From: Cupriavidus metallidurans CH34
Lineage (GTDB): Bacteria; Pseudomonadota; Gammaproteobacteria; Burkholderiales; Burkholderiaceae
Length of the DNA stretch: 64,000 nt
Assembly: GCF_000196015.1 (NCBI RefSeq)
Contig: NC_007974.2
Span: 806,001 to 870,000 of the forward strand
Direction: 5' to 3'
The notes below the pieces were generated by a model that had not been told where the DNA came from, made no database searches, and worked only from the letters and a program-made list of their open reading frames with translations. Position numbers and translations under genes: made by a program. Positions 1-64,000 of this stretch are shown here, one piece after another (the stretch's first letter is position 1; every line of letters starts with the position of its first letter).

Positions 1-984
1 AGCTTCACCAACAACCAGGTGGGCGGAGGCAGCGTGGTCAGGCAGACGTCGGGCAGCCTTTCCAGTTCGCGCTGGGGCGTACGCGGATCCGAGGACCTTG
101 GCCAAGGGCTGAAAGCGGTGTTCGTGCTCGAAAGTGGCTTTGATGTCGACACTGGCAAATCAGCGCAGGGCGGACGGCTGTTCGGGCGATCGGCATATGT
201 GGGGTTGGAGAGCCAATGGGGCAGCATCCTGTTTGGGCGTCAGCAGAGCGCGTTGTTCGACATGATCGGCGCGTTCGACCCGATGGCGCTGTCGCCGAGG
301 TGGTCCATCTTCAATCAGGATCTTGCCCTGGTCGCCCGGCCGGATAACACCATGAAGTACGTGGGGAAGTTCGGCGGCTTGACGGCAACGGCGATGTACA
401 GCTTTGGCGCGGAAAGTACCACGGTGGATGGCAGCGAGGTGCCTGGGAATGCCAAGCTAGGTCGGGAGTTCGGCTTTCGCCTGAGCTACAACAGTGGTCC
501 GTTCAGCATTGGCACGGCCTATGACGAGGTCAACACCGGCACATTGACCACGAACCGCGACGCCACGTCGCGTCGGGCCACGGTGGCCGGTACCTATGCG
601 CTTTCCACCCTCAAGGTGTTCGCCGGCTACCGATGGGCAAAGGCCTACGATGGAGCGATTCTCGTGGGTGCGCTGCCAGGTGTGTCGAATCAAGCGTCGA
701 ACCTGTGGTGGACTGGCGTGATGTGGCAGGCGGGGCCGGCGGTGACGCTTAGCGCGGCCGCTTATTACCAGGATTTCCGCAACACCGGTGGTGACCCGTG
801 GCTGTTCGTCGCCACGGGCCGGTACGCATTCTCGAAGCGTACCGAGGCCTACCTGACGCTGGGCTATGCACTGAATCAGGAGAACTCGAACATGGGTCTT
901 GGCAATGGCGCGGCCGGCTTCGGTCACACGCCGCCGGGCAGCAATCAGTTCGGCACGACCCTCGGGATAAAGCACATTTTCTGA
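1..984 (+). CDS. Gram-negative porin (5' end outside window)
   Basis: This is the C-terminal part of a Burkholderiales-type trimeric porin, a 16-strand outer-membrane beta-barrel for small hydrophilic solutes. The reading frame is open from base 1, so the start and signal peptide lie upstream of the window. Family hallmarks are the SSRWGVRGSEDLG segment, the GRSAYVGL and GRQQSALFD strand/loop motifs, and a terminal phenylalanine (GIKHIF) as required for BAM-dependent assembly. It resembles the two complete porins at 9689 and 18700. The substrate cannot be told from sequence. Confidence 0.93.
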   Translation, partial: SFTNNQVGGGSVVRQTSGSLSSSRWGVRGSEDLGQGLKAVFVLESGFDVDTGKSAQGGRLFGRSAYVGLESQWGSILFGRQQSALFDMIGAFDPMALSPRWSIFNQDLALVARPDNTMKYVGKFGGLTATAMYSFGAESTTVDGSEVPGNAKLGREFGFRLSYNSGPFSIGTAYDEVNTGTLTTNRDATSRRATVAGTYALSTLKVFAGYRWAKAYDGAILVGALPGVSNQASNLWWTGVMWQAGPAVTLSAAAYYQDFRNTGGDPWLFVATGRYAFSKRTEAYLTLGYALNQENSNMGLGNGAAGFGHTPPGSNQFGTTLGIKHIF

Positions 985-1289
985 CATAGATCATTGTGTG
1001 GACGGGGCCTTCAACGACATGGCACTTGGTGCCCCGTCATCATTGCCAAATGAGATGTCCTTGTCCACGCGCAAATCATCGGGCAGGCCGGGTATCGCTG
1101 TCTGGAACCGGACATGCATCGGGGACGGATCGGAATCAAGGCAACGTAAGTGCGGCACGACGTTTCCTTCTGATTGGGATTCAATGGAATGGTCGCGGGA
1201 TATCGAGCATTGACCGCGTAGAGAGCGGGCCGCAGTATGGTCGTTTCGACAGTTGACACGACCGGAGCGACCGAAGCCGGCAGGAAGCC
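985..1289. other. Intergenic region between porin and IclR gene
   Basis: I see no convincing gene here. It holds a hairpin with 8-bp arms GACGGGGC (1001-1008) and GCCCCGTC (1031-1038), 17 bases after the porin stop. The hairpin could terminate porin transcription, but no T-run follows it. The remaining sequence presumably carries the promoter of the IclR gene. Confidence 0.4.
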
Positions 1290-2090
1290 ATGCTTGAACC
1301 GACGCACGAGAGCGAGCCTTTCTCGCGCACCACACCGGGTAGCCAGACGTTGCTGCGCGGACTCAACTTACTGCGCGCATTCGTCAGCGGCGCGCCTGTG
1401 CTGAGCAACGCTCAGCTCGCCGAACGCAGCGGCCTGCCGAGGCCCACGGTCAGTCGCCTCACCCATTCGCTGGTGGAAGGCGGTTACCTCGAATACGACG
1501 GTGTGTCGAAGGGCTATCGCCTCGCGCCGGTATGCCTCAGCCTGGCGCGCTCGTTCCATATCGGACGCTCGGAGCTGGATGCCGTGTTGCCATTGATGGC
1601 CCAGGTAGCGATGGCGGAGCAGATCAACGTCACGCTATCGGCCGCCGATGGGTTCTGGATGGTCTATCTCCACACAATTCGCAAAGGTCGTGGGCTGATG
1701 AGTCGTGCCGCAATGACCGGAACGCGATTCGGGATGGTAAGAAGCTCAACCGGGCACGCGTACCTTGCCGGCCTGCCGGAATCGCGGCGGCAACTGCTGA
1801 TGGGCAGGCTCGCGAGCCACTACGGCGAGAAGTGGCCGAAGTACAAGGAGCGCATCGACACGTCGAGGGCGAAGTACGAGAAGGACGGCTATTGCCGCTC
1901 GCGCGTCGTGCTCGGCATGGAGGGCATCGCGACGGCAGTGATGGGCCCGGATGGTGTGCTCTATACCCTGAGTGTTTCGTACGCGGTAGGGGACGATGAC
2001 GATGGTCCGCTGGAGGCGCGATATGCGCCTGTGCTGCTCTCACTGCGTGACGCCATCGAGATTGCGTGGTCCGAGTTTGGCGGCGTGTAG
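1290..2090 (+). CDS. IclR-family transcriptional regulator
   Basis: A 266-residue IclR-family regulator. The N-terminal winged helix-turn-helix lies at about residues 25-85, with a recognition-helix region AERSGLPRPTVSRL. The C-terminal effector-binding domain (about 95-260) has the usual end pattern, GMEGIATAVMGPDG then LSVSY. The length is normal. A modest AGGA sequence lies just before the ATG. It sits between a porin and a Bug receptor / CoA transferase operon, so it may control either uptake or catabolism of a small organic acid. The effector is unknown. Confidence 0.9.
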   Translation: MLEPTHESEPFSRTTPGSQTLLRGLNLLRAFVSGAPVLSNAQLAERSGLPRPTVSRLTHSLVEGGYLEYDGVSKGYRLAPVCLSLARSFHIGRSELDAVLPLMAQVAMAEQINVTLSAADGFWMVYLHTIRKGRGLMSRAAMTGTRFGMVRSSTGHAYLAGLPESRRQLLMGRLASHYGEKWPKYKERIDTSRAKYEKDGYCRSRVVLGMEGIATAVMGPDGVLYTLSVSYAVGDDDDGPLEARYAPVLLSLRDAIEIAWSEFGGV

Positions 2091-2107
2091 GGGGGCGGTT
2101 CGCAGGT

Positions 2108-2340
2108 TCAGGAGCTTATCTGCTCCAGTTGCGGAATGAACTCTCCAAGAAGCTGGCGTGTCGCGAGCGTGGAGGGTCCTAGCCGACGCCGGATCAGCGA
2201 GATGCGATCCGCGTCGCGTGGAGTGTCGACGATGTGGATCGTTCGCATTCCCAATTCCTCATTCCCATTCCTTAGCAATGTCCGCCGCATAGGCCGGCGC
2301 GATCAACACGCCCGCACCTCGCTTGATCAAGCCAAGTGAG
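2108..2340 (-). pseudogene. LysR-type regulator C-terminal remnant, frameshifted
   Basis: The minus strand carries what looks like the last 70 or so codons of a LysR-family effector-binding domain split over two frames. One frame reads GVLIAPAYAADIAKE (about 2275-2325) and then hits a stop. The other continues with GMRTIHIVDTPRDADR and SLIRRRLGPSTLATRQLL to a stop at 2108. The frame changes in a GGAAT-rich repeat at about 2255-2280, a likely slippage site. No DNA-binding N-terminus remains. Bug operons are often paired with a divergent LysR gene, which fits the position just upstream of the receptor at 2508. Confidence 0.55.
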
Positions 2341-2507
2341 CGGCGCCTGTTTGGCAGGCTGACTGGCCGGCATCAGGCGATCAAGCAGCATCGCTTCCCT
2401 GTCTCCTTCCGACATATTCCATCTGATGATAAATCTATGAAGACAATTCGCTTGTTTGCATGAATGGATCGGAACAACATGGCGGTCATCAGACAGAGGA
2501 GACACTC

Positions 2508-3461
2508 ATGAAGACACGTATTGCCGCCTTGTTGGCCGCCGCCATCGTTGCGCCACACGCTTTTGCCCAAGGCGACGGCTATCCGAACAAGCCGATCAAG
2601 CTGGTCGTTCCTTTCACGGCCGGCAGTGCCTCCGACACGGCGGCGCGTATTGTTGCCGAGGAGGTGCGTTCGTCGATTGGCACGATCATCGTGGACAATC
2701 GGCCGGGCGCCAACGGCATCATCGGCTCGAGTTATGTGGCGAAGTCGCCGGCGGATGGCTACACGCTGTTGTTGACGAGCAGTTCCACGCATTCCGGCAT
2801 CGAAGCGCTGTTCAAGCGTCCCGGCTACGACCCGATCAAGGACTTTGTTCATATTTCCCGCATCGCCACGATCCCCATGGTGCTGGTCACGCGTCCGGAT
2901 GCGCCATACAAGACGGCAATGGACATGGCCCTGTACGCGCAGAAGAACCATCTGCGTTATGGCTACGGCAGCGGCTCGGCGCAGATCGCGGCCGCCACGT
3001 TCTCGCAGATGGCGAACGTGCCATCCGACGCCATTCCCTACAAAAGTCAGCCTCCTGCGGTGACCGATCTGCTCGGTGGGCAGATCGACTACATGGTGGC
3101 GGATACATCGGTCGTCATGAGTTTCCTGCACGGTGGCAAGCTCGATGGCCTGGCCATCACGAGTCCCAGGCGTTTGCCCGAGCTTCCCAACGTGCCGACG
3201 ATGGCGGAGGCCGGATACAAGAACTTCGACCTGGTCGTATGGGTGGGGCTGGCCGCGCCGGCGGGCACGCCGACGGCCGTCGTGGAGAGATGGAACAAGG
3301 CCGTGAACGACGCCGTGGCACGTCCCCCCGTCGTGGAGAAGCTTGCGAAGCTCGGCATGGTTGCGGCTCCGGCCAGCACGCGTGACTTTGCGGCATTCAC
3401 TGTCGCTCAGCGCGGCATCTGGACGTCCAGGGCCACCAAGGCGGGTGTGGAGCAGCAATGA
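2508..3461 (+). CDS. Bug/TctC family periplasmic solute receptor
   Basis: A 317-residue tripartite-tricarboxylate-type (Bug) extracytoplasmic binding protein. The start at 2508 is chosen because AGAGGAG lies just upstream and a signal peptide follows (MKTRIAALLAAAIVAPHAFA). The mature protein has the family signature YPNKPIKLVVPFTAGSASD, then NRPGANGIIGS and VPTMAEAGY. It would bind a carboxylate in the periplasm. No TctA or TctB membrane subunits are nearby. Its stop overlaps the start of the CoA transferase gene (ATGA), so the two are co-translated and the ligand is probably the substrate of the enzymes downstream. Confidence 0.94.
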   Translation: MKTRIAALLAAAIVAPHAFAQGDGYPNKPIKLVVPFTAGSASDTAARIVAEEVRSSIGTIIVDNRPGANGIIGSSYVAKSPADGYTLLLTSSSTHSGIEALFKRPGYDPIKDFVHISRIATIPMVLVTRPDAPYKTAMDMALYAQKNHLRYGYGSGSAQIAAATFSQMANVPSDAIPYKSQPPAVTDLLGGQIDYMVADTSVVMSFLHGGKLDGLAITSPRRLPELPNVPTMAEAGYKNFDLVVWVGLAAPAGTPTAVVERWNKAVNDAVARPPVVEKLAKLGMVAAPASTRDFAAFTVAQRGIWTSRATKAGVEQQ

Positions 3462-4612
3462 CGCATCGCGCACCGGATACGACAGGGCCGCTTGCGGGCG
3501 TCCGTGTGCTGGATCTGACGTCGGTCATCATGGGTCCCGTCTGCACGCAGATTCTGGCCGACTATGGGGCGACGGTCGTAAAGATCGAGCCGCCTGATGG
3601 TGACGTGATGCGCCATGCCGGCAACAAGCGCGCACCTGGCATGGGAAGCATGTTCCTTCATGCGAACCAGGGAAAATCGTCTGTCGTGCTGGATCTCAAG
3701 CAAGAGGAAGATGTCCGAACGCTCAGAGAGATGCTACCGGGCTTTGACGTGCTCGTGCACAACGTGCGACCGCAAGCCATGCGCAGGTTGGGGCTCGATG
3801 AAGCGGCCGTGCACGGCCTGAATCCGTCGATCATCTATGTTGAACTGACCGGGTATGCAGAGGGTGGGCCGCTGCACGGACGTGCGGCGTATGACGACGT
3901 TATTCAGGCGCAGACGGGGCTGGCCGAACTGTTCTCTCGCCAGACGGGTGGCGCGCCTCAGTATGTGCCGACGCTGATAGCGGACAGGGTGACCGGCCTG
4001 ACCGCCGCGCACGCCACCATTGCAGCACTGTTCGCGCGCAAAAGCACGGGTCACGGTGATACGGTCCGCGTATCGATGTTCGAGACGATGGCGGCGTTCG
4101 TCCTTGCGGATCACCTCGGCGGAGCGTCGTTCGAACCATCGGCTGGCGCCATGGGATACAGCCGCTTGCTGACACCGCACCGGAAGCCATATCGGACGCG
4201 CGATGGCTACATCGCGGCGGTTGTCTACAACGACAAGCACTGGAAGTCGTTCTTCGAGGCGATTGATGATCTCGCGACGTTCGAGCGCGACAGCCGGTTT
4301 CAAACTGCGCCCGCACGGGCCGAGAACTACGACGTCATCTATGGTCACCTCTCGCAGGTCATGCTGACTCGCACCACCGACGCGTGGGTGGCGCTGCTGG
4401 AAGCCGCGGATATTCCGTGCGCGCGTGTCAATCGCGTGGAAGACCTGCTGGAAGATGCGCAGCTTCGCGCGGTTGGCTTCTTTGATCAGCGCGATTTTGG
4501 CGACGGTGGACAACGGCGTATCGTTTCTCGCTTTCGCTCGCCAGCCGCGCGAAATAATCTTGCAACGCCGGCGCCAATGCTTGGTCAGTCGGCAGGGGAA
4601 CTGGAAGAATGA
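3458..4612 (+). CDS. CaiB/BaiF class III CoA transferase
   Basis: A 384-residue formyl-CoA-transferase-family enzyme, which moves CoA between acyl-CoA and a free carboxylic acid. Seen in the sequence: GVRVLDLTSVIMGPVCTQIL at the N-terminus, the KIEPPDGDVMR loop, QGKSSVVLDLKQ, and YDDVIQAQTGL in the region that normally holds the catalytic aspartate. The length is typical. It overlaps both neighbours by 4 bp (ATGA), making a tight three-gene operon with the Bug receptor before it and the enoyl-CoA hydratase after it. That suggests activation of an imported acid by CoA transfer. The exact acid is unknown. Confidence 0.93.
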   Translation: MTHRAPDTTGPLAGVRVLDLTSVIMGPVCTQILADYGATVVKIEPPDGDVMRHAGNKRAPGMGSMFLHANQGKSSVVLDLKQEEDVRTLREMLPGFDVLVHNVRPQAMRRLGLDEAAVHGLNPSIIYVELTGYAEGGPLHGRAAYDDVIQAQTGLAELFSRQTGGAPQYVPTLIADRVTGLTAAHATIAALFARKSTGHGDTVRVSMFETMAAFVLADHLGGASFEPSAGAMGYSRLLTPHRKPYRTRDGYIAAVVYNDKHWKSFFEAIDDLATFERDSRFQTAPARAENYDVIYGHLSQVMLTRTTDAWVALLEAADIPCARVNRVEDLLEDAQLRAVGFFDQRDFGDGGQRRIVSRFRSPAARNNLATPAPMLGQSAGELEE

Positions 4613-5412
4613 ATCAGGAAACGGCAAAAATGGTGAACACGGAAGAGATCAAACATCTGTCACTCGATGTGTCGGAGCAAGGCGTGGCGACACTGCGCAT
4701 CGCCAATGGCACCAGTCTGAATATTCTGGACTCGGACACGATCGTCGAATTCACGCAAACGCTGCGTCGGCTGGCTCGCCGCCCTGACGTCCGGGTACTG
4801 GTGTTGCGCGGGACGGGGGAGAAGGCATTCGTTGGTGGCGCGAACATCAAGGAGCTGGCCAGGCTTGAGCCGGAGACGGCGGTGGCGTTCATCACGCGAT
4901 TGCACGATCTGTGCGAGGCGGTCCGCGATTTCCCGGTGCCGACGATTGCTCGTTTGTCGGGCTGGTGCATGGGAGGCGGCATGGAGTTCGCCGCCGCTTG
5001 CGATATCCGCATCGCTGACGAGAATGCCAATTTCGCCATGCCGGAAGTCAGGATCGGCATCCCGTCGGTCATTCATGCAAACATCCTTTCTCGCCTGATC
5101 GGTGAGGGGAACACACGCTGGATGTTGCTGACTGGCTCCTCGATCAATGCGGCGCGCGCCCATGCCTGGGGATTTGTCCACGAGGTCGTCGCCAACGACG
5201 CTCTGGATGCCGCAGTTGCGCATACGGTATCCGAGATACTGGAGTGCGGGCCGGCAGCCGTGCGTGCGCAGAAGTCGCTGCTGCGCGCGTGGGAAGATCC
5301 TGCGATCGAGCGGGGGCTGAAGCACAGCATTGCGGTGTTTGGCGACGTCTACGCTGGGTCAGAACCGGATGCTTACATGGCGCGGTTCCTTGAGCGCAAG
5401 AGGAAAAGCTGA
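4609..5412 (+). CDS. Enoyl-CoA hydratase/isomerase family protein
   Basis: A 267-residue crotonase-fold protein. The oxyanion-hole segments are visible as AFVGGANIKEL and GWCMGGGMEFAAACDIRIA, followed by FAMPEVRIGIPSVIHA. The crotonase glutamates are not both obvious (VRIGIPS in place of the common E-x-G-x-x-P), so hydratase, isomerase and thioesterase-like roles all remain possible. Translation is coupled to the preceding CoA transferase through an ATGA overlap. An in-frame ATG at 4630 is an alternative start. It probably acts on the CoA ester formed by the upstream enzyme. Confidence 0.9.
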   Translation: MNQETAKMVNTEEIKHLSLDVSEQGVATLRIANGTSLNILDSDTIVEFTQTLRRLARRPDVRVLVLRGTGEKAFVGGANIKELARLEPETAVAFITRLHDLCEAVRDFPVPTIARLSGWCMGGGMEFAAACDIRIADENANFAMPEVRIGIPSVIHANILSRLIGEGNTRWMLLTGSSINAARAHAWGFVHEVVANDALDAAVAHTVSEILECGPAAVRAQKSLLRAWEDPAIERGLKHSIAVFGDVYAGSEPDAYMARFLERKRKS

Positions 5413-5476
5413 CAGGCGCTAGTAATCGGACGAAGCGGTCATGTACCATCGAACTGTCCATCCAATTGCCTGCGCC

Positions 5477-6376
5477 ATGAACTTCACACTCAGGGAGTTC
5501 CGAGTATTCCGCGTCGTGTACGAACTCCGCAGTTTCAGCGGAGCTTCCCAGACCATTCACATGACGCAGTCGGCGGTGAGCAAGGTGTGCCAGGAGATGG
5601 AGGCCAAGGTCGGGCAGCGGCTCTTCGAACGGTCGACTCGCAAGGTGACACCAACCCAGTTGGCGCACCAGTTGTATGGCCATGTATGTGAAGTGCTCGG
5701 GACCATGGATGCCGCCGAGCGCAGTATGCAGAGCCTTCTGAACCTAGAAGCTGGCGAAGTCAGCGTCGCATCGTCGCCAATGATGTGCGTGGGATTGTTG
5801 CGGGGGGCGGTTTCGGCGTTCCACGAAGCCCATCCGGCGATCCGGATCGGCATGCATGAGTTGTCGACGGACGAGACGATCGAGTACGTGGTTAATGGAA
5901 AGGCCGACTTCGGACTGGTTTCGATGGAAGAAGCTCATCCCAAGCTCTCGATCGAGCACCTGTACAACGAATCCATGTTCGTGATCTGTGCCGGCGACCA
6001 CGAACTGGCACGCAAGCGCAAGGTTAGCTGGGAGTTGCTTGCCGACTATCCACAGATCTCCTTGCATTCAACGTTCAGCACGCGGCGGACGATCGATCGC
6101 GTTTTTGCGTCGAGACATCTGGCGTACTCAACTTCCGTTGAAGTCGGGACGGTGCTGTCGGCAATTAGTTTTGCGAAGGCGCGGCTCGGGGTTACGGTCT
6201 TGCCCGGCTACGTTCGGGAGTTCGTCTCGGAACTGGGCCTGGTAGCGAGGGCATTGCCCTGCGAGGGAGTCGAACACCCCATCTCGCTCATTACACGTTG
6301 GAATGCGCGGCTTTCGACGCCAGCAGAATGCCTGCTTGACAGCGTCAGGAAGCGACTGGCCGCCGCACGAGCCTAG
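5477..6376 (+). CDS. LysR-family transcriptional regulator
   Basis: A 299-residue LysR regulator: N-terminal helix-turn-helix (MNFTLREFRVFRVV to about residue 60, with SFSGASQTIHMTQSAVSK) and a periplasmic-binding-protein-like effector domain. The start at 5477 matches the usual LysR N-terminus; an in-frame ATG at 5441 would add 12 residues. Neither has a strong ribosome binding site. It lies directly downstream of the Bug / CoA transferase / hydratase operon on the same strand and probably regulates it. The inducer is not known. Confidence 0.92.
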   Translation: MNFTLREFRVFRVVYELRSFSGASQTIHMTQSAVSKVCQEMEAKVGQRLFERSTRKVTPTQLAHQLYGHVCEVLGTMDAAERSMQSLLNLEAGEVSVASSPMMCVGLLRGAVSAFHEAHPAIRIGMHELSTDETIEYVVNGKADFGLVSMEEAHPKLSIEHLYNESMFVICAGDHELARKRKVSWELLADYPQISLHSTFSTRRTIDRVFASRHLAYSTSVEVGTVLSAISFAKARLGVTVLPGYVREFVSELGLVARALPCEGVEHPISLITRWNARLSTPAECLLDSVRKRLAAARA

Positions 6377-7172
6377 CTGCGTAAGGAGACAGCGTCCCGG
6401 CACTGTCGTGTCCGAGGGCCGGTGCTCAGAACCGAATGATCCACGCGCCCGTCGTGTAGCGATTGTGGTTGTTCCGGCCGTTACACGAGGTGCTGTGGTT
6501 ATAGCCTGCACGGTTGCGCATCGATTGCGCGCCACGCCTCCGGCTTTGGAGGCAGATCTCGAACGGTCTCGTGAGTTCACGCGGCGCATCCGCGAGCGTT
6601 CCCATCCACCCCTGCGGCATTGGCGCGAGCCAACCGCGATTGGCTCGCGCGGAGCGCCGAGACGGATCGTGAGATCGCGCGGCATGGCGCCGATAGCCCG
6701 ACGGAGCAATCTGCAAGACTTTGCAGATCGACTTGCTTGATCCACCCCAACAGTGTCTGGCTCGTACAGCCGATTGTCGGTGCGATAGATTCAACTGCTG
6801 CCCACGGCGATGGATATTCGATGCGCTGCTGTCGGATCTCAGGGGGAAACCTGGTTTGCTCGCTTATGGGCTCCATTCTTTCCAAGAGTGGAGCCGCCAC
6901 TGAACTCGGGGCGATTCACTGTCGCTAATCGTTCGCGACGAGCATCGGCAAACACAGGCTCCTTAGCCGCCCAAGTAAAAGCCTGTTTCAGCATCTATGC
7001 AGCCAAACGCATGACCATGGCATCTTTCTGTAAAACCATTCGAAGGAATATTAGGACGAGGCCTATATCCCAGGTGGTGTTATTGCTTAAAAATGCTGCG
7101 TGAGAGTGCCTCCGGGCTTTCCTCTCATGGCAAGGCGGTGTCCATGGGACACCTCTCGCTCGTTCCCCTTAG
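6377..7172. other. Gene-poor region with IS debris
   Basis: Apart from the IS3-type remnant listed separately (6641-6876), I find no supportable gene here. Open frames over 6380-6640 have no recognisable domain and no ribosome binding site. The stretch from 6900 to 7172 is locally AT-richer and ends at the left terminus of the IS5-family element. Confidence 0.45.
6641..6876 (-). pseudogene. Degenerate IS3-family transposase (OrfA/OrfB remnants)
   Basis: On the minus strand, 6876 to about 6750 encodes an OrfA-like helix-turn-helix segment: MEPISEQ, RFPPEIRQ, then SPWAAVESIAPTIGCTSQTL and GWIKQ. In a different frame, about 6728-6641 encodes an OrfB-like N-terminal segment ICKVLQIAPSGYRRHAARS followed by DPSRRSARA. 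Both are typical of IS3-family elements of the IS407-like type. Most of OrfA and nearly all of OrfB, including the DDE catalytic core, are missing, so the element cannot move. Confidence 0.65.
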
Positions 7173-8503
7173 CAGGCTGCTGAAGTACTAGCCGCATAAA
7201 AGCGAAGCTTCCCTCTGCAAGGCTGATGGGCTCGCTATTTTTCACAATCCGGAAGCTGATCGTCACTTCACCGACTTTTTCGTTGATTTGGCGACCGTTT
7301 CCGGCCTCATTGCCGCGATTACTGCAACTGCGGACGGATTTGTCCCAGCGAACGCATGCGCACGAGGTTGTAGGCGGCCATGCTCAGCACAAACATTTGA
7401 TCGACCTTCTTTAGTCCGCGCACCATCACCTGGCGCATGCGCCCAACGGTCTTGGCCCATCCAAAGCCTTGTTCAATCAGCTTGCGCTTCTGCTGTGAGA
7501 TGGCATAACCCTTGGTGCCTGCAATGGCGTCGGGAACGGCCGAGCGGCGGCCAGAGGTGTTTTGTGCGACGTGCGGCGTCACCTTCAACTCCAGGCAGGC
7601 TTGAATGAACTCGTGCGCGTCGTAGCCCTTGTCCGCACCCACGGTGACTTCCACATTCAGGTCCTCAATCACCTGCCTGGCATCGTTGAGCATGACCTTC
7701 GCGGCCTCGCGCTCGGCGTGTCCGTCCGCATTGGTCACCATGGCGCTCACCACCAGGCCGTGGCGGTTGTCGCTCAGGGTATGACCCATGTAACGCAGTT
7801 CACTGGCGGTTTTGCCCTTGCGGTACAGCTTGGCATCGGGATCGGTTTTGGACTCGTGCGTCTCGTTGCTGCGCTTTTCACCCTTGAAGTCAGCACCGTC
7901 GTTATCGTCTTGGTCGTCGCCATCCTTGCGTACAAAGCTCTTGTGGCCAGCCCACGCCTTAATCAACGTGCCGTCGACGCTGAAGTGCTCGCCCGACAGC
8001 CAGTCCTTCTTCTGCGCGATGGCCAGCACTTCGTTGAAGAAGTCGATCACAGCATCGTGCTTGATCAGCCGTTCCCGGTTCTTGCTGAAGACGCTGGGCA
8101 CCCAGACCACATCATCCATCGCCAGGCCAATGAACCAGCGAAACAGCAAGTTGTAGTGCGTCTGTTCCATGAGCTGGCGCTCCGACCGGACGCTGTAGAG
8201 CACCTGCAGCAGCATGGCCCGCAGCAACTTCTCCGGCGCGATGCTGGGCCGGCCACCCTTGATATCGGCCTCGTACATTTGCGCGAACAGCCGATCCATC
8301 TTCGCCAGCGCCTGGTTCGCCATGGTGCGGATCGCGCGCAGGGGGTGGGACTTCGGCACGAAATCTTCCAGCCGCCGCATGGTGAACAAACTTTCGGTGA
8401 AGGTGTCAGCGCCGCGCATGAACGTGGGATTGTATGGAGTCCTCAGATTAACGATTCAGCAAGTCGTCGCGCTGACGTTCGCTGCCGGTATTTCAGCAGC
8501 CTG
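7173..8503 (-). mobile_element. IS5-family insertion sequence, apparently complete
   Basis: A 1331-bp insertion sequence. The left end reads CAGGCTGCTGAAGTAC and the complement of the right end reads CAGGCTGCTGAAATAC, so the terminal inverted repeats match at 15 of 16 positions. TTAG flanks both ends (7169-7172 and 8504-8507), a 4-bp target duplication of the YTAR type used by IS5-group elements. It carries one intact transposase gene on the minus strand. Intact ends plus a visible target duplication suggest a fairly recent insertion. Confidence 0.88.
7319..8419 (-). CDS. IS5-family DDE transposase
   Basis: A full-length 366-residue transposase. The N-terminal domain includes SHPLRAIRTMANQALAKM, GRPSIAPEKLLRAMLLQ and YNLLFRWFIGL. 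The DDE residues are visible in FSVDGTLIKAWAGHKSF (first Asp), VGADKGYDAHEF (second Asp) and KLIEQGFGWAKTVGRMRQ (Glu). There is no frameshift or stop. It occupies most of the element between the terminal repeats and is probably functional. Confidence 0.93.
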   Translation of the reverse strand: MRGADTFTESLFTMRRLEDFVPKSHPLRAIRTMANQALAKMDRLFAQMYEADIKGGRPSIAPEKLLRAMLLQVLYSVRSERQLMEQTHYNLLFRWFIGLAMDDVVWVPSVFSKNRERLIKHDAVIDFFNEVLAIAQKKDWLSGEHFSVDGTLIKAWAGHKSFVRKDGDDQDDNDGADFKGEKRSNETHESKTDPDAKLYRKGKTASELRYMGHTLSDNRHGLVVSAMVTNADGHAEREAAKVMLNDARQVIEDLNVEVTVGADKGYDAHEFIQACLELKVTPHVAQNTSGRRSAVPDAIAGTKGYAISQQKRKLIEQGFGWAKTVGRMRQVMVRGLKKVDQMFVLSMAAYNLVRMRSLGQIRPQLQ

Positions 8504-8650
8504 TTAGGCGTCAGTCGGCTCCCCGCGGGCTGGCGCACTTTTTCTCTTCGAACTTCGCCATGTTGTACCGCGGCAAGTATGTCTATGGACAACGCTCGCT
8601 CGCCTGCATGCAACGTATGTAGTCAGTGTACTCAGAGACTTCCGCGCAAA

Positions 8651-9433
8651 GCTGTTCTGCACGATAGGCAGGCCCGCTACAGTTCGTCTGAGTCTGCCGA
8701 GGCAAGATAGCGTCCGAGCTCCATATCATGCGTCAGCCCGAGCTTTGCCATGGCAGCGCACTTTTGCACGCTGATGGTTTTCCTGCTTCGGTTAAAACGC
8801 GCCGCGATTTCTCTGAGCGAGAGCCCCTGCGCGAGCAGGCGCAATACCTCTCGCTCACGCGGGCTTAGTCGCTGCAGCGCAGCTTGTGGCGTGCCTCCGT
8901 CGTCCTGGTCGAGGAGATGCGCCAGCGAGGCCGGAGCAACGAACTTCCTGCCCGCAAGGACAACGCGGCAAGCCTCGGCAACGTCCCGAGTACCGCAGGT
9001 TTTCGAGACGAAGGCGGAGGCACCCGCGGCTATCATGTCGCGGACGGCCGGCGGCGAGGCGTTCATAGAGAACACGATCACGGCTACATCGGGACGCATA
9101 CGCTTGATGCGTCCGATGAGTTGCAGCCCGTCACCCGCTTCGTTGAGGGAGAAGTCGGTGATGACAATACCCACTTCTGGATCGTTCAGCGCATTGAGGA
9201 TCTCATTGACACTGGAGGCAGTGACCACCTCCGAGAACTGTCCTATGCGGGCAAGTTCACTGCGGAGGGCGATCACAATGATGGGGTGATCATCGCAGAC
9301 CAGTACTTTGGGGGCTTGGTTCATTCGTGACCCCGCGTTCGAGGCATTGGGCAGTGTGGTCAAACAAATTTAGGCAAGGAGCCGCTGCATCGCTCCGCGC
9401 CTAGTACCATTCACTTGCCATTTCATGCCAGGT
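8651..9433. repeat. Inverted duplication, copy A (783 bp)
   Basis: This block is repeated in opposite orientation at 14241-15023, also 783 bp. Comparing by eye, the central part is almost identical, with one silent change seen in the front half of the gene. Differences cluster at the edges: a 12-bp patch at 9400-9411 (upstream of the gene) with six mismatches against 14263-14274, and several substitutions in the last 150 bp or so around the stop codon. It contains a whole response regulator gene plus its upstream region. Confidence 0.93.
8677..9324 (-). CDS. RcsB-like response regulator, copy A
   Basis: A 215-residue response regulator of the NarL/FixJ class, closest in layout to RcsB. The receiver domain (1-120) has the acidic pair in LVCDDHP, the phosphoacceptor Asp57 in VITDFSL and Lys108 in AFVSKTCG. 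A linker is followed by a LuxR-type helix-turn-helix (about 148-205) with LSPREREVLRLLAQGLSLRE and FNRSRKTISVQK. The start at 9324 is the first ATG; a TTG at 9363 would add 13 residues. Copy B at 14350 encodes the same protein except for the last residue (Leu here, Pro there). No sensor kinase is adjacent; the nearest phosphorelay kinase in the window is at 38140. Confidence 0.92.
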   Translation of the reverse strand: MNQAPKVLVCDDHPIIVIALRSELARIGQFSEVVTASSVNEILNALNDPEVGIVITDFSLNEAGDGLQLIGRIKRMRPDVAVIVFSMNASPPAVRDMIAAGASAFVSKTCGTRDVAEACRVVLAGRKFVAPASLAHLLDQDDGGTPQAALQRLSPREREVLRLLAQGLSLREIAARFNRSRKTISVQKCAAMAKLGLTHDMELGRYLASADSDEL

Positions 9434-9645
9434 GCGACGCAGCTTACTAGGGAGATATTGTCCGGCTGGTGAGGGCGCGGTTCAGTAGGCCGCGGCCTAA
9501 ACTGCAGGCGTTGATGATTAGGCCGCGGCTGATGGTGGAAAAGGACCCTTGCCGATACTCAGGCCCAGCGATGCTGTAGTTGCGATGTCGTCTTCGTCAT
9601 CGCGTCTTCTTGCGCGAGTGATTCGCCAACATGCCGAGGCCCCGG

Positions 9646-9666
9646 AGCCCAGGAATCTCCTGGGCT
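9646..9666 (-). terminator. Hairpin downstream of porin gene
   Basis: A perfect 9-bp stem (AGCCCAGGA / TCCTGGGCT) with a 3-base loop, 22 bases past the stop of the porin at 9689. On the minus strand no clear T-run follows, so intrinsic termination is plausible but unproven. Confidence 0.4.
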
Positions 9667-9688
9667 TATCCGATTTAGTCCCTTGTGC

Positions 9689-10828
9689 TTAGAACTTGTG
9701 GCGAACGCCGACTACCGCACCAAACTGGTTTGCGCCCGGTTGAACACCTTCCGAGTTCGACGAGGTTGCCGAACCCAACTGGTCATTGAAGCCGTTCACG
9801 CCAAGGGTCGACTTGCCGTTGTTCAGGGCGTACGACATCGACGCGTACAGATCGGTCCGCTTCGAAAGTGAGTAATCAGCCAAGGCAACGAATTGCCACG
9901 GGTTACCGGCGTTGGCGTTACGCAGGTTCTGGTAGTAGGCGGCACCTGCCAGTGACAGGGCGGGCGTTACCTGGTAACCCAGACCAGCCCAAGCCAGGTT
10001 CGATGAACCGTTGGCGTGGCTCGGAGTGCCTACCAGAACATCGCCGTTGTAGGCGTGCGCATAGCGGTAGCCAGCGAAGACCTTGGCCTGACCGAACGCG
10101 TACGTACCGGCGATAGCGGCGTGACGGGTCAGTTTGTTAGTTGACAGGGCGGTAGCTTGTGAGCGGTTCGTCTGGTCGTACACGGCACCGACCGAGAACG
10201 GGCCGGCAGCGTAGATCGCGGAGAATGAGTACTCACGGCCGTTGGTGAAGTTTCCCGGAACTTCCTGGTTGTTGTTGTTGAGGCTGTACAGAGCGGACAC
10301 GGTCAGGCCACCGAACGTGCCCATGTACTTGGCGGAGTTGTCTGCTCGCGAGGCGAACCACGGATCCTGCGAAGTGATCGAGTAGCGGCTCGAAATGCTC
10401 ATCGGATCGAAGGCCAAACCGAAGTCAAAGCCAGGGGTGGTGTGACGACCCAGAGTCAGCCGCCCCCACTGATTCTGCAGACCGACGTACGCGGCGCGTC
10501 CAAACAGGCGGCCGCTCTGGCCCATCTTGCCATCGTCAACATTGAATCCGCTTTCCAGCGTGAAGATTCCCTTCAGGCCGCCACCAAGGTCTTCAATGCC
10601 GCGCAGGCCCCAGCGGGAGCCCGACTGATTACCAGACTGAAGCGCAAAAAGGCTTTGACCCTTCGTGCCGGGCTGTACGCCGCCATTCGATGCGGCGGCC
10701 TTGTTCAAGTACTCCACGCCTGCGTCGGCAACACCATAGAGAGTCACGCTCGATTGCGCATAGGCGCTGCTTGCCGCCAGCGAAGCGGCTGCCGAAGTGG
10801 CTGCAATGGCCAGTAGTTTGAACTTCAT
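9689..10828 (-). CDS. Gram-negative porin
   Basis: A complete 379-residue trimeric outer-membrane porin. It has a cleavable signal peptide (MKFKLLAIAATSAAASLAA, cleavage after AYA), the mature start QSSVTLYGVADAGVEY, SGSRWGLRGIEDLGGGLKGI, GRAAYVGLQNQWG and a C-terminal phenylalanine (GVRHKF). A strong ribosome binding site (GGAGGAAG) precedes the ATG. It is divergent from the Bug receptor at 11294, so outer-membrane entry and periplasmic capture of one substrate may be linked. It lies inside the segment bracketed by the inverted repeats. Confidence 0.96.
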   Translation of the reverse strand: MKFKLLAIAATSAAASLAASSAYAQSSVTLYGVADAGVEYLNKAAASNGGVQPGTKGQSLFALQSGNQSGSRWGLRGIEDLGGGLKGIFTLESGFNVDDGKMGQSGRLFGRAAYVGLQNQWGRLTLGRHTTPGFDFGLAFDPMSISSRYSITSQDPWFASRADNSAKYMGTFGGLTVSALYSLNNNNQEVPGNFTNGREYSFSAIYAAGPFSVGAVYDQTNRSQATALSTNKLTRHAAIAGTYAFGQAKVFAGYRYAHAYNGDVLVGTPSHANGSSNLAWAGLGYQVTPALSLAGAAYYQNLRNANAGNPWQFVALADYSLSKRTDLYASMSYALNNGKSTLGVNGFNDQLGSATSSNSEGVQPGANQFGAVVGVRHKF

Positions 10829-11293
10829 TATCTTCCTCCGATTTTAGTAAGAATTCATAACCGCATACAGACTGATCCGATACGCGAGCTGATGATTCTG
10901 ATCCTCGAATCGAAGGTATTCCAAGCACAAATATTTCTATTGTTGGTTAATTGGTTAAGGATGAATATTTAGGCGATGGCCTATTCTTTGCGATCTTCGT
11001 TCTGGAAATAATTCTCAACGAATCCATTGGATGTCTTGCTGTGATCTATCGAATGTTTCGTATTGGATAGATGTCGACACTTTCCCATGATTTGTGATGG
11101 ATTCATAAGGGGCTGCTTTCGGGGAGCCCCTTTCTCTTGCAGTGGAGAGGCGCGGCCGCATTGGCGAGTGAGATGGCCAGCTAGTTTCACTACACGCCTC
11201 ACCATTGCTACGCAAATTCGCTTTTTATAGTCGAACTTCGGCCGGTTCCAGTATCTGGCGATGTTTGAAAAAAACAGAGAAAGAGACACTGCC
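10829..11293. other. Divergent porin/Bug promoter region
   Basis: 465 bases without a convincing gene, clearly AT-richer than its surroundings. It must carry the promoters for the porin (leftward) and the Bug receptor (rightward). Inside it lies a terminator-like hairpin at 11107-11132, which is unexpected because no gene ends there. Confidence 0.5.
11107..11132 (+). terminator. Orphan rho-independent-terminator-like hairpin
   Basis: AAGGGGCT (11107-11114) pairs perfectly with AGCCCCTT (11125-11132) across a 10-base loop and is followed by a T-rich tail (TTTCTCTT, counting the last T of the stem). Read on the plus strand it looks like an intrinsic terminator, about 160 bases before the Bug receptor start. 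It could end a small RNA or act as a leader attenuator. Confidence 0.5.
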
Positions 11294-12298
11294 ATGCGTT
11301 CTTCAACGCTTTATCGTACCTTGGCTGCCTGCGTGGGCATCGTCGTAGCCGGAGTGGTAGCTGCGGCGACTCCGGTGAGTTCGGCTCTTGCCCAATCCGA
11401 CTATCCCAGCAAGCCGATTCGACTGATCGTGCCGTTCCCGCCCGGAGGGGGCACCGACATGATCGCGCGTGCGGTGGCACAGAAGGTCGCTGAGCAGAAC
11501 CGCTGGAATGTAGTCGTCGAGAACCGACCCGGCGCGGGCGGCAACTTGGGTGTGGATGCGGCTGCCAGGGCGACGCCCGATGGCTATACCATCGTCATGG
11601 GGCAGACCAGCAATCTGGCAATCAACCCTACGCTGTATCCCAAGCTTCCCTACAAGCCGTTGGTTGACTTGGCTCCTGTGGCCCTGGTGTCATCGTCACC
11701 AATCGTGATGGTAGCGCCGGCATCGTCGCCATTCAAAAGCTTTGCCGACGTGGTGGCGGCCGCCAAGAAAGCGCCTGATGCGATCACGCTCGGCTTCTCC
11801 GGCAATGGCACCGTGGCTCACCTGGCCGGTGAATTGGCCGAAGACGCGGCGGGCATCAAGCTGCGGCATGTGCCGTACAAAGGCGCGGGGCAGGCCATGA
11901 CCGACGTGATGGGCGGCCAAGTCGATCTGTACATGTCATCTATTCCTACGCTGCTGAGCCATGTGCGTAACGGCAATATGCGCGCCATCGTGGTCACATC
12001 GGCTAAGCGCTCCCATCAGTTGCCTGATACGCCGACACTGGCCGAATCGGGCTACAAGGATCTTGACGCTATCTCTTGGTTCGGCATCCTGGCGCCTGCC
12101 GGCACGCCGGCGCCTATCGTGCAGAAACTCAACCTGGCAATTAACGAGGCGCTGAAGCAACCCGACGTGGCAGAACGGCTGCGTTCAGAAGGCGGTGACG
12201 TGCTCGGCGGCAGCCCTGAGCAGTTCAGCCAATTGCTGAAGACCGAGATCGTGCGCTGGGGCCGGATAGTCAAGAACTCGGGCGCGAGCTTGGACTGA
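11294..12298 (+). CDS. Bug/TctC family periplasmic solute receptor
   Basis: A 334-residue Bug-family binding protein. The start at 11294 is preferred over the in-frame ATG at 11261 because an AGAGAAAGAGA purine stretch precedes it and a normal signal peptide follows (ending SSALAQ). The mature signature is SDYPSKPIRLIVPFPPGGGT, then VVENRPGAGGNLGVDAAA and LPDTPTLAESGYKDLD. It stands upstream of an RraA-like aldolase gene and a 2-hydroxyacid dehydrogenase gene, suggesting uptake of a hydroxy- or oxo-acid used by those enzymes. No membrane transport subunits are nearby. Confidence 0.94.
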   Translation: MRSSTLYRTLAACVGIVVAGVVAAATPVSSALAQSDYPSKPIRLIVPFPPGGGTDMIARAVAQKVAEQNRWNVVVENRPGAGGNLGVDAAARATPDGYTIVMGQTSNLAINPTLYPKLPYKPLVDLAPVALVSSSPIVMVAPASSPFKSFADVVAAAKKAPDAITLGFSGNGTVAHLAGELAEDAAGIKLRHVPYKGAGQAMTDVMGGQVDLYMSSIPTLLSHVRNGNMRAIVVTSAKRSHQLPDTPTLAESGYKDLDAISWFGILAPAGTPAPIVQKLNLAINEALKQPDVAERLRSEGGDVLGGSPEQFSQLLKTEIVRWGRIVKNSGASLD

Positions 12299-12452
12299 TC
12301 CTACTGTGTGTGGTGCCGGCCCGTTGTTGTCCGACGCAGGGTTGGGCGGAGGAACAACTGGCAGGGCATTGCCAAGAGTCAGCCCGCGGCATCCACGAAG
12401 TATTCCGCTTTAGTCATATCCCTTTGTTTGTCCCGTCATACTGGAGTCGTCC

Positions 12453-13151
12453 ATGAGCACCCAAGCCAAATTGTCCTCCGCGATTCGTCGCGACTTTGTT
12501 CGCGTCTCGCCTGAGTTGGTTGAGCGGGCATCAAAGTTCCAGGCCGCCATCCTGGCCGACGTGGTCGGCCGTCGCGGCACGCTGAACGCGCGCGTGCAGG
12601 GCCTGTCGTCCACCATGAAGGTGTGCGGTCCTGCGCTGACCATCGAGGTGCGTCCCGGTGACAACCTGATGTTTCATGTGGGCCTGGCTATCGCCAAACC
12701 TGGCGATGTCATCGTAGTGGATGGCAAGGGTGATCAGACGGCAGCGCTGTGTGGCGAAATCATGGCCACGCAGGCACAGGCCTCAGGTGTGGCGGGCTTC
12801 GTGATCGACGCCGCAGTGCGCGACTCGCACGAACTGGCCCATGGCCAATTCCCGGTGTTCTCGGCCGGCACCAACCCGTGCGGCCCCACGAAGGCTATCG
12901 GTGGCCTGGTGAACTGGCCGGCCTCGGTGGCTGGCGTTGCGGTCAATCCGGGCGATCTTATCGTTGGCGATGCTGACGGCGTGGTCGTGATCCCGCGCGA
13001 AGAGGTACCCGTGATTCTGGAACTGGCGCAGAAAAAGGTCGATGCCGAAGCCAAGCGCATCGCTGCCATCAAGGCTGGCGATCTGCGACCGGGCTGGCTC
13101 GACAAGGAACTGCGTGCAGCTGGCGTGCTGGCCGAAGGCGAATCGCTGTGA
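12453..13151 (+). CDS. RraA-family protein (4-hydroxy-2-oxoacid aldolase-like)
   Basis: A 232-residue RraA/MenG-fold protein. Members with the catalytic motifs are divalent-metal 4-hydroxy-4-methyl-2-oxoglutarate / 4-carboxy-4-hydroxy-2-oxoadipate aldolases that release pyruvate; others inhibit RNase E. Seen here: AAILADVVGRRGTL, GDVIVVDGKGD, LCGEIMATQAQASGVAGF and the Arg-Asp pair in VIDAAVRDSHEL that contributes to the metal/pyruvate site. The C-terminal extension and the operon context (Bug receptor before, dehydrogenase overlapping after) favour a catabolic aldolase. The substrate is inferred only. Confidence 0.88.
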   Translation: MSTQAKLSSAIRRDFVRVSPELVERASKFQAAILADVVGRRGTLNARVQGLSSTMKVCGPALTIEVRPGDNLMFHVGLAIAKPGDVIVVDGKGDQTAALCGEIMATQAQASGVAGFVIDAAVRDSHELAHGQFPVFSAGTNPCGPTKAIGGLVNWPASVAGVAVNPGDLIVGDADGVVVIPREEVPVILELAQKKVDAEAKRIAAIKAGDLRPGWLDKELRAAGVLAEGESL

Positions 13152-14092
13152 GCGTGAAGAAGCAACCGGTGGTGCTGGTCACGGGCAATGATCTGGCACC
13201 CCAGGCACTCGAACTGCTCAAGGACTTCGAGGTTCGTTTCGCCGGCAAATCGTGTACCGAAGACGTCTTGCTGGCACTGGCAAAGGAGACCGATCCTGTT
13301 GCCATCATCGTGCGCTATGGCAGGATCGGCGCCAGCATCATGGATGCTGCGCCGTCGCTGAAGGTGATCTCGAAGCATGGCAGCGGTATCGACGTAATCG
13401 ACCAGAAGGCCGCAGCCGAACGCGGCATCGCAGTGAAGGCCGCGGTTGGTGCCAATGCCGCCGCCGTTGCTGAGCACGCTTGGGCGCTGATTCTGGCCTG
13501 TGCCAAGTCCGTGCCGCATCTGAACGACCGCATGCGTGAGGGCTATTGGGACAAATCGATCCATAAGAGCATCGAACTGAACGGCCGCACGCTGGGTATC
13601 GTCGGTCTTGGCGAAATCGGTCGCCGCGTAGCGGTGACCGGTGTGGTGTTGGGTATGCGCGTGATCGCATTCGACCCCTATGCGAATGCAGCGCCGGATG
13701 GCGTCGAGCTAGTCAACGATCTGCACGATATCTACCGGAATGCGGATGTGGTGTCGCTGCATTGCCCGCTGACGGAGAGCAATCGCGGCATGCTGCATCG
13801 CGAGACGCTGGGCCTATTCAAGAACGGCGCGATCCTGATTAATACCGCACGCGGTGGCCTGGTCGACGAACCGGCATTGGCCGAGGCCCTCACGAACGGC
13901 ATGCTCTATGCGGCTGGCCTGGACAGCTTCGCGGTCGAGCCGATGACCGCCCCGCATCCGCTCCAGCAGATCCCGAACGCCATCCTGACGCCGCACATTG
14001 GCGGCGTCAGCGATGCGGCCTACGTGAGCATGGGCGTAGGCGCGGCAACGAATGTGCTGGCTGTGCTGGGCAGCGTCACGGCAGATGGCTGA
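13148..14092 (+). CDS. D-isomer-specific 2-hydroxyacid dehydrogenase (SerA/PGDH-like)
   Basis: A 314-residue NAD-dependent D-2-hydroxyacid dehydrogenase. The nucleotide-binding motif is GIVGLGEIGRRVA. The catalytic Arg is in INTARGGLVDE, the Glu follows in the DSFAVEP region, and the His is in LTPHIGGVSDAA. It lacks the C-terminal ACT domain of biosynthetic SerA, so a catabolic role is likelier. It starts with GTG inside the stop of the RraA-like gene (GTGA overlap), so the two are co-translated. Together they could oxidise or reduce a hydroxyacid and cleave the related oxoacid. Confidence 0.9.
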   Translation: MSVKKQPVVLVTGNDLAPQALELLKDFEVRFAGKSCTEDVLLALAKETDPVAIIVRYGRIGASIMDAAPSLKVISKHGSGIDVIDQKAAAERGIAVKAAVGANAAAVAEHAWALILACAKSVPHLNDRMREGYWDKSIHKSIELNGRTLGIVGLGEIGRRVAVTGVVLGMRVIAFDPYANAAPDGVELVNDLHDIYRNADVVSLHCPLTESNRGMLHRETLGLFKNGAILINTARGGLVDEPALAEALTNGMLYAAGLDSFAVEPMTAPHPLQQIPNAILTPHIGGVSDAAYVSMGVGAATNVLAVLGSVTADG

Positions 14093-14240
14093 CTTCGGGG
14101 TACGGAGTTTGCTGACCTGACTGTAGCCGACGCTACACGAGGCGCTGGGATCATTCTCCGATGCTGGCACCTGCCGGCCGCAAGGTGCTAATCCATCACG
14201 TTCCCTAACAGGGTATGCGCGTGCTGGTTGGTTACGCTGA

Positions 14241-15023
14241 ACCTGGCATGAAATGGCAAGTGCCTGGCACGGGTCGCGGAGCGATGCAGCGGCTCCTTGC
14301 CTAAATTTGTTTGACCACACTGCCCAATGCCTCGAACGCGGGGTCACGAATGAACCAAGCCCCCAAAGTACTGGTCTGCGATGATCACCCCATCATTGTG
14401 ATTGCCCTCCGCAGTGAACTTGCCCGCATAGGACAGTTCTCGGAGGTGGTCACTGCCTCCAGTGTCAATGAGATCCTCAATGCGCTGAACGATCCAGAAG
14501 TGGGTATTGTCATCACCGACTTCTCCCTCAACGAAGCGGGTGACGGGCTGCAACTCATCGGACGCATCAAGCGTATGCGTCCCGATGTAGCCGTGATCGT
14601 GTTCTCTATGAACGCCTCGCCGCCGGCCGTCCGCGACATGATAGCCGCGGGTGCCTCCGCCTTCGTCTCGAAAACCTGCGGTACTCGGGACGTTGCCGAG
14701 GCTTGCCGCGTTGTCCTTGCGGGCAGGAAGTTCGTTGCTCCGGCCTCGCTGGCGCATCTCCTCGACCAGGACGACGGAGGCACGCCACAAGCTGCGCTGC
14801 AGCGACTAAGCCCGCGTGAGCGAGAGGTATTGCGCCTGCTCGCGCAGGGGCTCTCGCTCAGAGAAATCGCGGCGCGTTTTAACCGAAGCAGGAAAACCAT
14901 CAGCGTGCAGAAGTGCGCTGCCATGGCAAAGCTCGGGCTGACGCATGATATGGAGCTCGGCCGCTATCTTGCCTCGGCGGACTCAGACGAGCCGTAGCAG
15001 GCCTGCTTATCGCGCAGAACAGC
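14241..15023. repeat. Inverted duplication, copy B (783 bp)
   Basis: Mirror copy of 8651-9433. The match starts at ACCTGGCATG (14241) and ends at GCAGAACAGC (15014-15023); sequence outside these points is unrelated. The two copies face outward and enclose 14241 minus 9433, about 4.8 kb. Homologous recombination between them would invert that segment without loss. No transposase or terminal repeats bound the duplicated block itself. Confidence 0.93.
14350..14997 (+). CDS. RcsB-like response regulator, copy B
   Basis: A 215-residue NarL/FixJ-class response regulator, identical in protein sequence to copy A (8677-9324) except that the last residue is Pro instead of Leu. Asp57 is the predicted phosphoacceptor, and the LuxR-type DNA-binding domain contains SRKTISVQKCAAMAKLGL, very like RcsB (SIKTISSQKKSAMMKLGV) but with a Cys after QK. 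A TTG at 14311 is an alternative upstream start. The two genes differ most in a 12-bp patch about 80 bp upstream of the ATG, so they may be expressed differently. The partner kinase is not adjacent. Confidence 0.92.
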   Translation: MNQAPKVLVCDDHPIIVIALRSELARIGQFSEVVTASSVNEILNALNDPEVGIVITDFSLNEAGDGLQLIGRIKRMRPDVAVIVFSMNASPPAVRDMIAAGASAFVSKTCGTRDVAEACRVVLAGRKFVAPASLAHLLDQDDGGTPQAALQRLSPREREVLRLLAQGLSLREIAARFNRSRKTISVQKCAAMAKLGLTHDMELGRYLASADSDEP

Positions 15024-15323
15024 CTAAGACGTTACACATTGGCATCTCGGTCAGCTGGTGTGCTCGCGGCTCCGGCTTAGTAAGCGAGAGGCAAGCAGCC
15101 ATGACTTCGCCCTTCCGTTGGCGCGATGAAAGCAGGAACCTCATCAAGGCATTTTGATGCCGGCTCTTGCCGCAGCCTCTGAACTGGAGAGTTCCTTTCA
15201 TTCGCTGGGAGGCGCATTCGACATCGTTATGTCTTCCTTGTTTGCTATCAGCCTTAGCCTATGGCGTGGCGGATATTTTGGGCAGCAAAATACCTTCAGA
15301 TCATTCACTTTGGATAGTGCGCC
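15024..15323. other. Intergenic region after response regulator copy B
   Basis: Three hundred bases with no supportable gene, RNA or repeat. Similarity to the copy A side stops at 15023. Confidence 0.4.
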
Positions 15324-15698
15324 ATGTCTGTTGAACTGGTCGCCTTCGACGCTGCCGTTGACCCGGCGTCGCTAGCGCGATTCCTGGGCCGCAAATGCTT
15401 GCCAGCCGGAACGTCGGTGGCAACCAGGTATAGCGATGCCGGCAGCTGCAGTCCGGTACTGCGACAGTGGTTTCGAGAGATGAGCGCCGTATTCACGCCG
15501 TCAAGGAATACCGGCAATCCAAAATGTTCGCTGCACGGTCACTATGCTTTCGCCAGCGACGTTGCGGGCGTGACGGTGCCCGACGATGTTCAGCAACTGG
15601 CCGAACACCATGCCTCGCGTGTTGCCGATCAGCTTCAGTTGGGGCTGATGAGCATCAGTGACAAGGAGCCACGTATCTGGCTGCCCGCACTGAGGTAG
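15324..15698 (+). CDS. Hypothetical protein, 124 residues
   Basis: I do not recognise this protein. It begins MSVELVAFDAAVDPASLARF, contains LPAGTSVATRYSDAG and SPVLRQWFREMSAVFTPS, and ends DKEPRIWLPALR. There is no signal peptide or membrane segment. Codon use is compatible with coding in this GC-rich genome, and the in-frame ATG follows an AT-rich, promoter-like stretch, but no clear ribosome binding site is seen. It may be an intact small soluble protein or the damaged remainder of a larger one. Confidence 0.4.
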   Translation: MSVELVAFDAAVDPASLARFLGRKCLPAGTSVATRYSDAGSCSPVLRQWFREMSAVFTPSRNTGNPKCSLHGHYAFASDVAGVTVPDDVQQLAEHHASRVADQLQLGLMSISDKEPRIWLPALR

Positions 15699-16360
15699 CT
15701 AGTTGGGGGGCAATCGGCCGCCCCGGGGTTCGTAAGGTGCTTTGTGCCTACCGGGTACTGGAGAGAGATTCCGTGCAGTGTCTAGTTGCACCCCATCCAG
15801 CGCCGACCCCGGCACCCTTCGATTCCAGAGTCGCATAACCGGGTGCGCGACAAGCGCCGTCTTTAGGCAGTTAGTCCTATTTCGCGTCATCGTGCGGTGG
15901 TGCGTCGACAGACGTCGCATCAGGAAGATGCCAAGCGCAACGCTACGCTCTTTAGGGCTTGGCCTATAGAAGTCCAGGACTACACCGAGTATCTTCGATG
16001 CCGTAGTCAACGATCTCTCGTTGGCTACCCCGTTCGGTTGTGGTTGACCCCTAAAACCGAAATTCCCGCACCCCAAGCCGCTCCCCGCGACTTGGGTTTT
16101 TTTTCCCTCCATCGATCAAACTCCCTTACTGGAACGTTTGGCGGTTCTATCGCGATAAGGGGGGGAGGGTGGCAAGAGCCCCTTGGCGATCGTACGCATG
16201 AGCTCTACGTCGCCAAGCAGGGTGCCTGGGCAGGCTTGACCATAGCGCGGGTCAACGTACAGCCTTGCGCTGCGTGATCAAGACGCTGAAGGACGACAGA
16301 GCGTGTCGTGGTCTCCATCCTATTCCGCGCCGCCTTTATCCGGCATCTGAAAGCCAACCT
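15699..16360. other. Non-coding region with a strong terminator
   Basis: No convincing gene in 660 bases. I looked for a tRNA because of the strong terminator at 16072-16104, but found no cloverleaf or T-loop with matching stem. The region could contain a small RNA that ends at that terminator. Confidence 0.4.
16072..16104 (+). terminator. Strong rho-independent terminator with no clear gene
   Basis: CCCAAG (16072-16077) pairs with CTTGGG (16091-16096), and an inner CGC/GCG pairing is possible. Eight T residues follow directly (16097-16104). This is a textbook intrinsic terminator on the plus strand, yet the nearest upstream gene on that strand ends about 370 bases earlier. Confidence 0.75.
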
Positions 16361-17422
16361 TCATATCATTGCCACCAGATCCCGGCGCGCCTGACGATAC
16401 TCAGGGCTATTGATGCCCTGTGATATCGCTGCATGAAGCAGTGCCTTCGCCTCTCGCGCGCAGTCACTGTTGGGATCGGAGATGGCATCCAGTTCTGCTT
16501 TCAGGTTATCAACTTGCAATGCCATACGCCTATGAGGCTGTTCGTTGCCACGCGACACGCTCCCTGCCATCAGGTGTAGCTGCTCCTCGAACATGAGCAG
16601 GCAAGCCTGCCTGCCCAGCGACGTACTCGGATGGCCGGAATCGCGTCGTTCAGTTTGCTTGCGCAACCACGGCATAACATCGCCGGCCGGCATGGGGCGG
16701 GCGATACCATAGCCTTGCGCGGCGTCGACGCCGAGCAACCGGACTGCCTCCAGCAAATCGGCGGACTCCACACCCTCCACCACGACCTGCTTGCCAAGCC
16801 CGTGTCCGAGGCGCGTCAGTAGAAAAATGAAACGCAGCGCTTCGGTCTTGTCACCGTCAGCAAGTCTGACGATCCCGCGGTCCAGCTTAATCCAGTCGAA
16901 CGGAAACTGACGCAGCCTCGTCAGGCTGCTGTAGCCGGCACCGAGGTCATCTTCCGCCAGTTGAACTCCCAGCGCCTTGAACTTCCGCATCGCGATGGCA
17001 ATGCTCCCCTCCGGCACCTCGCCGCTCTCAAGCAATTCGAGCGTTAACGTGCCAGGCGGACACCGGCTCGCGACCAGCGCTGCGCACGTCGCTTCGTAGT
17101 AGCGGTCATCGCCCAGCGCCTCAGGCGGCAGGTTGACAGAGAGCCCGAGTGTCACTCCCTGGCGCACCCATGCGGTGCGCTGTCGCAATGCCTGCTCCAG
17201 GCCCTTCGAATAAAGCTCAAGAAGCGTTTCACCTGACAGGGCGGGCAAGAACTCGCCCGGCATCAGCAGACAGTTGCCGTCGCGAAGGCGAGCCAATGCC
17301 TCGACCTTGATGACATTGCCCGATTTGAGCCCGACGATGGGCTGGTAGTGCATTTCAAGCCCGCCGTCTTGCAGCAATGCAGTCACCCGATTGCGGGCGA
17401 TGTACGGTGGCGGGGTGGTCAC
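16361..17422 (-). CDS. EAL-domain protein (cyclic-di-GMP phosphodiesterase-like)
   Basis: A 353-residue protein with an EAL domain at about residues 12-245 and a C-terminal tail of about 100 residues of unknown type. The signature appears as KVEALARLRDG; other conserved parts are LGLSVNLPPEAL, LELLESGEVPE, EDDLGAGYSSLTRL, FDWIKLDRGIV and VVVEGVES. The key metal and general-base positions appear present, so enzymatic activity against c-di-GMP is plausible. There is no membrane segment or GGDEF domain. The start is a GTG at 17422 that overlaps the stop of a small upstream frame (17419-17898). Chaperone-usher fimbriae are often c-di-GMP-controlled, but any link to the fimbrial locus at 30.6 kb is inference. 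Confidence 0.88.
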   Translation of the reverse strand: MTTPPPYIARNRVTALLQDGGLEMHYQPIVGLKSGNVIKVEALARLRDGNCLLMPGEFLPALSGETLLELYSKGLEQALRQRTAWVRQGVTLGLSVNLPPEALGDDRYYEATCAALVASRCPPGTLTLELLESGEVPEGSIAIAMRKFKALGVQLAEDDLGAGYSSLTRLRQFPFDWIKLDRGIVRLADGDKTEALRFIFLLTRLGHGLGKQVVVEGVESADLLEAVRLLGVDAAQGYGIARPMPAGDVMPWLRKQTERRDSGHPSTSLGRQACLLMFEEQLHLMAGSVSRGNEQPHRRMALQVDNLKAELDAISDPNSDCAREAKALLHAAISQGINSPEYRQARRDLVAMI

Positions 17423-17898
17423 GACATCGAAGACGCGGAGCCGCGCTCAAGTGCAAGGTCAAACATCACCTTGATCGACCGGGGCATGGCCCGATGCTCG
17501 GTCGAAACCAGCTGGCCCGGATAAGCGCTGTGCGCGAGGATGACACCTTTTGGTGCGCATCTACGAGGACATAAGGAGAGCAGCTGTACCGAAGGGAATA
17601 CCAGATTCATGGAATAGTCGGGGAAAGCGATGGATGTCGGCCTTAGCGGCAGTGTTCGGCGTATGGGCAATCTCCGATCACCGCAGGTATCCCAGAGAAC
17701 GAGAATGTGGGCATCGGACAATGCGCCGCGAGTGGGCTCGAAATGCAGATCCCGGTTGGTATCGGAACAGGGACCCTCGCAGGCCACCGCTGCGGACGCC
17801 GCGGCCACCTGCGCGAGAACTCTATCGGCCATCGTGACATAGCAGTCCGCCGGCAAGATTGCTCTTTGCAAGACCTGTTGCGGCAAGAACGGCACCAA
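17419..17898 (-). other. Uncertain ORF overlapping the EAL gene; possible LysR-end remnant
   Basis: A 159-codon open frame whose stop overlaps the GTG start of the EAL gene (GTGA), an arrangement that often means translational coupling. Most of it matches nothing I recognise. The end, HRAMPRSIKVMFDLALERG, resembles the C-terminus of LysR-type regulators, so it could be a frameshifted LysR remnant. No good ribosome binding site is seen at its start. Confidence 0.3.
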
Positions 17899-18639
17899 CG
17901 TGGATAGCCACTACGCGATGTCGAGTCCAGAATAAAGTCACTTTGTACTCGCGCTCGTCCTACGCCACTTTCCGCTAGCACCGACTACGGATCTATAAGC
18001 CAACGCCTAAACTTTGGAAGATGCCGGGAGGAGCCCAGGCTTTCGCGCGAAGCCAGCGTATACGCCGCGATCTCCACCCGTTGCTCAGACTTCATCGACA
18101 TGCTCGCATGCCATCTTCTGTGATCAATCTGGACGGCGCAGCCCGGAAACGGAAGCCGTTTCCAGGTCGTTGCAATGGTCCGCACGCGCAGGGGCGTGGT
18201 CCGCAACGAGGGCAAGCGGTGCTGTGCTTGAGTTGACGGATGCGCTCGAGGTAGCGCTGTGCCGCAGGACGCTGCCCGGATTCGATTGGCAGGGGCTCTG
18301 GGAATGCAGTGAGCTTATAGGCCTGCGCCGAATCTCAGTACGGTTTCAGTTCCTGTAGTGCATCAGCGCTGTTCAATGGCACCTGGGCATGAAGGTGCCG
18401 AAATGGGGGGATTTCTGGCGCATTTTCAGCGGACGATGAGCCTCAAGCTGCCAAGGACCGATCGGGTTGACTGCCGGCGGGCGGCTGGATAGCCAGGGAG
18501 ACCATTGATCATCTGTGGATGATCATCAGCTTGGAAGAATCAAGAATCCGCACCTTGGAACAGGTGCGCGGTGCTCAACGGCGCCCGGGGCATTGGATTT
18601 CACGCCGACCACCGAAGCCCTGGCGATGCTCGTCAAAAC
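17899..18639. other. Non-coding region upstream of EAL locus and downstream of porin
   Basis: About 740 bases in which I see no supportable gene. Several open frames exist on both strands, but none has a recognisable domain, and none has both a start and a ribosome binding site. It ends at the porin terminator. Confidence 0.4.
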
Positions 18640-18666
18640 GTCCGCGATCCCTCAACAATCGCGGAC
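18640..18666 (-). terminator. Rho-independent terminator of the porin gene
   Basis: On the minus strand GTCCGCGAT pairs perfectly with ATCGCGGAC across a 9-base loop, followed by GTTTTGA. It starts 34 bases after the stop of the porin at 18700 and is well placed to end that transcript. Confidence 0.65.
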
Positions 18667-18699
18667 AAGTGATCAATCGAACCCGTCGCCTATCCGGCG

Positions 18700-19758
18700 T
18701 CAGAAAATATGTCTGACACCAGCCACAATGCCGGTCTGGCTGACACCAGGTGCAACCGTCGTCGATGTGACAACGCCGAGGTTCGACTTGCCCTTGTTGT
18801 TCATGTACGAAGCGTTCACATACAGATCCGTTCGCTTGGAAAACGCGTACTGGGTCTGCAGCACATAGCTCGCCGAATCGCTTGGGGAATCGCGGCGATC
18901 CGTGTAGTACACGCCAAGGTTCAGCCTCAAAGCAGGCGTGATCGCGTATCCACCGCCTACCCAGTACAAGTTTGACCGAATGCCGGTCGTCGGCGTCAGG
19001 CCTCCCTGCAGGTACCGATATCCGGCAACGGCCGAGAAGGGGCCGGTGGTGTAGATCAAGCTAGCCACGTAGCGACGCTCGACAGCGCTCGCATTCAGCA
19101 CCGAGGTGCCACGGCGCTGGTCATAAGCTATCGCCATGCCAAGGTTTCCAGACGTATAGGATGCGCCTGCGCCCATCTCCTGGCCTACCCGTGGGGAACC
19201 GGGAACCTCGGTGCCGTTAGCGATGTTCGAATCGTATCCTGCGCTGTACAGGCCCGTGATGGTCAGCGCGCCAAAGTTTCCGGTGTACTTGACACTGTTG
19301 TCGGGACGGCCTGCGAACTGGGCATCCTGCGAAAGCAGCGAGTAGGTGGCGTAGCGCAGCGGATCGAGCCCGGCAAACAGATCAAAAAGAGTATTGTTCT
19401 GGCGGCCAAGTGTGATCTGGCCCAGGTGGCTGGAGATACCAACGAAAGCCTGGCGGCCAAACAATCGACCACCTTGTGCCATGGTACCCGTGTCAATGCT
19501 GAAGCCACTTTCGAGCACGAAGACGGCACTCAGTCCGCCGCCCAGATCCTCCTTGCCCCGCAGACCCCAGCGTGACCCTGAGGTGTTATCGGACGAAACG
19601 CGATAGGCGGAACCTGTGCCGTCCAGACCCGCATGGCTGACGTACTCGATGCCTGCGTCGGCGACACCGTACAACGTCACACTGCTCTGTGCCTGGGCGC
19701 TCGCTGCGAACATAGCACTGACTGTGGCGACAACCAGGCTTTTTCTCTTCAACTTCAC
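18700..19758 (-). CDS. Gram-negative porin
   Basis: A complete 352-residue trimeric porin. I choose the GTG at 19758 because GGAGGAG lies 3-5 bases upstream and a signal peptide follows (KLKRKSLVVATVSAMFAASA, cleavage before QSSVTLYG). The frame extends further upstream, but without a ribosome binding site. Hallmarks are GSRWGLRGKEDLGGGLSAVF, GRQAFVGISSHLG and the terminal Phe in GVRHIF. It lies tail-side of the aconitase gene on the same strand and may serve uptake of a di- or tricarboxylate handled by that cluster. Confidence 0.95.
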   Translation of the reverse strand: MKLKRKSLVVATVSAMFAASAQAQSSVTLYGVADAGIEYVSHAGLDGTGSAYRVSSDNTSGSRWGLRGKEDLGGGLSAVFVLESGFSIDTGTMAQGGRLFGRQAFVGISSHLGQITLGRQNNTLFDLFAGLDPLRYATYSLLSQDAQFAGRPDNSVKYTGNFGALTITGLYSAGYDSNIANGTEVPGSPRVGQEMGAGASYTSGNLGMAIAYDQRRGTSVLNASAVERRYVASLIYTTGPFSAVAGYRYLQGGLTPTTGIRSNLYWVGGGYAITPALRLNLGVYYTDRRDSPSDSASYVLQTQYAFSKRTDLYVNASYMNNKGKSNLGVVTSTTVAPGVSQTGIVAGVRHIF

Positions 19759-19984
19759 TTTCTCCTCCATATTGGGTATTGGCTTATACAAACAAACATT
19801 GCGAATGGATTGACTTGTTAAGTGACGTTGCATAGAACGGAGCGCTGCTTTCCGAACAGATGTCAACGAAACTTATGCATTCGCCGCGAAACAGAAGATC
19901 AATGGGCTCGCCTTGCCAAACGGGATGGCTCGGTCAAGGCATTGCGCAGGAAGACTGCTGGAGCCCGCCGACTGCCGTCGGCGC

Positions 19985-22639
19985 TTATGACAGCTGGTGC
20001 AGCACGAAGCGCATCATTCCGCCAGCACGCCAGACCTTGAACTCGTTTGCCGTGTCAATCCGGCAATCGAGCTCCAACACGACGGAAGACCCGTCAGCGC
20101 GGCGTAGGGTGGCCCGTACGGTTGCACCCGGGCGCGCTTGCTCGTCGATCGCTTCAATGCCGAACGTCTCCGTGCCGTCGAGGCCCAGGGTTTTGCGCGT
20201 GACACCGGATGGAAACTCGAGCGGTAGCACACCCATCATGAGCAGGTTGGAGCGATGGATGCGCTCGAAGCTCTCGGCAATGACTGCACGCACGCCAAGC
20301 AAGTTCGTACCTTTGGCGGCCCAGTCCCGTGACGAACCCGTACCGTACTCGCGGCCGGCGATGATCAACAGAGGCACGCCCTGCGCCGCATACCTTGTCG
20401 CTGCGTCATGGATTGGCATGATCTCGCCTCCCGGCAGGCACTTCGTCTGGCCGCCGAGCACGCCAGGGACCAGCTCGTTACTGAGTCGGATGTTGGCAAA
20501 GGTGCCGCGTACCATGACCTCGTGGTTGGCGCGCCGGGAACCATATGCATTGAAATCGACGGGCTTGACGCCGTGGTCGCGCAGGTACAAGCCAGCCGGG
20601 CTGTCGGCTGGGATGTTGCCGACGGGCGAAATGTGGTCGGTGGTCGTGCTGTCGCCGAGCATCAGCAGGATTCGTGCGTCCACGATATCTTCCACAGGCG
20701 CGGTGGCACTGCCGTCGCAGTGATCGAGGAACGGTGGCTTGCGGATGTACGTACTGCTGGAGTCCCACGGGAACAGCGCCGATGATGGCGCTTCAAGTGC
20801 GCGCCATGCGGGACTACCGTCGAACAGCTGGCTGTACTGGGTCTCGAACAGGTCAGGGGTCAAGACGGTTCTGAGAACGTTCTGCACCTCTGCGTCCGTC
20901 GGCCAAATCTCGTGGAGGTAGACCGGCTGGCCGTCGTTACCGTTGCCCAGCGACTCACGCGTCAGATCAACCTGAATGTTGCCGGCGAGCGCATAGGCGA
21001 CAACGAGCGGTGGTGACATCAGGTAGTTGGCGCGGGCCATCGGATGAATGCGCGCCTCGAAGTTGCGGTTGCCGGACAACACCGCAGTGACGACGATGTT
21101 CTCGTCTCGAATCTGCTGCTCGACCGCCTCATCGAGCTGGCCCGAGTTCCCGCCACAGGTGGCGCAACCATAGCCGGCAACGTGAAAGCCCAGCGCGTCC
21201 AGGTCCGCCTGCAAGCCGCTGGCTTCCAGATACGCGCCGACCACGCGTGAACCCGGCGTCAACGACGTCTTGGTCCATGGGCGCGCTTGCAGTCCGCGTG
21301 CGCGGGCCTTGCGTGCCAGCAGGCCTGCGGCAATCATGACCGCGGGATTGGAGGTGTTTGTGCAGCTCGTGATAGCGGCAATCGCCACGGCGCCGTCGGA
21401 AAGCGTTTCCCGCGCAGGGGCTGCCGACGGAAAGGCCGCGCGAAAGCTGTCGCCGATGGCGTCCAGTTCGACACGGTCCTGAGGGCGTTTCGGACCCGCG
21501 GCACACGGACGGACGCTCGACAGGTCGAACTCGAGCACGCTGCTGTACTCGGGTTCCCTCGCGTCAGCCGAACGCCACAGGCCTTGCGCCCTGGCATAGG
21601 CTTCGACAAGTGCCACCTGCGCAGCATCCCGGCCGCTTGCTGCCAGGTAACGCAGGGTTTCCGCGTCGATCGGGAAGAAAGCTGCGGTGGAACCGTACTC
21701 GGGTGCCATGTTGGCAATCGTGGCGCGGTCCGTCACGGCAAGCGCCGCGAGCGACGGCCCGAAGAACTCGACCAGGGTATCGACCACGTTGAATGCGCGC
21801 AAGCGCTGCGTGAGCGTGAGGACGAGGTCGGTGGCCGTCACGCCGGCCTGCAGACTGCCGCTGAGGCGAACACCCACAACGCGGCGCAGCGGCACAGTCA
21901 TTGGTAGCCCGAGCATTGCCGCTTCGGCTTCAATGCCACCCACGCCCCAGCCGAGCACGCCGATGCCGTTGACCATGGTGCTATGGCTGTCAGTGCCGAC
22001 CATCGTGTCGGCAAAGGCGACAACATGTAAGCCCGCTTGCTGAGTACAGACGACCCCGGCGATATGCTCAAGGTTGATCTGGTGCAGTATTCCATTGCCA
22101 GGCGGTACGACGCGCACATTGCTCAGTGCCGCGGTGGCCCATTTCGCCAGCCGGTAACGCTCCGTGTTGCGCTCGAATTCGCGGCCAAGATTGTAGGTCA
22201 GCGCCCCCGGGTGACCTGCCTGGTCCACGATGAGCGAATGATCAATGACGAGATCGACAGGAATCCGTGGGTTGATCCGCGTGGCGGGCTGGCCAAGATC
22301 AGCTATCGCATCGCGCAACGCTGCCAGGTCAACTAACGCTGGAATCCCCGTGTAGTCCTGCATCAGCACACGAGCAGGATGGAACGGTACGGGGATCACA
22401 TCGCCAGAACTCGGGTGCCAGGCAAGCAAGCGGCAGAAGTCCGCCTCTTCCACGTCGTTGGTCCCGATGTGGCGCAACACATTCTCGGCCAGCACGCGCA
22501 GGCAGTACGGCAGTCTGGCGATGGCCTCCGCACCGCCCGCAGTTGCGGAGGCAATGCTGTAGATATGCGTGCCAGAGTGCACTGGGGCACGGGATTCAAC
22601 CGGTTCAAGCGCCTTGAGCGCAGTCTCTCTGATGGACAC
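19985..22639 (-). CDS. acnA: Aconitate hydratase A
   Basis: A roughly 884-residue AcnA/IRP-type aconitase that interconverts citrate and isocitrate through cis-aconitate, using a [4Fe-4S] cluster. The cluster cysteines are seen in AITSCTNTSNPAVM and in GYGCATCGGNSGQL. Other motifs are GTDSHSTMVNGIGVLGWGVGG, SGNRNFEARIHP and, in the swivel domain, AGREYGTGSSRDWAAKGTNL. The GTG at 22639 has AAGGAA upstream; a further GTG at 22669 would add ten residues. It faces away from an alpha/beta hydrolase and Bug receptor, so it may be a substrate-specific extra aconitase serving citrate-like compounds. The main TCA-cycle copy would lie elsewhere. Confidence 0.94.
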   Translation of the reverse strand: MSIRETALKALEPVESRAPVHSGTHIYSIASATAGGAEAIARLPYCLRVLAENVLRHIGTNDVEEADFCRLLAWHPSSGDVIPVPFHPARVLMQDYTGIPALVDLAALRDAIADLGQPATRINPRIPVDLVIDHSLIVDQAGHPGALTYNLGREFERNTERYRLAKWATAALSNVRVVPPGNGILHQINLEHIAGVVCTQQAGLHVVAFADTMVGTDSHSTMVNGIGVLGWGVGGIEAEAAMLGLPMTVPLRRVVGVRLSGSLQAGVTATDLVLTLTQRLRAFNVVDTLVEFFGPSLAALAVTDRATIANMAPEYGSTAAFFPIDAETLRYLAASGRDAAQVALVEAYARAQGLWRSADAREPEYSSVLEFDLSSVRPCAAGPKRPQDRVELDAIGDSFRAAFPSAAPARETLSDGAVAIAAITSCTNTSNPAVMIAAGLLARKARARGLQARPWTKTSLTPGSRVVGAYLEASGLQADLDALGFHVAGYGCATCGGNSGQLDEAVEQQIRDENIVVTAVLSGNRNFEARIHPMARANYLMSPPLVVAYALAGNIQVDLTRESLGNGNDGQPVYLHEIWPTDAEVQNVLRTVLTPDLFETQYSQLFDGSPAWRALEAPSSALFPWDSSSTYIRKPPFLDHCDGSATAPVEDIVDARILLMLGDSTTTDHISPVGNIPADSPAGLYLRDHGVKPVDFNAYGSRRANHEVMVRGTFANIRLSNELVPGVLGGQTKCLPGGEIMPIHDAATRYAAQGVPLLIIAGREYGTGSSRDWAAKGTNLLGVRAVIAESFERIHRSNLLMMGVLPLEFPSGVTRKTLGLDGTETFGIEAIDEQARPGATVRATLRRADGSSVVLELDCRIDTANEFKVWRAGGMMRFVLHQLS

Positions 22640-22860
22640 GTTGACGTTCCTTGCGCCGTCCGCCGGCACTACTGTAAGCGTGCCGCCACGATAAGGAGGT
22701 TCAACAAGCGTCTCAAGGCAATTTGGAACAGTCTTGACGATCTAGTAGGACTGCCGTCAAAGCGCAGCCCATGCGCAACGATCCGCCGGACGCTGCCGCA
22801 AGCGTGGAAGGATGCAGCTCCGATGTCCACTGGCACCTCTGCTCCGCCCACAGTTCGAGG

Positions 22861-22879
22861 TGATGCGATTAACGCATCA
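22861..22879. promoter_or_regulatory. Operator-like palindrome upstream of hydrolase gene
   Basis: TGATGCG-ATTAA-CGCATCA, a perfect 7-bp inverted repeat with a 5-base spacer, in the AT-rich stretch between the divergent acnA and hydrolase genes. It lies 55 bases before the preferred hydrolase start at 22934. It is a good candidate operator for a dimeric regulator; the Crp/Fnr-type protein at 24796 or the LysR at 25694 are the nearest candidates. Confidence 0.5.
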
Positions 22880-22933
22880 TTGAATGCAAATTATGCGTTT
22901 CCTGATACGTCGACAGCCGCATACGATGTCGAT

Positions 22934-23695
22934 ATGCAACAGAACACCAACTTCACCGAATCTTCGACGGACTTGCTTCCGGGACATGTGCTGGGGCATC
23001 CGGGCGCGTTGTTGCTGGGCCTGCCCGGAGGTGGATGCTCGCCAGCCATCTTCGATTACGTCAAGCACGATGCCTTGCAGGTCCATGGAGTCGATTGGGC
23101 CAGTTGGCCCGGCCCCTGGGATCTTGAGAGCCTGACGACCCGACTCGCACGCGTGCTGCAGGAGCGCAAAGGCCCCACCTTGCTCGCCGGTCATTCCCTG
23201 GGCGGGATGTTCGCGCTGCTGACCACATTGAAAGCCGGGCACAAGGTGAATGGCCTGCTGTTGTCGAATACCGGCGCACATACGGCAGGACATGGCGATG
23301 CGAACCTGCCGGACCGGGTGCGCAACGCATGGACCGAAGAGGCCAGCGATGCGTTTCTGCTCAGTTGTTTCCAGTGCCCGCCTCCGGTGGAGCTGTGGCA
23401 GAAGATGCGTGAGTACATGGTGCACATCAACCGCGAAGCGTTTCTTGAGGCGGTGATCACGCTGCGCCAGATCGACGTGCGGAAACGGCTTAGCGAAATC
23501 GCCTGCCCGGCCGTGATCGCGCACGGGCGACATGACCAGCGTCGCGCCATGAGCTTTGCGCAAGAGCTTGCGGACGGCATCCCCCGATCGGCACTCGTTT
23601 GGATTGACGGTGGGCATACCCCCATGGTCGACGACCCGCAGGCATACCACGAGGCCTTGAACACGCTGGTGCGACTGACCGGGATCACCGGCTGA
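22934..23695 (+). CDS. Alpha/beta hydrolase
   Basis: A 253-residue alpha/beta-hydrolase-fold enzyme. The nucleophile elbow is LLAGHSLGGMFA (Ser within GHSLGG), an acid residue is plausible in HGRHDQRR, and the catalytic His is in DGGHTPMVDDP. It would hydrolyse an ester, thioester or lactone in the cytosol. The frame stays open upstream to 22379, but upstream codons overlap the acnA start region and a promoter-like palindrome. I therefore place the start at 22934, with 22823 as an alternative. It is followed after 33 bases by a Bug receptor gene. Confidence 0.85.
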   Translation: MQQNTNFTESSTDLLPGHVLGHPGALLLGLPGGGCSPAIFDYVKHDALQVHGVDWASWPGPWDLESLTTRLARVLQERKGPTLLAGHSLGGMFALLTTLKAGHKVNGLLLSNTGAHTAGHGDANLPDRVRNAWTEEASDAFLLSCFQCPPPVELWQKMREYMVHINREAFLEAVITLRQIDVRKRLSEIACPAVIAHGRHDQRRAMSFAQELADGIPRSALVWIDGGHTPMVDDPQAYHEALNTLVRLTGITG

Positions 23696-23728
23696 ATCGA
23701 ATACAACAGACTTAGCGAGGAGAACACA

Positions 23729-24721
23729 ATGAACAAGACGAGACGATCGACGCTGCGGCTGGCCCTGGCCGCGACGGCCATGGCGACTGGCATGATGTCG
23801 GGCACGGCAACGGCGCAGGCGAACGCGTGGCCGAATCGCCCGATCCGATTGATCGTGCCTTCGGCCGCTGGAGGTGCAGCGGATTTTGTCGCGCGGACCT
23901 TCTCGGCCTTCCTGCAGAAGCGCCTGCCCGCGAACGCTGCCGTCGTGGTGGAGAATCGTCCGGGCGCTGGCGGCATCATTGGCACCGAGGCGGCGAAGAG
24001 CGCGCCGGCCGACGGCTATACCTTCCTGATCGCATCCAACTCGACACATGCGGCCAACGTCAGTCTGTACCGGAACCTGCCCTACGATCCTATCAAGGAC
24101 TTTGCGCCGGTCGGCATGTTCGGCACGTTCGGCACCATCCTGGTGGTGCCGAAGAATAGTCCTTTCAAGTCGCTGCCTGAACTGATTCGCTATGCAAAAG
24201 CCCATCCAGGCAACATGACCTACGGCTATTACAGTTCCTCGTCGCGTGTCCCGCCAGAGCTGCTGCGCGTGCGCGCCGGGCTGGATTACGCAGGTGCGCC
24301 TTACCGGAACATCACGCAGATCATCACCGACATGCTTGGTGGGCAGATCCAGTTCGCCTTTCTCGATTCGCTGTCTGCCGCCCCTGCGCTGCAAAACCCG
24401 ATGCTCGCACCGATCGCCGTCACGTCCTCGCAACGCATGCCGCAGTTGGCTAGTGTCCCGACTGTCGCGGAGAGCCTGCAAGGATTCGAGGTACAGGGAT
24501 GGCTCGGCCTGACTGCACCGGCAGGCACGCCGGAAGACGTGGTTAAGCGAATGAGTACGCTGGTCTCCGACGCGATCAGTGAACCGGCAATACGGACCGC
24601 GCTGGAGCGGCAGGGTATGGCGCCCAGGACGATGACACCTGAGGCCTTGCGTGCTCACATGGTGGCGGACCGCTCGCGCTGGGCCGAATGGACCAAAGCC
24701 GCCGGTATCGAACCGGAATAG
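23729..24721 (+). CDS. Bug/TctC family periplasmic solute receptor
   Basis: A 330-residue Bug-family binding protein with a GAGGAG ribosome binding site, a signal peptide ending TATAQA and the mature signature NAWPNRPIRLIVPSAAGGAA. Later signatures are VVVENRPGAGGIIGTEAA and ASVPTVAESLQGFE. It is the third such receptor in the window. It sits with an alpha/beta hydrolase and an aconitase, so a tricarboxylate or its ester is a reasonable but unproven ligand. Confidence 0.94.
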   Translation: MNKTRRSTLRLALAATAMATGMMSGTATAQANAWPNRPIRLIVPSAAGGAADFVARTFSAFLQKRLPANAAVVVENRPGAGGIIGTEAAKSAPADGYTFLIASNSTHAANVSLYRNLPYDPIKDFAPVGMFGTFGTILVVPKNSPFKSLPELIRYAKAHPGNMTYGYYSSSSRVPPELLRVRAGLDYAGAPYRNITQIITDMLGGQIQFAFLDSLSAAPALQNPMLAPIAVTSSQRMPQLASVPTVAESLQGFEVQGWLGLTAPAGTPEDVVKRMSTLVSDAISEPAIRTALERQGMAPRTMTPEALRAHMVADRSRWAEWTKAAGIEPE

Positions 24722-24795
24722 ACTCAGCCGACGATGCTGGCGGGAGGCACCACACGTGCCGCCCCCGCATCGGCAACTCACCAAAGATTGAGCAG

Positions 24796-25605
24796 ATGGC
24801 CGTAGCCATGAGCACGGAAATACCTGAGTGCCGGGCCCATATACCACCGGTGCTGCGGCCTCACGCCGACGCAGTGCCGGTCACTCCTGGCCCGGATACT
24901 AGCCTGCTGATCGGCGCCGTGCTGCGCCAGGCGGCCTGGGCTGCAGCCTGCCAGCCATCAACGGTGCAAGCCTTCGCGAGGGGTGGCGTCGTCCGGCATA
25001 TGAAGCGGCACGCAATCGTGGTGCGACGCGGTGACCCGGTCAGGCGCCTGGGCATCGTGCTATCAGGCATCCTGCAAGCGGGGGTTCATGCTTGCAACGG
25101 CAAGCGCATGACCTCCGCCTATATGGCTTCAGGCCAACTGTTCAATCTCGTGCCATTTCTGGATGGCGGCATGGCGTCCAAGGACTTCGTGGCGCACACG
25201 GACCTAACGGTTTGCTGGCTGAACAAGTCGCTGGTCGAGACTGCCATGTCGACCGACGCCGAGTTGCAGCGCGCCTTCATCCAGGTCTTGTGTGCACGTT
25301 CGCGCCAGTGCCTGTCGGACCGTGCGGGCCTGCTGCTGCTGACACTCCGGCAACGGTGCGCCGAGGTCCTGCTGATGCTCGCCGCTGACTATGGCATACC
25401 GCGTCAAGAAGGGGTCTCGCTCACGCTGCGCATGAGCCAAGCGGAATTCTCGGATCTGGTGGGCTGGTCCCGGCCGAAGGTGAACCAGGAACTAAAACGC
25501 ATGGAAGCGGAATCGCTTATCCAGATTTCGTACTCTCACATACTGATCCTGGACATGGCGCGGCTCAGGACGGACGTTGCCGGGGAGGGCGGCGGTCCGT
25601 ACTGA
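24796..25605 (+). CDS. Crp/Fnr-family transcriptional regulator
   Basis: A 269-residue regulator with an N-terminal cyclic-nucleotide-binding-like beta-roll (about residues 50-165, with RRGDPVRRLGIVLSGIL and YMASGQLFNLVPFLDGG) and a C-terminal Crp-type winged helix (about 185-260, with RMSQAEFSDLVGWSRPKVNQ). The cysteines are not spaced like the Fnr iron-sulfur set, so oxygen sensing through a cluster is unlikely. The start at 24796 is chosen over an upstream frame that overlaps the Bug gene. It probably regulates the hydrolase/Bug/acnA group. Confidence 0.87.
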   Translation: MAVAMSTEIPECRAHIPPVLRPHADAVPVTPGPDTSLLIGAVLRQAAWAAACQPSTVQAFARGGVVRHMKRHAIVVRRGDPVRRLGIVLSGILQAGVHACNGKRMTSAYMASGQLFNLVPFLDGGMASKDFVAHTDLTVCWLNKSLVETAMSTDAELQRAFIQVLCARSRQCLSDRAGLLLLTLRQRCAEVLLMLAADYGIPRQEGVSLTLRMSQAEFSDLVGWSRPKVNQELKRMEAESLIQISYSHILILDMARLRTDVAGEGGGPY

Positions 25606-25693
25606 TGGTATTCGGAAATGCCACGCCGAAGAAGACGCGGCGTGCATAATAGTCGCATAACTGATGCATCGGGGGCATCAGCCCGTGCGAGAC

Positions 25694-26581
25694 ATGCCAA
25701 TGACGTCCAGTGTGACCATCAATCAGTTGCGCCATTTTCTGCTGGTCGTGGAACATGGCGGATTCCGCCCCGCGGCGGGCGAAGCGTTCCGGTCGCAGCC
25801 GGCACTGTCGCGGTCCATCAAGGAGCTTGAACAACGCCTGGGCGGCGCGCTGTTCGAGCCGGGCCGCGCGGATGTCACACAGCTTGGCGCAGCCTGTCTG
25901 CCGTACGCGCGAGACCTGATCGATCACTTCGATCGCGCGGTTGGCGCGATGCAGCGACTAGCGGACAGGGAGGAGGGGACGCTAGCCATTGCCTCGGTGC
26001 CTACCATTGCTACCCAGTGGCTTCCGGAGCTTATCCGCCGCTATATCGAGCGCTACCCGAAGATCGAGATTCGGGTGCTCGATGATCATTCTCGTAATAT
26101 CCAGGCGATGGTTCTGGCTGGCGAGGTGGACTTTGGCCTCTGCAGCCGTGTCGGCAACGACACGCGGCTGCGGTTCCAGTCATTGATCAAGGACAGCTTC
26201 GGACTGGTTTGCCGTGTTGATCACCCACTTGCGAACCGACGCACGGTGCGATGGAGTGAGATCGCCAGCCTGCCGATGATCGGGACTGTGGCGCACAAGC
26301 AGATCGAGGGCGTACCGGAAATGGAGCTGTTGGCAGGCAGCCATCTGTTCGTCTCGAACATGCTGTCGCTGATTGCGATGCTTGAAGAAGGGCTTGGCGT
26401 GACCATACTGCCTTCGCTCGGCGTGCCATCCAATGCCCGGGATCTCGTCTTCGTGCCGCTGACAGGGCCCAAGGTTCACCGTGAACTTGGCATTCTTTCC
26501 CTGCGCAGCAGATCCCTGAGTCCCGCAGCGGCGCCGATGGCGGATATGTTGCTCGAACACGCGCTGGTTGCGAATCGCTGA
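25694..26581 (+). CDS. LysR-family transcriptional regulator
   Basis: A 295-residue LysR regulator: N-terminal helix-turn-helix (INQLRHFLLVVEHGGFRPAA, then SQPALSRSIKELEQRLGG) and an effector-binding domain from about residue 90. The start at 25694 gives the usual N-terminal length; 25664 is possible. It lies 88 bases after the Crp/Fnr gene on the same strand and completes this catabolic cluster. Confidence 0.92.
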   Translation: MPMTSSVTINQLRHFLLVVEHGGFRPAAGEAFRSQPALSRSIKELEQRLGGALFEPGRADVTQLGAACLPYARDLIDHFDRAVGAMQRLADREEGTLAIASVPTIATQWLPELIRRYIERYPKIEIRVLDDHSRNIQAMVLAGEVDFGLCSRVGNDTRLRFQSLIKDSFGLVCRVDHPLANRRTVRWSEIASLPMIGTVAHKQIEGVPEMELLAGSHLFVSNMLSLIAMLEEGLGVTILPSLGVPSNARDLVFVPLTGPKVHRELGILSLRSRSLSPAAAPMADMLLEHALVANR

Positions 26582-26912
26582 GCCACCACCCTAGGCGAGT
26601 ACATATCCTGCACCACCGCGAGATACAGCCAACCTTGGTCCATGTGTGATGTGCGGGGCCAAGGCTTGGCTCGTTCGATCATCCGTAGGGCGGTTATCCA
26701 TGAACGTGCGCTGTGGTCGTCAGCTGCGCGGTGCGCTGGTATTTTCGGTTAATTTTTGGCCTGCATGACAGCGACGAGCTGCTGTGTGAGCGTGGTGTCT
26801 CTCACGGTGGGGTCCTATGGAAGGCGGGAATCAGTGAGAACCTCTCGGGGACCTTCGTGTCCATACGTCAAGACGTAGGCCGATTTCTTCAACAACCATG
26901 AAGGGGAAATAA
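26582..26912. other. Intergenic region with IS3 scrap
   Basis: Apart from the short transposase scrap at 26584-26682, no gene is supported. A purine-rich GAAGGGGA at the right end is the ribosome binding site of the next gene. Confidence 0.4.
26584..26682 (-). pseudogene. IS3-family OrfB fragment
   Basis: The minus strand encodes DQGWLYLAVVQDMYSPRVV, which resembles the conserved DEGWLYLAVVxDLFSRxVVGW segment around the second catalytic Asp of IS3-family OrfB transposases. Only about 30 codons remain, next to the end of the LysR gene. It is dead, and is the second IS3-type scrap in the window. Confidence 0.5.
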
Positions 26913-27347
26913 TTGAAGACCAATGTACTCCATCAGGTTGCGGCAGGGTTCGTGTTCGCTGCCATGTGCACTCAGACGGCGCTGGCTGGAACAACTGCTG
27001 AAACCCTATACAAGCAGTGTGCAGCCAAAGAAACGAATGCTGAGCAACGCGAATGCTATCCGGCAGCGGTAAGGCAATCGGAGGTCGAACTTGTCGCGGC
27101 CGAGAAAAAGGCGCGCGCTGCAATGGTTGATCTAGAGCGCGAAAGCGAAGGCAGTCGGTCGTTGCAACCCGTCATGGCCTTCGACAAGGCTGAGCGCGCA
27201 TACCGTGCGTTTCGAACCGCGGAAAGCAATCGCGTGGTGGCCTCCTACGGTTCCGGAAATGGCGGTGGCCTTGCCTCGTACAAAGCGACGATCGAGATGA
27301 ATCTCACGCGGATCAAGCAACTGCAGGGCGAGTCCGGGGGGCGCTAA
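26913..27347 (+). CDS. Secreted LprI-like (DUF1311) protein
   Basis: A 144-residue exported protein with a TTG start behind GAAGGGGAA. The signal peptide ends ALA, followed by a short domain like the lysozyme-inhibitor LprI N-terminal domain. It has two cysteines about 13 residues apart (QCAAKETNAEQREC) and long charged helices. The last 40 residues contain a Gly-rich patch (SGNGGGLASY). DUF1311 proteins are periplasmic; some inhibit lysozyme. Function here is by family resemblance only. It stands alone. Confidence 0.72.
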   Translation: MKTNVLHQVAAGFVFAAMCTQTALAGTTAETLYKQCAAKETNAEQRECYPAAVRQSEVELVAAEKKARAAMVDLERESEGSRSLQPVMAFDKAERAYRAFRTAESNRVVASYGSGNGGGLASYKATIEMNLTRIKQLQGESGGR

Positions 27348-27814
27348 TGGTGAGTGGCGCTGTCGCAGAATGGCATCCCAAACTCCATTGTGCGTACGCC
27401 GGATTCCGCGAGAGGCCTTTCAGCCCCGACTTCTCGAGCTTCTGGCCGATCCATAGGCGTTTCGCCCTCATGCGGCATCTGCTGCGCAATTCGCTTTACT
27501 GCAAAGACCTCGCGGCCCGCATCTCGGCGTGGCGTGAGTTCACCGAACTCACCTAAAAGCCGTCTGAGGCATGAGGCGGCGTCTCATCCCCCCCGCATCC
27601 TATGGCAGCCAAACTCCGCCAACGTGACAACGCCAGCTGATTTCATCGCACATTTTAGGCCGCGTCCTACGGAACTTCCTGTTTGCAAAGCTAATAATGC
27701 CAATTCGGGTCTCCTTACCCACGGCTAATTTTCTAGCTGTGCCATGGCCACGTTATCCGCTCATACCCAGAGGTCTGAGTTTCTGCGAAGAAATAGAATA
27801 GGAGTTTTGCCGCG
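27348..27814. other. Intergenic region before Wzz-like gene
   Basis: I see no supportable gene. Two short plus-strand frames overlap each other and lack domains. The last 100 bases become AT-richer and probably carry the promoter of the gene at 27815. Confidence 0.4.
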
Positions 27815-29005
27815 ATGGATCGGAGGGAGGGACTTGGTCAGGGCTTGGATTGGGCGGCGCTGACGAGATCGGTCGTGCGCTGGTTGGGAGCAAACAGGAA
27901 GCCGTTTTTATTAACGATGTCCATGGCATCGTTGGTACTGTTTGCCTTGATATTCTACTTCCTTCGCCCCTACCAGAGTGAAGGCTTTCTGCGAGCTAGC
28001 AGGCCCCTGACGGAGTTCAATATTCAGCGTTCGTCCTTCGAGGACAAGGACAGCTTTCGGCGCTATCTCCGGGCCAACAAGCTGACTGGCACCCCAGACG
28101 CGCAGTATCTGACGGATGTCACGGGCCCGCAACTCATGACCAAGTGGGTCAAGGTTGTTATGGCCTATACGAAGGAGGATCTCAGGTTGCTCGCCGATAT
28201 GAAGGCTCCGCTTGATTCCAGTATCCTTGGTTTCACCATTTCCTTTCGCGGGGCATCGCCAGAATCTGCCGCAGCGCGTGTGAGGTTGATGGGTGACTAC
28301 CTCAGGGATGCAATGCTTCGTCAGGGACTGCTTGACGTCATTCACCAGCGCGCCGGGGAAGTCAGGGCAGAGAAGCAGAAACTCGATAACAAGCTGATCG
28401 GCAAACGCGCTGAGCTTGAAGAGGCGACTCGCAAGCTCAACGCGCTTAAGGAGATTGCGGCGAAGTATCCCGAGGCCTCGAAGTACGAATCGCGCCAGCT
28501 ACTGTCGTCCAACACGGATGGCTCGCGCTATCTGTCTCCTGTGATGCAGCTTGTGGGTGTGGAATCGAGCATTGCAGATATTCGCAATACCCTTGTGTCG
28601 CTGGAGCGCGATGCAGCGCAAAACGATCTGCGGCTTAAGTTCTATGTGGGGGCGGAGAAGATCAACCCCTCCGTGAAATCAGGAGAGGAGTTGTTTAAGG
28701 ACTTCAAGGACTTGCGCGCGGAGACTTTCAAGGACGTACGCCTTGACGATGATCGGGTGCGCGAAGTGGTCAACGGGATCGATCTGCTGGCGGAGACACT
28801 GCAGACGAAGTACCTCGTGAATACGCGCTTCACATCGGGGCCGTCACTTCCTGACCGTCGATCCGGGCCGGGGATAGGCCTGATGCTGGCCTTCTCATTG
28901 GTATTCGGTGTGATCTTCGCTGGTGTGGCATTCGTCGCGCGTGGCTGGATGCGTGGCGTAATGAGGATTGAGAGCCTTGCGGCTCCGGGTGTTCGCTCTT
29001 ACTGA
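27815..29005 (+). CDS. Wzz/FepE-type polysaccharide chain-length protein
   Basis: A 396-residue inner-membrane protein laid out like polysaccharide co-polymerases. A short cytoplasmic start is followed by a membrane segment (about 33-53, LLTMSMASLVLFALIFYFL). A large periplasmic part follows, with a coiled-coil-like stretch (about 175-225, rich in K/E). A second membrane segment lies near the C-terminus (about 352-375). A proline/glycine-rich motif before the second segment (PSLPDRRSGPGIG) fits the family. Such proteins set O-antigen or capsule chain length with a Wzy polymerase, but no glycosyltransferase or Wzy gene is near, so its partner polymer is unknown. Confidence 0.75.
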   Translation: MDRREGLGQGLDWAALTRSVVRWLGANRKPFLLTMSMASLVLFALIFYFLRPYQSEGFLRASRPLTEFNIQRSSFEDKDSFRRYLRANKLTGTPDAQYLTDVTGPQLMTKWVKVVMAYTKEDLRLLADMKAPLDSSILGFTISFRGASPESAAARVRLMGDYLRDAMLRQGLLDVIHQRAGEVRAEKQKLDNKLIGKRAELEEATRKLNALKEIAAKYPEASKYESRQLLSSNTDGSRYLSPVMQLVGVESSIADIRNTLVSLERDAAQNDLRLKFYVGAEKINPSVKSGEELFKDFKDLRAETFKDVRLDDDRVREVVNGIDLLAETLQTKYLVNTRFTSGPSLPDRRSGPGIGLMLAFSLVFGVIFAGVAFVARGWMRGVMRIESLAAPGVRSY

Positions 29006-29097
29006 TCGGCTACGTACGTGATGCAGACTCGTAGCCGCGGCATCCTGGGCGTTGTCATGCGCGCTGCCATGATCAGGCTTATGGTCTACGGGAAATC

Positions 29098-29505
29098 ATG
29101 ACCGTGCATCCAACCCGCATTGCCGCGCAGCGCATCCTGGCGGTGCTGCAGCAGGGCAGGATTCTTAGCCGGATTGACATGATGCAGATGGGGCTGGTTG
29201 CAACGCCACGCGAAGCCGAAGGAGCACTGGAGATCCTCCGGGCGGCCGGCACAATCCGTCGCAGCCGGGTAAGCGCCAGCTGTGCGGCGAAAGATACCCG
29301 CTACGAAGCCACAGGCTTCACTCTTCGGGAACCGAGGCCGAAGCCCTCAGCAGCGAGCTTCGATGCCTTGCTTCAGGTCTGGCACATTGCGTTACCCAAG
29401 GCGCCGCGCCGCGGCCATGTCCGGGATATGTTCGCCCAGGAGGAGAAGCGGTACCTGGCCGAAGAACTTGAACTCGGCACGAATGGCGAGAACAGACAAG
29501 GCTGA
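29098..29505 (+). CDS. Small basic protein, possible winged-helix DNA-binding protein
   Basis: A 135-residue protein I do not recognise by name. The first 70 residues (RIAAQRILAVLQQGRILSR, MMQMGLVATPREAEGALEIL, RAAGTIRRSRV) look like a winged helix: helix, turn, helix then a basic strand. The rest is hydrophilic and ends in charged helices (MFAQEEKRYLAEELELG). There is no signal peptide or membrane segment. It follows the Wzz-like gene by 92 bases and could be co-transcribed. Confidence 0.55.
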   Translation: MTVHPTRIAAQRILAVLQQGRILSRIDMMQMGLVATPREAEGALEILRAAGTIRRSRVSASCAAKDTRYEATGFTLREPRPKPSAASFDALLQVWHIALPKAPRRGHVRDMFAQEEKRYLAEELELGTNGENRQG

Positions 29506-30641
29506 GAACAGAGCCCACAAGGTGAGCGACGGGCGGTGGCCGTTGGACGCCGCAGAATTGCCAACAATCGACGCGCCGGGGTCAAATGTCCCTGAGCTTC
29601 AGTCTCTGCTCTGTCTGCACCGTGCGACTTGCTTGATTGTAGAAACGAGCTCATCAGGATCAGATCTGAACGACTTCGCATGTCCCATCGTCGCTGCCGT
29701 GGGCGTGGCGCCGAACATGGTGGTTTCCAGGTGGGGTAAATCTCCGGACCACGACAAGCAAGAGTATCCACGCCATTGGACTATGCCTCGGCGGTTGCGT
29801 CGGAACGGGCCGCCAACTCGCAGTCACACTCTGTGTGGTCCCTCTCGCTGGCCGCTTCGCCGCCGTCCAGCATTAGGTCCGGGCTGGCTTCCATGATCTG
29901 GTTGATACCTTGACTTCCCCTCCGGGGTTTAGCCCGGAGGGGAAGTCAAACCGATACAGTTTGGAGAGCGCCGCTCTGCAAGCTGCGGTTGGCTAGCCTG
30001 TTGCGAGCATGTCGGCGCCGATGTCGACAGCCTGCCGACCAAAGCCCCAGCGCAGGCCATTCCTTTGCGAGCCAGGCCTGCAGGGCCGGACGGCAATGGC
30101 ATTGCTCAGTTGAAAGACTGGCGGCATACCTTTCGGCGATCTCGCGGCCGCTCAGGTCCGCAACCATGGCGTCGAGCATTCCTGTTGAAACACCGTTCTC
30201 CACGCGCTTCCCCCTCTCAAACCGGTGCAGTCATTGGCCAACTGTAGGCCATGGCCATGGTCGATCGGAGCCATGGTTGCGATCAGCGTTCGCCGCGCGT
30301 ATTCACTTCGGCAAGCATTCTCCGCGCAGTGACAGCAATCAGCCAATGGGCCTGGGCCTAATCTCGATGCCGTAGCGGCTCCAGCGCAGCCAGTCGCACG
30401 ATATGGCGCAGGCCGCCCGCATGTTTAGGTGGCTGCCTATTAAGTTTTGGAAGTGCAGTGGTTAAGCTCCGCAACGCTCGCTACAGCCGCATGGGCTGTC
30501 GCGAACATAGGCCGGGCCGAACGCTGGCACGCGTTTAGCATCCGCGAAGAGCAGTTCCTTGGGGTACTGGATAGGTTGCCGCGATTGGACAGCTCCTTCT
30601 TCGCGCGGGCATTTCAAACTCGTTGATCTTCATTCTCCAAC
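29506..30641. other. Long intergenic region upstream of fimbrial operon
   Basis: More than 1.1 kb with no supportable gene. It contains the long perfect hairpin at 29910-29949. The part next to 30642 should contain the promoter and control sites of the fimbrial operon; no ribosome binding site consensus is visible just before the pilin ATG. Confidence 0.45.
29910..29949. repeat. Long perfect hairpin (17-bp arms)
   Basis: TTGACTTCCCCTCCGGG (29910-29926), a 6-base loop GTTTAG, and the exact reverse complement at 29933-29949. There is no T-run on either side, so it is not a standard terminator. It could be a REP-like element, the end of an IS200/IS605-type element, or a structural RNA motif. 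No neighbouring gene ends within 400 bases. Confidence 0.7.
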
Positions 30642-31169
30642 ATGAAAAAACTCCTACTCTCCACGCTGGTTGTGTCCTCGCTCGGCCTAGCCTCGCAGTT
30701 TGCAGCCGCTGCCGACGGCACCATCACCTTCAACGGTCAGGTCACGTCCAATACCTGCACTATCAATGGCGGCACTCCTGACTTCACCGTCACGCTGCCG
30801 ACCGTAGCGGCCGGTACCTTGAGCGCATCGGGCAATACCGCAGGCCGTACGTCGTTCAACATCGCGCTGACCAGCTGCACGGGCAGTAGCGCACACACCT
30901 ACTTCGAAGCGGGCCCGACGACCGATTCCGCAGGCCGCCTGATGCTGACCACCGGCAGTACCGCCTCCAACGTGCAGATCCAGCTGCTCAACGGCAGTGA
31001 CCAGACGTTGGTCAAGGCCGGCTTTGCCGATGCGTCGCAGAACTCGCTATCGGCGAGCATCAGCGGGGGGTCGGCCACGCTGACGTACTACGCCGAGTAC
31101 TACGCCACAGGCGCGGCCGGTGCAGGGTCGGCCAACTCCAGCGTGATGTACACCATCGCCTACAACTAA
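30642..31169 (+). CDS. Type 1-like fimbrial major pilin
   Basis: A 175-residue chaperone-usher pilin. Signal peptide MKKLLLSTLVVSSLGLASQF, cleavage near AAA. The mature domain has the usual disulfide pair (Cys in NTCTINGG and in LTSCTGSS), the pilin strand pattern FNIALTSCTG, and a C-terminal donor-strand-accepting end YTIAYN with the penultimate Tyr two before the last residue. It is the first gene of the chaperone/usher/adhesin operon and likely builds the fibre shaft. Confidence 0.94.
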   Translation: MKKLLLSTLVVSSLGLASQFAAAADGTITFNGQVTSNTCTINGGTPDFTVTLPTVAAGTLSASGNTAGRTSFNIALTSCTGSSAHTYFEAGPTTDSAGRLMLTTGSTASNVQIQLLNGSDQTLVKAGFADASQNSLSASISGGSATLTYYAEYYATGAAGAGSANSSVMYTIAYN

Positions 31170-31240
31170 GCCGGAAACGGATGGCGGAATCTCACAGTTC
31201 TGCCATCCACCTGCTTTGGATTTGACCCTGTCTTCCTGAA

Positions 31241-31993
31241 ATGATCATGACACGCACGCGGATGATTCGATATGTCTGGACCACGACTTTGCTGCTGGTA
31301 CTCGGTCTGGCCGTTGTGTTGCAGGCCGAGGCATCGGTGGTCCTTGCCGGCACGCGCGTGATTTTTAACGCCAATGAGCGTGAGACGACGGTCAGGCTGA
31401 GCAACGAGGGCAAGGTGCCAGCGCTCACGCAGGTGTGGCTGGACAAGGGCGATCCCAAAGCGGCACCCTCGGAGATCTCCGTGCCGTTCACGGTAACACC
31501 GCCGGTATCGCGCATCGACCCTGGTAAGGGGCAGACGCTGCGGATCTTTTATACCGGTGAGGCGCTGCCGCGGGACAAGGAATCGGTCTTCTGGCTGAAC
31601 GTGCTGGAGATTCCGCCCGAAGCCAGTGGGGAGGCCAACAAGCTGCAACTGGCCTTCCGCACGCGCATCAAGCTCTTCTTCCGGCCGGCCGGGCTGGCCG
31701 GCACGGCGCAGGATGCGCCAGCCAAGACCGAGTGGCGGTTGCTGCCGGGCGGCAAGCAGGTGCAGGTTCGCAATCCAACGCCGTACTTCATCTCGTTCTC
31801 TGCTTTCGAGATCGAGGGCAATGGCAAGTCGGTGAAATTCGATGATGGCGGCATGGTCGGCCCCGGAGACACACAGGTGTTTGCGCTGAACACCGCTGCG
31901 ACTCCCGCGCCCGGCCTGAAGGTTCACTACCACGCCATCAGCGACTTTGGTGGCGCCATTGACGGAGAGGCCGCGCTCGCCGTCACTCCATGA
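31241..31993 (+). CDS. Periplasmic fimbrial chaperone (PapD/FimC-like)
   Basis: A 250-residue PapD-family chaperone. An N-terminal signal segment is followed by two immunoglobulin-like domains. Signature parts: GTRVIFNANERETTVRLSNE, the proline-rich RIDPGKGQTLRIFYTG, and LPRDKESVFWLNVLEIPP. The Arg and Lys residues that anchor subunit C-termini are plausibly in GTR and in the NKLQLAFRTRIKLFFRP strand. It delivers pilin subunits to the usher at 32107. The first Met is at 31241; a Met eight residues in is an alternative. Confidence 0.94.
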   Translation: MIMTRTRMIRYVWTTTLLLVLGLAVVLQAEASVVLAGTRVIFNANERETTVRLSNEGKVPALTQVWLDKGDPKAAPSEISVPFTVTPPVSRIDPGKGQTLRIFYTGEALPRDKESVFWLNVLEIPPEASGEANKLQLAFRTRIKLFFRPAGLAGTAQDAPAKTEWRLLPGGKQVQVRNPTPYFISFSAFEIEGNGKSVKFDDGGMVGPGDTQVFALNTAATPAPGLKVHYHAISDFGGAIDGEAALAVTP

Positions 31994-32106
31994 TGCTCTC
32001 GTCGGCTGCCTAGGGCAGCCCCTTTCCAGACTCCTTCCTTTGTGGGCAAGACCCCGGTCTGCCGATCAGGGCAGCAGTCTGTCCGCTGTTTCTATCTGAT
32101 TCCCGA

Positions 32107-34659
32107 ATGCGTCAGTCATCTCCAACTCTCCCAGTGCGCCGTCAGATCAGTCTGGCTGCGTGTCTGCTGGTAGCCAGCGCGGCCGCCATGGCCGCCGACG
32201 GCGGGAGCCTGGTGGCTGAGGCGAAGTTCAGCAGCATGTTTCTGCGCCAGTCACCCGGCGAGCAGATCGATCTGAGCCGCTTCAACCGGGGAAACGCGGC
32301 ACTGGCCGGCACTTACCGCGCCGACCTGTATGTCAACCAGACCTGGATCGGCCGCGCCGACGTGACGCTGCGCGCCGTCGACGGGAATGGCAGTAATGTC
32401 CAACCGTGCTTTGACCGGGCGCTTCTCGAGCGCATGGGGGTGGATCTGACCAAGCTCAAGCCGCAGGCCAGCGCACGCCTGGAGGGCGAGGGGGCTTGCG
32501 TCGCGTTGCCGGAGATCATCGAAGATGCAACGGCAACCTTTGATAATGGCGAGCAGCGCCTGGACGTGAGCGTGCCGCAGGCGAACATGTCGCGCCAGGC
32601 CCGCGGCTATGTGGATCCGAAGTACTGGGACGAAGGCATCAACGCCGCGCGTTTGCAGTACAACGCCAATGTGTATCACAGCGACAGCCAGGGCATCGCT
32701 TCGACCCAGGGTTACCTGGGTCTGGACGCCGGCGTGAACATCGGCGCCTGGCGTTTTCATCATCGGGGAAACTTCACACACGACCAGCAGACTGGTAATC
32801 ACTACCAGAGCGTGCAGACGAACTTGCAACGCTCGATCGTGCCGCTCAAGAGTCAGCTAGTGATTGGCGAGGCCTTCACCGATGGGTCGCTGTTCGACAG
32901 CGTGGGCTTCCGTGGCGTGCAGCTGGCCAGCGATGACCGCATGTATCCCGAGTCGCAGCGCGGTTATGCGCCGATCGTACGTGGCATTGCCCAGAGCAAC
33001 GCGCGGGTGCAGATCCGCCAGAATGGCAACATCCTCTATGACACCACGGTTTCTGCCGGTCCGTTCGAGATCAACGATCTCTATCCGACTGGCTACGGCG
33101 GTGACCTGGAAGTCAGCGTCACCGAGGCCGACGGCAGCGTGCATGTCTCGCGTGTGCCCTACGCGGCCGCCGTCAACGCGCTGCGCCCCGGTGTCACGCG
33201 CTATAGCGTCACGGCGGGCCAGTACCGCAATCCGAGCGTTCATATCTCGCCGCTCCTGCTGCAGGGCACGGTACAGCACGGTTTCACCAATCTCTTCACC
33301 GGCTACGGAGGCTTCGTGGCATCGCCTCACTACATCGCCGGCCTGTTGGGGGCAGCGCTGAACACCGACTATGGCGCCTTCGGCGCGGACATCACCCATG
33401 CCACCACGTGGCTGGTTAATGAGCCCAGCCGCAGTGGCCAGAGCGTGCGCCTTTCCTACAGCAAGCTGGTGCAGCCGACCAACACCAACCTTACGCTGGC
33501 CGCTTACCGTTACTCCAGCGGAGGCTATCTGGGTCTGGCCGACGCGATGAACCTGCGGGACCTGGATGAACGCGGCATGGCCTCTGCCATGAGTGGCATC
33601 CAGCGCGGTAGGTTCCAGGTCACTGTCAACCAGAACCTCAGGCAGGGCTGGGGCAACTTCTATCTGTCGGGTTCTGTGCAGGACTACTGGAACCGCAATG
33701 GCCGCGATACCCAGCTCCAGGCTGGGTACAACAACAGCTACAAGCGTATCAACTACGGCGTCTCGGTCTCACGCCAGCTCAACGTCACGACCAACAAGTG
33801 GGACAACCGCGTGATGCTCAACGTGGGCATCCCGCTGGGCAAGAGTCCGCGCGCGCCGTATTCGATGACCAGCCTGCAGCAGGATTCCTCGGGCAGCACC
33901 AGTCTGCACGAAACGGTGACGGGCACGCTTGGCAGGGACAACGCCGTGGCCTACGGTATCAACGTGGGCCGCAACAGCGGCAATGGGGCGGCCAGCACCA
34001 GCGTAGGTGGCAATGTGTCCTATGTATCGCCGGTGACGACGCTCAGCGCGAGTGCGAGCAGGAGCAGCAATTACACGCAGATGAGCGCAGGGCTGGCCGG
34101 CGGCATCGTGGCGTACGCGGGGGGCGTGGCGTTCACACCGAGCCTGGGCGATACGGTGGCGGTCGTGGAGGCCAAGGATGCGGCCGGCGCGCGGCTGACC
34201 AACGGCAGCGGCCTGCGCGTGGATCCTTGGGGCCATGCGGTGGTATCGAACCTGACGCCGTTTGCGCGCAATCAGGTCGAGATTGATCCACAGGGACTGC
34301 CGATGAATGTGGAGTTGAAGTCGACCATGCAGCAGGTGGCGCCGACCGCCGGGGCCATCGTGAAGCTGAAGTTCGACACCGAGAACGCCGGCCGCATGGC
34401 GATCCTCGAGGTCAGGCGTGCTGATGGCAAGCCGTTGCCGTTTGGGGCCGAGGTGCGGGACGCGGGTGGCCAGCCTGTGGGCACGGTGGGTCAGGGCGGG
34501 CGCATCATCGCGCGCGGGCTCAAGACCGACAGCGGCACCCTCAGCGTGGCGCTGGGGGAGGACGCAGCCAAATCATGCCAACTGCGCTACCAGTTGCCTC
34601 AGGAGCGGAACGACCGCCCCGCTTCGGTGGCCCTGATGCAGGCGACGTGCGCGGAATGA
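32107..34659 (+). CDS. Fimbrial outer-membrane usher (FimD/PapC-like)
   Basis: An 850-residue outer-membrane usher that recruits chaperone-subunit complexes and secretes the fibre. After the signal peptide (ends AAAMA) come the N-terminal periplasmic domain (FNRGNAALAGTYRADLYVNQ), a 24-strand barrel with the plug (PIVRGIAQSNARVQIRQNG, NDLYPTGYGGDLEVSVTEADG), and two C-terminal domains ending with the disulfide pair (SCQLRYQLP and ATCAE). The length is typical. It forms the assembly platform for the pilin and tip subunit on either side. Confidence 0.96.
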   Translation: MRQSSPTLPVRRQISLAACLLVASAAAMAADGGSLVAEAKFSSMFLRQSPGEQIDLSRFNRGNAALAGTYRADLYVNQTWIGRADVTLRAVDGNGSNVQPCFDRALLERMGVDLTKLKPQASARLEGEGACVALPEIIEDATATFDNGEQRLDVSVPQANMSRQARGYVDPKYWDEGINAARLQYNANVYHSDSQGIASTQGYLGLDAGVNIGAWRFHHRGNFTHDQQTGNHYQSVQTNLQRSIVPLKSQLVIGEAFTDGSLFDSVGFRGVQLASDDRMYPESQRGYAPIVRGIAQSNARVQIRQNGNILYDTTVSAGPFEINDLYPTGYGGDLEVSVTEADGSVHVSRVPYAAAVNALRPGVTRYSVTAGQYRNPSVHISPLLLQGTVQHGFTNLFTGYGGFVASPHYIAGLLGAALNTDYGAFGADITHATTWLVNEPSRSGQSVRLSYSKLVQPTNTNLTLAAYRYSSGGYLGLADAMNLRDLDERGMASAMSGIQRGRFQVTVNQNLRQGWGNFYLSGSVQDYWNRNGRDTQLQAGYNNSYKRINYGVSVSRQLNVTTNKWDNRVMLNVGIPLGKSPRAPYSMTSLQQDSSGSTSLHETVTGTLGRDNAVAYGINVGRNSGNGAASTSVGGNVSYVSPVTTLSASASRSSNYTQMSAGLAGGIVAYAGGVAFTPSLGDTVAVVEAKDAAGARLTNGSGLRVDPWGHAVVSNLTPFARNQVEIDPQGLPMNVELKSTMQQVAPTAGAIVKLKFDTENAGRMAILEVRRADGKPLPFGAEVRDAGGQPVGTVGQGGRIIARGLKTDSGTLSVALGEDAAKSCQLRYQLPQERNDRPASVALMQATCAE

Positions 34660-34723
34660 GGATCAAGTCAATCGTGACAGATCAGATCATGAAACCCGCT
34701 TGGAACCAATTGCGATTGAGAGG

Positions 34724-35734
34724 ATGAACGTGACGTATAGAACGATCAAAGCTGCACTCCGGTGGTTTGTGCTGCCGGTCTTGCTGGCCCTCGGCGTGAA
34801 CCATGGAGCCCTTGCCGCGTGCACAGTAACGACCGCCAATCCGGATTACATCTACACGCTACCCAGCACCCTTACTGTGGCTCGCAACGCACCGGTGGGT
34901 ACGGTGATCCTTAGCTACGCCCCCCCGGGACAGAACAACCCTACGGCCTCTGGCACCTGCCCCGTGACGGCATATGCGGTCGATGCCATGGCCGGCTCAT
35001 GGACCACGACGTCTGTCGCGGATGTGTACGCCACCAATGTCCCTGGCATCGGTATCAAGGTCCTCGGGAAAGCCAGCAATCACCCAGTACCACTACTCCC
35101 TACGGTGTACCAATGGTCCGGTAGCGCCACCGGACCTTTCAGCGGCTATTGGGACAGCTTTGGGTATCAGCTCGTCGTTACCGGGCCAGTTTCCCCAGGG
35201 ACGCTCAGTTTTGCGAGTCCTGTGGCCAGTATGTGGCTGTCGACTTCCACCACCGCGCTCGTGGATGCGGCGGTCGTCACCAACCTGCAGATCAACGGCA
35301 CCACAAACATTGTGGCGCGTGCATGTACCACGCCCGATGTGACTGTCAATCTCGGAAATCACCTGTCGTCGGAATTCTCTGGCGTGGGCTCGAAGACCTC
35401 GTCGACGAGTTTCAACATTGCGCTGAATGGCTGCCCGTCCGGGCTGAACACGATCCAATACCAGATCGATCCGGTAACGTCGATCGTGTCGGGTACCGGC
35501 AATACGGTGGTGGCCCTGAATAGCGGCTCGACGGCCAACCGAGTTGGCGTCCAGTTGCTCGACGGGAATGGCAACCCGCTGGCCTTGTCCTCGCCCATCA
35601 CGTTTAGCGGATATAGCAGCAGCACCGGCGGCGACTACACGATTCCACTGAAGGCCAGGTACTATCAGATCGATACACCCGTTGGGCCGGGTTCTGCCAA
35701 TACATCGATGATATTTACGATGACCTATCAATGA
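34724..35734 (+). CDS. Fimbrial tip adhesin-type subunit
   Basis: A 336-residue two-domain fimbrial subunit. Signal peptide (LRWFVLPVLLALGVNHGALA), then an N-terminal domain of about 160 residues with no close family that I recognise and two Cys (AACTVTT, SGTCPVTAY), probably the receptor-binding lectin-like part. The C-terminal pilin domain (about 190-336) starts ARACTTPDVTVNLG and ends MIFTMTYQ. Tip adhesins have this layout. GAGAGGA is better spaced for a GTG at 34730 than for the ATG at 34724, so the start is uncertain by two codons. Confidence 0.87.
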   Translation: MNVTYRTIKAALRWFVLPVLLALGVNHGALAACTVTTANPDYIYTLPSTLTVARNAPVGTVILSYAPPGQNNPTASGTCPVTAYAVDAMAGSWTTTSVADVYATNVPGIGIKVLGKASNHPVPLLPTVYQWSGSATGPFSGYWDSFGYQLVVTGPVSPGTLSFASPVASMWLSTSTTALVDAAVVTNLQINGTTNIVARACTTPDVTVNLGNHLSSEFSGVGSKTSSTSFNIALNGCPSGLNTIQYQIDPVTSIVSGTGNTVVALNSGSTANRVGVQLLDGNGNPLALSSPITFSGYSSSTGGDYTIPLKARYYQIDTPVGPGSANTSMIFTMTYQ

Positions 35735-35981
35735 CTGTGTGGCGGGCTGGTCGCTCGCGGTGTGCAAGAAGTCTTGTCATGTGGATGCAGGCACGCGTCG
35801 CCACAGCCCTCACGGCTGCGCGTGTTCCAACGTATCCAGCGATAGTCGGCCAAAGGTGGCCTGCATCGCGCGCCGATACAGCCCGCCGCCAGCCAACATA
35901 ACCGGGTCGATCACCGTCGACCGTCTCGTAAGAGGCACGCGTGGCACACACAAGCGACAATCCTGAGAGCACGCTTCATCC

Positions 35982-38027
35982 ATGCGCATCCAACACGCAT
36001 TCCGCCTGATCACGCTTGCCATGGTGGCGACGATCGTGGGCTTCGGCAGCTATCTCTGGACCGAGGAGTGGCGGGCATACGCCGTGGCGCAACACAGCGA
36101 GGCGATGCTCCAGGCCTTTCGCGCCACGCTGGTTGCCGCCGAGAAGGTCTCGGCCGAGCGGGGGCCATCCAATGCCGCGTTGGGCGCAGCGCCTGGCGTC
36201 GCCGCCGGCGCGCTGTTGCGAGCGCGGGAACAGAGTGACGCCAGTCTGACTGCGGCCATAGCAATGTTGCACGGTGCCAACTGCCCGGAGTGCGGCGCGG
36301 CCAAAGGCAGCCTCGAGCATGCCCGGGCGCAGTTGGCGGCAGCGCGGTCCCAGATCGACCGGCTAATCGCCCGGCCATTGTCGGAACGACATGATGTGCA
36401 ACGGGCCGTGAGCGGGATGTTCACCATCGTCGATGAGATCCTGCGCGTCGCGGACGGCCCGCTGTCGCGCCTGCAGCGCTCCGCTCCTGTGGCGGCGCAG
36501 CACGCGGTCAGTGCGCGATTTGCCGCCGAACTGCGCGAGTATGCGGGTCGCGCCGGCTCCGAGTTCACCAGCGCACTGGTCAGCAATCGTCCGATGCACA
36601 GCGAGGAGCGCGAGCGCCTGGCGGGGGATCTCGGGCGCGTGCAGACGTTGGGGGACCAGATCCAGCAGCGCGTCAGCTTCCAGTTGGCGTCGAAACCCGG
36701 GCTACGCGACGCCGACACTGCGCTGCACAAGCGCTTTTTCGGTGACGGCCTCGCCTATCTCCAGAAGGTCGAGGCGATCGGTCCGGCGGAACCTCGGCCG
36801 ACGACGGCAGAGTTGGCCAGCACCTACGTGCCACTGATGGCGCCGATCGTCGCCATGCGCGACGCCGTGCTCGACGTGGCTCAGGCGGAAGTGCAGGCTG
36901 ACACGACGCGCGCGAAGAGAAGGCTTGGTGGCTTGTTGGCGATCCTCGCGATCATCACGTCGTTTGTCGCAGCCACGTTCTGGCTGTTCGCGAAGCGGGT
37001 GCTGCGTCCACTTACGCTAGCGACGGAGGCCACCGTTGAGCTGGCCGAGGGGCGATACGACGGGCCGACACATGTCTGGCCCAAGACCGACGAGATTGGG
37101 GCCATCTTTGTCGCGCTGGAACAGTTGCGGGCGGGCCTGCTGCGGAAGGTGGCGCTCGAGCATGAGCGCACGACGCTGATCGCGAGGCTGCAGGCGGCAG
37201 TCACGCACGAGCGTGCCCAGATGATGGCGCTGGCCCAGGCGCGCGACGCAGCCGAGGCCTCGGCGCGCACCAAGAGCAGCTTCCTGGCCATGATGAGCCA
37301 CGAGATCCGCACGCCGTTGCAGGGCATCCTCGGCCTGCTGGAACTGGTGGAGTATTCGCCTTTGTCAGCCGAACAGCGAAGGCAAGTGCGTCTGGCCTCG
37401 GAGGCAGGTCAGGCGCTGCGACAGATCCTCGACGATGTGCTCGACTACGCCAAGATGGACGCGGGCCGGCTGCGTCTTGCGTTAGCGCCACTTGATTTGC
37501 GCGGGCTGTTCGCCAATGTGCTGAGCCTATTGGCGCCGCGCGCGCAGGCCAAAGGGTTGCAGTTGCAGCAATGGGTGCAGCCCGACGTTCCGGTTCAACT
37601 CGTGGCCGACGGGGCTCGGCTGCGACAGATTCTTCTCAACCTCGTGGGCAACGCGATCAAGTTCACCGAGTGCGGCAGCGTGGATTTGCTCGCCAGTGTT
37701 GAGCCGACCAGCGCCGGCGAGGACGTGCTGGTGGTCTCGGTGGCGGACACAGGCATCGGGATCGCACCGGAGGATATTGCACGGCTCTTTACCCCATTCG
37801 TGCAGGGCGAGAGCGGACCGGCGCGCCGTTTCGACGGAACCGGACTGGGCCTGGCAATTTCTCGGCAACTGGCGCAACTGATGGGAGGTGAGCTGATGCT
37901 CGACAGTACACTAGGTGTTGGTACGCAGGTGATGCTGCGCGTGCCGATGCCGGGTTGCCCCGACGCTGGATCGCCCCTGTCGAACTCTGAGAGACGAGAG
38001 CATCGCGCCGAGTTCAGGTTGGCATAG
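35982..38027 (+). CDS. Membrane sensor histidine kinase with HAMP domain
   Basis: A 681-residue kinase. First membrane segment about 8-26, an extracytoplasmic, mainly helical sensor (about 27-308), second membrane segment about 315-335, HAMP (LRPLTLATEATVELAEGRYD), a coiled linker, then HisKA (about 425-500, phospho-His in AMMSHEIRTPLQG) and HATPase_c (NAIKFTECG, VADTGIGIA, DGTGLGLAISRQ). There is no receiver or Hpt domain, unlike the BvgS-like kinase that follows it 112 bases later. It lies directly after the fimbrial operon on the same strand. No cognate regulator is adjacent. Confidence 0.93.
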   Translation: MRIQHAFRLITLAMVATIVGFGSYLWTEEWRAYAVAQHSEAMLQAFRATLVAAEKVSAERGPSNAALGAAPGVAAGALLRAREQSDASLTAAIAMLHGANCPECGAAKGSLEHARAQLAAARSQIDRLIARPLSERHDVQRAVSGMFTIVDEILRVADGPLSRLQRSAPVAAQHAVSARFAAELREYAGRAGSEFTSALVSNRPMHSEERERLAGDLGRVQTLGDQIQQRVSFQLASKPGLRDADTALHKRFFGDGLAYLQKVEAIGPAEPRPTTAELASTYVPLMAPIVAMRDAVLDVAQAEVQADTTRAKRRLGGLLAILAIITSFVAATFWLFAKRVLRPLTLATEATVELAEGRYDGPTHVWPKTDEIGAIFVALEQLRAGLLRKVALEHERTTLIARLQAAVTHERAQMMALAQARDAAEASARTKSSFLAMMSHEIRTPLQGILGLLELVEYSPLSAEQRRQVRLASEAGQALRQILDDVLDYAKMDAGRLRLALAPLDLRGLFANVLSLLAPRAQAKGLQLQQWVQPDVPVQLVADGARLRQILLNLVGNAIKFTECGSVDLLASVEPTSAGEDVLVVSVADTGIGIAPEDIARLFTPFVQGESGPARRFDGTGLGLAISRQLAQLMGGELMLDSTLGVGTQVMLRVPMPGCPDAGSPLSNSERREHRAEFRLA

Positions 38028-38139
38028 GTGGCGGCATCAAGTTGATGCGCATGATCGCCAAGGATCTGAGGCGGGACCTCGAAAGAAGAAATCCGCCCGC
38101 TAAAGAATTGCCTGCGCCATTTTTTTCTTGGAGTACCGC

Positions 38140-41100
38140 ATGAATGGTGTGCGCCTGTTGACGAGGCGGATTCGGTGGATCGACCTGCTCGGTCTGCTAC
38201 GGTGCGTTGGCTTCTTGCTGTTGATGTCCATCTGGCATGACGCAGTGGCGCAGCAGCCCATTGCTACCACGGCGCAAACGATACGGGTTGGGGTAGTGCA
38301 GAACGACTGGCCGCCGTTTGCCATCGTGCAAGACGGACAGGTGAGCGGCATCGGTGTCGACTTCCTGCGCGCGGCGCTTGGCGACCGCCCCGTGCGCATT
38401 GTCACGACCACGTTTGCCAGTATGCCTGCCCTGCTGGCCGCCGCGTGCGCCAACCAGGTGGACGTGGTGCTGAACGTTGGCGAGACTGCCGAGCGCGCGC
38501 GTTGCCTGCGCTTTTCCGAGGCCTACTTCGATGCCACTGCCGCAATCGTCGGCCGCGCAGGGGCAGCGGGGCAGGATGCCGTCGCATTGGAGCAGGCACG
38601 GATTGCGGTGGAGCCGGGCTCTTTCATGGACGAGCGGCTTCGCGCACGGTTCCCGAATGCGCGGTTTGTGCCCGTGAAGGACGCTGAAGGCGGGTTGCGT
38701 GCCGTACGCGACAACCAGGCGGATTACTACCCCACGCGGCAGCCAGTGGCGGACTATTACTTGGGACGGCCCGAGTACAAAGGCCTGGCCGTTCAGGCAG
38801 GCTACCGGGAGCCCGGTGGCGGCCTGCATTTCGCGTTCAGTCCGGCCGCCGCCGCCCTACAGACCACCGTCAATCAGGGGCTCGCCACGATGCCACAAGA
38901 CGCGCGGCGCGCCATTATCGGTCGTTGGGTGACGCCTCCGATCGTAGCGTCGTCGCCTGCAGGAGAGTTCTTTCTGACGCCGGAGGAGCGGGCGTTTCTG
39001 CAATCGCTGCCCGTGCTGAAGGTGGCATTCGACGCGGGGTCGGCACCCTATAGTTACGTCGACGACAGAGGACGACCCGGCGGCATGGCGGCTGACTACC
39101 TGTCATATCTGGGTCGCACGCTCGGCGTACGGTTCCAGCGTGAGCGTGCCGCACCCTTTGCGCAGACCGTGGAAGCGCTGCGGCAAGGCAAGCTGGACCT
39201 GATGGCCGTCGCCGTGGCCGAGGATCCAGCGCTGGCTGGCCTGCCGGTGACCCGGCCCTATGCCTCCTTCCCGATGGTCATCGTGGGGCGCCAGCTGGAT
39301 GTGGCGGTCGAAGGCCTCAACGACCTGACTGGCAAGCGTGTGGTCGTTTGTGAGGCGAGTGGTGTGGAGGGCCTGCTCAGGGCAGCCGTCCCGCATCTGC
39401 AGTTGTCCGTCGTAAGTTCCGTGCATGCCGGCATGGAGGCGGTTGCCAATGGGAAAGCCGATGCATATGTGGACGATCTGGCTACGGTGGACGTGGAGCT
39501 GCAACGTTATTTCGCGGGGACGCTGCGCATCATAGGTTCCGGCAGACAAACGCTGGACATGGGCTTTGGCTTGTCCCCCGAGCTGGGAGCACGGCTGCTG
39601 CCGCTCATTGACCGTGCCATGGAATACATGCCGCAAGTCGAGCGCCTCGCGATCCAGAGCCGTTACATCGCCGCCAGCTATGCTCTGGAGCCCTCATGGC
39701 AGCAGGTCCTGCGACGCATCGCCCCATACCTGGTCGCCGTCATCGTTATTATCGGGATCCTGCTGCGCTCGCAGTATCGATTGCGACGGGAGGCGTCCGC
39801 CAGGCGACTCGCCAAACAGCAGCTTCAGGCGCAACTGGATTTCCAGCGCACGTTGATCGACGCCGTCCCGATTCCGATCACCGTCAAGGATGCCCAAGGG
39901 CGATACGTTGAAGTCAATGCCGCCTTCCAGTCGCGGGCGGGGATGACTAGACAGCAGATGGTTGGTCACTTGCCCACAGAGCTGAATGTGCCGGGCAACC
40001 GCGCAGCCGAAGCGTTGGAAGCGGGCTCCCGGCGAGCCCTGGAGACCCAACAGCTGCAGCAGTTTGCGGTGGACTACGTGGACGCCGATGGCAAGCAACG
40101 CTATTACCTGTGCTGGGCGCAACCCATCAAGAGAGTCGGGCCGGAGTTCGCCGGGGTCATCTCGGCCGCGGTGGATGTGACGGAGATTCGCAACGCCGAA
40201 GCCAAGGCCCAAGCTGCCGAGGCCATGCTTGTGGACGCGACTCGCCATTTGCCCGCCACGGCTTTCCGAATGCGCGAGCGCGACGGTGTCTTTTCGTATG
40301 AGTGGGTGAGCGGCAATGCGCAGCAACTGCTCGGTCGCTCATCAGAATCGTTGATTGGTCCGGCTAATCCGCTGCTGGGCATGGCCAACGTGGAGGACCG
40401 CATCGCGGCGTTGGCCGCAGCCGAAGAGGCCAAAACCACGGGGCGGCCTTTGAGCGCGGACATGCGTCTTCTGATCCGTGGACAAACACGCTGGATCCGC
40501 ATCCATGCCGTGCCTAAGACAGAGCCGGATGGCGGCGTCCTGTGGCACGGCTACTATGTGGACCTCACGGAAGAGCGCGAGCGTGCCAACGCACTGGCGC
40601 AGGCAAAGGATGCGGCCGAAGCGGCATCGCGAGCCAAGGACAGTTTTCTGGCCATGATGAGCCATGAGATCCGCACGCCAATGAATGGCATTCTCGGCCT
40701 GATCGAACTGCTGCAAAGAACGCCGCTGACGGCCGAGCAGCAGCGCATGGTCGCGTTGGCCGGCGAGTCTGGCCAGGCACTCGGACGGATACTGGACGAC
40801 ATTCTGGACTACGCCAAACTCGAGGCCGGGCGGCTTGCCATCCTGCGAGCGCCGGTGGATCTTCGGGAACTCTTCGACGGCGTGCTCGGCTCGCTGTTGC
40901 CGCAAGCTTTCCAGAAGGGCTTGCGTCTGAAGCAAAGGGTGAGCGCGGAGGTGGCGGCCATCGTGCAGGCCGATGGCATCCGTCTGCGCCAGATTCTGTT
41001 CAATCTGCTAGGTAATGCCATCAAGTTTACCGATCACGGCAGCGTGATGTTGCGCGCAACCATGGAGCCAGGTGCTACCGGGTTGCCAATGCTGGTCGTG

Positions 41101-42501
41101 GTCGTGGAAGACACTGGAATCGGTATTGCCAGGACGGATCTCGCTCGCCTGTTCGCCCCGTTCATGCAAAGCGAGCGCAGTACCGCACGCCGATTCGGTG
41201 GAACCGGGCTGGGGCTAACCATTGTCAGGACGCTGGCAGAGCTCATGGACGGCGAGATAACCCTGAAGAGCGAGGCGGGGGTGGGTACGACGGCGGTACT
41301 CCGGGTGCCATGCGAAGTCGTCAGCCAGGGCTATGATTTGCCGAACCTCCGCGGCAGGGCGCTATCCGTTCTTGTCAGCGATGACAGCAGGCGTGCGGCC
41401 CTGATCGCCTACGGCGAGGCCGCCGGCATGCGCTGCGTCAGCCCGGAGGATGAGACTCCGGACGATGGCATCGCAATTACCGATCGGATGGAGCGAGCCG
41501 GGCGAAAGGGCCAGTTTGCGATTCACCTGACCGATGAATTGCTGCCATTGGGTTACAGCCAGGATGAGTCTGGCGTGTCGCTCGGCAGCAATCCGTTGCG
41601 ATGGACGGCTTTTGTGGGAGCACTGGAAGCGCTGCTCAAGGGCATTGCACCAGCCTCACCACAGGCCTCGCGGGCGGGAGAGGGGAAAGCAGACGATCTG
41701 GTGCCCCAGGGCGCCAGGATCCTTGTCGTCGAGGACCATCCCATCAACCGGGAAGTTATCGGGCAGCAATTGCGTCTGCTGGGCTACCGCAGCACGGTGT
41801 GCACCAACGGGCAGGAAGCGGTAACGGCGCTGCGGGCCGATACGTATGATCTGGTGCTGACTGATTGCCACATGCCGGTCATGGACGGATTTGACTTGAC
41901 TCGGTCGATCCGGGCGAGTGATCGGCCGTCCGTCCGAGCGCTGCCCGTGGTGGGACTGACTGCAACAGTCGCCAGGGAAGAGCATGTCCTGTGCATGGAA
42001 GTGGGCATGAACGCGTTCCTGGTGAAGCCGGCGACATTGGCATCGCTACAGCAGACGATCGAGACCGCATTGCAAGGAGGTCCGGAGGCACCGTCGCCCA
42101 AGACGGAGGTTCGATCTCGGGAAGCATCACCGGCCCGTCGGACGCCCGAATCCGGCGGATTCCGTCCGGAATGCATCGATACCGTCGGGCTGCGGTCCCA
42201 ACTGGAGCCCATGTTGGCGGAGCGCGACGTGCGCCAGATCTTCTTGCGATCCCTGGAACAAGACCGCGACGCCTTGCGTGCGCAGCTGGCGGCGCCGACG
42301 CCCGCAGGACTGGGCAAGTGGTGTCATCGTGCCGGTGGCGCGATTTCGGTGATGGAGCAGCCATACCTGCACGAGTTGCTCGATCGGCTGGATGGTCTGC
42401 TGGAGACCGGCTCCCCGGCTCAAATCCAGTCGGCGGGCGCTTCGCTGTCGGCGATGTATGACTACCTGATCGATTGGCTGGAGAAGCTGGATGTTGCGTG
42501 A
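38140..42501 (+). CDS. BvgS-like hybrid phosphorelay sensor kinase
   Basis: A 1453-residue unorthodox kinase. In order: signal/anchor segment (about 10-38), two periplasmic solute-binding (Venus-flytrap) domains (about 48-265 and 285-505), a membrane segment (about 527-545), two PAS-like domains (about 570-690 and 700-815), HisKA (phospho-His in MMSHEIRTPMNG, about 840), HATPase_c, a stretch like a degenerate receiver (ALSVLVSDDSRRAALIAYGE), a full receiver (phospho-Asp in LVLTDCHMPVMDG, about 1240) and an Hpt domain (His in WCHRAGGAIS, about 1395). This is the His-Asp-His layout of BvgS and EvgS, which pass phosphate to a separate LuxR-type regulator. None is adjacent; RcsB-like genes at 8677 and 14350 are the closest candidates. 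The ATG at 38140 follows TTGGAG. Confidence 0.95.
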   Translation: MNGVRLLTRRIRWIDLLGLLRCVGFLLLMSIWHDAVAQQPIATTAQTIRVGVVQNDWPPFAIVQDGQVSGIGVDFLRAALGDRPVRIVTTTFASMPALLAAACANQVDVVLNVGETAERARCLRFSEAYFDATAAIVGRAGAAGQDAVALEQARIAVEPGSFMDERLRARFPNARFVPVKDAEGGLRAVRDNQADYYPTRQPVADYYLGRPEYKGLAVQAGYREPGGGLHFAFSPAAAALQTTVNQGLATMPQDARRAIIGRWVTPPIVASSPAGEFFLTPEERAFLQSLPVLKVAFDAGSAPYSYVDDRGRPGGMAADYLSYLGRTLGVRFQRERAAPFAQTVEALRQGKLDLMAVAVAEDPALAGLPVTRPYASFPMVIVGRQLDVAVEGLNDLTGKRVVVCEASGVEGLLRAAVPHLQLSVVSSVHAGMEAVANGKADAYVDDLATVDVELQRYFAGTLRIIGSGRQTLDMGFGLSPELGARLLPLIDRAMEYMPQVERLAIQSRYIAASYALEPSWQQVLRRIAPYLVAVIVIIGILLRSQYRLRREASARRLAKQQLQAQLDFQRTLIDAVPIPITVKDAQGRYVEVNAAFQSRAGMTRQQMVGHLPTELNVPGNRAAEALEAGSRRALETQQLQQFAVDYVDADGKQRYYLCWAQPIKRVGPEFAGVISAAVDVTEIRNAEAKAQAAEAMLVDATRHLPATAFRMRERDGVFSYEWVSGNAQQLLGRSSESLIGPANPLLGMANVEDRIAALAAAEEAKTTGRPLSADMRLLIRGQTRWIRIHAVPKTEPDGGVLWHGYYVDLTEERERANALAQAKDAAEAASRAKDSFLAMMSHEIRTPMNGILGLIELLQRTPLTAEQQRMVALAGESGQALGRILDDILDYAKLEAGRLAILRAPVDLRELFDGVLGSLLPQAFQKGLRLKQRVSAEVAAIVQADGIRLRQILFNLLGNAIKFTDHGSVMLRATMEPGATGLPMLVVVVEDTGIGIARTDLARLFAPFMQSERSTARRFGGTGLGLTIVRTLAELMDGEITLKSEAGVGTTAVLRVPCEVVSQGYDLPNLRGRALSVLVSDDSRRAALIAYGEAAGMRCVSPEDETPDDGIAITDRMERAGRKGQFAIHLTDELLPLGYSQDESGVSLGSNPLRWTAFVGALEALLKGIAPASPQASRAGEGKADDLVPQGARILVVEDHPINREVIGQQLRLLGYRSTVCTNGQEAVTALRADTYDLVLTDCHMPVMDGFDLTRSIRASDRPSVRALPVVGLTATVAREEHVLCMEVGMNAFLVKPATLASLQQTIETALQGGPEAPSPKTEVRSREASPARRTPESGGFRPECIDTVGLRSQLEPMLAERDVRQIFLRSLEQDRDALRAQLAAPTPAGLGKWCHRAGGAISVMEQPYLHELLDRLDGLLETGSPAQIQSAGASLSAMYDYLIDWLEKLDVA

Positions 42502-42657
42502 CCGGCCTGCCAGGAAGATCGGGCGAGCGCCAGCCGAGACCGGCCCCGAATGCAAGGCCATCGGAATAGCCGGGCGATGTCAGGCGATTGACGGCATCTT
42601 CCGTCAGCCGCGAAGATCCTTCAGCGGCACTCCCATCAGAAGAGTACGTCCAGCAAG

Positions 42658-42899
42658 TCAAACAATTCGGCGTCGCCCCGGGGCCGCAGACCGTGACCGT
42701 CGGCGGACTTCCTCCAGCAAGCACTCCACGAAACACTGTGCGGCGTTGCTGCGCATGGTGTTGCGCCGACCGATGATGCCCAGACGGCTGGTCTCGAACT
42801 GCTCGGAAATTCGCACCGGCTGCACCCAGCCTCGCATGGCGTCGCACACCAGCAAGGGCTTGGGGCAATAACTGAGCATCCCGACATGGGTGCCTTGAT
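42658..42899 (-). pseudogene. LysR-type regulator C-terminal fragment
   Basis: The minus strand reads GTHVGMLSYCPKPLLVCDAM, then WVQPVRISEQFETSRLGIIG and AAQCFVECLLEE, the end of a LysR-type effector domain. Everything upstream (DNA-binding domain and most of the effector domain) is missing: at about 42890 the sequence changes into a truncated MFS gene on the other strand. This looks like one side of a deletion. Confidence 0.65.
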
Positions 42900-43674
42900 C
42901 GGACTGACGCTGACCAACACCCTGTCACCGGAAGCGCTCGAAAGCTGGGGTTGGCGCATCCCTTTTGCGATCGGCATCCTGGTGATTCCCGTTGGTCTCT
43001 ATATCCGCCGGCATCTCGATGAAACCGGCGTCGTGCAGGAGGGCGGCGCGCCGAGGCAGGAGCACGCCGGCCTGCGCGAGATCTTCACCCGCTATTGGCG
43101 CATGGTGGTGGCCGGAGTACTGATCACCATCGGTGGCACCTCGGCCACCTATATCGTGCTGCACTACATGACCAGCTACGCCATCTCGGTGCTGAAGATC
43201 CCGGCCGGGGTCAGCATGGCGGCAGGCTGTGTGGGCGCACTGGTGCAGGTGGCACTGTCTGCGTACGCGGGCAGGTTGTCGGACCGGATCGGCCGCAAAC
43301 CGCTTATCCTCTGGTCGCGTATCGCGATGCTGGTCGCGATCTACCCGGGCTTCCTGCTGCTCAATGCTCAGCCGACCCTGCCCGTGCTGCTGGGCGTTGT
43401 TGCCGCGCTGTCACTGATGCTGGTGCTGAACGTCGTGCCGTCAGTGGTAATGCTCTCGGAACTGTTTCCGCGGCGCATCCGTGCGACTGGCATGTCGATC
43501 GTGTACTGCATTGGCGTGCTGGTGTTTGGTGGTTTCGCGCAGTTCCTGGCCACCTGGTTGATCGCCGTGACCGGCAATGCGAATGCCCCCGCGCAATATG
43601 TGATCGGTTGCGGCATCGTATCGCTTGTGGGCCTGGCCATGGTCGCGGAAACGGCCGGCAAGCGACTGAACTGA
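42886..43674 (+). pseudogene. MFS (metabolite/H+ symporter) transporter, N-terminal part deleted
   Basis: 262 codons matching the second half of an MHS-type major facilitator (citrate/alpha-ketoglutarate/proline permease group). The frame begins at SPEALESWGWRIPFAIGILV with YIRRHLDET, the segment that normally follows transmembrane helix 5-6, and contains about six to seven membrane helices, including the GRLSDRIGRKPLI loop. Roughly 170-190 residues are missing at the N-terminus, where the LysR fragment now lies. No ribosome binding site precedes the first ATG, so it is probably dead. Confidence 0.75.
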
Positions 43675-43739
43675 GCGACCGCGATCCAAGCGGCAGCATC
43701 TCTGGCGTCAAGCGACGTGCAAAGCGTTGTCTTATTGCG

Positions 43740-43920
43740 ATCGCCCGAGCCTCGCAGCGAGCAGCCTGTTCGCGTTTTTCAGCATCGGTTCGTTACTTGT
43801 CTACGCGGTGTTCGGGGTGCTCTACCTGGGCGCAGCGTTCGCGCCCCCGATTCACGACCATCTCGATGGCCATCTACTTCTCAATCGTCTCAATGTCGAC
43901 GGTCGGGTATGGTGATTGCG
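43740..43920 (+). pseudogene. Potassium-channel pore fragment, frameshifted
   Basis: One frame encodes a membrane helix (SLFAFFSIGSLLVYAVFGVL, then YLGAAFAPPI); after a C5 run at 43844-43848 the sense moves to another frame reading TTISMAIYFSIVSMSTVGYG and then DCGP. TVGYGD is the K+ selectivity filter, so this is a two-helix ion-channel pore. It lacks the rest of the gene and is interrupted by the frameshift. Confidence 0.65.
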
Positions 43921-44226
43921 GGCCGAGTCCAGGGCTTCGCCATCCTTCTGCACGGACTGCGCCTTCATGCAGGTTTCGATAAGCAACGGCTTGGCCGGGA
44001 AAATCCTGGTGTAGATCTCTGCCCATTGCTGCGCGTCGTCGCGATGCCAAGTGCGCTGCCGTTCGGAAGCGATGGCTGCTGTATCCATCGGTACGACGCT
44101 CACCTGCACCACGCGAGCCAGCGTGATTTTGTGGGCCATTTTCGAGTATGTGCCCGAGGCGTCCACCACCGCAACGACCTTGTAGCCGTTAGCGCCTGCG
44201 TTGATGGACGGGAAGGCCGTGCACAC
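43915..44226 (-). pseudogene. Isochorismatase-like hydrolase C-terminal fragment
   Basis: The minus strand encodes VCTAFPSINAGANGYKVVAV and then VDASGTYSKMAHKITLARVV, the half of a cysteine-hydrolase (isochorismatase/YcaC group) that carries the catalytic Cys and the following sheet. The end reads IETCMKAQSVQKDGEALDSA. The N-terminal half with the catalytic Asp and Lys is absent: the fragment begins 2 bases after the pirin stop. It is a truncated remnant. Confidence 0.68.
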
Positions 44227-44228
44227 GC

Positions 44229-45110
44229 TCAGGCGCTGGTGGTCTGCTGGGCAACCGTGCCGAATCGGCCGCCGTTGAGGTCGGTAAACGCCTGGAGGAT
44301 CTCATCCTGGCTGTTCATCACGAAAGGTCCATAGCCGATGATCGGCTCGTCGATCGGTTCGCCGGCCAGCAGGATCAGGACAGCATCGGTGCTGGCTTCC
44401 ATCGACACATCTTCGCCAACACGATCCAGCAGCACCATCTGGGCTTCGCCAGCCACTGTGCTGACATTGACGCGCACCGTACCGCGCAGCACGATCAGTG
44501 CGGCGTTCCATCCGGATGGGATCGGTAGCTCGCTGATGCCACCCTGGTTCAGGCGCATGTCCCATACGTTCATCGGCGTGAAGGTGTGCGCGGGGCCGAC
44601 CTTGCCCTCGTACTGGCCAGCGATGACGCGGACCGTGCCGGCATCATCACGAAGCGGCACGACGGGAATGTCGGCATCGACGATGGCCTGGTAGCCGGGC
44701 GCCGTCATCTTGTGCCTGGCGGGAAGGTTCACCCAGAGCTGAACCATTTCCAGGGGCCCGCCGGTGCGAGTGAAGGCCTCGGAGTGAAACTCTTCATGCA
44801 GAATGCCGCCGCCGGCCGTCATCCATTGCACATCGCCAGCACCGATCACGCCGCCCTGGCCGGTTGAGTCGCGATGCGCGACTTCACCCTTGTAGACAAT
44901 GGTCACGGTTTCGAAGCCTCGGTGCGGGTGGACACCGACGCCTCGCGGCTGCTGGCCCGGACTGAAATCGGCAGGGCCCGCGTAGTCGAGCAAGAGGAAA
45001 GGGCTGAGCCGTTTGCCATGGCTCTGATAGGAAAACATCGAGCGCACGGGGAAGCCGTCGCCCACCCAGTGAGAACGTGGTGCGCTGTAGACACCGAGGA
45101 CTCTCTTCAT
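44229..45110 (-). CDS. Pirin family protein
   Basis: A 293-residue bicupin. The metal-binding cupin has HPHRGFETVTIVYKGEVAHRD followed later by GGGILHEEF, the usual three His and one Glu; the second cupin is degenerate. Pirins have quercetin dioxygenase or regulatory roles in bacteria. The start at 45110 (MKRVLGVYSAPRSHWVGDGF) has GGAG upstream; the frame remains open to 45143. A LysR gene lies upstream on the same strand and may control it. Confidence 0.92.
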   Translation of the reverse strand: MKRVLGVYSAPRSHWVGDGFPVRSMFSYQSHGKRLSPFLLLDYAGPADFSPGQQPRGVGVHPHRGFETVTIVYKGEVAHRDSTGQGGVIGAGDVQWMTAGGGILHEEFHSEAFTRTGGPLEMVQLWVNLPARHKMTAPGYQAIVDADIPVVPLRDDAGTVRVIAGQYEGKVGPAHTFTPMNVWDMRLNQGGISELPIPSGWNAALIVLRGTVRVNVSTVAGEAQMVLLDRVGEDVSMEASTDAVLILLAGEPIDEPIIGYGPFVMNSQDEILQAFTDLNGGRFGTVAQQTTSA

Positions 45111-45294
45111 TGCAATCTCCAGTTTCGCGGCGGTGCCGCGCAATTGCAGGAGAGTAGGTGTCCCGCACTCAGATCAGTAGATCCCGGATCTGCATCTCAG
45201 CGTCCTATGGCGCGGACGATGAGGGTGCGGCGGCCTGGCGGTGCCATGGCCACAGGCTGGCTCCATGCACCGTGCGGCCGTTTGAATCTCTGGT

Positions 45295-46206
45295 CTAGTC
45301 CTCTTCCATTTTTTCGAATCGTTCGGCGAGGTAGTCAATCAGCAATCTGACGCCGGGCAGCAAGCCGCGCCGCGAGGGAAAAACCGCATGAAGAATTTCG
45401 CGCCGAGGCGCCCAGTCGGGTAGCAAGCGGACGAGGGAACCATCTGTCAACTGGTCACGCACCATCATCACTGGCAACTGACAGACGCCTACCCCCGCCA
45501 CTGCCGCATTGCGCAAGGCAATCATGTCACCAGTTACCAAACGTGGACGGTGATGGATCGTGGCCTGTACGCCGTCGGGCCCGTACAGGTGCCACGTGTG
45601 ATCCTGCTGGGGAGTCCCGATGGCCAGGCTGGGCCAGTCCGAAAGTTCGGCGGGGGCAGGCGGCATGCCATGGGCTTGGGCAAGCGCGGGGCTGGCAACA
45701 AGGCACTGGCTGCGCTCGGCCAGTACGCGGATGACCAAGTCGCTGTCCTGGAGCGGCGGCGGGCGCACGCGGATGGCTAAATCGATGGCCTCTGCAACGG
45801 GATCGACCCGCCGGTTGGTGGCCTCTAAATGAACGGTCAACAGGGGATGCCGTGCCATGAACTCGCTGAGAATCGTTCCGACATGGACCTGGAGGAGTGC
45901 CACCGGGCAAGTCATGCGCAGGGTGCCCCGTGGTTCGGCCTGTATGACCTCGATAGCCTCCTGCGCGGCTTCTGCCTGCATCAGCATGGCCTTGCAGTGC
46001 TCATAGTAGACGCGGCCGATTTCGGTGACGGCGAACTGGCGGGTCGAGCGCTGTATCAGCCGCACGCCCAGGCGTTCCTCCAACATGGCGATACGGCGGC
46101 TCAGCTTGGATTTTGGCATGCCCAATGCCCGTCCTGCCGGGGCGAATCCACCATGCTCCACAGACTGCGCGAAGTAGTAGAGATCGTTCAGGTCTTGCAT
46201 GGGCAT
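45295..46206 (-). CDS. LysR-family transcriptional regulator
   Basis: A 303-residue LysR regulator of the CrgA/DmlR-like group: MQDLNDLYYFAQSVEHGGFA, then GMPKSKLSRRIAMLEERLGV for the helix-turn-helix, and an effector domain ending HAVFPSRRGLLPGVRLLIDY. The start is either 46206 or the ATG two codons on. It is transcribed toward the pirin gene (185 bases away) and divergently from another LysR gene at 46373. Adjacent, divergent LysR genes of this type often respond to quinones or organic acids, but no inducer can be read here. Confidence 0.92.
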   Translation of the reverse strand: MPMQDLNDLYYFAQSVEHGGFAPAGRALGMPKSKLSRRIAMLEERLGVRLIQRSTRQFAVTEIGRVYYEHCKAMLMQAEAAQEAIEVIQAEPRGTLRMTCPVALLQVHVGTILSEFMARHPLLTVHLEATNRRVDPVAEAIDLAIRVRPPPLQDSDLVIRVLAERSQCLVASPALAQAHGMPPAPAELSDWPSLAIGTPQQDHTWHLYGPDGVQATIHHRPRLVTGDMIALRNAAVAGVGVCQLPVMMVRDQLTDGSLVRLLPDWAPRREILHAVFPSRRGLLPGVRLLIDYLAERFEKMEED

Positions 46207-46372
46207 GTCTGGTTGTTCAATTTATGGGACTCTGCCGATCATTTTTTATATCTACAGCCGGCGTCGTCCCAATACTAAGCTGTAGGCATCAATGCAGCAA
46301 ATGGCCATCGCGGATTGCAACCCTTACAAGGCCACTAGCAGGCATGCCTATGGTGTGATCGGGGAGCAACAG

Positions 46373-47344
46373 ATGTCATTACGTACGGAAGAGATCGAGG
46401 CCTATCTGCGGGTCGTCGAGCTAGGGGGAATCAGCGCGGCAGCGCGGCATATGGGGTTATCCAAATCCGTTGTCAGCAAGCGCATCAGCGATCTGGAGCG
46501 GGAACTCGGCGCATCGTTGCTCCAGCGCTCTTCGCGTCGCATGCAGCCCTCCGAGAGCGGCCGGTATTTCTATGAGCAGGCGCGCGCAGCCATGAGTCAG
46601 CTTACCCAAGCCGCGCAGAGTGTCTCGGAGGCGGCGCAGGAAGTCTGTGGCGAACTGCGCATCCTGGCGCCCATGAGCTTTGGTACACGCTGGTTGTCGC
46701 CGCTCATTGCGGAATTCGGCCGCGCCAACCCACGGCTGCGACTGAGTCTCGAACTGGACGACAGGTTGGTCGATCTGGCCTACGGCGGGTACGACGTGGC
46801 CATCCGCATTACGCGGCTGCGCGACAGCGACCTCATCGCGCGCAAGCTTGCGCCCAGTCGCCGCGTGGTGTGTTGCAGCCCGGACTATGCGGCGCGCGCC
46901 GGACTTCCCCGAACCGTCGAGGATATCGGCCACCATGCCTGCCTGTCATACAGCAATTCCTTGCCGGGCCAAATCTGGACCTTCCAGCCGGACGCGCATG
47001 AAGAAGCGCCGAAGACCATCACGCCGCGCGGCATCTACACGGCCAACAACGGCGAGGTGCTGCGTGATGCCGTGCTTGCCGGCCATGGCTTGGCCGTGTT
47101 GCCACGCTTCATCGTCTGGGAAGACCTGCGGGCGGGTCGGCTGATCGAGGTTCAGCCAGGGGCCACGCCGGTGGAGGATGGCATCTTTGCCGTCTATCCC
47201 CGTAACGCATTCGGTTCGGCCAAGCTCAGGGCCCTCGTGCAGTTCCTGCAGGCTTCGCTTTCGCAGCCGCCGTGGGAAGTTCCCGGCTCGTCGATGGAAA
47301 GCGCCGAAGTGGTACCCCTGTATGCGGAGGCGCCCAAACGTTGA
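46373..47344 (+). CDS. LysR-family transcriptional regulator
   Basis: A 323-residue LysR regulator. The ATG at 46373 is chosen because GGGGAG lies 6 bases upstream; an in-frame ATG at 46292 is less likely. DNA-binding part: LRTEEIEAYLRVVELGGISA and MGLSKSVVSKRISDLEREL; effector domain from about residue 90, ending LVQFLQASL plus an unusual 25-residue acidic tail. Its stop is 8 bases from the stop of aceE on the other strand, so the two are convergent and terminate close together. Confidence 0.92.
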   Translation: MSLRTEEIEAYLRVVELGGISAAARHMGLSKSVVSKRISDLERELGASLLQRSSRRMQPSESGRYFYEQARAAMSQLTQAAQSVSEAAQEVCGELRILAPMSFGTRWLSPLIAEFGRANPRLRLSLELDDRLVDLAYGGYDVAIRITRLRDSDLIARKLAPSRRVVCCSPDYAARAGLPRTVEDIGHHACLSYSNSLPGQIWTFQPDAHEEAPKTITPRGIYTANNGEVLRDAVLAGHGLAVLPRFIVWEDLRAGRLIEVQPGATPVEDGIFAVYPRNAFGSAKLRALVQFLQASLSQPPWEVPGSSMESAEVVPLYAEAPKR

Positions 47345-47352
47345 AATTGGGC

Positions 47353-50031
47353 TCAGGCGCGCAAAGGGTAGGGCTTCTCCGGATCGATGCCGTACTTGGC
47401 GATGGCCTGGCTCAGTACGCCGCGCTCCAGCGTGCCTTCATCCACCAGTGCCTTCAGGGCCGCCAGTGTGATCCAGCGGCGGTCCACCTCGAAGAAATCA
47501 CGAAGTTGTTCGCGAGTATCCGAACGGCCATAGCCGTCAGTGCCCAGCACTGTGTACGCACGCGGCACGAACGGACGGATCTGTTCGGCCAACGCCCGCA
47601 CATAGTCGGTGGCGGCGATAACCGGGCCACGCGTGTCGGCCAGGCAGTGTTCCACATGCGATGTGCGCGGCGCCTCGTCAGGGTGCAGCAGGTTCCAGCG
47701 TATGACTTCGTTGCCCTGGCGTGCCAGTTCGGTGAAGCTGGGACAACCCCACAGGTCGGCCTGCACGCCCCAGTGCTGCTCCAGCATGGCTGACGCCGCA
47801 ATGACTTCGCGGAAGATCGTGCCGGCGCCCAGCAACTGCACGCGGGGGGCTTCGCCGTTGCTTGTGCGGCGGAATGCGTACATGCCCTTGAGAATGTCTT
47901 GCTCCGCGCCCTCGGGCATCGCCGGATGCTCGTAGTTCTCGTTCATCACGGTGATGTAGTAGTAGACGTCTTCCTGCATCTGCAGCATGCGGCGCAGGCC
48001 GTCCTGGATGATGACCGCGAGTTCGAAGGCAAACGTGGGGTCGTAGCAGACGCAGTTGGGGATGGTGCCACCCCAGACCAGGCTGTGGCCGTCTTCATGC
48101 TGCAGGCCTTCGCCGTTGAGCGTGGTGCGCCCCGCTGTGCCGCCCAGTAGGAAGCCGCGCGCGCGCTGGTCGCCGGCGGCCCAGGCCAGATCGCCAAAGC
48201 GCTGGAAACCGAAGATCGAATAGAAGATGAAGAAGGGGATCATTGGCTCGCCATGCGTGCTGTACGACGTGGCCGCGGCAATCCAGTCTGCCATGGCGCC
48301 GGCTTCGTTAATCCCTTCCTGGAGGATCTGGCCGTCCTTGGATTCCTTGTAGAAACTCAATTGCGACGCGTCCTGCGGCGTATAGGTCTGGCCCTGCTGC
48401 GACCAGATACCGATCTGGCGGAAGAGGCCCTCCATCCCGAACGTGCGCGACTCGTCCGAGACAATCGGCACGATGCGCTTGCCGAGCGCCTTGTCACGTA
48501 GCAACGTATTGAGGATGCGCACGAAGCTCATGGCGGTGGAGAACTCGCGTCCTTCGCCGCTCGCCTTAAGTTGCCCATCAAATGCGGACAATGGCGGCAC
48601 CGGCAGTTCAGGCCCCGTGCGGCGGCGCGATGGGAGGTAGCCCCCAAGGGCCTGTCTGCGCTGATGCAGATAGGCGTGTTCGGGCGATCCTTCCTCGAAT
48701 TTCAGGTAGCTGAGATCGGCGAGTTGCTCGTCGGTGAGTGGCAGGCCGAAGCGGTCGCGGAACTGCCCCAGTGTTTCCACGCGCATATGCTTTTGCTGGT
48801 GGGTGATGTTCTGGGCCTCGCCCGCCTCGCCCATGCCATAGCCCTTGATAGTCTTGGCCAGGATCACGGTGGGCTGGCCGGTGTGGTGCGCCGCTGCGTG
48901 GTATGCGGCGTAGACCTTGTGTGGATCATGGCCGCCGCGATTGAGTTGCCAGATGTCGTCGTCGGACCAATCCGCCACCAGCGCCTTGAGGGCTGGGGAG
49001 TTGAAGAAATGTTCGCGCACGTAGGCGCCGTCTTTGGACTTGAAGGTCTGGTAGTCACCGTCGACGCAGGCCATCATCCGTTGCGCCAGGATGCCGTCCT
49101 TGTCGCGGGCCAGCAGGGCGTCCCACTTACTGCCCCATACGACTTTGATCACATTCCAGCCGGCGCCGCGGAACTCGGATTCCAGTTCCTGAATGATCTT
49201 GCCATTGCCACGCACGGGGCCGTCCAGGCGTTGGAGGTTGCAGTTGATGACGAACACCAGGTTGTCGAGTTGTTCGCGCCCGGCCATGCCCAGCGCGCCG
49301 CGGGATTCGGGCTCGTCCATTTCGCCGTCGCCGCAGAATACCCAGACCTTGCGTGCGCGATGGTCGCCGAAGCCGCGGTCCTGCAGGTATTTCATGAAGC
49401 GGGCCTGATAGATGCCCATGATCGGGCCCAGGCCCATCGACACGGTCGGGAACTGCCAGAAGTCCGGCATCAGCCAGGGATGCGGATAGGAAGAGATACC
49501 TTGACCGCCGACTTCCTGGCGAAACTTGTCCATCTGGGCCTCGCTGAGCCTTCCCTCCAGGAAGGCGCGGGCATAGAAGCCGGGTGCTGAGTGGCCCTGG
49601 AAAAACACCAGATCGCCGCCGTGCTGTGCGGACGGAGCGTGCCAGAAGTGGTTGAAGCCGACTTCATATAACGTCGCCGCTGAGGCAAAACTGGCGATAT
49701 GTCCACCGACGTTCGTATCGCGTCCCGCGCGCAAAACCATCGCGATGGCATTCCATCGGATAAATGAACGAATACGGTGCTCCAGTCCCTGGTCGCCGGT
49801 ACTGTGCGCCTGATTGTCGAGCGGGATCGTATTCACGTAGGCCGTATTGGCGCTGAACGGCAGGTAGATGCCGGCGTCATGCGCGCGCCGGATCAACTGT
49901 TCAATAAGGAAATGCGCTCGCTCGGGGCCTTCGTGGGCGATGACACCTTCCAGCGCGTCCAGCCATTCACGGGTTTCCTGAGTATCGATGTCGTTGTCGC
50001 TGGCGGACGAGATGGGCATCACTGGCGCCAT
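47353..50031 (-). CDS. aceE: Pyruvate dehydrogenase E1 component, homodimeric type
   Basis: An 892-residue E1 enzyme that decarboxylates pyruvate with thiamine diphosphate and reductively acetylates the lipoyl groups of E2. The cofactor motif is seen as GDGEMDEPESRGALG with the closing NCNLQRLDGPV. GQGISSYPHPWLMPDFWQFP and TAGRTTLNGEGLQHEDGHS are typical AceE segments. The length matches the family. The start at 50031 has AGGAG upstream. No aceF or lpd gene follows; downstream is a convergent LysR gene. It may be a second AceE copy that works with an E2/E3 encoded elsewhere. Confidence 0.95.
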   Translation of the reverse strand: MAPVMPISSASDNDIDTQETREWLDALEGVIAHEGPERAHFLIEQLIRRAHDAGIYLPFSANTAYVNTIPLDNQAHSTGDQGLEHRIRSFIRWNAIAMVLRAGRDTNVGGHIASFASAATLYEVGFNHFWHAPSAQHGGDLVFFQGHSAPGFYARAFLEGRLSEAQMDKFRQEVGGQGISSYPHPWLMPDFWQFPTVSMGLGPIMGIYQARFMKYLQDRGFGDHRARKVWVFCGDGEMDEPESRGALGMAGREQLDNLVFVINCNLQRLDGPVRGNGKIIQELESEFRGAGWNVIKVVWGSKWDALLARDKDGILAQRMMACVDGDYQTFKSKDGAYVREHFFNSPALKALVADWSDDDIWQLNRGGHDPHKVYAAYHAAAHHTGQPTVILAKTIKGYGMGEAGEAQNITHQQKHMRVETLGQFRDRFGLPLTDEQLADLSYLKFEEGSPEHAYLHQRRQALGGYLPSRRRTGPELPVPPLSAFDGQLKASGEGREFSTAMSFVRILNTLLRDKALGKRIVPIVSDESRTFGMEGLFRQIGIWSQQGQTYTPQDASQLSFYKESKDGQILQEGINEAGAMADWIAAATSYSTHGEPMIPFFIFYSIFGFQRFGDLAWAAGDQRARGFLLGGTAGRTTLNGEGLQHEDGHSLVWGGTIPNCVCYDPTFAFELAVIIQDGLRRMLQMQEDVYYYITVMNENYEHPAMPEGAEQDILKGMYAFRRTSNGEAPRVQLLGAGTIFREVIAASAMLEQHWGVQADLWGCPSFTELARQGNEVIRWNLLHPDEAPRTSHVEHCLADTRGPVIAATDYVRALAEQIRPFVPRAYTVLGTDGYGRSDTREQLRDFFEVDRRWITLAALKALVDEGTLERGVLSQAIAKYGIDPEKPYPLRA

Positions 50032-50218
50032 GGTGATCTCCTGTCGGCCCGGTGCGGGCAAGCGGCACGGAACCGGCCGCAGTGAAGGGAATATGCAAGG
50101 GGGAAAAGACTAGCACCGCGAAGCAGTATGGATAAGGTGCACCGCGGCAAACATGCTGTTCGGCTCAGGGAAACACCACCCCATAAGGGGCGGCGCTCTG
50201 GCATTCGATGATGCGCGA

Positions 50219-50464
50219 TCAGGCGCCGTCGGTGAAGACGTCGACAGTTCTGATCGCGCCATCCGTGTATGGGTCTGCCTTGCGAACAGCAAGCGTGCGG
50301 AACTGTTCCTCGACAAGTGGCTGCGAAGTGTTTCGTACGGCGATTTGCGCTTGTGTGGCACTCGCGCGGCCGCCGTCGGTAAAGGGATCCGGCTTGCGAG
50401 GTGCTGCGTGCGCGCTGGACGTCGCGACTAGGAGGGCGGTGGTAGCTAGGACGATGGCTTTCAT
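50219..50464 (-). CDS. Small secreted protein with D-[PV]-[FY]-T-D-G repeats
   Basis: An 81-residue exported protein. The signal peptide is clear (MKAIVLATTALLVATSSAHA, cleaved before APRKPDPF) and GGAG sits 7 bases before the ATG. The mature part is about 60 residues and carries three similar hexapeptides: DPFTDG, DPYTDG and, at the very end, DVFTDG. There are no cysteines and no membrane segment. I do not know the function. It is divergent from the TetR gene, with a predicted TetR operator between them, and sits about 190 bases upstream of aceE on the same strand. Confidence 0.75.
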   Translation of the reverse strand: MKAIVLATTALLVATSSAHAAPRKPDPFTDGGRASATQAQIAVRNTSQPLVEEQFRTLAVRKADPYTDGAIRTVDVFTDGA

Positions 50465-50545
50465 GGTTGGACTCCAATATCGGGTTGAAAGAGGACTTCG
50501 TTGAGCGGGGTCAACTGCACTGTCGACGGATGCAATATATCACAA

Positions 50546-50563
50546 CCGTACCGTATGGTACTG
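50546..50563. promoter_or_regulatory. Predicted TetR operator, site 1
   Basis: Read on the minus strand: CAGTACCATACGGTACGG, an almost perfect palindrome centred on GTACC/GGTAC. It matches site 2 (52645-52662) at 17 of 18 positions. It lies between the small secreted protein gene and the TetR gene, where an autoregulatory operator is expected. Confidence 0.7.
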
Positions 50564-50719
50564 TTTTGTTTGTGGGGTGTGACATGGGTGCCGTTATGTG
50601 TCGCAAACAGCCGCCTTTGGTAGACTGCGCCGTCCTTCATCCATATGGTCCCGACTCTTCCTGTGAAAGCCACTTCGTCGCCAACGCTGAAATCGCCCGC
50701 TTCGGTAGAGAAGCCCGCC

Positions 50720-51331
50720 ATGCGCATTACGCGCCGGGGAGAAGCCAAGCGTGCCGCGATCCTGGAAACCGCGGCAATGCTTTTCCTGGCACGTGGCTAT
50801 GATGGCGTCAGCCTGGACGAGATCGTGAAGGCGTGTGGGGGGTCAAAGACCAACGTCTATAGTTATTTCGGCGGCAAGGACGGTCTGTTTGTTGCCGTGG
50901 TCGAAGCGCTCTGCGATCGCTTCCTGGCGAAGGTGGAGAAGCTTGAGCCGTCGCGCACCAATACAGCCAATGGCTTACGGGACCTTGCAAGTCGTTTTCT
51001 GGAGTCGTTACTGGAGGAAAGCCACCTGGCGTTCCTGCGACTGATCATCGCGGAAGCGCGGCGCTTCCCGGAGATTGGCCAAGTCTGGTACGCACGAGGG
51101 CCGCTCGCCACCTGCCAATACGTGGCCGGGTATCTGGCTCGACAGCAGTCGACCGGCACGAAGCTGAACGCCACGCCCGAGGTGGCCGCGCAACTCTTCC
51201 ACAGCATGGTGATTGCCGGCGTCCTGCACCGTACACTGGCCACTGGCGAGCACCCGGGTGAGGCGCAAATTGACATGTTGGTCAAATCTGCGATTGACCT
51301 GATCGTGGCAAAGTCGTCCGCCGCAGGGTAG
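50720..51331 (+). CDS. TetR-family transcriptional regulator
   Basis: A 203-residue TetR-type repressor. N-terminal DNA-binding domain (about 8-55): RRGEAKRAAILETAAMLFLA, GYDGVSLDEIVKACGGSKTN and VYSYFGGKDGLF. The C-terminal ligand/dimer domain is all helical. The ATG at 50720 gives the normal N-terminus; an in-frame ATG at 50645 would add 25 residues. Two near-identical palindromes, one upstream of this gene and one upstream of the citryl-CoA lyase-type gene, are its likely binding sites. Confidence 0.9.
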   Translation: MRITRRGEAKRAAILETAAMLFLARGYDGVSLDEIVKACGGSKTNVYSYFGGKDGLFVAVVEALCDRFLAKVEKLEPSRTNTANGLRDLASRFLESLLEESHLAFLRLIIAEARRFPEIGQVWYARGPLATCQYVAGYLARQQSTGTKLNATPEVAAQLFHSMVIAGVLHRTLATGEHPGEAQIDMLVKSAIDLIVAKSSAAG

Positions 51332-51336
51332 GGCAA

Positions 51337-51636
51337 CTAATCCAGGCGCTTCATACGGTAGGAAACTTCAATCCGCTCCACAGCGTCGCTGCCTTCTTCC
51401 TGAAAGCGGCGAATATGCTCGGTCTGCGTGTGGTGAACCTCCTGGGCGCCGGGACTATCCCAATGCTCGACAAAGACAAAGCGCCTTGGATCGTCCTGCT
51501 GCACGAACAACTCATACCGCAGGTTGCCAGTGTCTCTGCGCGAGGGCTCCACTACGGCCCTGAGCTTGTCGCGTAGCTCCGATTCTCTGCCCGCTTTCGC
51601 GTACAGGACCACAAGCACAAAGAGATCCTCGTCCAT
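51337..51636 (-). CDS. ABM-domain (putative quinol monooxygenase) protein
   Basis: A 99-residue antibiotic-biosynthesis-monooxygenase-fold protein, a dimeric ferredoxin-like barrel. Motifs: LFVLVVLYAKAGRESELRDK, the central EPSRRDTGNLRYELFVQ, and FVFVEHWDS followed by a His pair (EVHHTQTEHI). Cofactor-free members such as YgiN oxidise quinols. The ATG at 51636 has GGAGGG 6 bases upstream. It converges on the TetR gene (5 bases between stops) and is divergent from the isochorismatase-like gene. It could handle a (hydroxy)quinol related to the dioxygenase at 55222. Confidence 0.88.
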   Translation of the reverse strand: MDEDLFVLVVLYAKAGRESELRDKLRAVVEPSRRDTGNLRYELFVQQDDPRRFVFVEHWDSPGAQEVHHTQTEHIRRFQEEGSDAVERIEVSYRMKRLD

Positions 51637-51869
51637 GCCAGCCCTCCGCCCTTTCATGCGACATCGCTACAGGGCAGGCTAGGCAACGAATGTACTGATC
51701 GCAAGCGCTTCTTCAGGCTGTTCGGCTGCATCGAACGGCGGGTTCTGTGGCTGGCTATCACGCTACAGCCCGGTCTCACATATGCTGCAAGGGCTCGCAG
51801 CAACTCCATATGGACAAGTGGCACCCGTGCCGTATGGCGAGCGTTTACCAATTCTTCTTGGAGGCTATT

Positions 51870-52511
51870 ATGGCCAGCGAACCCATCCGCGATCCACTCA
51901 AAGACCATCTGCTTACACCGCAGAACGCAGCCTTCGTTGTCATTGACTATCAGCCAGTGCAGGTGAACTCGATTGCCTCGATGGACCGGCAACTGCTGAT
52001 CAACAACATCGTTGGTTCGGCGAAGGCAGCGATTGCTTACAAGCTGCCCATCATCCATTCGACTGTGAACGTGAAGACCGGCCTCAACAAGCCGCCCATT
52101 CCACAGCTCGCAAAAGTGCTGAAGGACTATCCCACCTACGATCGCACGACCATCAATTCCTGGGAGGATGTCGAGTTCCGCGCAGCCGTAAAGGCAACCG
52201 GCCGCAAGAAGCTCATCATGACTGCGCTGTGGACTGAAGCCTGCCTGACGTTCCCTGCGCTCGACGCGCTGGCCGAAGGCTTCGAAGTCTATGTGGTGGT
52301 TGATGCAGTTGGCGGTACATCCGGAGCCGCGCATGAGGCAGCGCTGCGCCGCATCGAGCAGGCCGGCGGAAAAATGATCAGCGTGGCCCAGCTGTTTTGC
52401 GAACTGCAGCGCGACTGGTCGCGCGCGGAGACCGTACCCGCCTTCATCAACCTGTTTATCGAGACCGGTGGCACGGCCGGCATCCAGTTCTCATACGACC
52501 GCACCGAGTAA
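51870..52511 (+). CDS. Isochorismatase-family cysteine hydrolase
   Basis: A 213-residue hydrolase. The Asp-Lys-Cys triad is plausible as Asp in FVVIDYQPVQ, Lys in STVNVKTGL and Cys in ALWTEACLTFPALDAL. Family members hydrolyse amides or vinyl ethers (isochorismate, N-carbamoylsarcosine, maleamate); many like this one have no proven substrate. A GGAGG ribosome binding site directly precedes the ATG at 51870. It stands in front of the citryl-CoA lyase operon, with 240 bases and two palindromes between them. The truncated fragment at 43915 belongs to the same superfamily. Confidence 0.9.
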   Translation: MASEPIRDPLKDHLLTPQNAAFVVIDYQPVQVNSIASMDRQLLINNIVGSAKAAIAYKLPIIHSTVNVKTGLNKPPIPQLAKVLKDYPTYDRTTINSWEDVEFRAAVKATGRKKLIMTALWTEACLTFPALDALAEGFEVYVVVDAVGGTSGAAHEAALRRIEQAGGKMISVAQLFCELQRDWSRAETVPAFINLFIETGGTAGIQFSYDRTE

Positions 52512-52644
52512 GTACTAGCAGGAGCCGCGGCTGAAGCGCCGCTCCGTTCCTGCATGTAGCCTCGACCCGTTGGCATGCGTCCGCGTGACTGCCGCGAACA
52601 ATGCCCTTCGCCTGTTTCTTTGACAGGCTTTTTTTTTAACATGG

Positions 52645-52662
52645 CAGTACCGTACGGTACGG
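52645..52662. promoter_or_regulatory. Predicted TetR operator, site 2
   Basis: CAGTACCGTACGGTACGG contains the perfect 14-bp palindrome GTACCGTACGGTAC (52647-52660). It matches site 1 near the TetR gene at 17 of 18 positions. It stands about 90 bases upstream of the citryl-CoA lyase-type gene, just before an AT-rich, promoter-like stretch. Confidence 0.72.
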
Positions 52663-52703
52663 AATATTTTTACTTGCATCGATAGAAAAGCAGTTCTAGT
52701 ATA

Positions 52704-52735
52704 TGCGCTATACGCAAAGCGTTGCGCATAGCGCA
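52704..52735. promoter_or_regulatory. 13-bp inverted repeat just before the ribosome binding site
   Basis: TGCGCTATACGCA, a 6-base spacer, then TGCGCATAGCGCA: arms match at 12 of 13 positions. The right arm ends 6 bases before AAGGAGG of the gene at 52751. It may be the operator of a second regulator or an RNA hairpin that affects translation start. Confidence 0.6.
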
Positions 52736-52750
52736 AAAAAAGGAGGCAGG

Positions 52751-53548
52751 GTGAAAGCATCGTCCCCAGATACAAAACCGCCGGCTACGGCAATCGCCTT
52801 TGTGGATATGCATGGTGTGTCGGTGCACGGTCGCAACCTGAGTCGCGACCTGATCGGTCACATGGGCTTTACGGAATACTTTCTATTTCTGCTGACCAGC
52901 CGCGTACCAGACAGCGGGCTGGTGGCGATAACCAACGCTTGCCTGGTTGCTATTGCCGAGCATGGCTTGGTGCCATCAGTACAAGCAGCCCGCATGACGC
53001 TGGCGGCTGCACCTGACGCCCTCCAGGGGGCAGTGGCGGCTGGATTGTTGGGATGCGGGTCGGTCATCCTTGGCGCATCGCAAACCGCTGGGCTGATGCT
53101 GCAGGAAGTGTTGACGGCGCAGGGTGAGCGTTCCCTGGAGGAGAGTGCCGATACCGTGGTCGCGACCTTGCGTCGCGAGCGCAAGCCTTTGCCGGGATTC
53201 GGTCACCCGACGCACAAGGAAGGGGACCCACGCGCCCATCGCTTGCTGGAAGTTTCGCGAGAATTGGGTTTGGCCGGCAGGCATGTGGCGGCACTGGAGG
53301 CGGTTGCCGCCGCAGTGCCCCGGCATTTTCCCCGCCCTATTCCGCTCAATGTATCGGGAGCAATCCCTGCCGTCCTGTTGGATGCTGGCTACCCTGTTGG
53401 GGCTCTCAAGGGCGTGCCGCTGCTGGCTCGCGTGGCCAGCCTGATCGCGCACCTGCAGGAGGAGACGCGTCTGCCAATAGGCTTCGCGCTGGCTGATGCG
53501 GCTGAACATGCCGTTGCCTATATCGGGCCGGAGGTCTGCACAGCATGA
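52751..53548 (+). CDS. Citrate synthase-superfamily enzyme, citryl-CoA lyase type
   Basis: A 265-residue member of the citrate synthase superfamily, much shorter than a true citrate synthase (about 430). It keeps the small catalytic-domain landmarks GFTEYFLFLLTSRVP, PGFGHPTHKEGDPRA (catalytic His) and a C-terminal Asp/Arg region (LLARVASLIAHLQEETR). Such short forms are annotated as citryl-CoA lyases and probably cleave or form 3-hydroxy-3-carboxy-type CoA esters. The GTG start is set by AAGGAGG directly upstream. Its stop overlaps the start of the ligase gene (ATGA). Confidence 0.82.
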   Translation: MKASSPDTKPPATAIAFVDMHGVSVHGRNLSRDLIGHMGFTEYFLFLLTSRVPDSGLVAITNACLVAIAEHGLVPSVQAARMTLAAAPDALQGAVAAGLLGCGSVILGASQTAGLMLQEVLTAQGERSLEESADTVVATLRRERKPLPGFGHPTHKEGDPRAHRLLEVSRELGLAGRHVAALEAVAAAVPRHFPRPIPLNVSGAIPAVLLDAGYPVGALKGVPLLARVASLIAHLQEETRLPIGFALADAAEHAVAYIGPEVCTA

Positions 53549-55164
53549 ACCCATCCGACAACCTGATCGAAGCTCAGGAGTTGTCGCCGCTGGAGGTGCT
53601 ACGGCAATACCGCGCGCACGACTTCACGCTGTCAGCGTTCCTGGCAGCACGCGTGGCACAGCATCCCGACAAGCCTGCGTTGCTGTTCGAGGGAGAGACA
53701 TGGAGCTATGGCGAACTGGCTGCGCGCATCGCACGCACCGCGGCGTGGCTCAGCCACGATATGCACATCCGCGCCGGCGACCGTGTTGGTGTGCTGTCCG
53801 CCAACCATCCGTCCACCGTCGTGCTGATGTTCGCGCTGGCGCAGCTTGGCGCCACGCTGGTTCCGGCCAATCCCGACTACCGGCTGGATGAGGCGTTGTA
53901 CGTCTTCGAGCATGCGCAGATCTGTGGGCTGATCTGTTCGCCGAACACGCTCGACACGGCCGCGGCCGTCGTGTCGCAGCTTGGCGGCGATGTCTGGCTG
54001 CGTGCCAATGAGGCCGGCGGGCACGGACAGGCACTGACCGGCGAATCGGAAGCCGATACCGAACTGCGGGCCGAGGCCGCCTCTACGGCGATGATTATCT
54101 ATACGTCGGGCACGACCGGCTTTCCCAAAGGCGCCATGCACGGCCAGCGTGGCTACGTGCTGACGGCCGAAGCTTTTGTCGGCCGCATGCACCTGCAGCC
54201 GAACGAACGCGTGATGTGCGTGATGCCGCTGTTCCACATCAACGCGCTGATGTACTCGGTAGGCGGCGCGCTGGCTTGCGGTGGCTGCCTGGTGCTGGTG
54301 CGCCGGTTCTCGGCGTCGTCGTTCTGGCGCTTAGCGGCGGAAAGCGGCGCGACGGAGGTCAACTTGGTCGCGGCAGCAGGTAGCATCCTCGCGCGGCGTC
54401 CGCGCGAGGAGTTCGTGCCCGGCCACCGGATCTCCAAGATGTTTATCGCGCCGCAGACGAGCGAGATGGTGAGCGCAATGCGCCATGAGTTTCACGTGGC
54501 GCGACTGATTGAATGCTATGGCATGACGGAGATCCCAGGAGTCATTGCCAACCCGTTCCATGGCCCACACAAGCTGGGCACGATGGGCCTGATCTCACGC
54601 CACCCCGATCCAGATATCTCCCCGCCTCAGGCGCGCATTATTGGCGAAGACGGGAAGGATGTCGCCGCCGGTGATTCGGGCGAACTGCTGATCCGCACAC
54701 CGACCCTAATGCAGGGCTACTACCGCGACACCGCTCAGACCGACGCGGCGTTCCGCGACGGGTGGTTCGCCACCGGCGACCTGGTGCGCCAGGACGACGA
54801 CGGCTACTACGTTTTCGTCGCACGCAAGAAGGACGTGATCCGTCGCAAGGGAGAAAACGTTTCGGGCGCGGAACTCGATCGCGTGTTTGGTGAGCATCCT
54901 GCGGTGGAGGAGGCCGCGGCAATCGGCGTACCGGCCGAGCTTGGGGAAGAAGAGATCCTGCTGGCCGTGCAACTGAGAGCGGGCTGGGAAGTCGGCGCGA
55001 CCGAGTTGGTCGACTGGGCGCGCGACCGCCTGGCCGCGCACAAGCTGCCGCGCTTCGTCGTGAAGGTCGATCAAATTCCACATACCCCCACGCACAAGCC
55101 GGCCAAGCACCGGCTGAAGGCAGACGCGTGCCTGCTGGCGCGCGCGACGGATGTTGCCGGCTGA
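53545..55164 (+). CDS. AMP-dependent acyl-CoA synthetase/ligase
   Basis: A 539-residue ANL-superfamily adenylating enzyme that forms an acyl-CoA from an acid, ATP and CoA. Motifs: A3 loop IYTSGTTGFPKGAMHGQ, A5 ECYGMTEIPG, A7/A8 GWFATGDLV and VARKKDVIRRKGENVSGAEL, and the catalytic Lys near the end (THKPAKHRLK). It resembles carnitine/crotonobetaine-CoA ligase (CaiC) in layout. Translation is coupled to the preceding lyase gene, so the pair probably activates and then cleaves the same acid. Confidence 0.94.
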   Translation: MNPSDNLIEAQELSPLEVLRQYRAHDFTLSAFLAARVAQHPDKPALLFEGETWSYGELAARIARTAAWLSHDMHIRAGDRVGVLSANHPSTVVLMFALAQLGATLVPANPDYRLDEALYVFEHAQICGLICSPNTLDTAAAVVSQLGGDVWLRANEAGGHGQALTGESEADTELRAEAASTAMIIYTSGTTGFPKGAMHGQRGYVLTAEAFVGRMHLQPNERVMCVMPLFHINALMYSVGGALACGGCLVLVRRFSASSFWRLAAESGATEVNLVAAAGSILARRPREEFVPGHRISKMFIAPQTSEMVSAMRHEFHVARLIECYGMTEIPGVIANPFHGPHKLGTMGLISRHPDPDISPPQARIIGEDGKDVAAGDSGELLIRTPTLMQGYYRDTAQTDAAFRDGWFATGDLVRQDDDGYYVFVARKKDVIRRKGENVSGAELDRVFGEHPAVEEAAAIGVPAELGEEEILLAVQLRAGWEVGATELVDWARDRLAAHKLPRFVVKVDQIPHTPTHKPAKHRLKADACLLARATDVAG

Positions 55165-55221
55165 GCGGAACCCGTATGACGGCTGCCACAAGCCGCAACC
55201 CTGACAAAAATGGAGACAACG

Positions 55222-56055
55222 ATGGACCAGACCAACAACCCCACGCTATCGCGAGCATTGGCCGCAATGTGCACGGATGCCGCCGGCGCCGACTCGGCCT
55301 TGCAGGAGAAGTTCGCAATCGCGCTTCGCCATTTCCATGCAATGCTCGACGAACTGCAGCTGACCGATGTGGAGCTCTACCGCATCGCTGCCTGGCTTGG
55401 GCAGGTGGCGCGAGACGATGAGGTGATCATGCTGTGCGACATGATGGGCCTGACCATGCGTTCGCTGGACCTGGCCCGCACCGGCAGCGAAGCGACCGCA
55501 CAGAACGTGACCGGTCCGTTCCCGAAGGACGGCATTGCCGAAGGCCCGAACCCCTGCCAGCTTGCCGCCGATGACGAACCCGGCCAACGGCTCGAATTGA
55601 GGGGGCGGGTGAGGGATGCGGTGAGCGGCCGCGTGCTGCCTGGCGCGGAGGTTATCGTCTGGCAGCCCAACCAACTCGGTCGCTATGAGAACGAGGACGA
55701 CTCACAGTCCGACGACAACCTGCGCGGCAAGCTGCGTTGCGATACGGAGGGCAGCTTCCGGGTGCTCACTATCCGGCTGGGCGGCTACATCATCGGCCGC
55801 GAGGATACGGCGGTGGGAGTGCTGATGAAGCGGCTTGGTCGCAACCGGCAGCGTGCGCCCCACATCCACTACCGCGTGCTGCATCCGGGCTACCAGACAC
55901 TGACCTCGCAGGTCTACTTCGCCGGGGAACCAGCCAATTCGGTCGACTGCATCTTCTCGACCATCGCCGACCATATCGTCGAAGTCACCCCACATCCCGA
56001 GCGCGACGGTCATCAGCTCATCACGCTGGACGTGGCAATGGAGCCCGTGGTCTAG
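55222..56055 (+). CDS. Intradiol ring-cleavage dioxygenase
   Basis: A 277-residue non-heme Fe(III) dioxygenase of the catechol/hydroxyquinol 1,2-dioxygenase group. It has an N-terminal helical linker domain (about 20-95) followed by the beta-sandwich. The Fe ligands are visible: Tyr in LGRYENEDD, Tyr in LGGYIIGRED and the two His in RAPHIHYRVLHPGYQ. VTGPFPKDGIAEGPN and RGRVRDAVSGRVLPGAEV are typical. GGAGA precedes the ATG at 55222. It follows the ligase gene by 57 bases on the same strand, an unusual partner for a citryl-CoA lyase-type enzyme. Confidence 0.92.
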   Translation: MDQTNNPTLSRALAAMCTDAAGADSALQEKFAIALRHFHAMLDELQLTDVELYRIAAWLGQVARDDEVIMLCDMMGLTMRSLDLARTGSEATAQNVTGPFPKDGIAEGPNPCQLAADDEPGQRLELRGRVRDAVSGRVLPGAEVIVWQPNQLGRYENEDDSQSDDNLRGKLRCDTEGSFRVLTIRLGGYIIGREDTAVGVLMKRLGRNRQRAPHIHYRVLHPGYQTLTSQVYFAGEPANSVDCIFSTIADHIVEVTPHPERDGHQLITLDVAMEPVV

Positions 56056-56906
56056 CCAGCAGCGGTGATGGAGTGCGCCAGCGCTGGGGCCCGCAGCAGC
56101 GCGGATTCGATCATGGCGGCAGCCTCGCGTAGCGCCGGCAGCCGTTCGGACAGCAGGTTTTGCGTGTCGGCTCGCCCGGATTCGGTGGAGCAGTTGACCG
56201 CGGCGATGACGCGGCGGGAAGCATCCCGCACCGGCACCGCGACCGACAGCACGCCAATCTCCAGCTGGCTTTCCTGCAGCGCGTAGCCCTGCTCGCGAAC
56301 CTGTTCCAGGGCCGTGCGCAGTTGGTCCGCTTCACTGAGCGTCATCGGGGTGTACTTCTGGAACGGCGCCTTGGCTAGCAACGCGTCCTGCTGTGCCTGC
56401 GGAGCGTGGGCCAGCAGGGTAAGACCGAGCGAAGTGCAATGCACGGGCAGGCGGTAGCCGACTGATGCCCGGAACACGATGCGTCGGCTGCTTGGCACGT
56501 GTGCCAGGTAGACCACGCTATCGCCATCCAGGATCGCCAGGGAGACGGCGTCGCGAAAGCGGTCGGCCACCTCTTGCAGGAACGGTTGGACGACATCGCG
56601 CAGGTTCATCGAACTGAGGTAGGCCGCGCCGAGCGACAGCACTTTCGGCAGCAGCAGGAAGCGGCGCCCGTTGGCGCCGACATAGCCGAGCGATTGCAGC
56701 GTAAGCAATGCGCGGCGTGCCGTGGCCGGGGTCATGCCTGTGGCCTGGGCGACTTCGCTCAGGGTCATCTCGGGCAAGCCCTCGGTGAACGCCTGGATGA
56801 CGGCCAGTCCACGCGCCAGAGCCGCTACGTAGTCACGATGACCCTCGTCCGGTCGGGGCGAGGGTGCCTCACTGATGGGTGGGCGGGGCAGGTCGGTTGA
56901 TGTCAT
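56052..56906 (-). CDS. IclR-family regulator (PcaR/PobR-like)
   Basis: A 284-residue IclR-type regulator: winged helix at about 25-90 (RGLAVIQAFTEGLPEMTLSE, TGMTPATARRALLTL) and an effector-binding domain (VYLAHVPSSRRIVFRASVGY, LPVHCTSLG). PcaR/PcaU/PobR relatives control aromatic catabolism, in agreement with the neighbouring dioxygenase. Its stop overlaps that of the dioxygenase on the other strand at the palindrome CTAG (56052-56055). It is divergent from the damaged CoA transferase and LeuCD genes. Confidence 0.93.
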   Translation of the reverse strand: MTSTDLPRPPISEAPSPRPDEGHRDYVAALARGLAVIQAFTEGLPEMTLSEVAQATGMTPATARRALLTLQSLGYVGANGRRFLLLPKVLSLGAAYLSSMNLRDVVQPFLQEVADRFRDAVSLAILDGDSVVYLAHVPSSRRIVFRASVGYRLPVHCTSLGLTLLAHAPQAQQDALLAKAPFQKYTPMTLSEADQLRTALEQVREQGYALQESQLEIGVLSVAVPVRDASRRVIAAVNCSTESGRADTQNLLSERLPALREAAAMIESALLRAPALAHSITAAG

Positions 56907-56917
56907 GACCGCATTTT

Positions 56918-56935
56918 ATCCGCACTTGGGCGGAT
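56918..56935. promoter_or_regulatory. Operator-like inverted repeat between IclR and CoA transferase genes
   Basis: ATCCGC-ACTTGG-GCGGAT, a 6-bp inverted repeat in the 68-bp divergent gap just upstream of the IclR gene. It is the likely binding site of that regulator, but only by position. Confidence 0.5.
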
Positions 56936-57024
56936 GCCCTTTTTACGAACGAGACAGTTGTGGGAGGTAGCTGAATGACCCAAGCCGGAAACATGTCCGA
57001 CAGCAAGCCCGAGGCTGGGCAGCC

Positions 57025-57735
57025 ATGCCACTTGAGGGTGTGCGGGTGGTCGAGCTCGGATCGCTGATCGCTGGCCCCTACGCAGCCGGACTGCTGGCGC
57101 AGTTCGGTGCCGACGTGCTGAAGATCGAGCCGCCGCAGGACGGCGACCCGCTGCGCAGATGGCGCAAGCTGCATGACGGGACTTCGCTGTGGTGGTACGG
57201 CCAGAGCAGGAACAAGAAATCCATCACACTGGATCGGCGTTCGGCGGCGGGTCAGGAAATCCTGCGCAGCCTCGTGGCAGAGGCCGATATCGTGATTGAG
57301 AATTTCCGCCCCGGCACGCTCGAGAAATGGGGTCTGGGCTGGGAAGACCTACGTGCCGTCAACCCGACGCTCGCCATGGTACGGGTGTCGGGCTACGGGC
57401 AGACCGGCCCCTACAAGGATCGCCCCGGCTTCGCGGCGATTGCGGAGTCGATGGGCGGGTTGCGCTACGTGCCGGGCTATCCGGATCGTTCGCCGGTGCG
57501 CTCGGGAGTGAGCATCGGCGACACGCTGGCTTCGCTCTACGGTGTGATCGGTGCGTTGCTGGCAATGCACCACCCGCGCGCAAATGGTAGCGACGGGCAG
57601 TTCATCGACGTGGCGCTATATGAGTCGGTGTTCGCGGTGATGGAGATAGTGGGGCACGATGTCTCGGGGCAGGTGCTCAAGGCCGGCAAGCGCTCCGAAC
57701 TCCATCCCGCGCCGCCTGTCGGCGCGGGGCGATGA
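57025..57735 (+). pseudogene. Class III CoA transferase, truncated and probably frameshifted
   Basis: 236 codons of a CaiB/BaiF-type CoA transferase: MPLEGVRVVELGSLIAGPYA, DVLKIEPPQDGDPLRRWRKL, NFRPGTLEKWGLGW, RVSGYGQTGPYKDRPGFAAI, and FIDVALYESVFAVMEIVGHD. Intact enzymes are about 400 residues; homology stops near residue 215 and the rest is unrelated. In addition, a strong ribosome binding site (GGGAGG) and ATG at 56975 are in another frame, which suggests an N-terminal frameshift of a longer leader. The missing C-terminal domain supports loss of function. Confidence 0.75.
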
Positions 57736-57773
57736 CCTGATGACCATGACCTGACCAAGAGGAGACCATAAGC

Positions 57774-59207
57774 ATGGTGCAAGCCAATCCACCAGCCAGC
57801 CTGCTCGACAAGCTGTGGGCCAGCCACGTGATTCACGAGCAGTCCGACGGACCTTCGCTGATCTATATCGACCGGCACCTGGTCAATGAGGTAACCAGCC
57901 CACAGGCCTTCGAGGGGCTGCGCCTGCATGGCCGTGAGGTATGGCGTCCTGCATCGGTGCTGGCCACGGCCGACCACAACGTGCCAACTACCGAACGGGC
58001 GGCGGGCATTGCCGACCCGATCAGCCGCGCGCAGGTCGACGCACTCGAGCGCAACTGCGCTGCGACTGGAATCGTGAACTTCGGCATGAACGACCCGCGC
58101 CAGGGCATTCTGCACGTGGTGGGTCCCGAGCGTGGCGCGACGCTGCCCGGTATGACCATTGTCTGCGGCGACTCACATACATCCACACATGGCGCCTTCG
58201 GAGCCTTCGCTTTCGGTATCGGTACCTCGGAAGTCGAACAGGTGCTCAGCGCGCAGTGTCTGTGGATGAAAAAGCCGCGCTCGATGCTGGTCCGGGTAGA
58301 AGGTGAGTTGGCGGCAGGTGTTTCAGCCAAGGACATCGCGCTGGCGCTGATCGGACGCATTGGTACGGCGGGAGCGACCGGGTACGTGATCGAGTTCGCC
58401 GGCAGCACCATCCGTGGCCTCAGTATGGAAGGGCGCATGACCGTCTGCAACATGGCGATCGAGGCGGGGGCTCGCGCTGGCATGGTGGCCGTGGACGAAA
58501 CCACGTTGGCATACTTGGCCCATCGCCCGCAGGCGCCGCAAGGTGAAGCATGGGAAAGTGCCAGCGCCTACTGGCGCACGCTGCGCAGCGATCCGGACGC
58601 AGTGTTCGACGCGGTCGTGGACATTGGTGTTGCGACGATCCGGCCGCATGTGACATGGGGCACGTCCCCGGAAATGGTGGTGGCGATCGACGAGCGCATT
58701 CCCGATCCGCGACAGGAAGCCGATCCGGTCAGGCGCCGTGGCATGGAACGGGCACTAACCTACATGGGGCTGGAGCCCGGCATCAAAGTGGCATCTATCG
58801 CGCTCGATAAGGTTTTCATCGGGTCGTGCACCAATGCACGGCTCGAGGACTTGCGAGCCGCCGCCGACGTGCTGCGCGGCCGCCACGTGGCGTCGAACAT
58901 TCGTCAGGCGCTAGTGGTGCCCGGCTCCGGGCTGGTGAAGTCCCAAGCGGAAGCGGAAGGCCTTGACAGGGTTTTCATCGACGCTGGCTTCGAGTGGCGT
59001 GAGCCTGGATGCTCAATGTGCCTGGGCATGAATGACGATCGTCTTGCTCCTGGTGAGCGCTGCGCATCCACCTCAAATCGCAACTTCGAAGGCAGGCAGG
59101 GGCCCGGTGGTCGCACCCACCTGGTCAGCCCGCAAATGGCCGCGGCAGCGGCGGTTGCCGGGCACTTTGTCGACGTAAGCACCGTGCTGCAGGAGAAGTC
59201 AGCGTGA
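57774..59207 (+). CDS. leuC: Aconitase-superfamily hydro-lyase, large subunit (LeuC-type)
   Basis: A 477-residue large subunit of a 3-isopropylmalate dehydratase-type enzyme, with a [4Fe-4S] cluster. The ligand cysteines are in [17 protein letters not shown] and in [13 protein letters not shown]; other motifs are [30 protein letters not shown] and [17 protein letters not shown] precedes the ATG. It overlaps the small-subunit gene by 4 bp. The catabolic setting (Bug receptor, CoA-dependent enzymes, dioxygenase) suggests that it hydrates or dehydrates a relative such as citraconate/citramalate instead of serving leucine synthesis. That is inference. Confidence 0.9.
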
Positions 59208-59842
59208 AGGCCTTCACAGTACTCGATGGGCTGGTGGCGCCTATTGACCGTGCCAATGTGGATACGGACGCCATCTTGCCGAAGCAATTCTTGAAATCCA
59301 TCCAGCGCAGCGGATTCGGTCCGTATCTGTTCGACGAGTGGCGCTATCTCGACCCTGGCGAGCCAGGGCAGGACTGTTCGCAGCGGCCGCGCAATCCTGA
59401 TTTCGTGCTTAACCAGCCGCGATACCAAGGCGCTTCGGTGCTGTTGGTGCGCGAAAATTTCGGTTGCGGATCGTCGCGCGAGCATGCGCCATGGGCCCTT
59501 GAAGACTTCGGGCTACGCGCGCTGATCGCCCCCAGCTTTGCGGACATCTTCTGCAACAACTGCATGAAGAATGGCCTGCTGCCGATCGTGCTGGAGGCTA
59601 ACGTCGTTGACAGGCTTTTCGCTGAGGTCGACGCCACGCCGGGATACCGCCTGCATGTCGATCTGGCAACACAACTGGTGACGACACCCTCGGGCGACGC
59701 CATTTCTTTCTCGATGGATCCATTCAAGAAGCACTGCGTGCTGAATGGCTTGGATGACATCGGGCTGGCGCTGCAGCACGAGGAGGCGATCCGTCGCTAC
59801 GAGCTGAACAGAATCAGGCACGAGCCCTGGCTGTTCCTATGA
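59204..59842 (+). CDS. leuD: Aconitase-superfamily hydro-lyase, small subunit (LeuD-type)
   Basis: A 212-residue swivel-domain subunit partner of the preceding LeuC-type protein. Motifs: [20 protein letters not shown], the substrate-binding loop [20 protein letters not shown] and [17 protein letters not shown]. It starts inside the stop of the large-subunit gene (GTGA), so the two are made in equal amounts. The length is normal. A substrate other than isopropylmalate is suggested by the neighbours only. Confidence 0.92.
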
Positions 59843-59900
59843 GCGGGCGCAAGCCACTCATGTCCCACACCCACATTTACAAGAAATCAGGAGACACCAT

Positions 59901-60926
59901 ATGCATGCCCATCGTACGACCGCGAGGTTTTCTGCTGCTGCGATCCTTCTCTCGTCCCGCTGGACGGGGCGTTTTGCAATGCTCGGCACGGCTTGGCTGT
60001 TGGGTGGCGGCGTTGCCCAGGCTCAGACATACCCCACGCAGACGATCCGTCTGATCGTGCCTTACGCGCCGGGCGGCACCACCGACATCATCGCCCGCCA
60101 ACTGGCGCACCGTATGTCGGAGAAGCTAGGCCAGCAGGTCATCGTCGAAAACAAGAGTGGCGCCAATACCGCCATCGGAGCGGACCTGGTGGCCCGCTCC
60201 AAGCCCGACGGGTACACGCTGCTGCTGACCAACGATGCGACATTTGTGCTCAATCCGGTGGTCCTGCCTGGCTTGACGTATAACGTCTCACGTGACTTTA
60301 TTCCGGTCGCGACGATTGGCTATGTGCCTCTGGTGATGGCCGTCCCGGCTAGCCTGCCGGTCAACTCCATGAAAGCGTTGACGGCCTACGCAAAAGACCG
60401 GCCCCACGCGCTCAGCTATGGTTCGTTCGGCAATGGCAGCCAACCGCATCTGATGGGCGAGCTGTTCAACAAGCTGGCAGGAACCGATCTCACCCATGTC
60501 CCGTACAAGGGTTCGGCTCCGGCCGTGAGCGATGTCATTGGCGGCCAGATTCTGTTCACGTTCCCCGCGTTGCCAACGATCCAAGGCTTCCTGGATGCGG
60601 GCAAGCTCAAGGTGTTGGCCGTCAGCGGGGAAAAGCGCACGCAGGCATTGCCAGACGTGCCGACGTTCACGGAGGCCGGCTTTGGCGAGATGAACATCTC
60701 CGCGGTCTACGGTGTTCTGGGTCCGGCAAAGCTGCCGAAGCCGGTGGTGGCCAAACTGAACGCGACGATCCTGGAGATCCTCAATGATCGGGATTTCGTC
60801 GAGACAAAATTCGCGGCGCAAGGCATGGTGCCCATGCGGCTCACCCCCGAGCAGTTCGCACGCTATATTGAGGACCAGACCCGGAAAACCACGCGGATCG
60901 CCGCGCTGGCCGGTCTAAAGAACTGA
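59901..60926 (+). CDS. Bug/TctC family periplasmic solute receptor
   Basis: A 341-residue Bug-family receptor with an AGGAGA ribosome binding site, a long signal peptide (about 40 residues, ending VAQA) and the mature signature QTYPTQTIRLIVPYAPGGTT. Further signatures are VIVENKSGANTAIGADLVA and LPDVPTFTEAGFGEM. It is the last gene of the LeuCD cluster and the fourth receptor of this type in the window. It probably captures the acid that the cluster breaks down. Confidence 0.94.
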   Translation: MHAHRTTARFSAAAILLSSRWTGRFAMLGTAWLLGGGVAQAQTYPTQTIRLIVPYAPGGTTDIIARQLAHRMSEKLGQQVIVENKSGANTAIGADLVARSKPDGYTLLLTNDATFVLNPVVLPGLTYNVSRDFIPVATIGYVPLVMAVPASLPVNSMKALTAYAKDRPHALSYGSFGNGSQPHLMGELFNKLAGTDLTHVPYKGSAPAVSDVIGGQILFTFPALPTIQGFLDAGKLKVLAVSGEKRTQALPDVPTFTEAGFGEMNISAVYGVLGPAKLPKPVVAKLNATILEILNDRDFVETKFAAQGMVPMRLTPEQFARYIEDQTRKTTRIAALAGLKN

Positions 60927-60977
60927 GTAAGTCGCCTGCCGGCCCCGGGGACAGCGGGCGGCGTCGCGTTGCCGGTC

Positions 60978-61871
60978 CTACGGGTTGCCCGGCTGCACCG
61001 TGACCGTGCACGTTGTTCCCATCGCGAGCGGCAGTCCGGCAGGCTCTTCGTCGAGGTGTATTCGCACCGGCACGCGCTGCGCCAGCCGGATCCAGGTGAA
61101 CACCGGATTCACATCGGCGAGCAGGTTTGCGCCGGTGGGGTTGTCCCGGTCGGCGATGCCTCGCGCTAGGCTCTCCACGTGTCCTCGCAACGAGGCTCCA
61201 CCGGACATCAGACGGACCTCCACTTTCGCGCCGACCTGCACGTTGGCCAGCTTGGTTTCTTCAAAGTACCCATAGACCCAATAGGAATGCTTGTCGATCA
61301 CCGCCATTCGCGCGGTGCCTGCGCTTACATAGTCGCCGGCATACAGGTTGAGGTTGGTCACGTAGCCGTCCGCCGGCGAGCGTACTTCGCTGCGTTGCAG
61401 GTTCAGCCTGGCTGTGTCCACCGCCGCCAGGCTGGCCTGGTAGTTGGCCAGGGCCTGCTTCTCCTGAGCGCTGACATCTTCGCGGCTTTCGACGGAGATC
61501 ACCGAACTGTCCAGATCGCGCCGGCGCATGGCTTGCTGATGTCGCATGTCGAGTTCCGCCTTTCGCGCCTGGGCCTGTGCCTCGGCCTGTGCAAGTGCCT
61601 GGCGGAATCGTTCCTGATCGATGACGAAGAGCAGGTCGCCCTTGCGTATCTCCTGGTTGTCGCGCACGGCCACACGGGCCACCAGCCCGGAGACATCCGC
61701 GGCAATGTTGATCACTTCGGCACGTACCCGTCCGTCGCGGGTCCAGGGCGAGTACATGTAGTGGGCCCAAAGGCTATAACCCAGGGCAATGGCAGCCGTA
61801 GCCAACAGACAGGTTGCCAGGATGCGGAGCAGGGATTGGAGATTGAGTTTCATGTGGCGGTTCTGGCGCAT
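60978..61871 (-). CDS. HlyD/AaeA-type membrane fusion protein
   Basis: A 297-residue periplasmic adaptor of an aromatic-acid-type efflux pump. One N-terminal membrane helix (about 12-32, LRILATCLLATAAIALGYSL), then a biotinyl-lipoyl-like half (RAEVINIAADVSGLVARVAV, DNQEIRKGDLLFVID), a helical hairpin rich in Ala/Gln, and RSPADGYVTNLNLYAGDYVS. The start at 61871 overlaps the stop of the DUF1656 gene (TGATG). It links the inner-membrane FUSC protein to the outer-membrane NodT protein of the same operon. Confidence 0.93.
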   Translation of the reverse strand: MRQNRHMKLNLQSLLRILATCLLATAAIALGYSLWAHYMYSPWTRDGRVRAEVINIAADVSGLVARVAVRDNQEIRKGDLLFVIDQERFRQALAQAEAQAQARKAELDMRHQQAMRRRDLDSSVISVESREDVSAQEKQALANYQASLAAVDTARLNLQRSEVRSPADGYVTNLNLYAGDYVSAGTARMAVIDKHSYWVYGYFEETKLANVQVGAKVEVRLMSGGASLRGHVESLARGIADRDNPTGANLLADVNPVFTWIRLAQRVPVRIHLDEEPAGLPLAMGTTCTVTVQPGNP

Positions 61872-62071
61872 CAGTCCCAAAGCAGGAGTCCAATGCCGCT
61901 GAAAAGGCAGGCGAATAGCGCGACCCGGAACAGGGCCGGATGCCATACCAACCGATATATTCCGGCGCGTGCCAGCAGGTGGTCAAATATCCAGTACAGC
62001 ACGCCGCAAGCCAGGAACACCGGTAGCAGCGATGGCATCAGCACCGAGAAGAAGGCAATTTCGCGTGGCAT
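61871..62071 (-). CDS. DUF1656 (AaeX-like) small membrane protein
   Basis: A 66-residue inner-membrane protein starting MPREIAFFSVLMPSLLPVFL, with two hydrophobic helices (about 8-28 and 46-64) and an end SGIGLLLWD. DUF1656 proteins regularly sit between FUSC-type exporters and HlyD adaptors; their role is unproven. A TTG at 62095, overlapping the NodT stop, is an alternative start, but the ATG at 62071 gives the normal family length. Confidence 0.88.
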   Translation of the reverse strand: MPREIAFFSVLMPSLLPVFLACGVLYWIFDHLLARAGIYRLVWHPALFRVALFACLFSGIGLLLWD

Positions 62072-62091
62072 GGCAGTGGTTCCGGTTTGGG

Positions 62092-63543
62092 TCAATCTTG
62101 GTCCATTGCGGCGTCGAATCCCCCGCCCAGGGCCTGCATCAGGCGCGCCCAGGTGTCCAGCCGCGCGGCCTGCACCAGTGCCAAGGCTTGCTGCTGCCGT
62201 CTGAGTTCACTTTCGGTGGCGAGTACGTTCAGGTAATCGGTGAAGCCGCCCCGGTAACCTTTCTCGGCCAGCTCATACGCGCGCTGCGCAGATTTCAGCG
62301 ATGCCTCGATATCCTGCTGTTGGTCCCCAAGCGAACGCAGCGAGATCACCTCATCTGCCACGCTCTGGAAGGCGGCAAGGACAGTCTTGTTGTAGGTCTC
62401 TACCGCCAAGTCATAGCTGGCAGTGGCTACGCCGTAGTTTCCCTGTCTTCGTCCACCGTCGAACAGAGGCAGCGAGATAGCCGCGCCGACGTTGTGGCCC
62501 ACTGCGTCGCGGCTGACAAAGGTAAAGAAATTGCCGAATGCGGCCGAAGCCAGCCCGATGCTCGCCACCAGGTCAATGTTCGGATAAAAGTCGGCCTTCG
62601 CGGCTTTGATGCCGTGCGCCGCGGCTTCCACGCGCCAACGCTGCGCCACCACATCGGGACGGTGCCCGACGAGTTCGGCCGGTAGTGAGGACGGCACTGC
62701 TACCGGCGTCTCCAGCAGTAGGCGGGGGCGAAGGAGCCTTTCGCCCGCGCCGGGGCCCTGGCCGCTGAGGATGGCAATCTGGTTTTTCGCCAGCGCGACT
62801 TGCCGCTCGGACTGCTGCACTTGCGCGAGCAGCGCAGGAATCTGCGTCTGCGCCTGGCTTACCTCCAGTTCGCTAGCAAGGCCGCGGCTGGCGCGCTTGT
62901 GCACGATGTCATAGATATTGCGCTGACGCACGAGGTTTGCCTGGTTTACGTCGAGCAAGGCGTACTGCAGCGCCAGATCCACATAGGCCCTCACAACGGA
63001 CGTTTCCAGGTTGATCTGGACCGTGCGGGCTTCTGCGGCCGTCGCCTGGACACCGTCCAGCGCGGCCTGAAGGATGGCGCGGTTGCGGCCCCACAGGTCC
63101 AGGTCGTAGGCGAGATCGACACTGACATGGTTGTTCCAAGTGGTATGGCCGCCGATGGGCTGCGGGGTGGCCAGGCGCGGAAAGCGCGTGCGGCCGAAGG
63201 CTCCGCCCGTGCTTATGCCAGGTTCAGTCGCCGCGCCGGCTATGCGGGCTGCGCTTTCGGCCAGTTGGCCACGGGCCAGTGCAATGCGCATATCAGGATT
63301 GCCGCCAACAGATTGCGTCACCAACGCATCCAGGTTCGGGTCCCCCATGCGTTTCCACCAGGCTAATTGTGGCCAGCCTGCATCGCCCTGGGTGGCGCGC
63401 AATGCCGTTCCGGGGTCAACGCTGGCAGCATCGATGAGCGTGGACGCTGGAGCGATCCCGCCCGTATCGGCGCAGCCGGCCAACGCCAGGGCAGCCGCGC
63501 AGCAGCAGGAAACGAGACGAGCGGGGGGGGCAGCGAATACCAT
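62092..63543 (-). CDS. NodT-family outer-membrane efflux lipoprotein
   Basis: A 483-residue TolC-like outer-membrane factor. A lipoprotein signal ends LALAGCADTGG (lipid-modified Cys), so I place the start at 63543 even though the frame stays open to 63714. Two repeated OEP domains follow, with typical parts GGNPDMRIALARGQLAESAA, SVDLAYDLDLWGRNRAILQA, ELVGHRPDVVAQRWRVEAAA and EKGYRGGFTDYLNVLATES. It begins 7 bases after the FUSC stop and completes a tripartite pump with the adaptor downstream. Confidence 0.93.
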   Translation of the reverse strand: MVFAAPPARLVSCCCAAALALAGCADTGGIAPASTLIDAASVDPGTALRATQGDAGWPQLAWWKRMGDPNLDALVTQSVGGNPDMRIALARGQLAESAARIAGAATEPGISTGGAFGRTRFPRLATPQPIGGHTTWNNHVSVDLAYDLDLWGRNRAILQAALDGVQATAAEARTVQINLETSVVRAYVDLALQYALLDVNQANLVRQRNIYDIVHKRASRGLASELEVSQAQTQIPALLAQVQQSERQVALAKNQIAILSGQGPGAGERLLRPRLLLETPVAVPSSLPAELVGHRPDVVAQRWRVEAAAHGIKAAKADFYPNIDLVASIGLASAAFGNFFTFVSRDAVGHNVGAAISLPLFDGGRRQGNYGVATASYDLAVETYNKTVLAAFQSVADEVISLRSLGDQQQDIEASLKSAQRAYELAEKGYRGGFTDYLNVLATESELRRQQQALALVQAARLDTWARLMQALGGGFDAAMDQD

Positions 63544-63550
63544 GGACAAC

Positions 63551-64000
63551 TCAAACAGGGTGCGTAGCCGCTCCTGCGAGCGAGTCGACAAGCGGAAATG
63601 CGCTGTCCAGCAGGGTAAGTCGGATGACATGCAACTGGGCACGCACTCGGGCCGGGCCGGCTGTGAGCACACCGGACGCACCGCCAGCCCAGTCAACGGA
63701 CGCCGCTGTTTCATTGATCACCTGATCGATCGCACCGAGCGCCTGCTCCAGGGCTTGAGTCGAAGGATTCCGAAACAAGCCGGAGATGGCCGCTAGCAAC
63801 AGGTCCTGCTGCTCTTGCCACGGTCCCGGCATGACATGCCGCACCACGGCTTCCCGTATGTCGATCACAGCCAGGCCGATCTCTAGCGTGGCGAAGGACC
63901 ACTTCAACAGCGTCTCCTGACTGAACCTGCCGCTGCCAGCCCGCGTGCCGGCATACTGGACGAAGTCGCGGATATTGCTTTCGAAGGTGAGGCGTAGGCC
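63551..64000 (-). CDS. FUSC-family inner-membrane exporter, C-terminal part
   Basis: The frame is open from the right window edge to a stop at 63551 (149 codons). It reads LTFESNIRDFVQYAGTRAGS, then ETLLKWSFATLEIGLAVIDI and FRNPSTQALEQALGAIDQVI. This matches the cytoplasmic C-terminal region of FUSC / aromatic-acid exporter (AaeB-like) proteins, and the gene order FUSC, NodT, DUF1656, HlyD supports it. The membrane part lies beyond the window. Confidence 0.75.
   Translation of the reverse strand, partial: GLRLTFESNIRDFVQYAGTRAGSGRFSQETLLKWSFATLEIGLAVIDIREAVVRHVMPGPWQEQQDLLLAAISGLFRNPSTQALEQALGAIDQVINETAASVDWAGGASGVLTAGPARVRAQLHVIRLTLLDSAFPLVDSLAGAATHPV

Follow-up and report, generated by a model that had tools for sequence, protein, structure and literature searches.

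An orphan RcsB/FimZ-like response regulator gene in inverted duplicate on the Cupriavidus metallidurans CH34 chromid, probably homogenised by recombination

Fimbriae are among the functions controlled by the BvgAS, EvgAS and RocSA phosphorelays. In the sap system of Campylobacter fetus, inversions arise through homologous recombination between inverted gene copies, and switches driven by RecA need no dedicated recombinase. The locus analysed here lies on the chromid CHR2 of C. metallidurans CH34, a contig of 2,580,084 bp within a four-contig genome of 6,913,352 bp, and was studied in a stretch of 64,000 nucleotides (the window). It holds two inverted copies of a response regulator gene, and for this otherwise orphan regulator of a model metal-resistant bacterium we propose a probable partner kinase.

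A scan of the 64-kb window for inverted repeats of length at least 60 returned a single pair (8651-9450 and 14224-15023), 97% identical and 4773 nt apart. Ungapped comparison of the two 800-bp sequences gave 23 mismatches, 8 of which fell within the innermost 17 bp. The 783-bp arms that remain (8651-9433 and 14241-15023) differ at 15 positions and are 98% identical overall. The initial annotation had described two near-identical inverted blocks of 783 bp, and the concentration of mismatches immediately inward of them shows that it had drawn the arm boundaries correctly. The features of the repeat and its surroundings are as follows.

8651 to 9433, minus strand: left arm, in which the regulator gene reads leftwards (repeat scan, ungapped comparison)
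8677 to 9324, minus strand: RR_L, an RcsB/FimZ-like NarL-family response regulator of 215 amino acids from ATG, last residue L (open reading frame and Pfam; similarity taken from the right copy)
9689 to 10828, minus strand: Porin_4 porin (Pfam)
11261 to 12298, plus strand: TctC/Bug solute receptor (Pfam)
12453 to 13151, plus strand: RraA-like aldolase (Pfam, NCBIfam)
13148 to 14092, plus strand: D-2-hydroxyacid dehydrogenase (Pfam, NCBIfam)
14241 to 15023, plus strand: right arm, in which the regulator gene reads rightwards (repeat scan, ungapped comparison)
14244 to 14271, plus strand: weak operator candidate upstream of RR_R, made up of three TGGCA words spaced by about 10-11 bp (pattern search)
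14350 to 14997, plus strand: RR_R, otherwise the same protein as RR_L, last residue P (open reading frame, structure and NCBIfam similarity)
14404 to 14909 (partner 8765-9270), no strand: 506-bp mismatch-free core, a candidate conversion tract (ungapped comparison)
16361 to 17422, minus strand: EAL-domain phosphodiesterase-like gene facing RR_R (Pfam, NCBIfam)

A search of the whole genome found two copies of the arm and no third. Neither a target duplication nor a mobile element was seen by eye directly at the arm ends. A second C. metallidurans assembly, FDAARGOS_675, showed 0 differences over window positions 1-25500 and contained both arms in the same orientation. The FDAARGOS_675 record in a plasmid collection matched 10.2 kb at 100%, and the two genomes are probably one strain. 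At 9484-9531, just inside the left arm, a palindromic word of the TAGGCCGCGG type occurs in two near copies; by eye none was seen at the right arm.

Either arm contains a complete, outward-pointing open reading frame for the regulator (8677-9363 on the minus strand and 14311-14997 on the plus strand), with 228 codons from a TTG; we think that translation starts at the ATG at 9324 and 14350, giving 215 amino acids. Pfam assigned Response_reg at 67.1 bits (cut-off 30.2) and GerE at 49.1 bits (cut-off 23.5), the domain pair of NarL/FixJ-type regulators, and the earlier statement that each arm bears a whole response regulator gene was thereby confirmed. The closest solved structures were RcsB chains (E 1.2e-32). 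Like RcsB, the protein consists over nearly its full length of a receiver and a GerE helix-turn-helix domain. Unlike RcsB, it scored 130.2 bits with the RcsB equivalog NF008098 of NCBIfam, below the cut-off of 235, and no kinase gene adjoins it in the scanned part of the window. The second-best NCBIfam model, FimZ, gave 95 against a cut-off of 271. The RR_L and RR_R proteins differ solely in the last residue (L/P); the coding differences between the arms comprise five silent third-position changes and the one that alters this residue. Two metagenomic proteins end in the same ways, P0001 in DEP like RR_R and P0002 in DEL like RR_L, and judged by these sequences they might be the respective orthologues.

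Each arm includes about 110 bp of DNA upstream of its regulator gene. Two of the three TGGCA words are kept in the left arm, and the site reaches into the zone where the upstream sequences of the arms diverge (14263-14274). The window contained 3 matches to this pattern against 0.91 expected from 200 simulated sequences, all from the one duplicated site, so the candidate was not significant and was set aside. Between 8400 and 15400, 0 sigma70-like promoters were found against 2.4 expected, and terminator-like sites showed no excess (5 against 5.9 expected). A tblastn search across the complete window at E 10 detected no remnant of a regulator gene between the porin and Bug genes.

The 15 mismatches sit at the ends of the arms: a group of six spans 12 bp ahead of the gene (14263-14274), one lies at 14403 and eight fall at 14910-15013. 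Random placement of 15 sites gave a clean run of at least 506 bp in 0 of 200000 trials. With the upstream cluster counted once (10 sites) such a run occurred in 63 of 200000, and with the five third-position sites alone a comparable run occurred in 584 of 200000. Selection on the protein cannot explain why silent changes are missing from the core, and recombination between the copies therefore accounts for the pattern most simply. Two imported copies combined into a mosaic would look no different from conversion.

The four genes between the arms, namely the porin, Bug receptor, RraA-like aldolase and dehydrogenase, are those given in the initial annotation. The top NCBIfam models for the aldolase, PRK06201 and 4-carboxy-4-hydroxy-2-oxoadipate aldolase, both remained below their cut-offs. 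Among the matches listed from the 59 other genomes of the genus, the nearest regulator outside CH34 was 47% identical (G006), followed by relatives at 44-46% in G034, G002, G030, G055 and G041. At this level of identity the 59 genomes offer no orthologous pair of arms against which gene order could be compared, as the initial annotation had suggested. G000, G006, G034 and G002 passed E 1e-44 in a search of 398 genomes of the family. The genome-contig scan, from which near relatives of the window genome may be left out, returned 3 distant loci only (24-40%), and no relative was found in viral contigs. The plasmid collection gave 27 records at E 1e-25, one of at least 99% identity (FDAARGOS_675) and 26 below 60%.

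At five of the six nearest regulator loci a porin gene, its product 72-73% identical to the window porin, follows immediately on the 3' side of the regulator gene; the 20 kb examined around the G006 regulator contained no such porin. The order differs in CH34, where the porin is 5' of RR_L. The aldolase-dehydrogenase pair is common: of 60 genus genomes, CH34 included, 36 match it at the DNA level (E 1e-100). At six examined loci the two proteins are 93-94% and 79-84% identical, with Bug genes on either side and no match to the regulator. The left flank of the repeat has matches of 72-75% identity in 10 of the 60 genomes (again including CH34) and the right flank in 20 of 60, mostly within the second porin; the flanks are not conserved as a block. 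The CH34 module thus brings together units that stand apart in the relatives examined. At loci L057 and L069, regulator homologues also have EAL matches (33-34% identity), at distances of about 10 kb and 5 kb. L069 (G000:C4:1627000-1646999), a second locus of the same genome as the window, has two hybrid kinases flanking a regulator of RcsB type that is 42% identical to that of the arms; the kinases have Hpt matches, one of them below the cut-off.

Further along the window, 30642-42501 is occupied by chaperone-usher fimbrial genes and, immediately after them, two histidine kinase genes; no gene for a response regulator adjoins this group.

30642 to 35734, plus strand: fimbrial genes for FimA, chaperone, usher and adhesin, adjacent to the kinases (Pfam)
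35982 to 38027, plus strand: second histidine kinase with HAMP, HisKA and HATPase domains (Pfam)
38128 to 42501, plus strand: BvgS/EvgS-like hybrid kinase with two SBP_bac_3, PAS, HisKA, HATPase and REC domains, likely partner of the regulator (Pfam)

A tblastn search with the regulator found the two arms and, weakly, the receiver of the hybrid kinase itself; no regulator gene was found beside the window kinases. The hybrid kinase carries SBP_bac_3 together with REC in this neighbourhood, and the NCBIfam EvgS model scored 259.6 against a cut-off of 1995 bits. The core of the second kinase is 62% identical to it, and a direct DNA repeat (37227-37377 and 40591-40741; 74%) arises from the homologous cores of the tandem kinases.

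In G006 the regulator gene lies about 1 kb from that of a hybrid kinase, with a 119-amino-acid open reading frame between them. The G006 kinase matched 38128-42501 best in CH34, at 61% (next by score 36%), and the second window kinase at 52% over a shorter part; in the reverse search the window hybrid kinase matched the G006 kinase at 60% (next 34%). The G006 regulator in turn matched both arms at 48% (next 40%). Judged by score, the best hits are thus mutual for the regulator as well as for the kinase. The kinase-REC part is common to the two hybrid kinases and the periplasmic part is not. The C-terminus of the window hybrid kinase resembles the small G006 reading frame beside regulator and kinase (blastp E 7.7e-14), neither having a Pfam HPt match. 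Similar kinases were found at four further loci. In G017 and G025 a regulator gene immediately adjoins that of the kinase, the G025 locus also having a partial usher (62.5% identical), and the G021 locus combines a regulator (30%), a porin (52%) and two kinases within 11 kb; no regulator gene was detected at E 1e-8 in the 12 kb examined at the G018 locus.

These reciprocal best hits and linked loci support, without proving, a split BvgAS/EvgAS-like relay tied to fimbriae and porin. The twin regulators probably act as output for the BvgS/EvgS-like kinases encoded next to the fimbrial genes, 21-23 kb from the right copy. Another CH34 kinase (C4:1226561-1230433) is 46% identical to the window hybrid kinase and by its sequence could serve the arm regulator instead.

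The aconitase gene at 19985-22669 is taken here to be Rmet_4240 and the fimbrial genes to be Rmet_4250-64; if this assignment of our own holds, the tags of the regulator genes lie somewhat below Rmet_4240. PMC13192273 reports CH34 derivatives with deletions of Rmet_4208-4462 and of Rmet_4208-4497 except transposons. By the assigned tags these deletions would include the regulator locus, which is thus probably dispensable. The inverted repeat is not described in the accessible portions of PMC2864759, PMC6210171, PMC6266692, PMC13192273, PMC11647585, PMC9045368 and PMC7019866. The main texts of PMC13192273, PMC7019866 and PMC6266692 do not use the word "inversion" (0 occurrences each); PMC6210171 has it once, in a reference title, and PMC2864759 has it 4 times, the accessible passages being about large inversions and Tn6050. 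In CH34 the name BvgSA has been given to a different locus, Rmet_5710-5714 (PMC2864759).

The insertion sequence beside the left arm bears on how the duplication arose.

7173 to 8503, minus strand: ISRme1 copy of 1331 bp, IS5 family, with a TTAG duplication on both sides (genome search; IS table of PMC2864759)

The repeat had been said to be bounded by no transposase. An IS5-family transposase reading frame (7319-8419) does lie within this element, whose end is 147 bp outside the left arm, and the statement needs correction to that extent. The arm itself is untouched and no ISRme1 is found at the right arm, 7173-8503 being the only copy in the region. Given this proximity, and the rearrangements driven by insertion sequences and transposons that are described for CH34 in PMC2864759 and PMC6210171, ISRme1 might be thought to have created the duplication. 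We regard this as extremely unlikely, as the copy is complete at either end and flanked by a TTAG duplication of its own, the right arm has no counterpart, and the genome copies, 4 of 4, are 1331 bp long. All four have 4-bp duplications, and two lie on each of two large contigs, a distribution with which the IS table excerpted from PMC2864759 agrees. Its own duplication and the likeness of the other copies make 7173-8503 most likely an independent insertion. A plain recent inverted duplication with no later exchange, its end mismatches coming from imprecise ends or short imports, would accord with the 98% identity over 783 bp and with arm ends at which no target duplication or mobile element was seen by eye. 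It is nevertheless rather improbable, since clustered mismatches that include third positions are hard to obtain by even divergence. Better matched to the pattern, and in our judgement probable, is an inverted duplication of an orphan regulator that was homogenised by recombination and serves as output of the BvgS/EvgS-like kinases, inversion of the module being a by-product and not a switch. One RcsB/FimZ-type gene of the chromid would have been duplicated inversely, so that its copies enclose the porin gene and a small catabolic operon. The twins would first have diverged, and recombination would then have made their cores identical again, either by gene conversion or by a crossover, in which case the module would have been inverted as well. 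The outcome would be one regulator in two copies, each behind a different upstream region.

The initial annotation had gone further and proposed a regulator-borne inversion switch, in which recombination between the arms would flip the 4.8-kb module intact and swap the flanking sequence that each regulator copy joins. Driven by RecA, such a switch would re-pair the regulator upstream regions with the other flank and set two heritable expression states. Its geometry holds in silico: inversion between the arms flips the module intact with all four genes wholly inside, leaves both regulator proteins and frames unchanged, and exchanges the diverged upstream zone (6 changes in 12 bp) and the operon 5' of each regulator. 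The length and near-identity of the arms and their mismatch pattern also suggest recombination. The locus has one orientation in both assemblies, which are probably one strain; the two proteins are the same except at their final position; a Pfam scan of 33 window reading frames (the window has 101 of at least 150 amino acids) detected no site-specific recombinase; and no orthologous twin arms are seen in the 59 other genus genomes, with the best regulator at 47% among the matches listed. We therefore consider a switch highly unlikely; what survives of the proposal is the inverted twins around an intact module and their recombination-like mismatch pattern. There is likewise only a slight chance of a slow, RecA-driven swap of control, in which inversions would exchange the regulator upstream regions and the 5' porin or aldolase operon; if true, the dose of a regulator resembling BvgA, acting on porin and fimbriae, would come under a different input with each inversion. 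One published resequencing study of CH34 (PMC13192273) mapped reads of 2 x 150 and 2 x 300 bp to the reference. By our own reasoning, short reads mapped in this way would hardly reveal a flip between 783-bp arms. Under the homogenised duplication that we prefer, RecA-type inversion of the module would be possible in principle as a by-product.

The locus resembles the BvgAS, EvgAS and RocSA systems in that a hybrid kinase with periplasmic SBP_bac_3, PAS, HisKA and REC domains is encoded beside usher fimbriae, and in that the orphan regulator lies on the same chromid stretch and forms mutual best hits with the linked regulator-kinase pair of G006. Unlike in those systems, the CH34 regulator gene is duplicated and stands 21-23 kb from the kinases. 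What it has in common with the sap locus of C. fetus is a DNA segment enclosed by homologous gene copies in inverted orientation; unlike sap, it has no known swapped promoter or expression locus, and no second orientation was seen in two assemblies. The identical core and diverged ends of the arms resemble those of gene conversion between duplicated bacterial genes. The duplication is of an unusual but not unprecedented kind, its conversion footprint being probable, and it suggests how recombination can keep an inverted regulator duplication identical.
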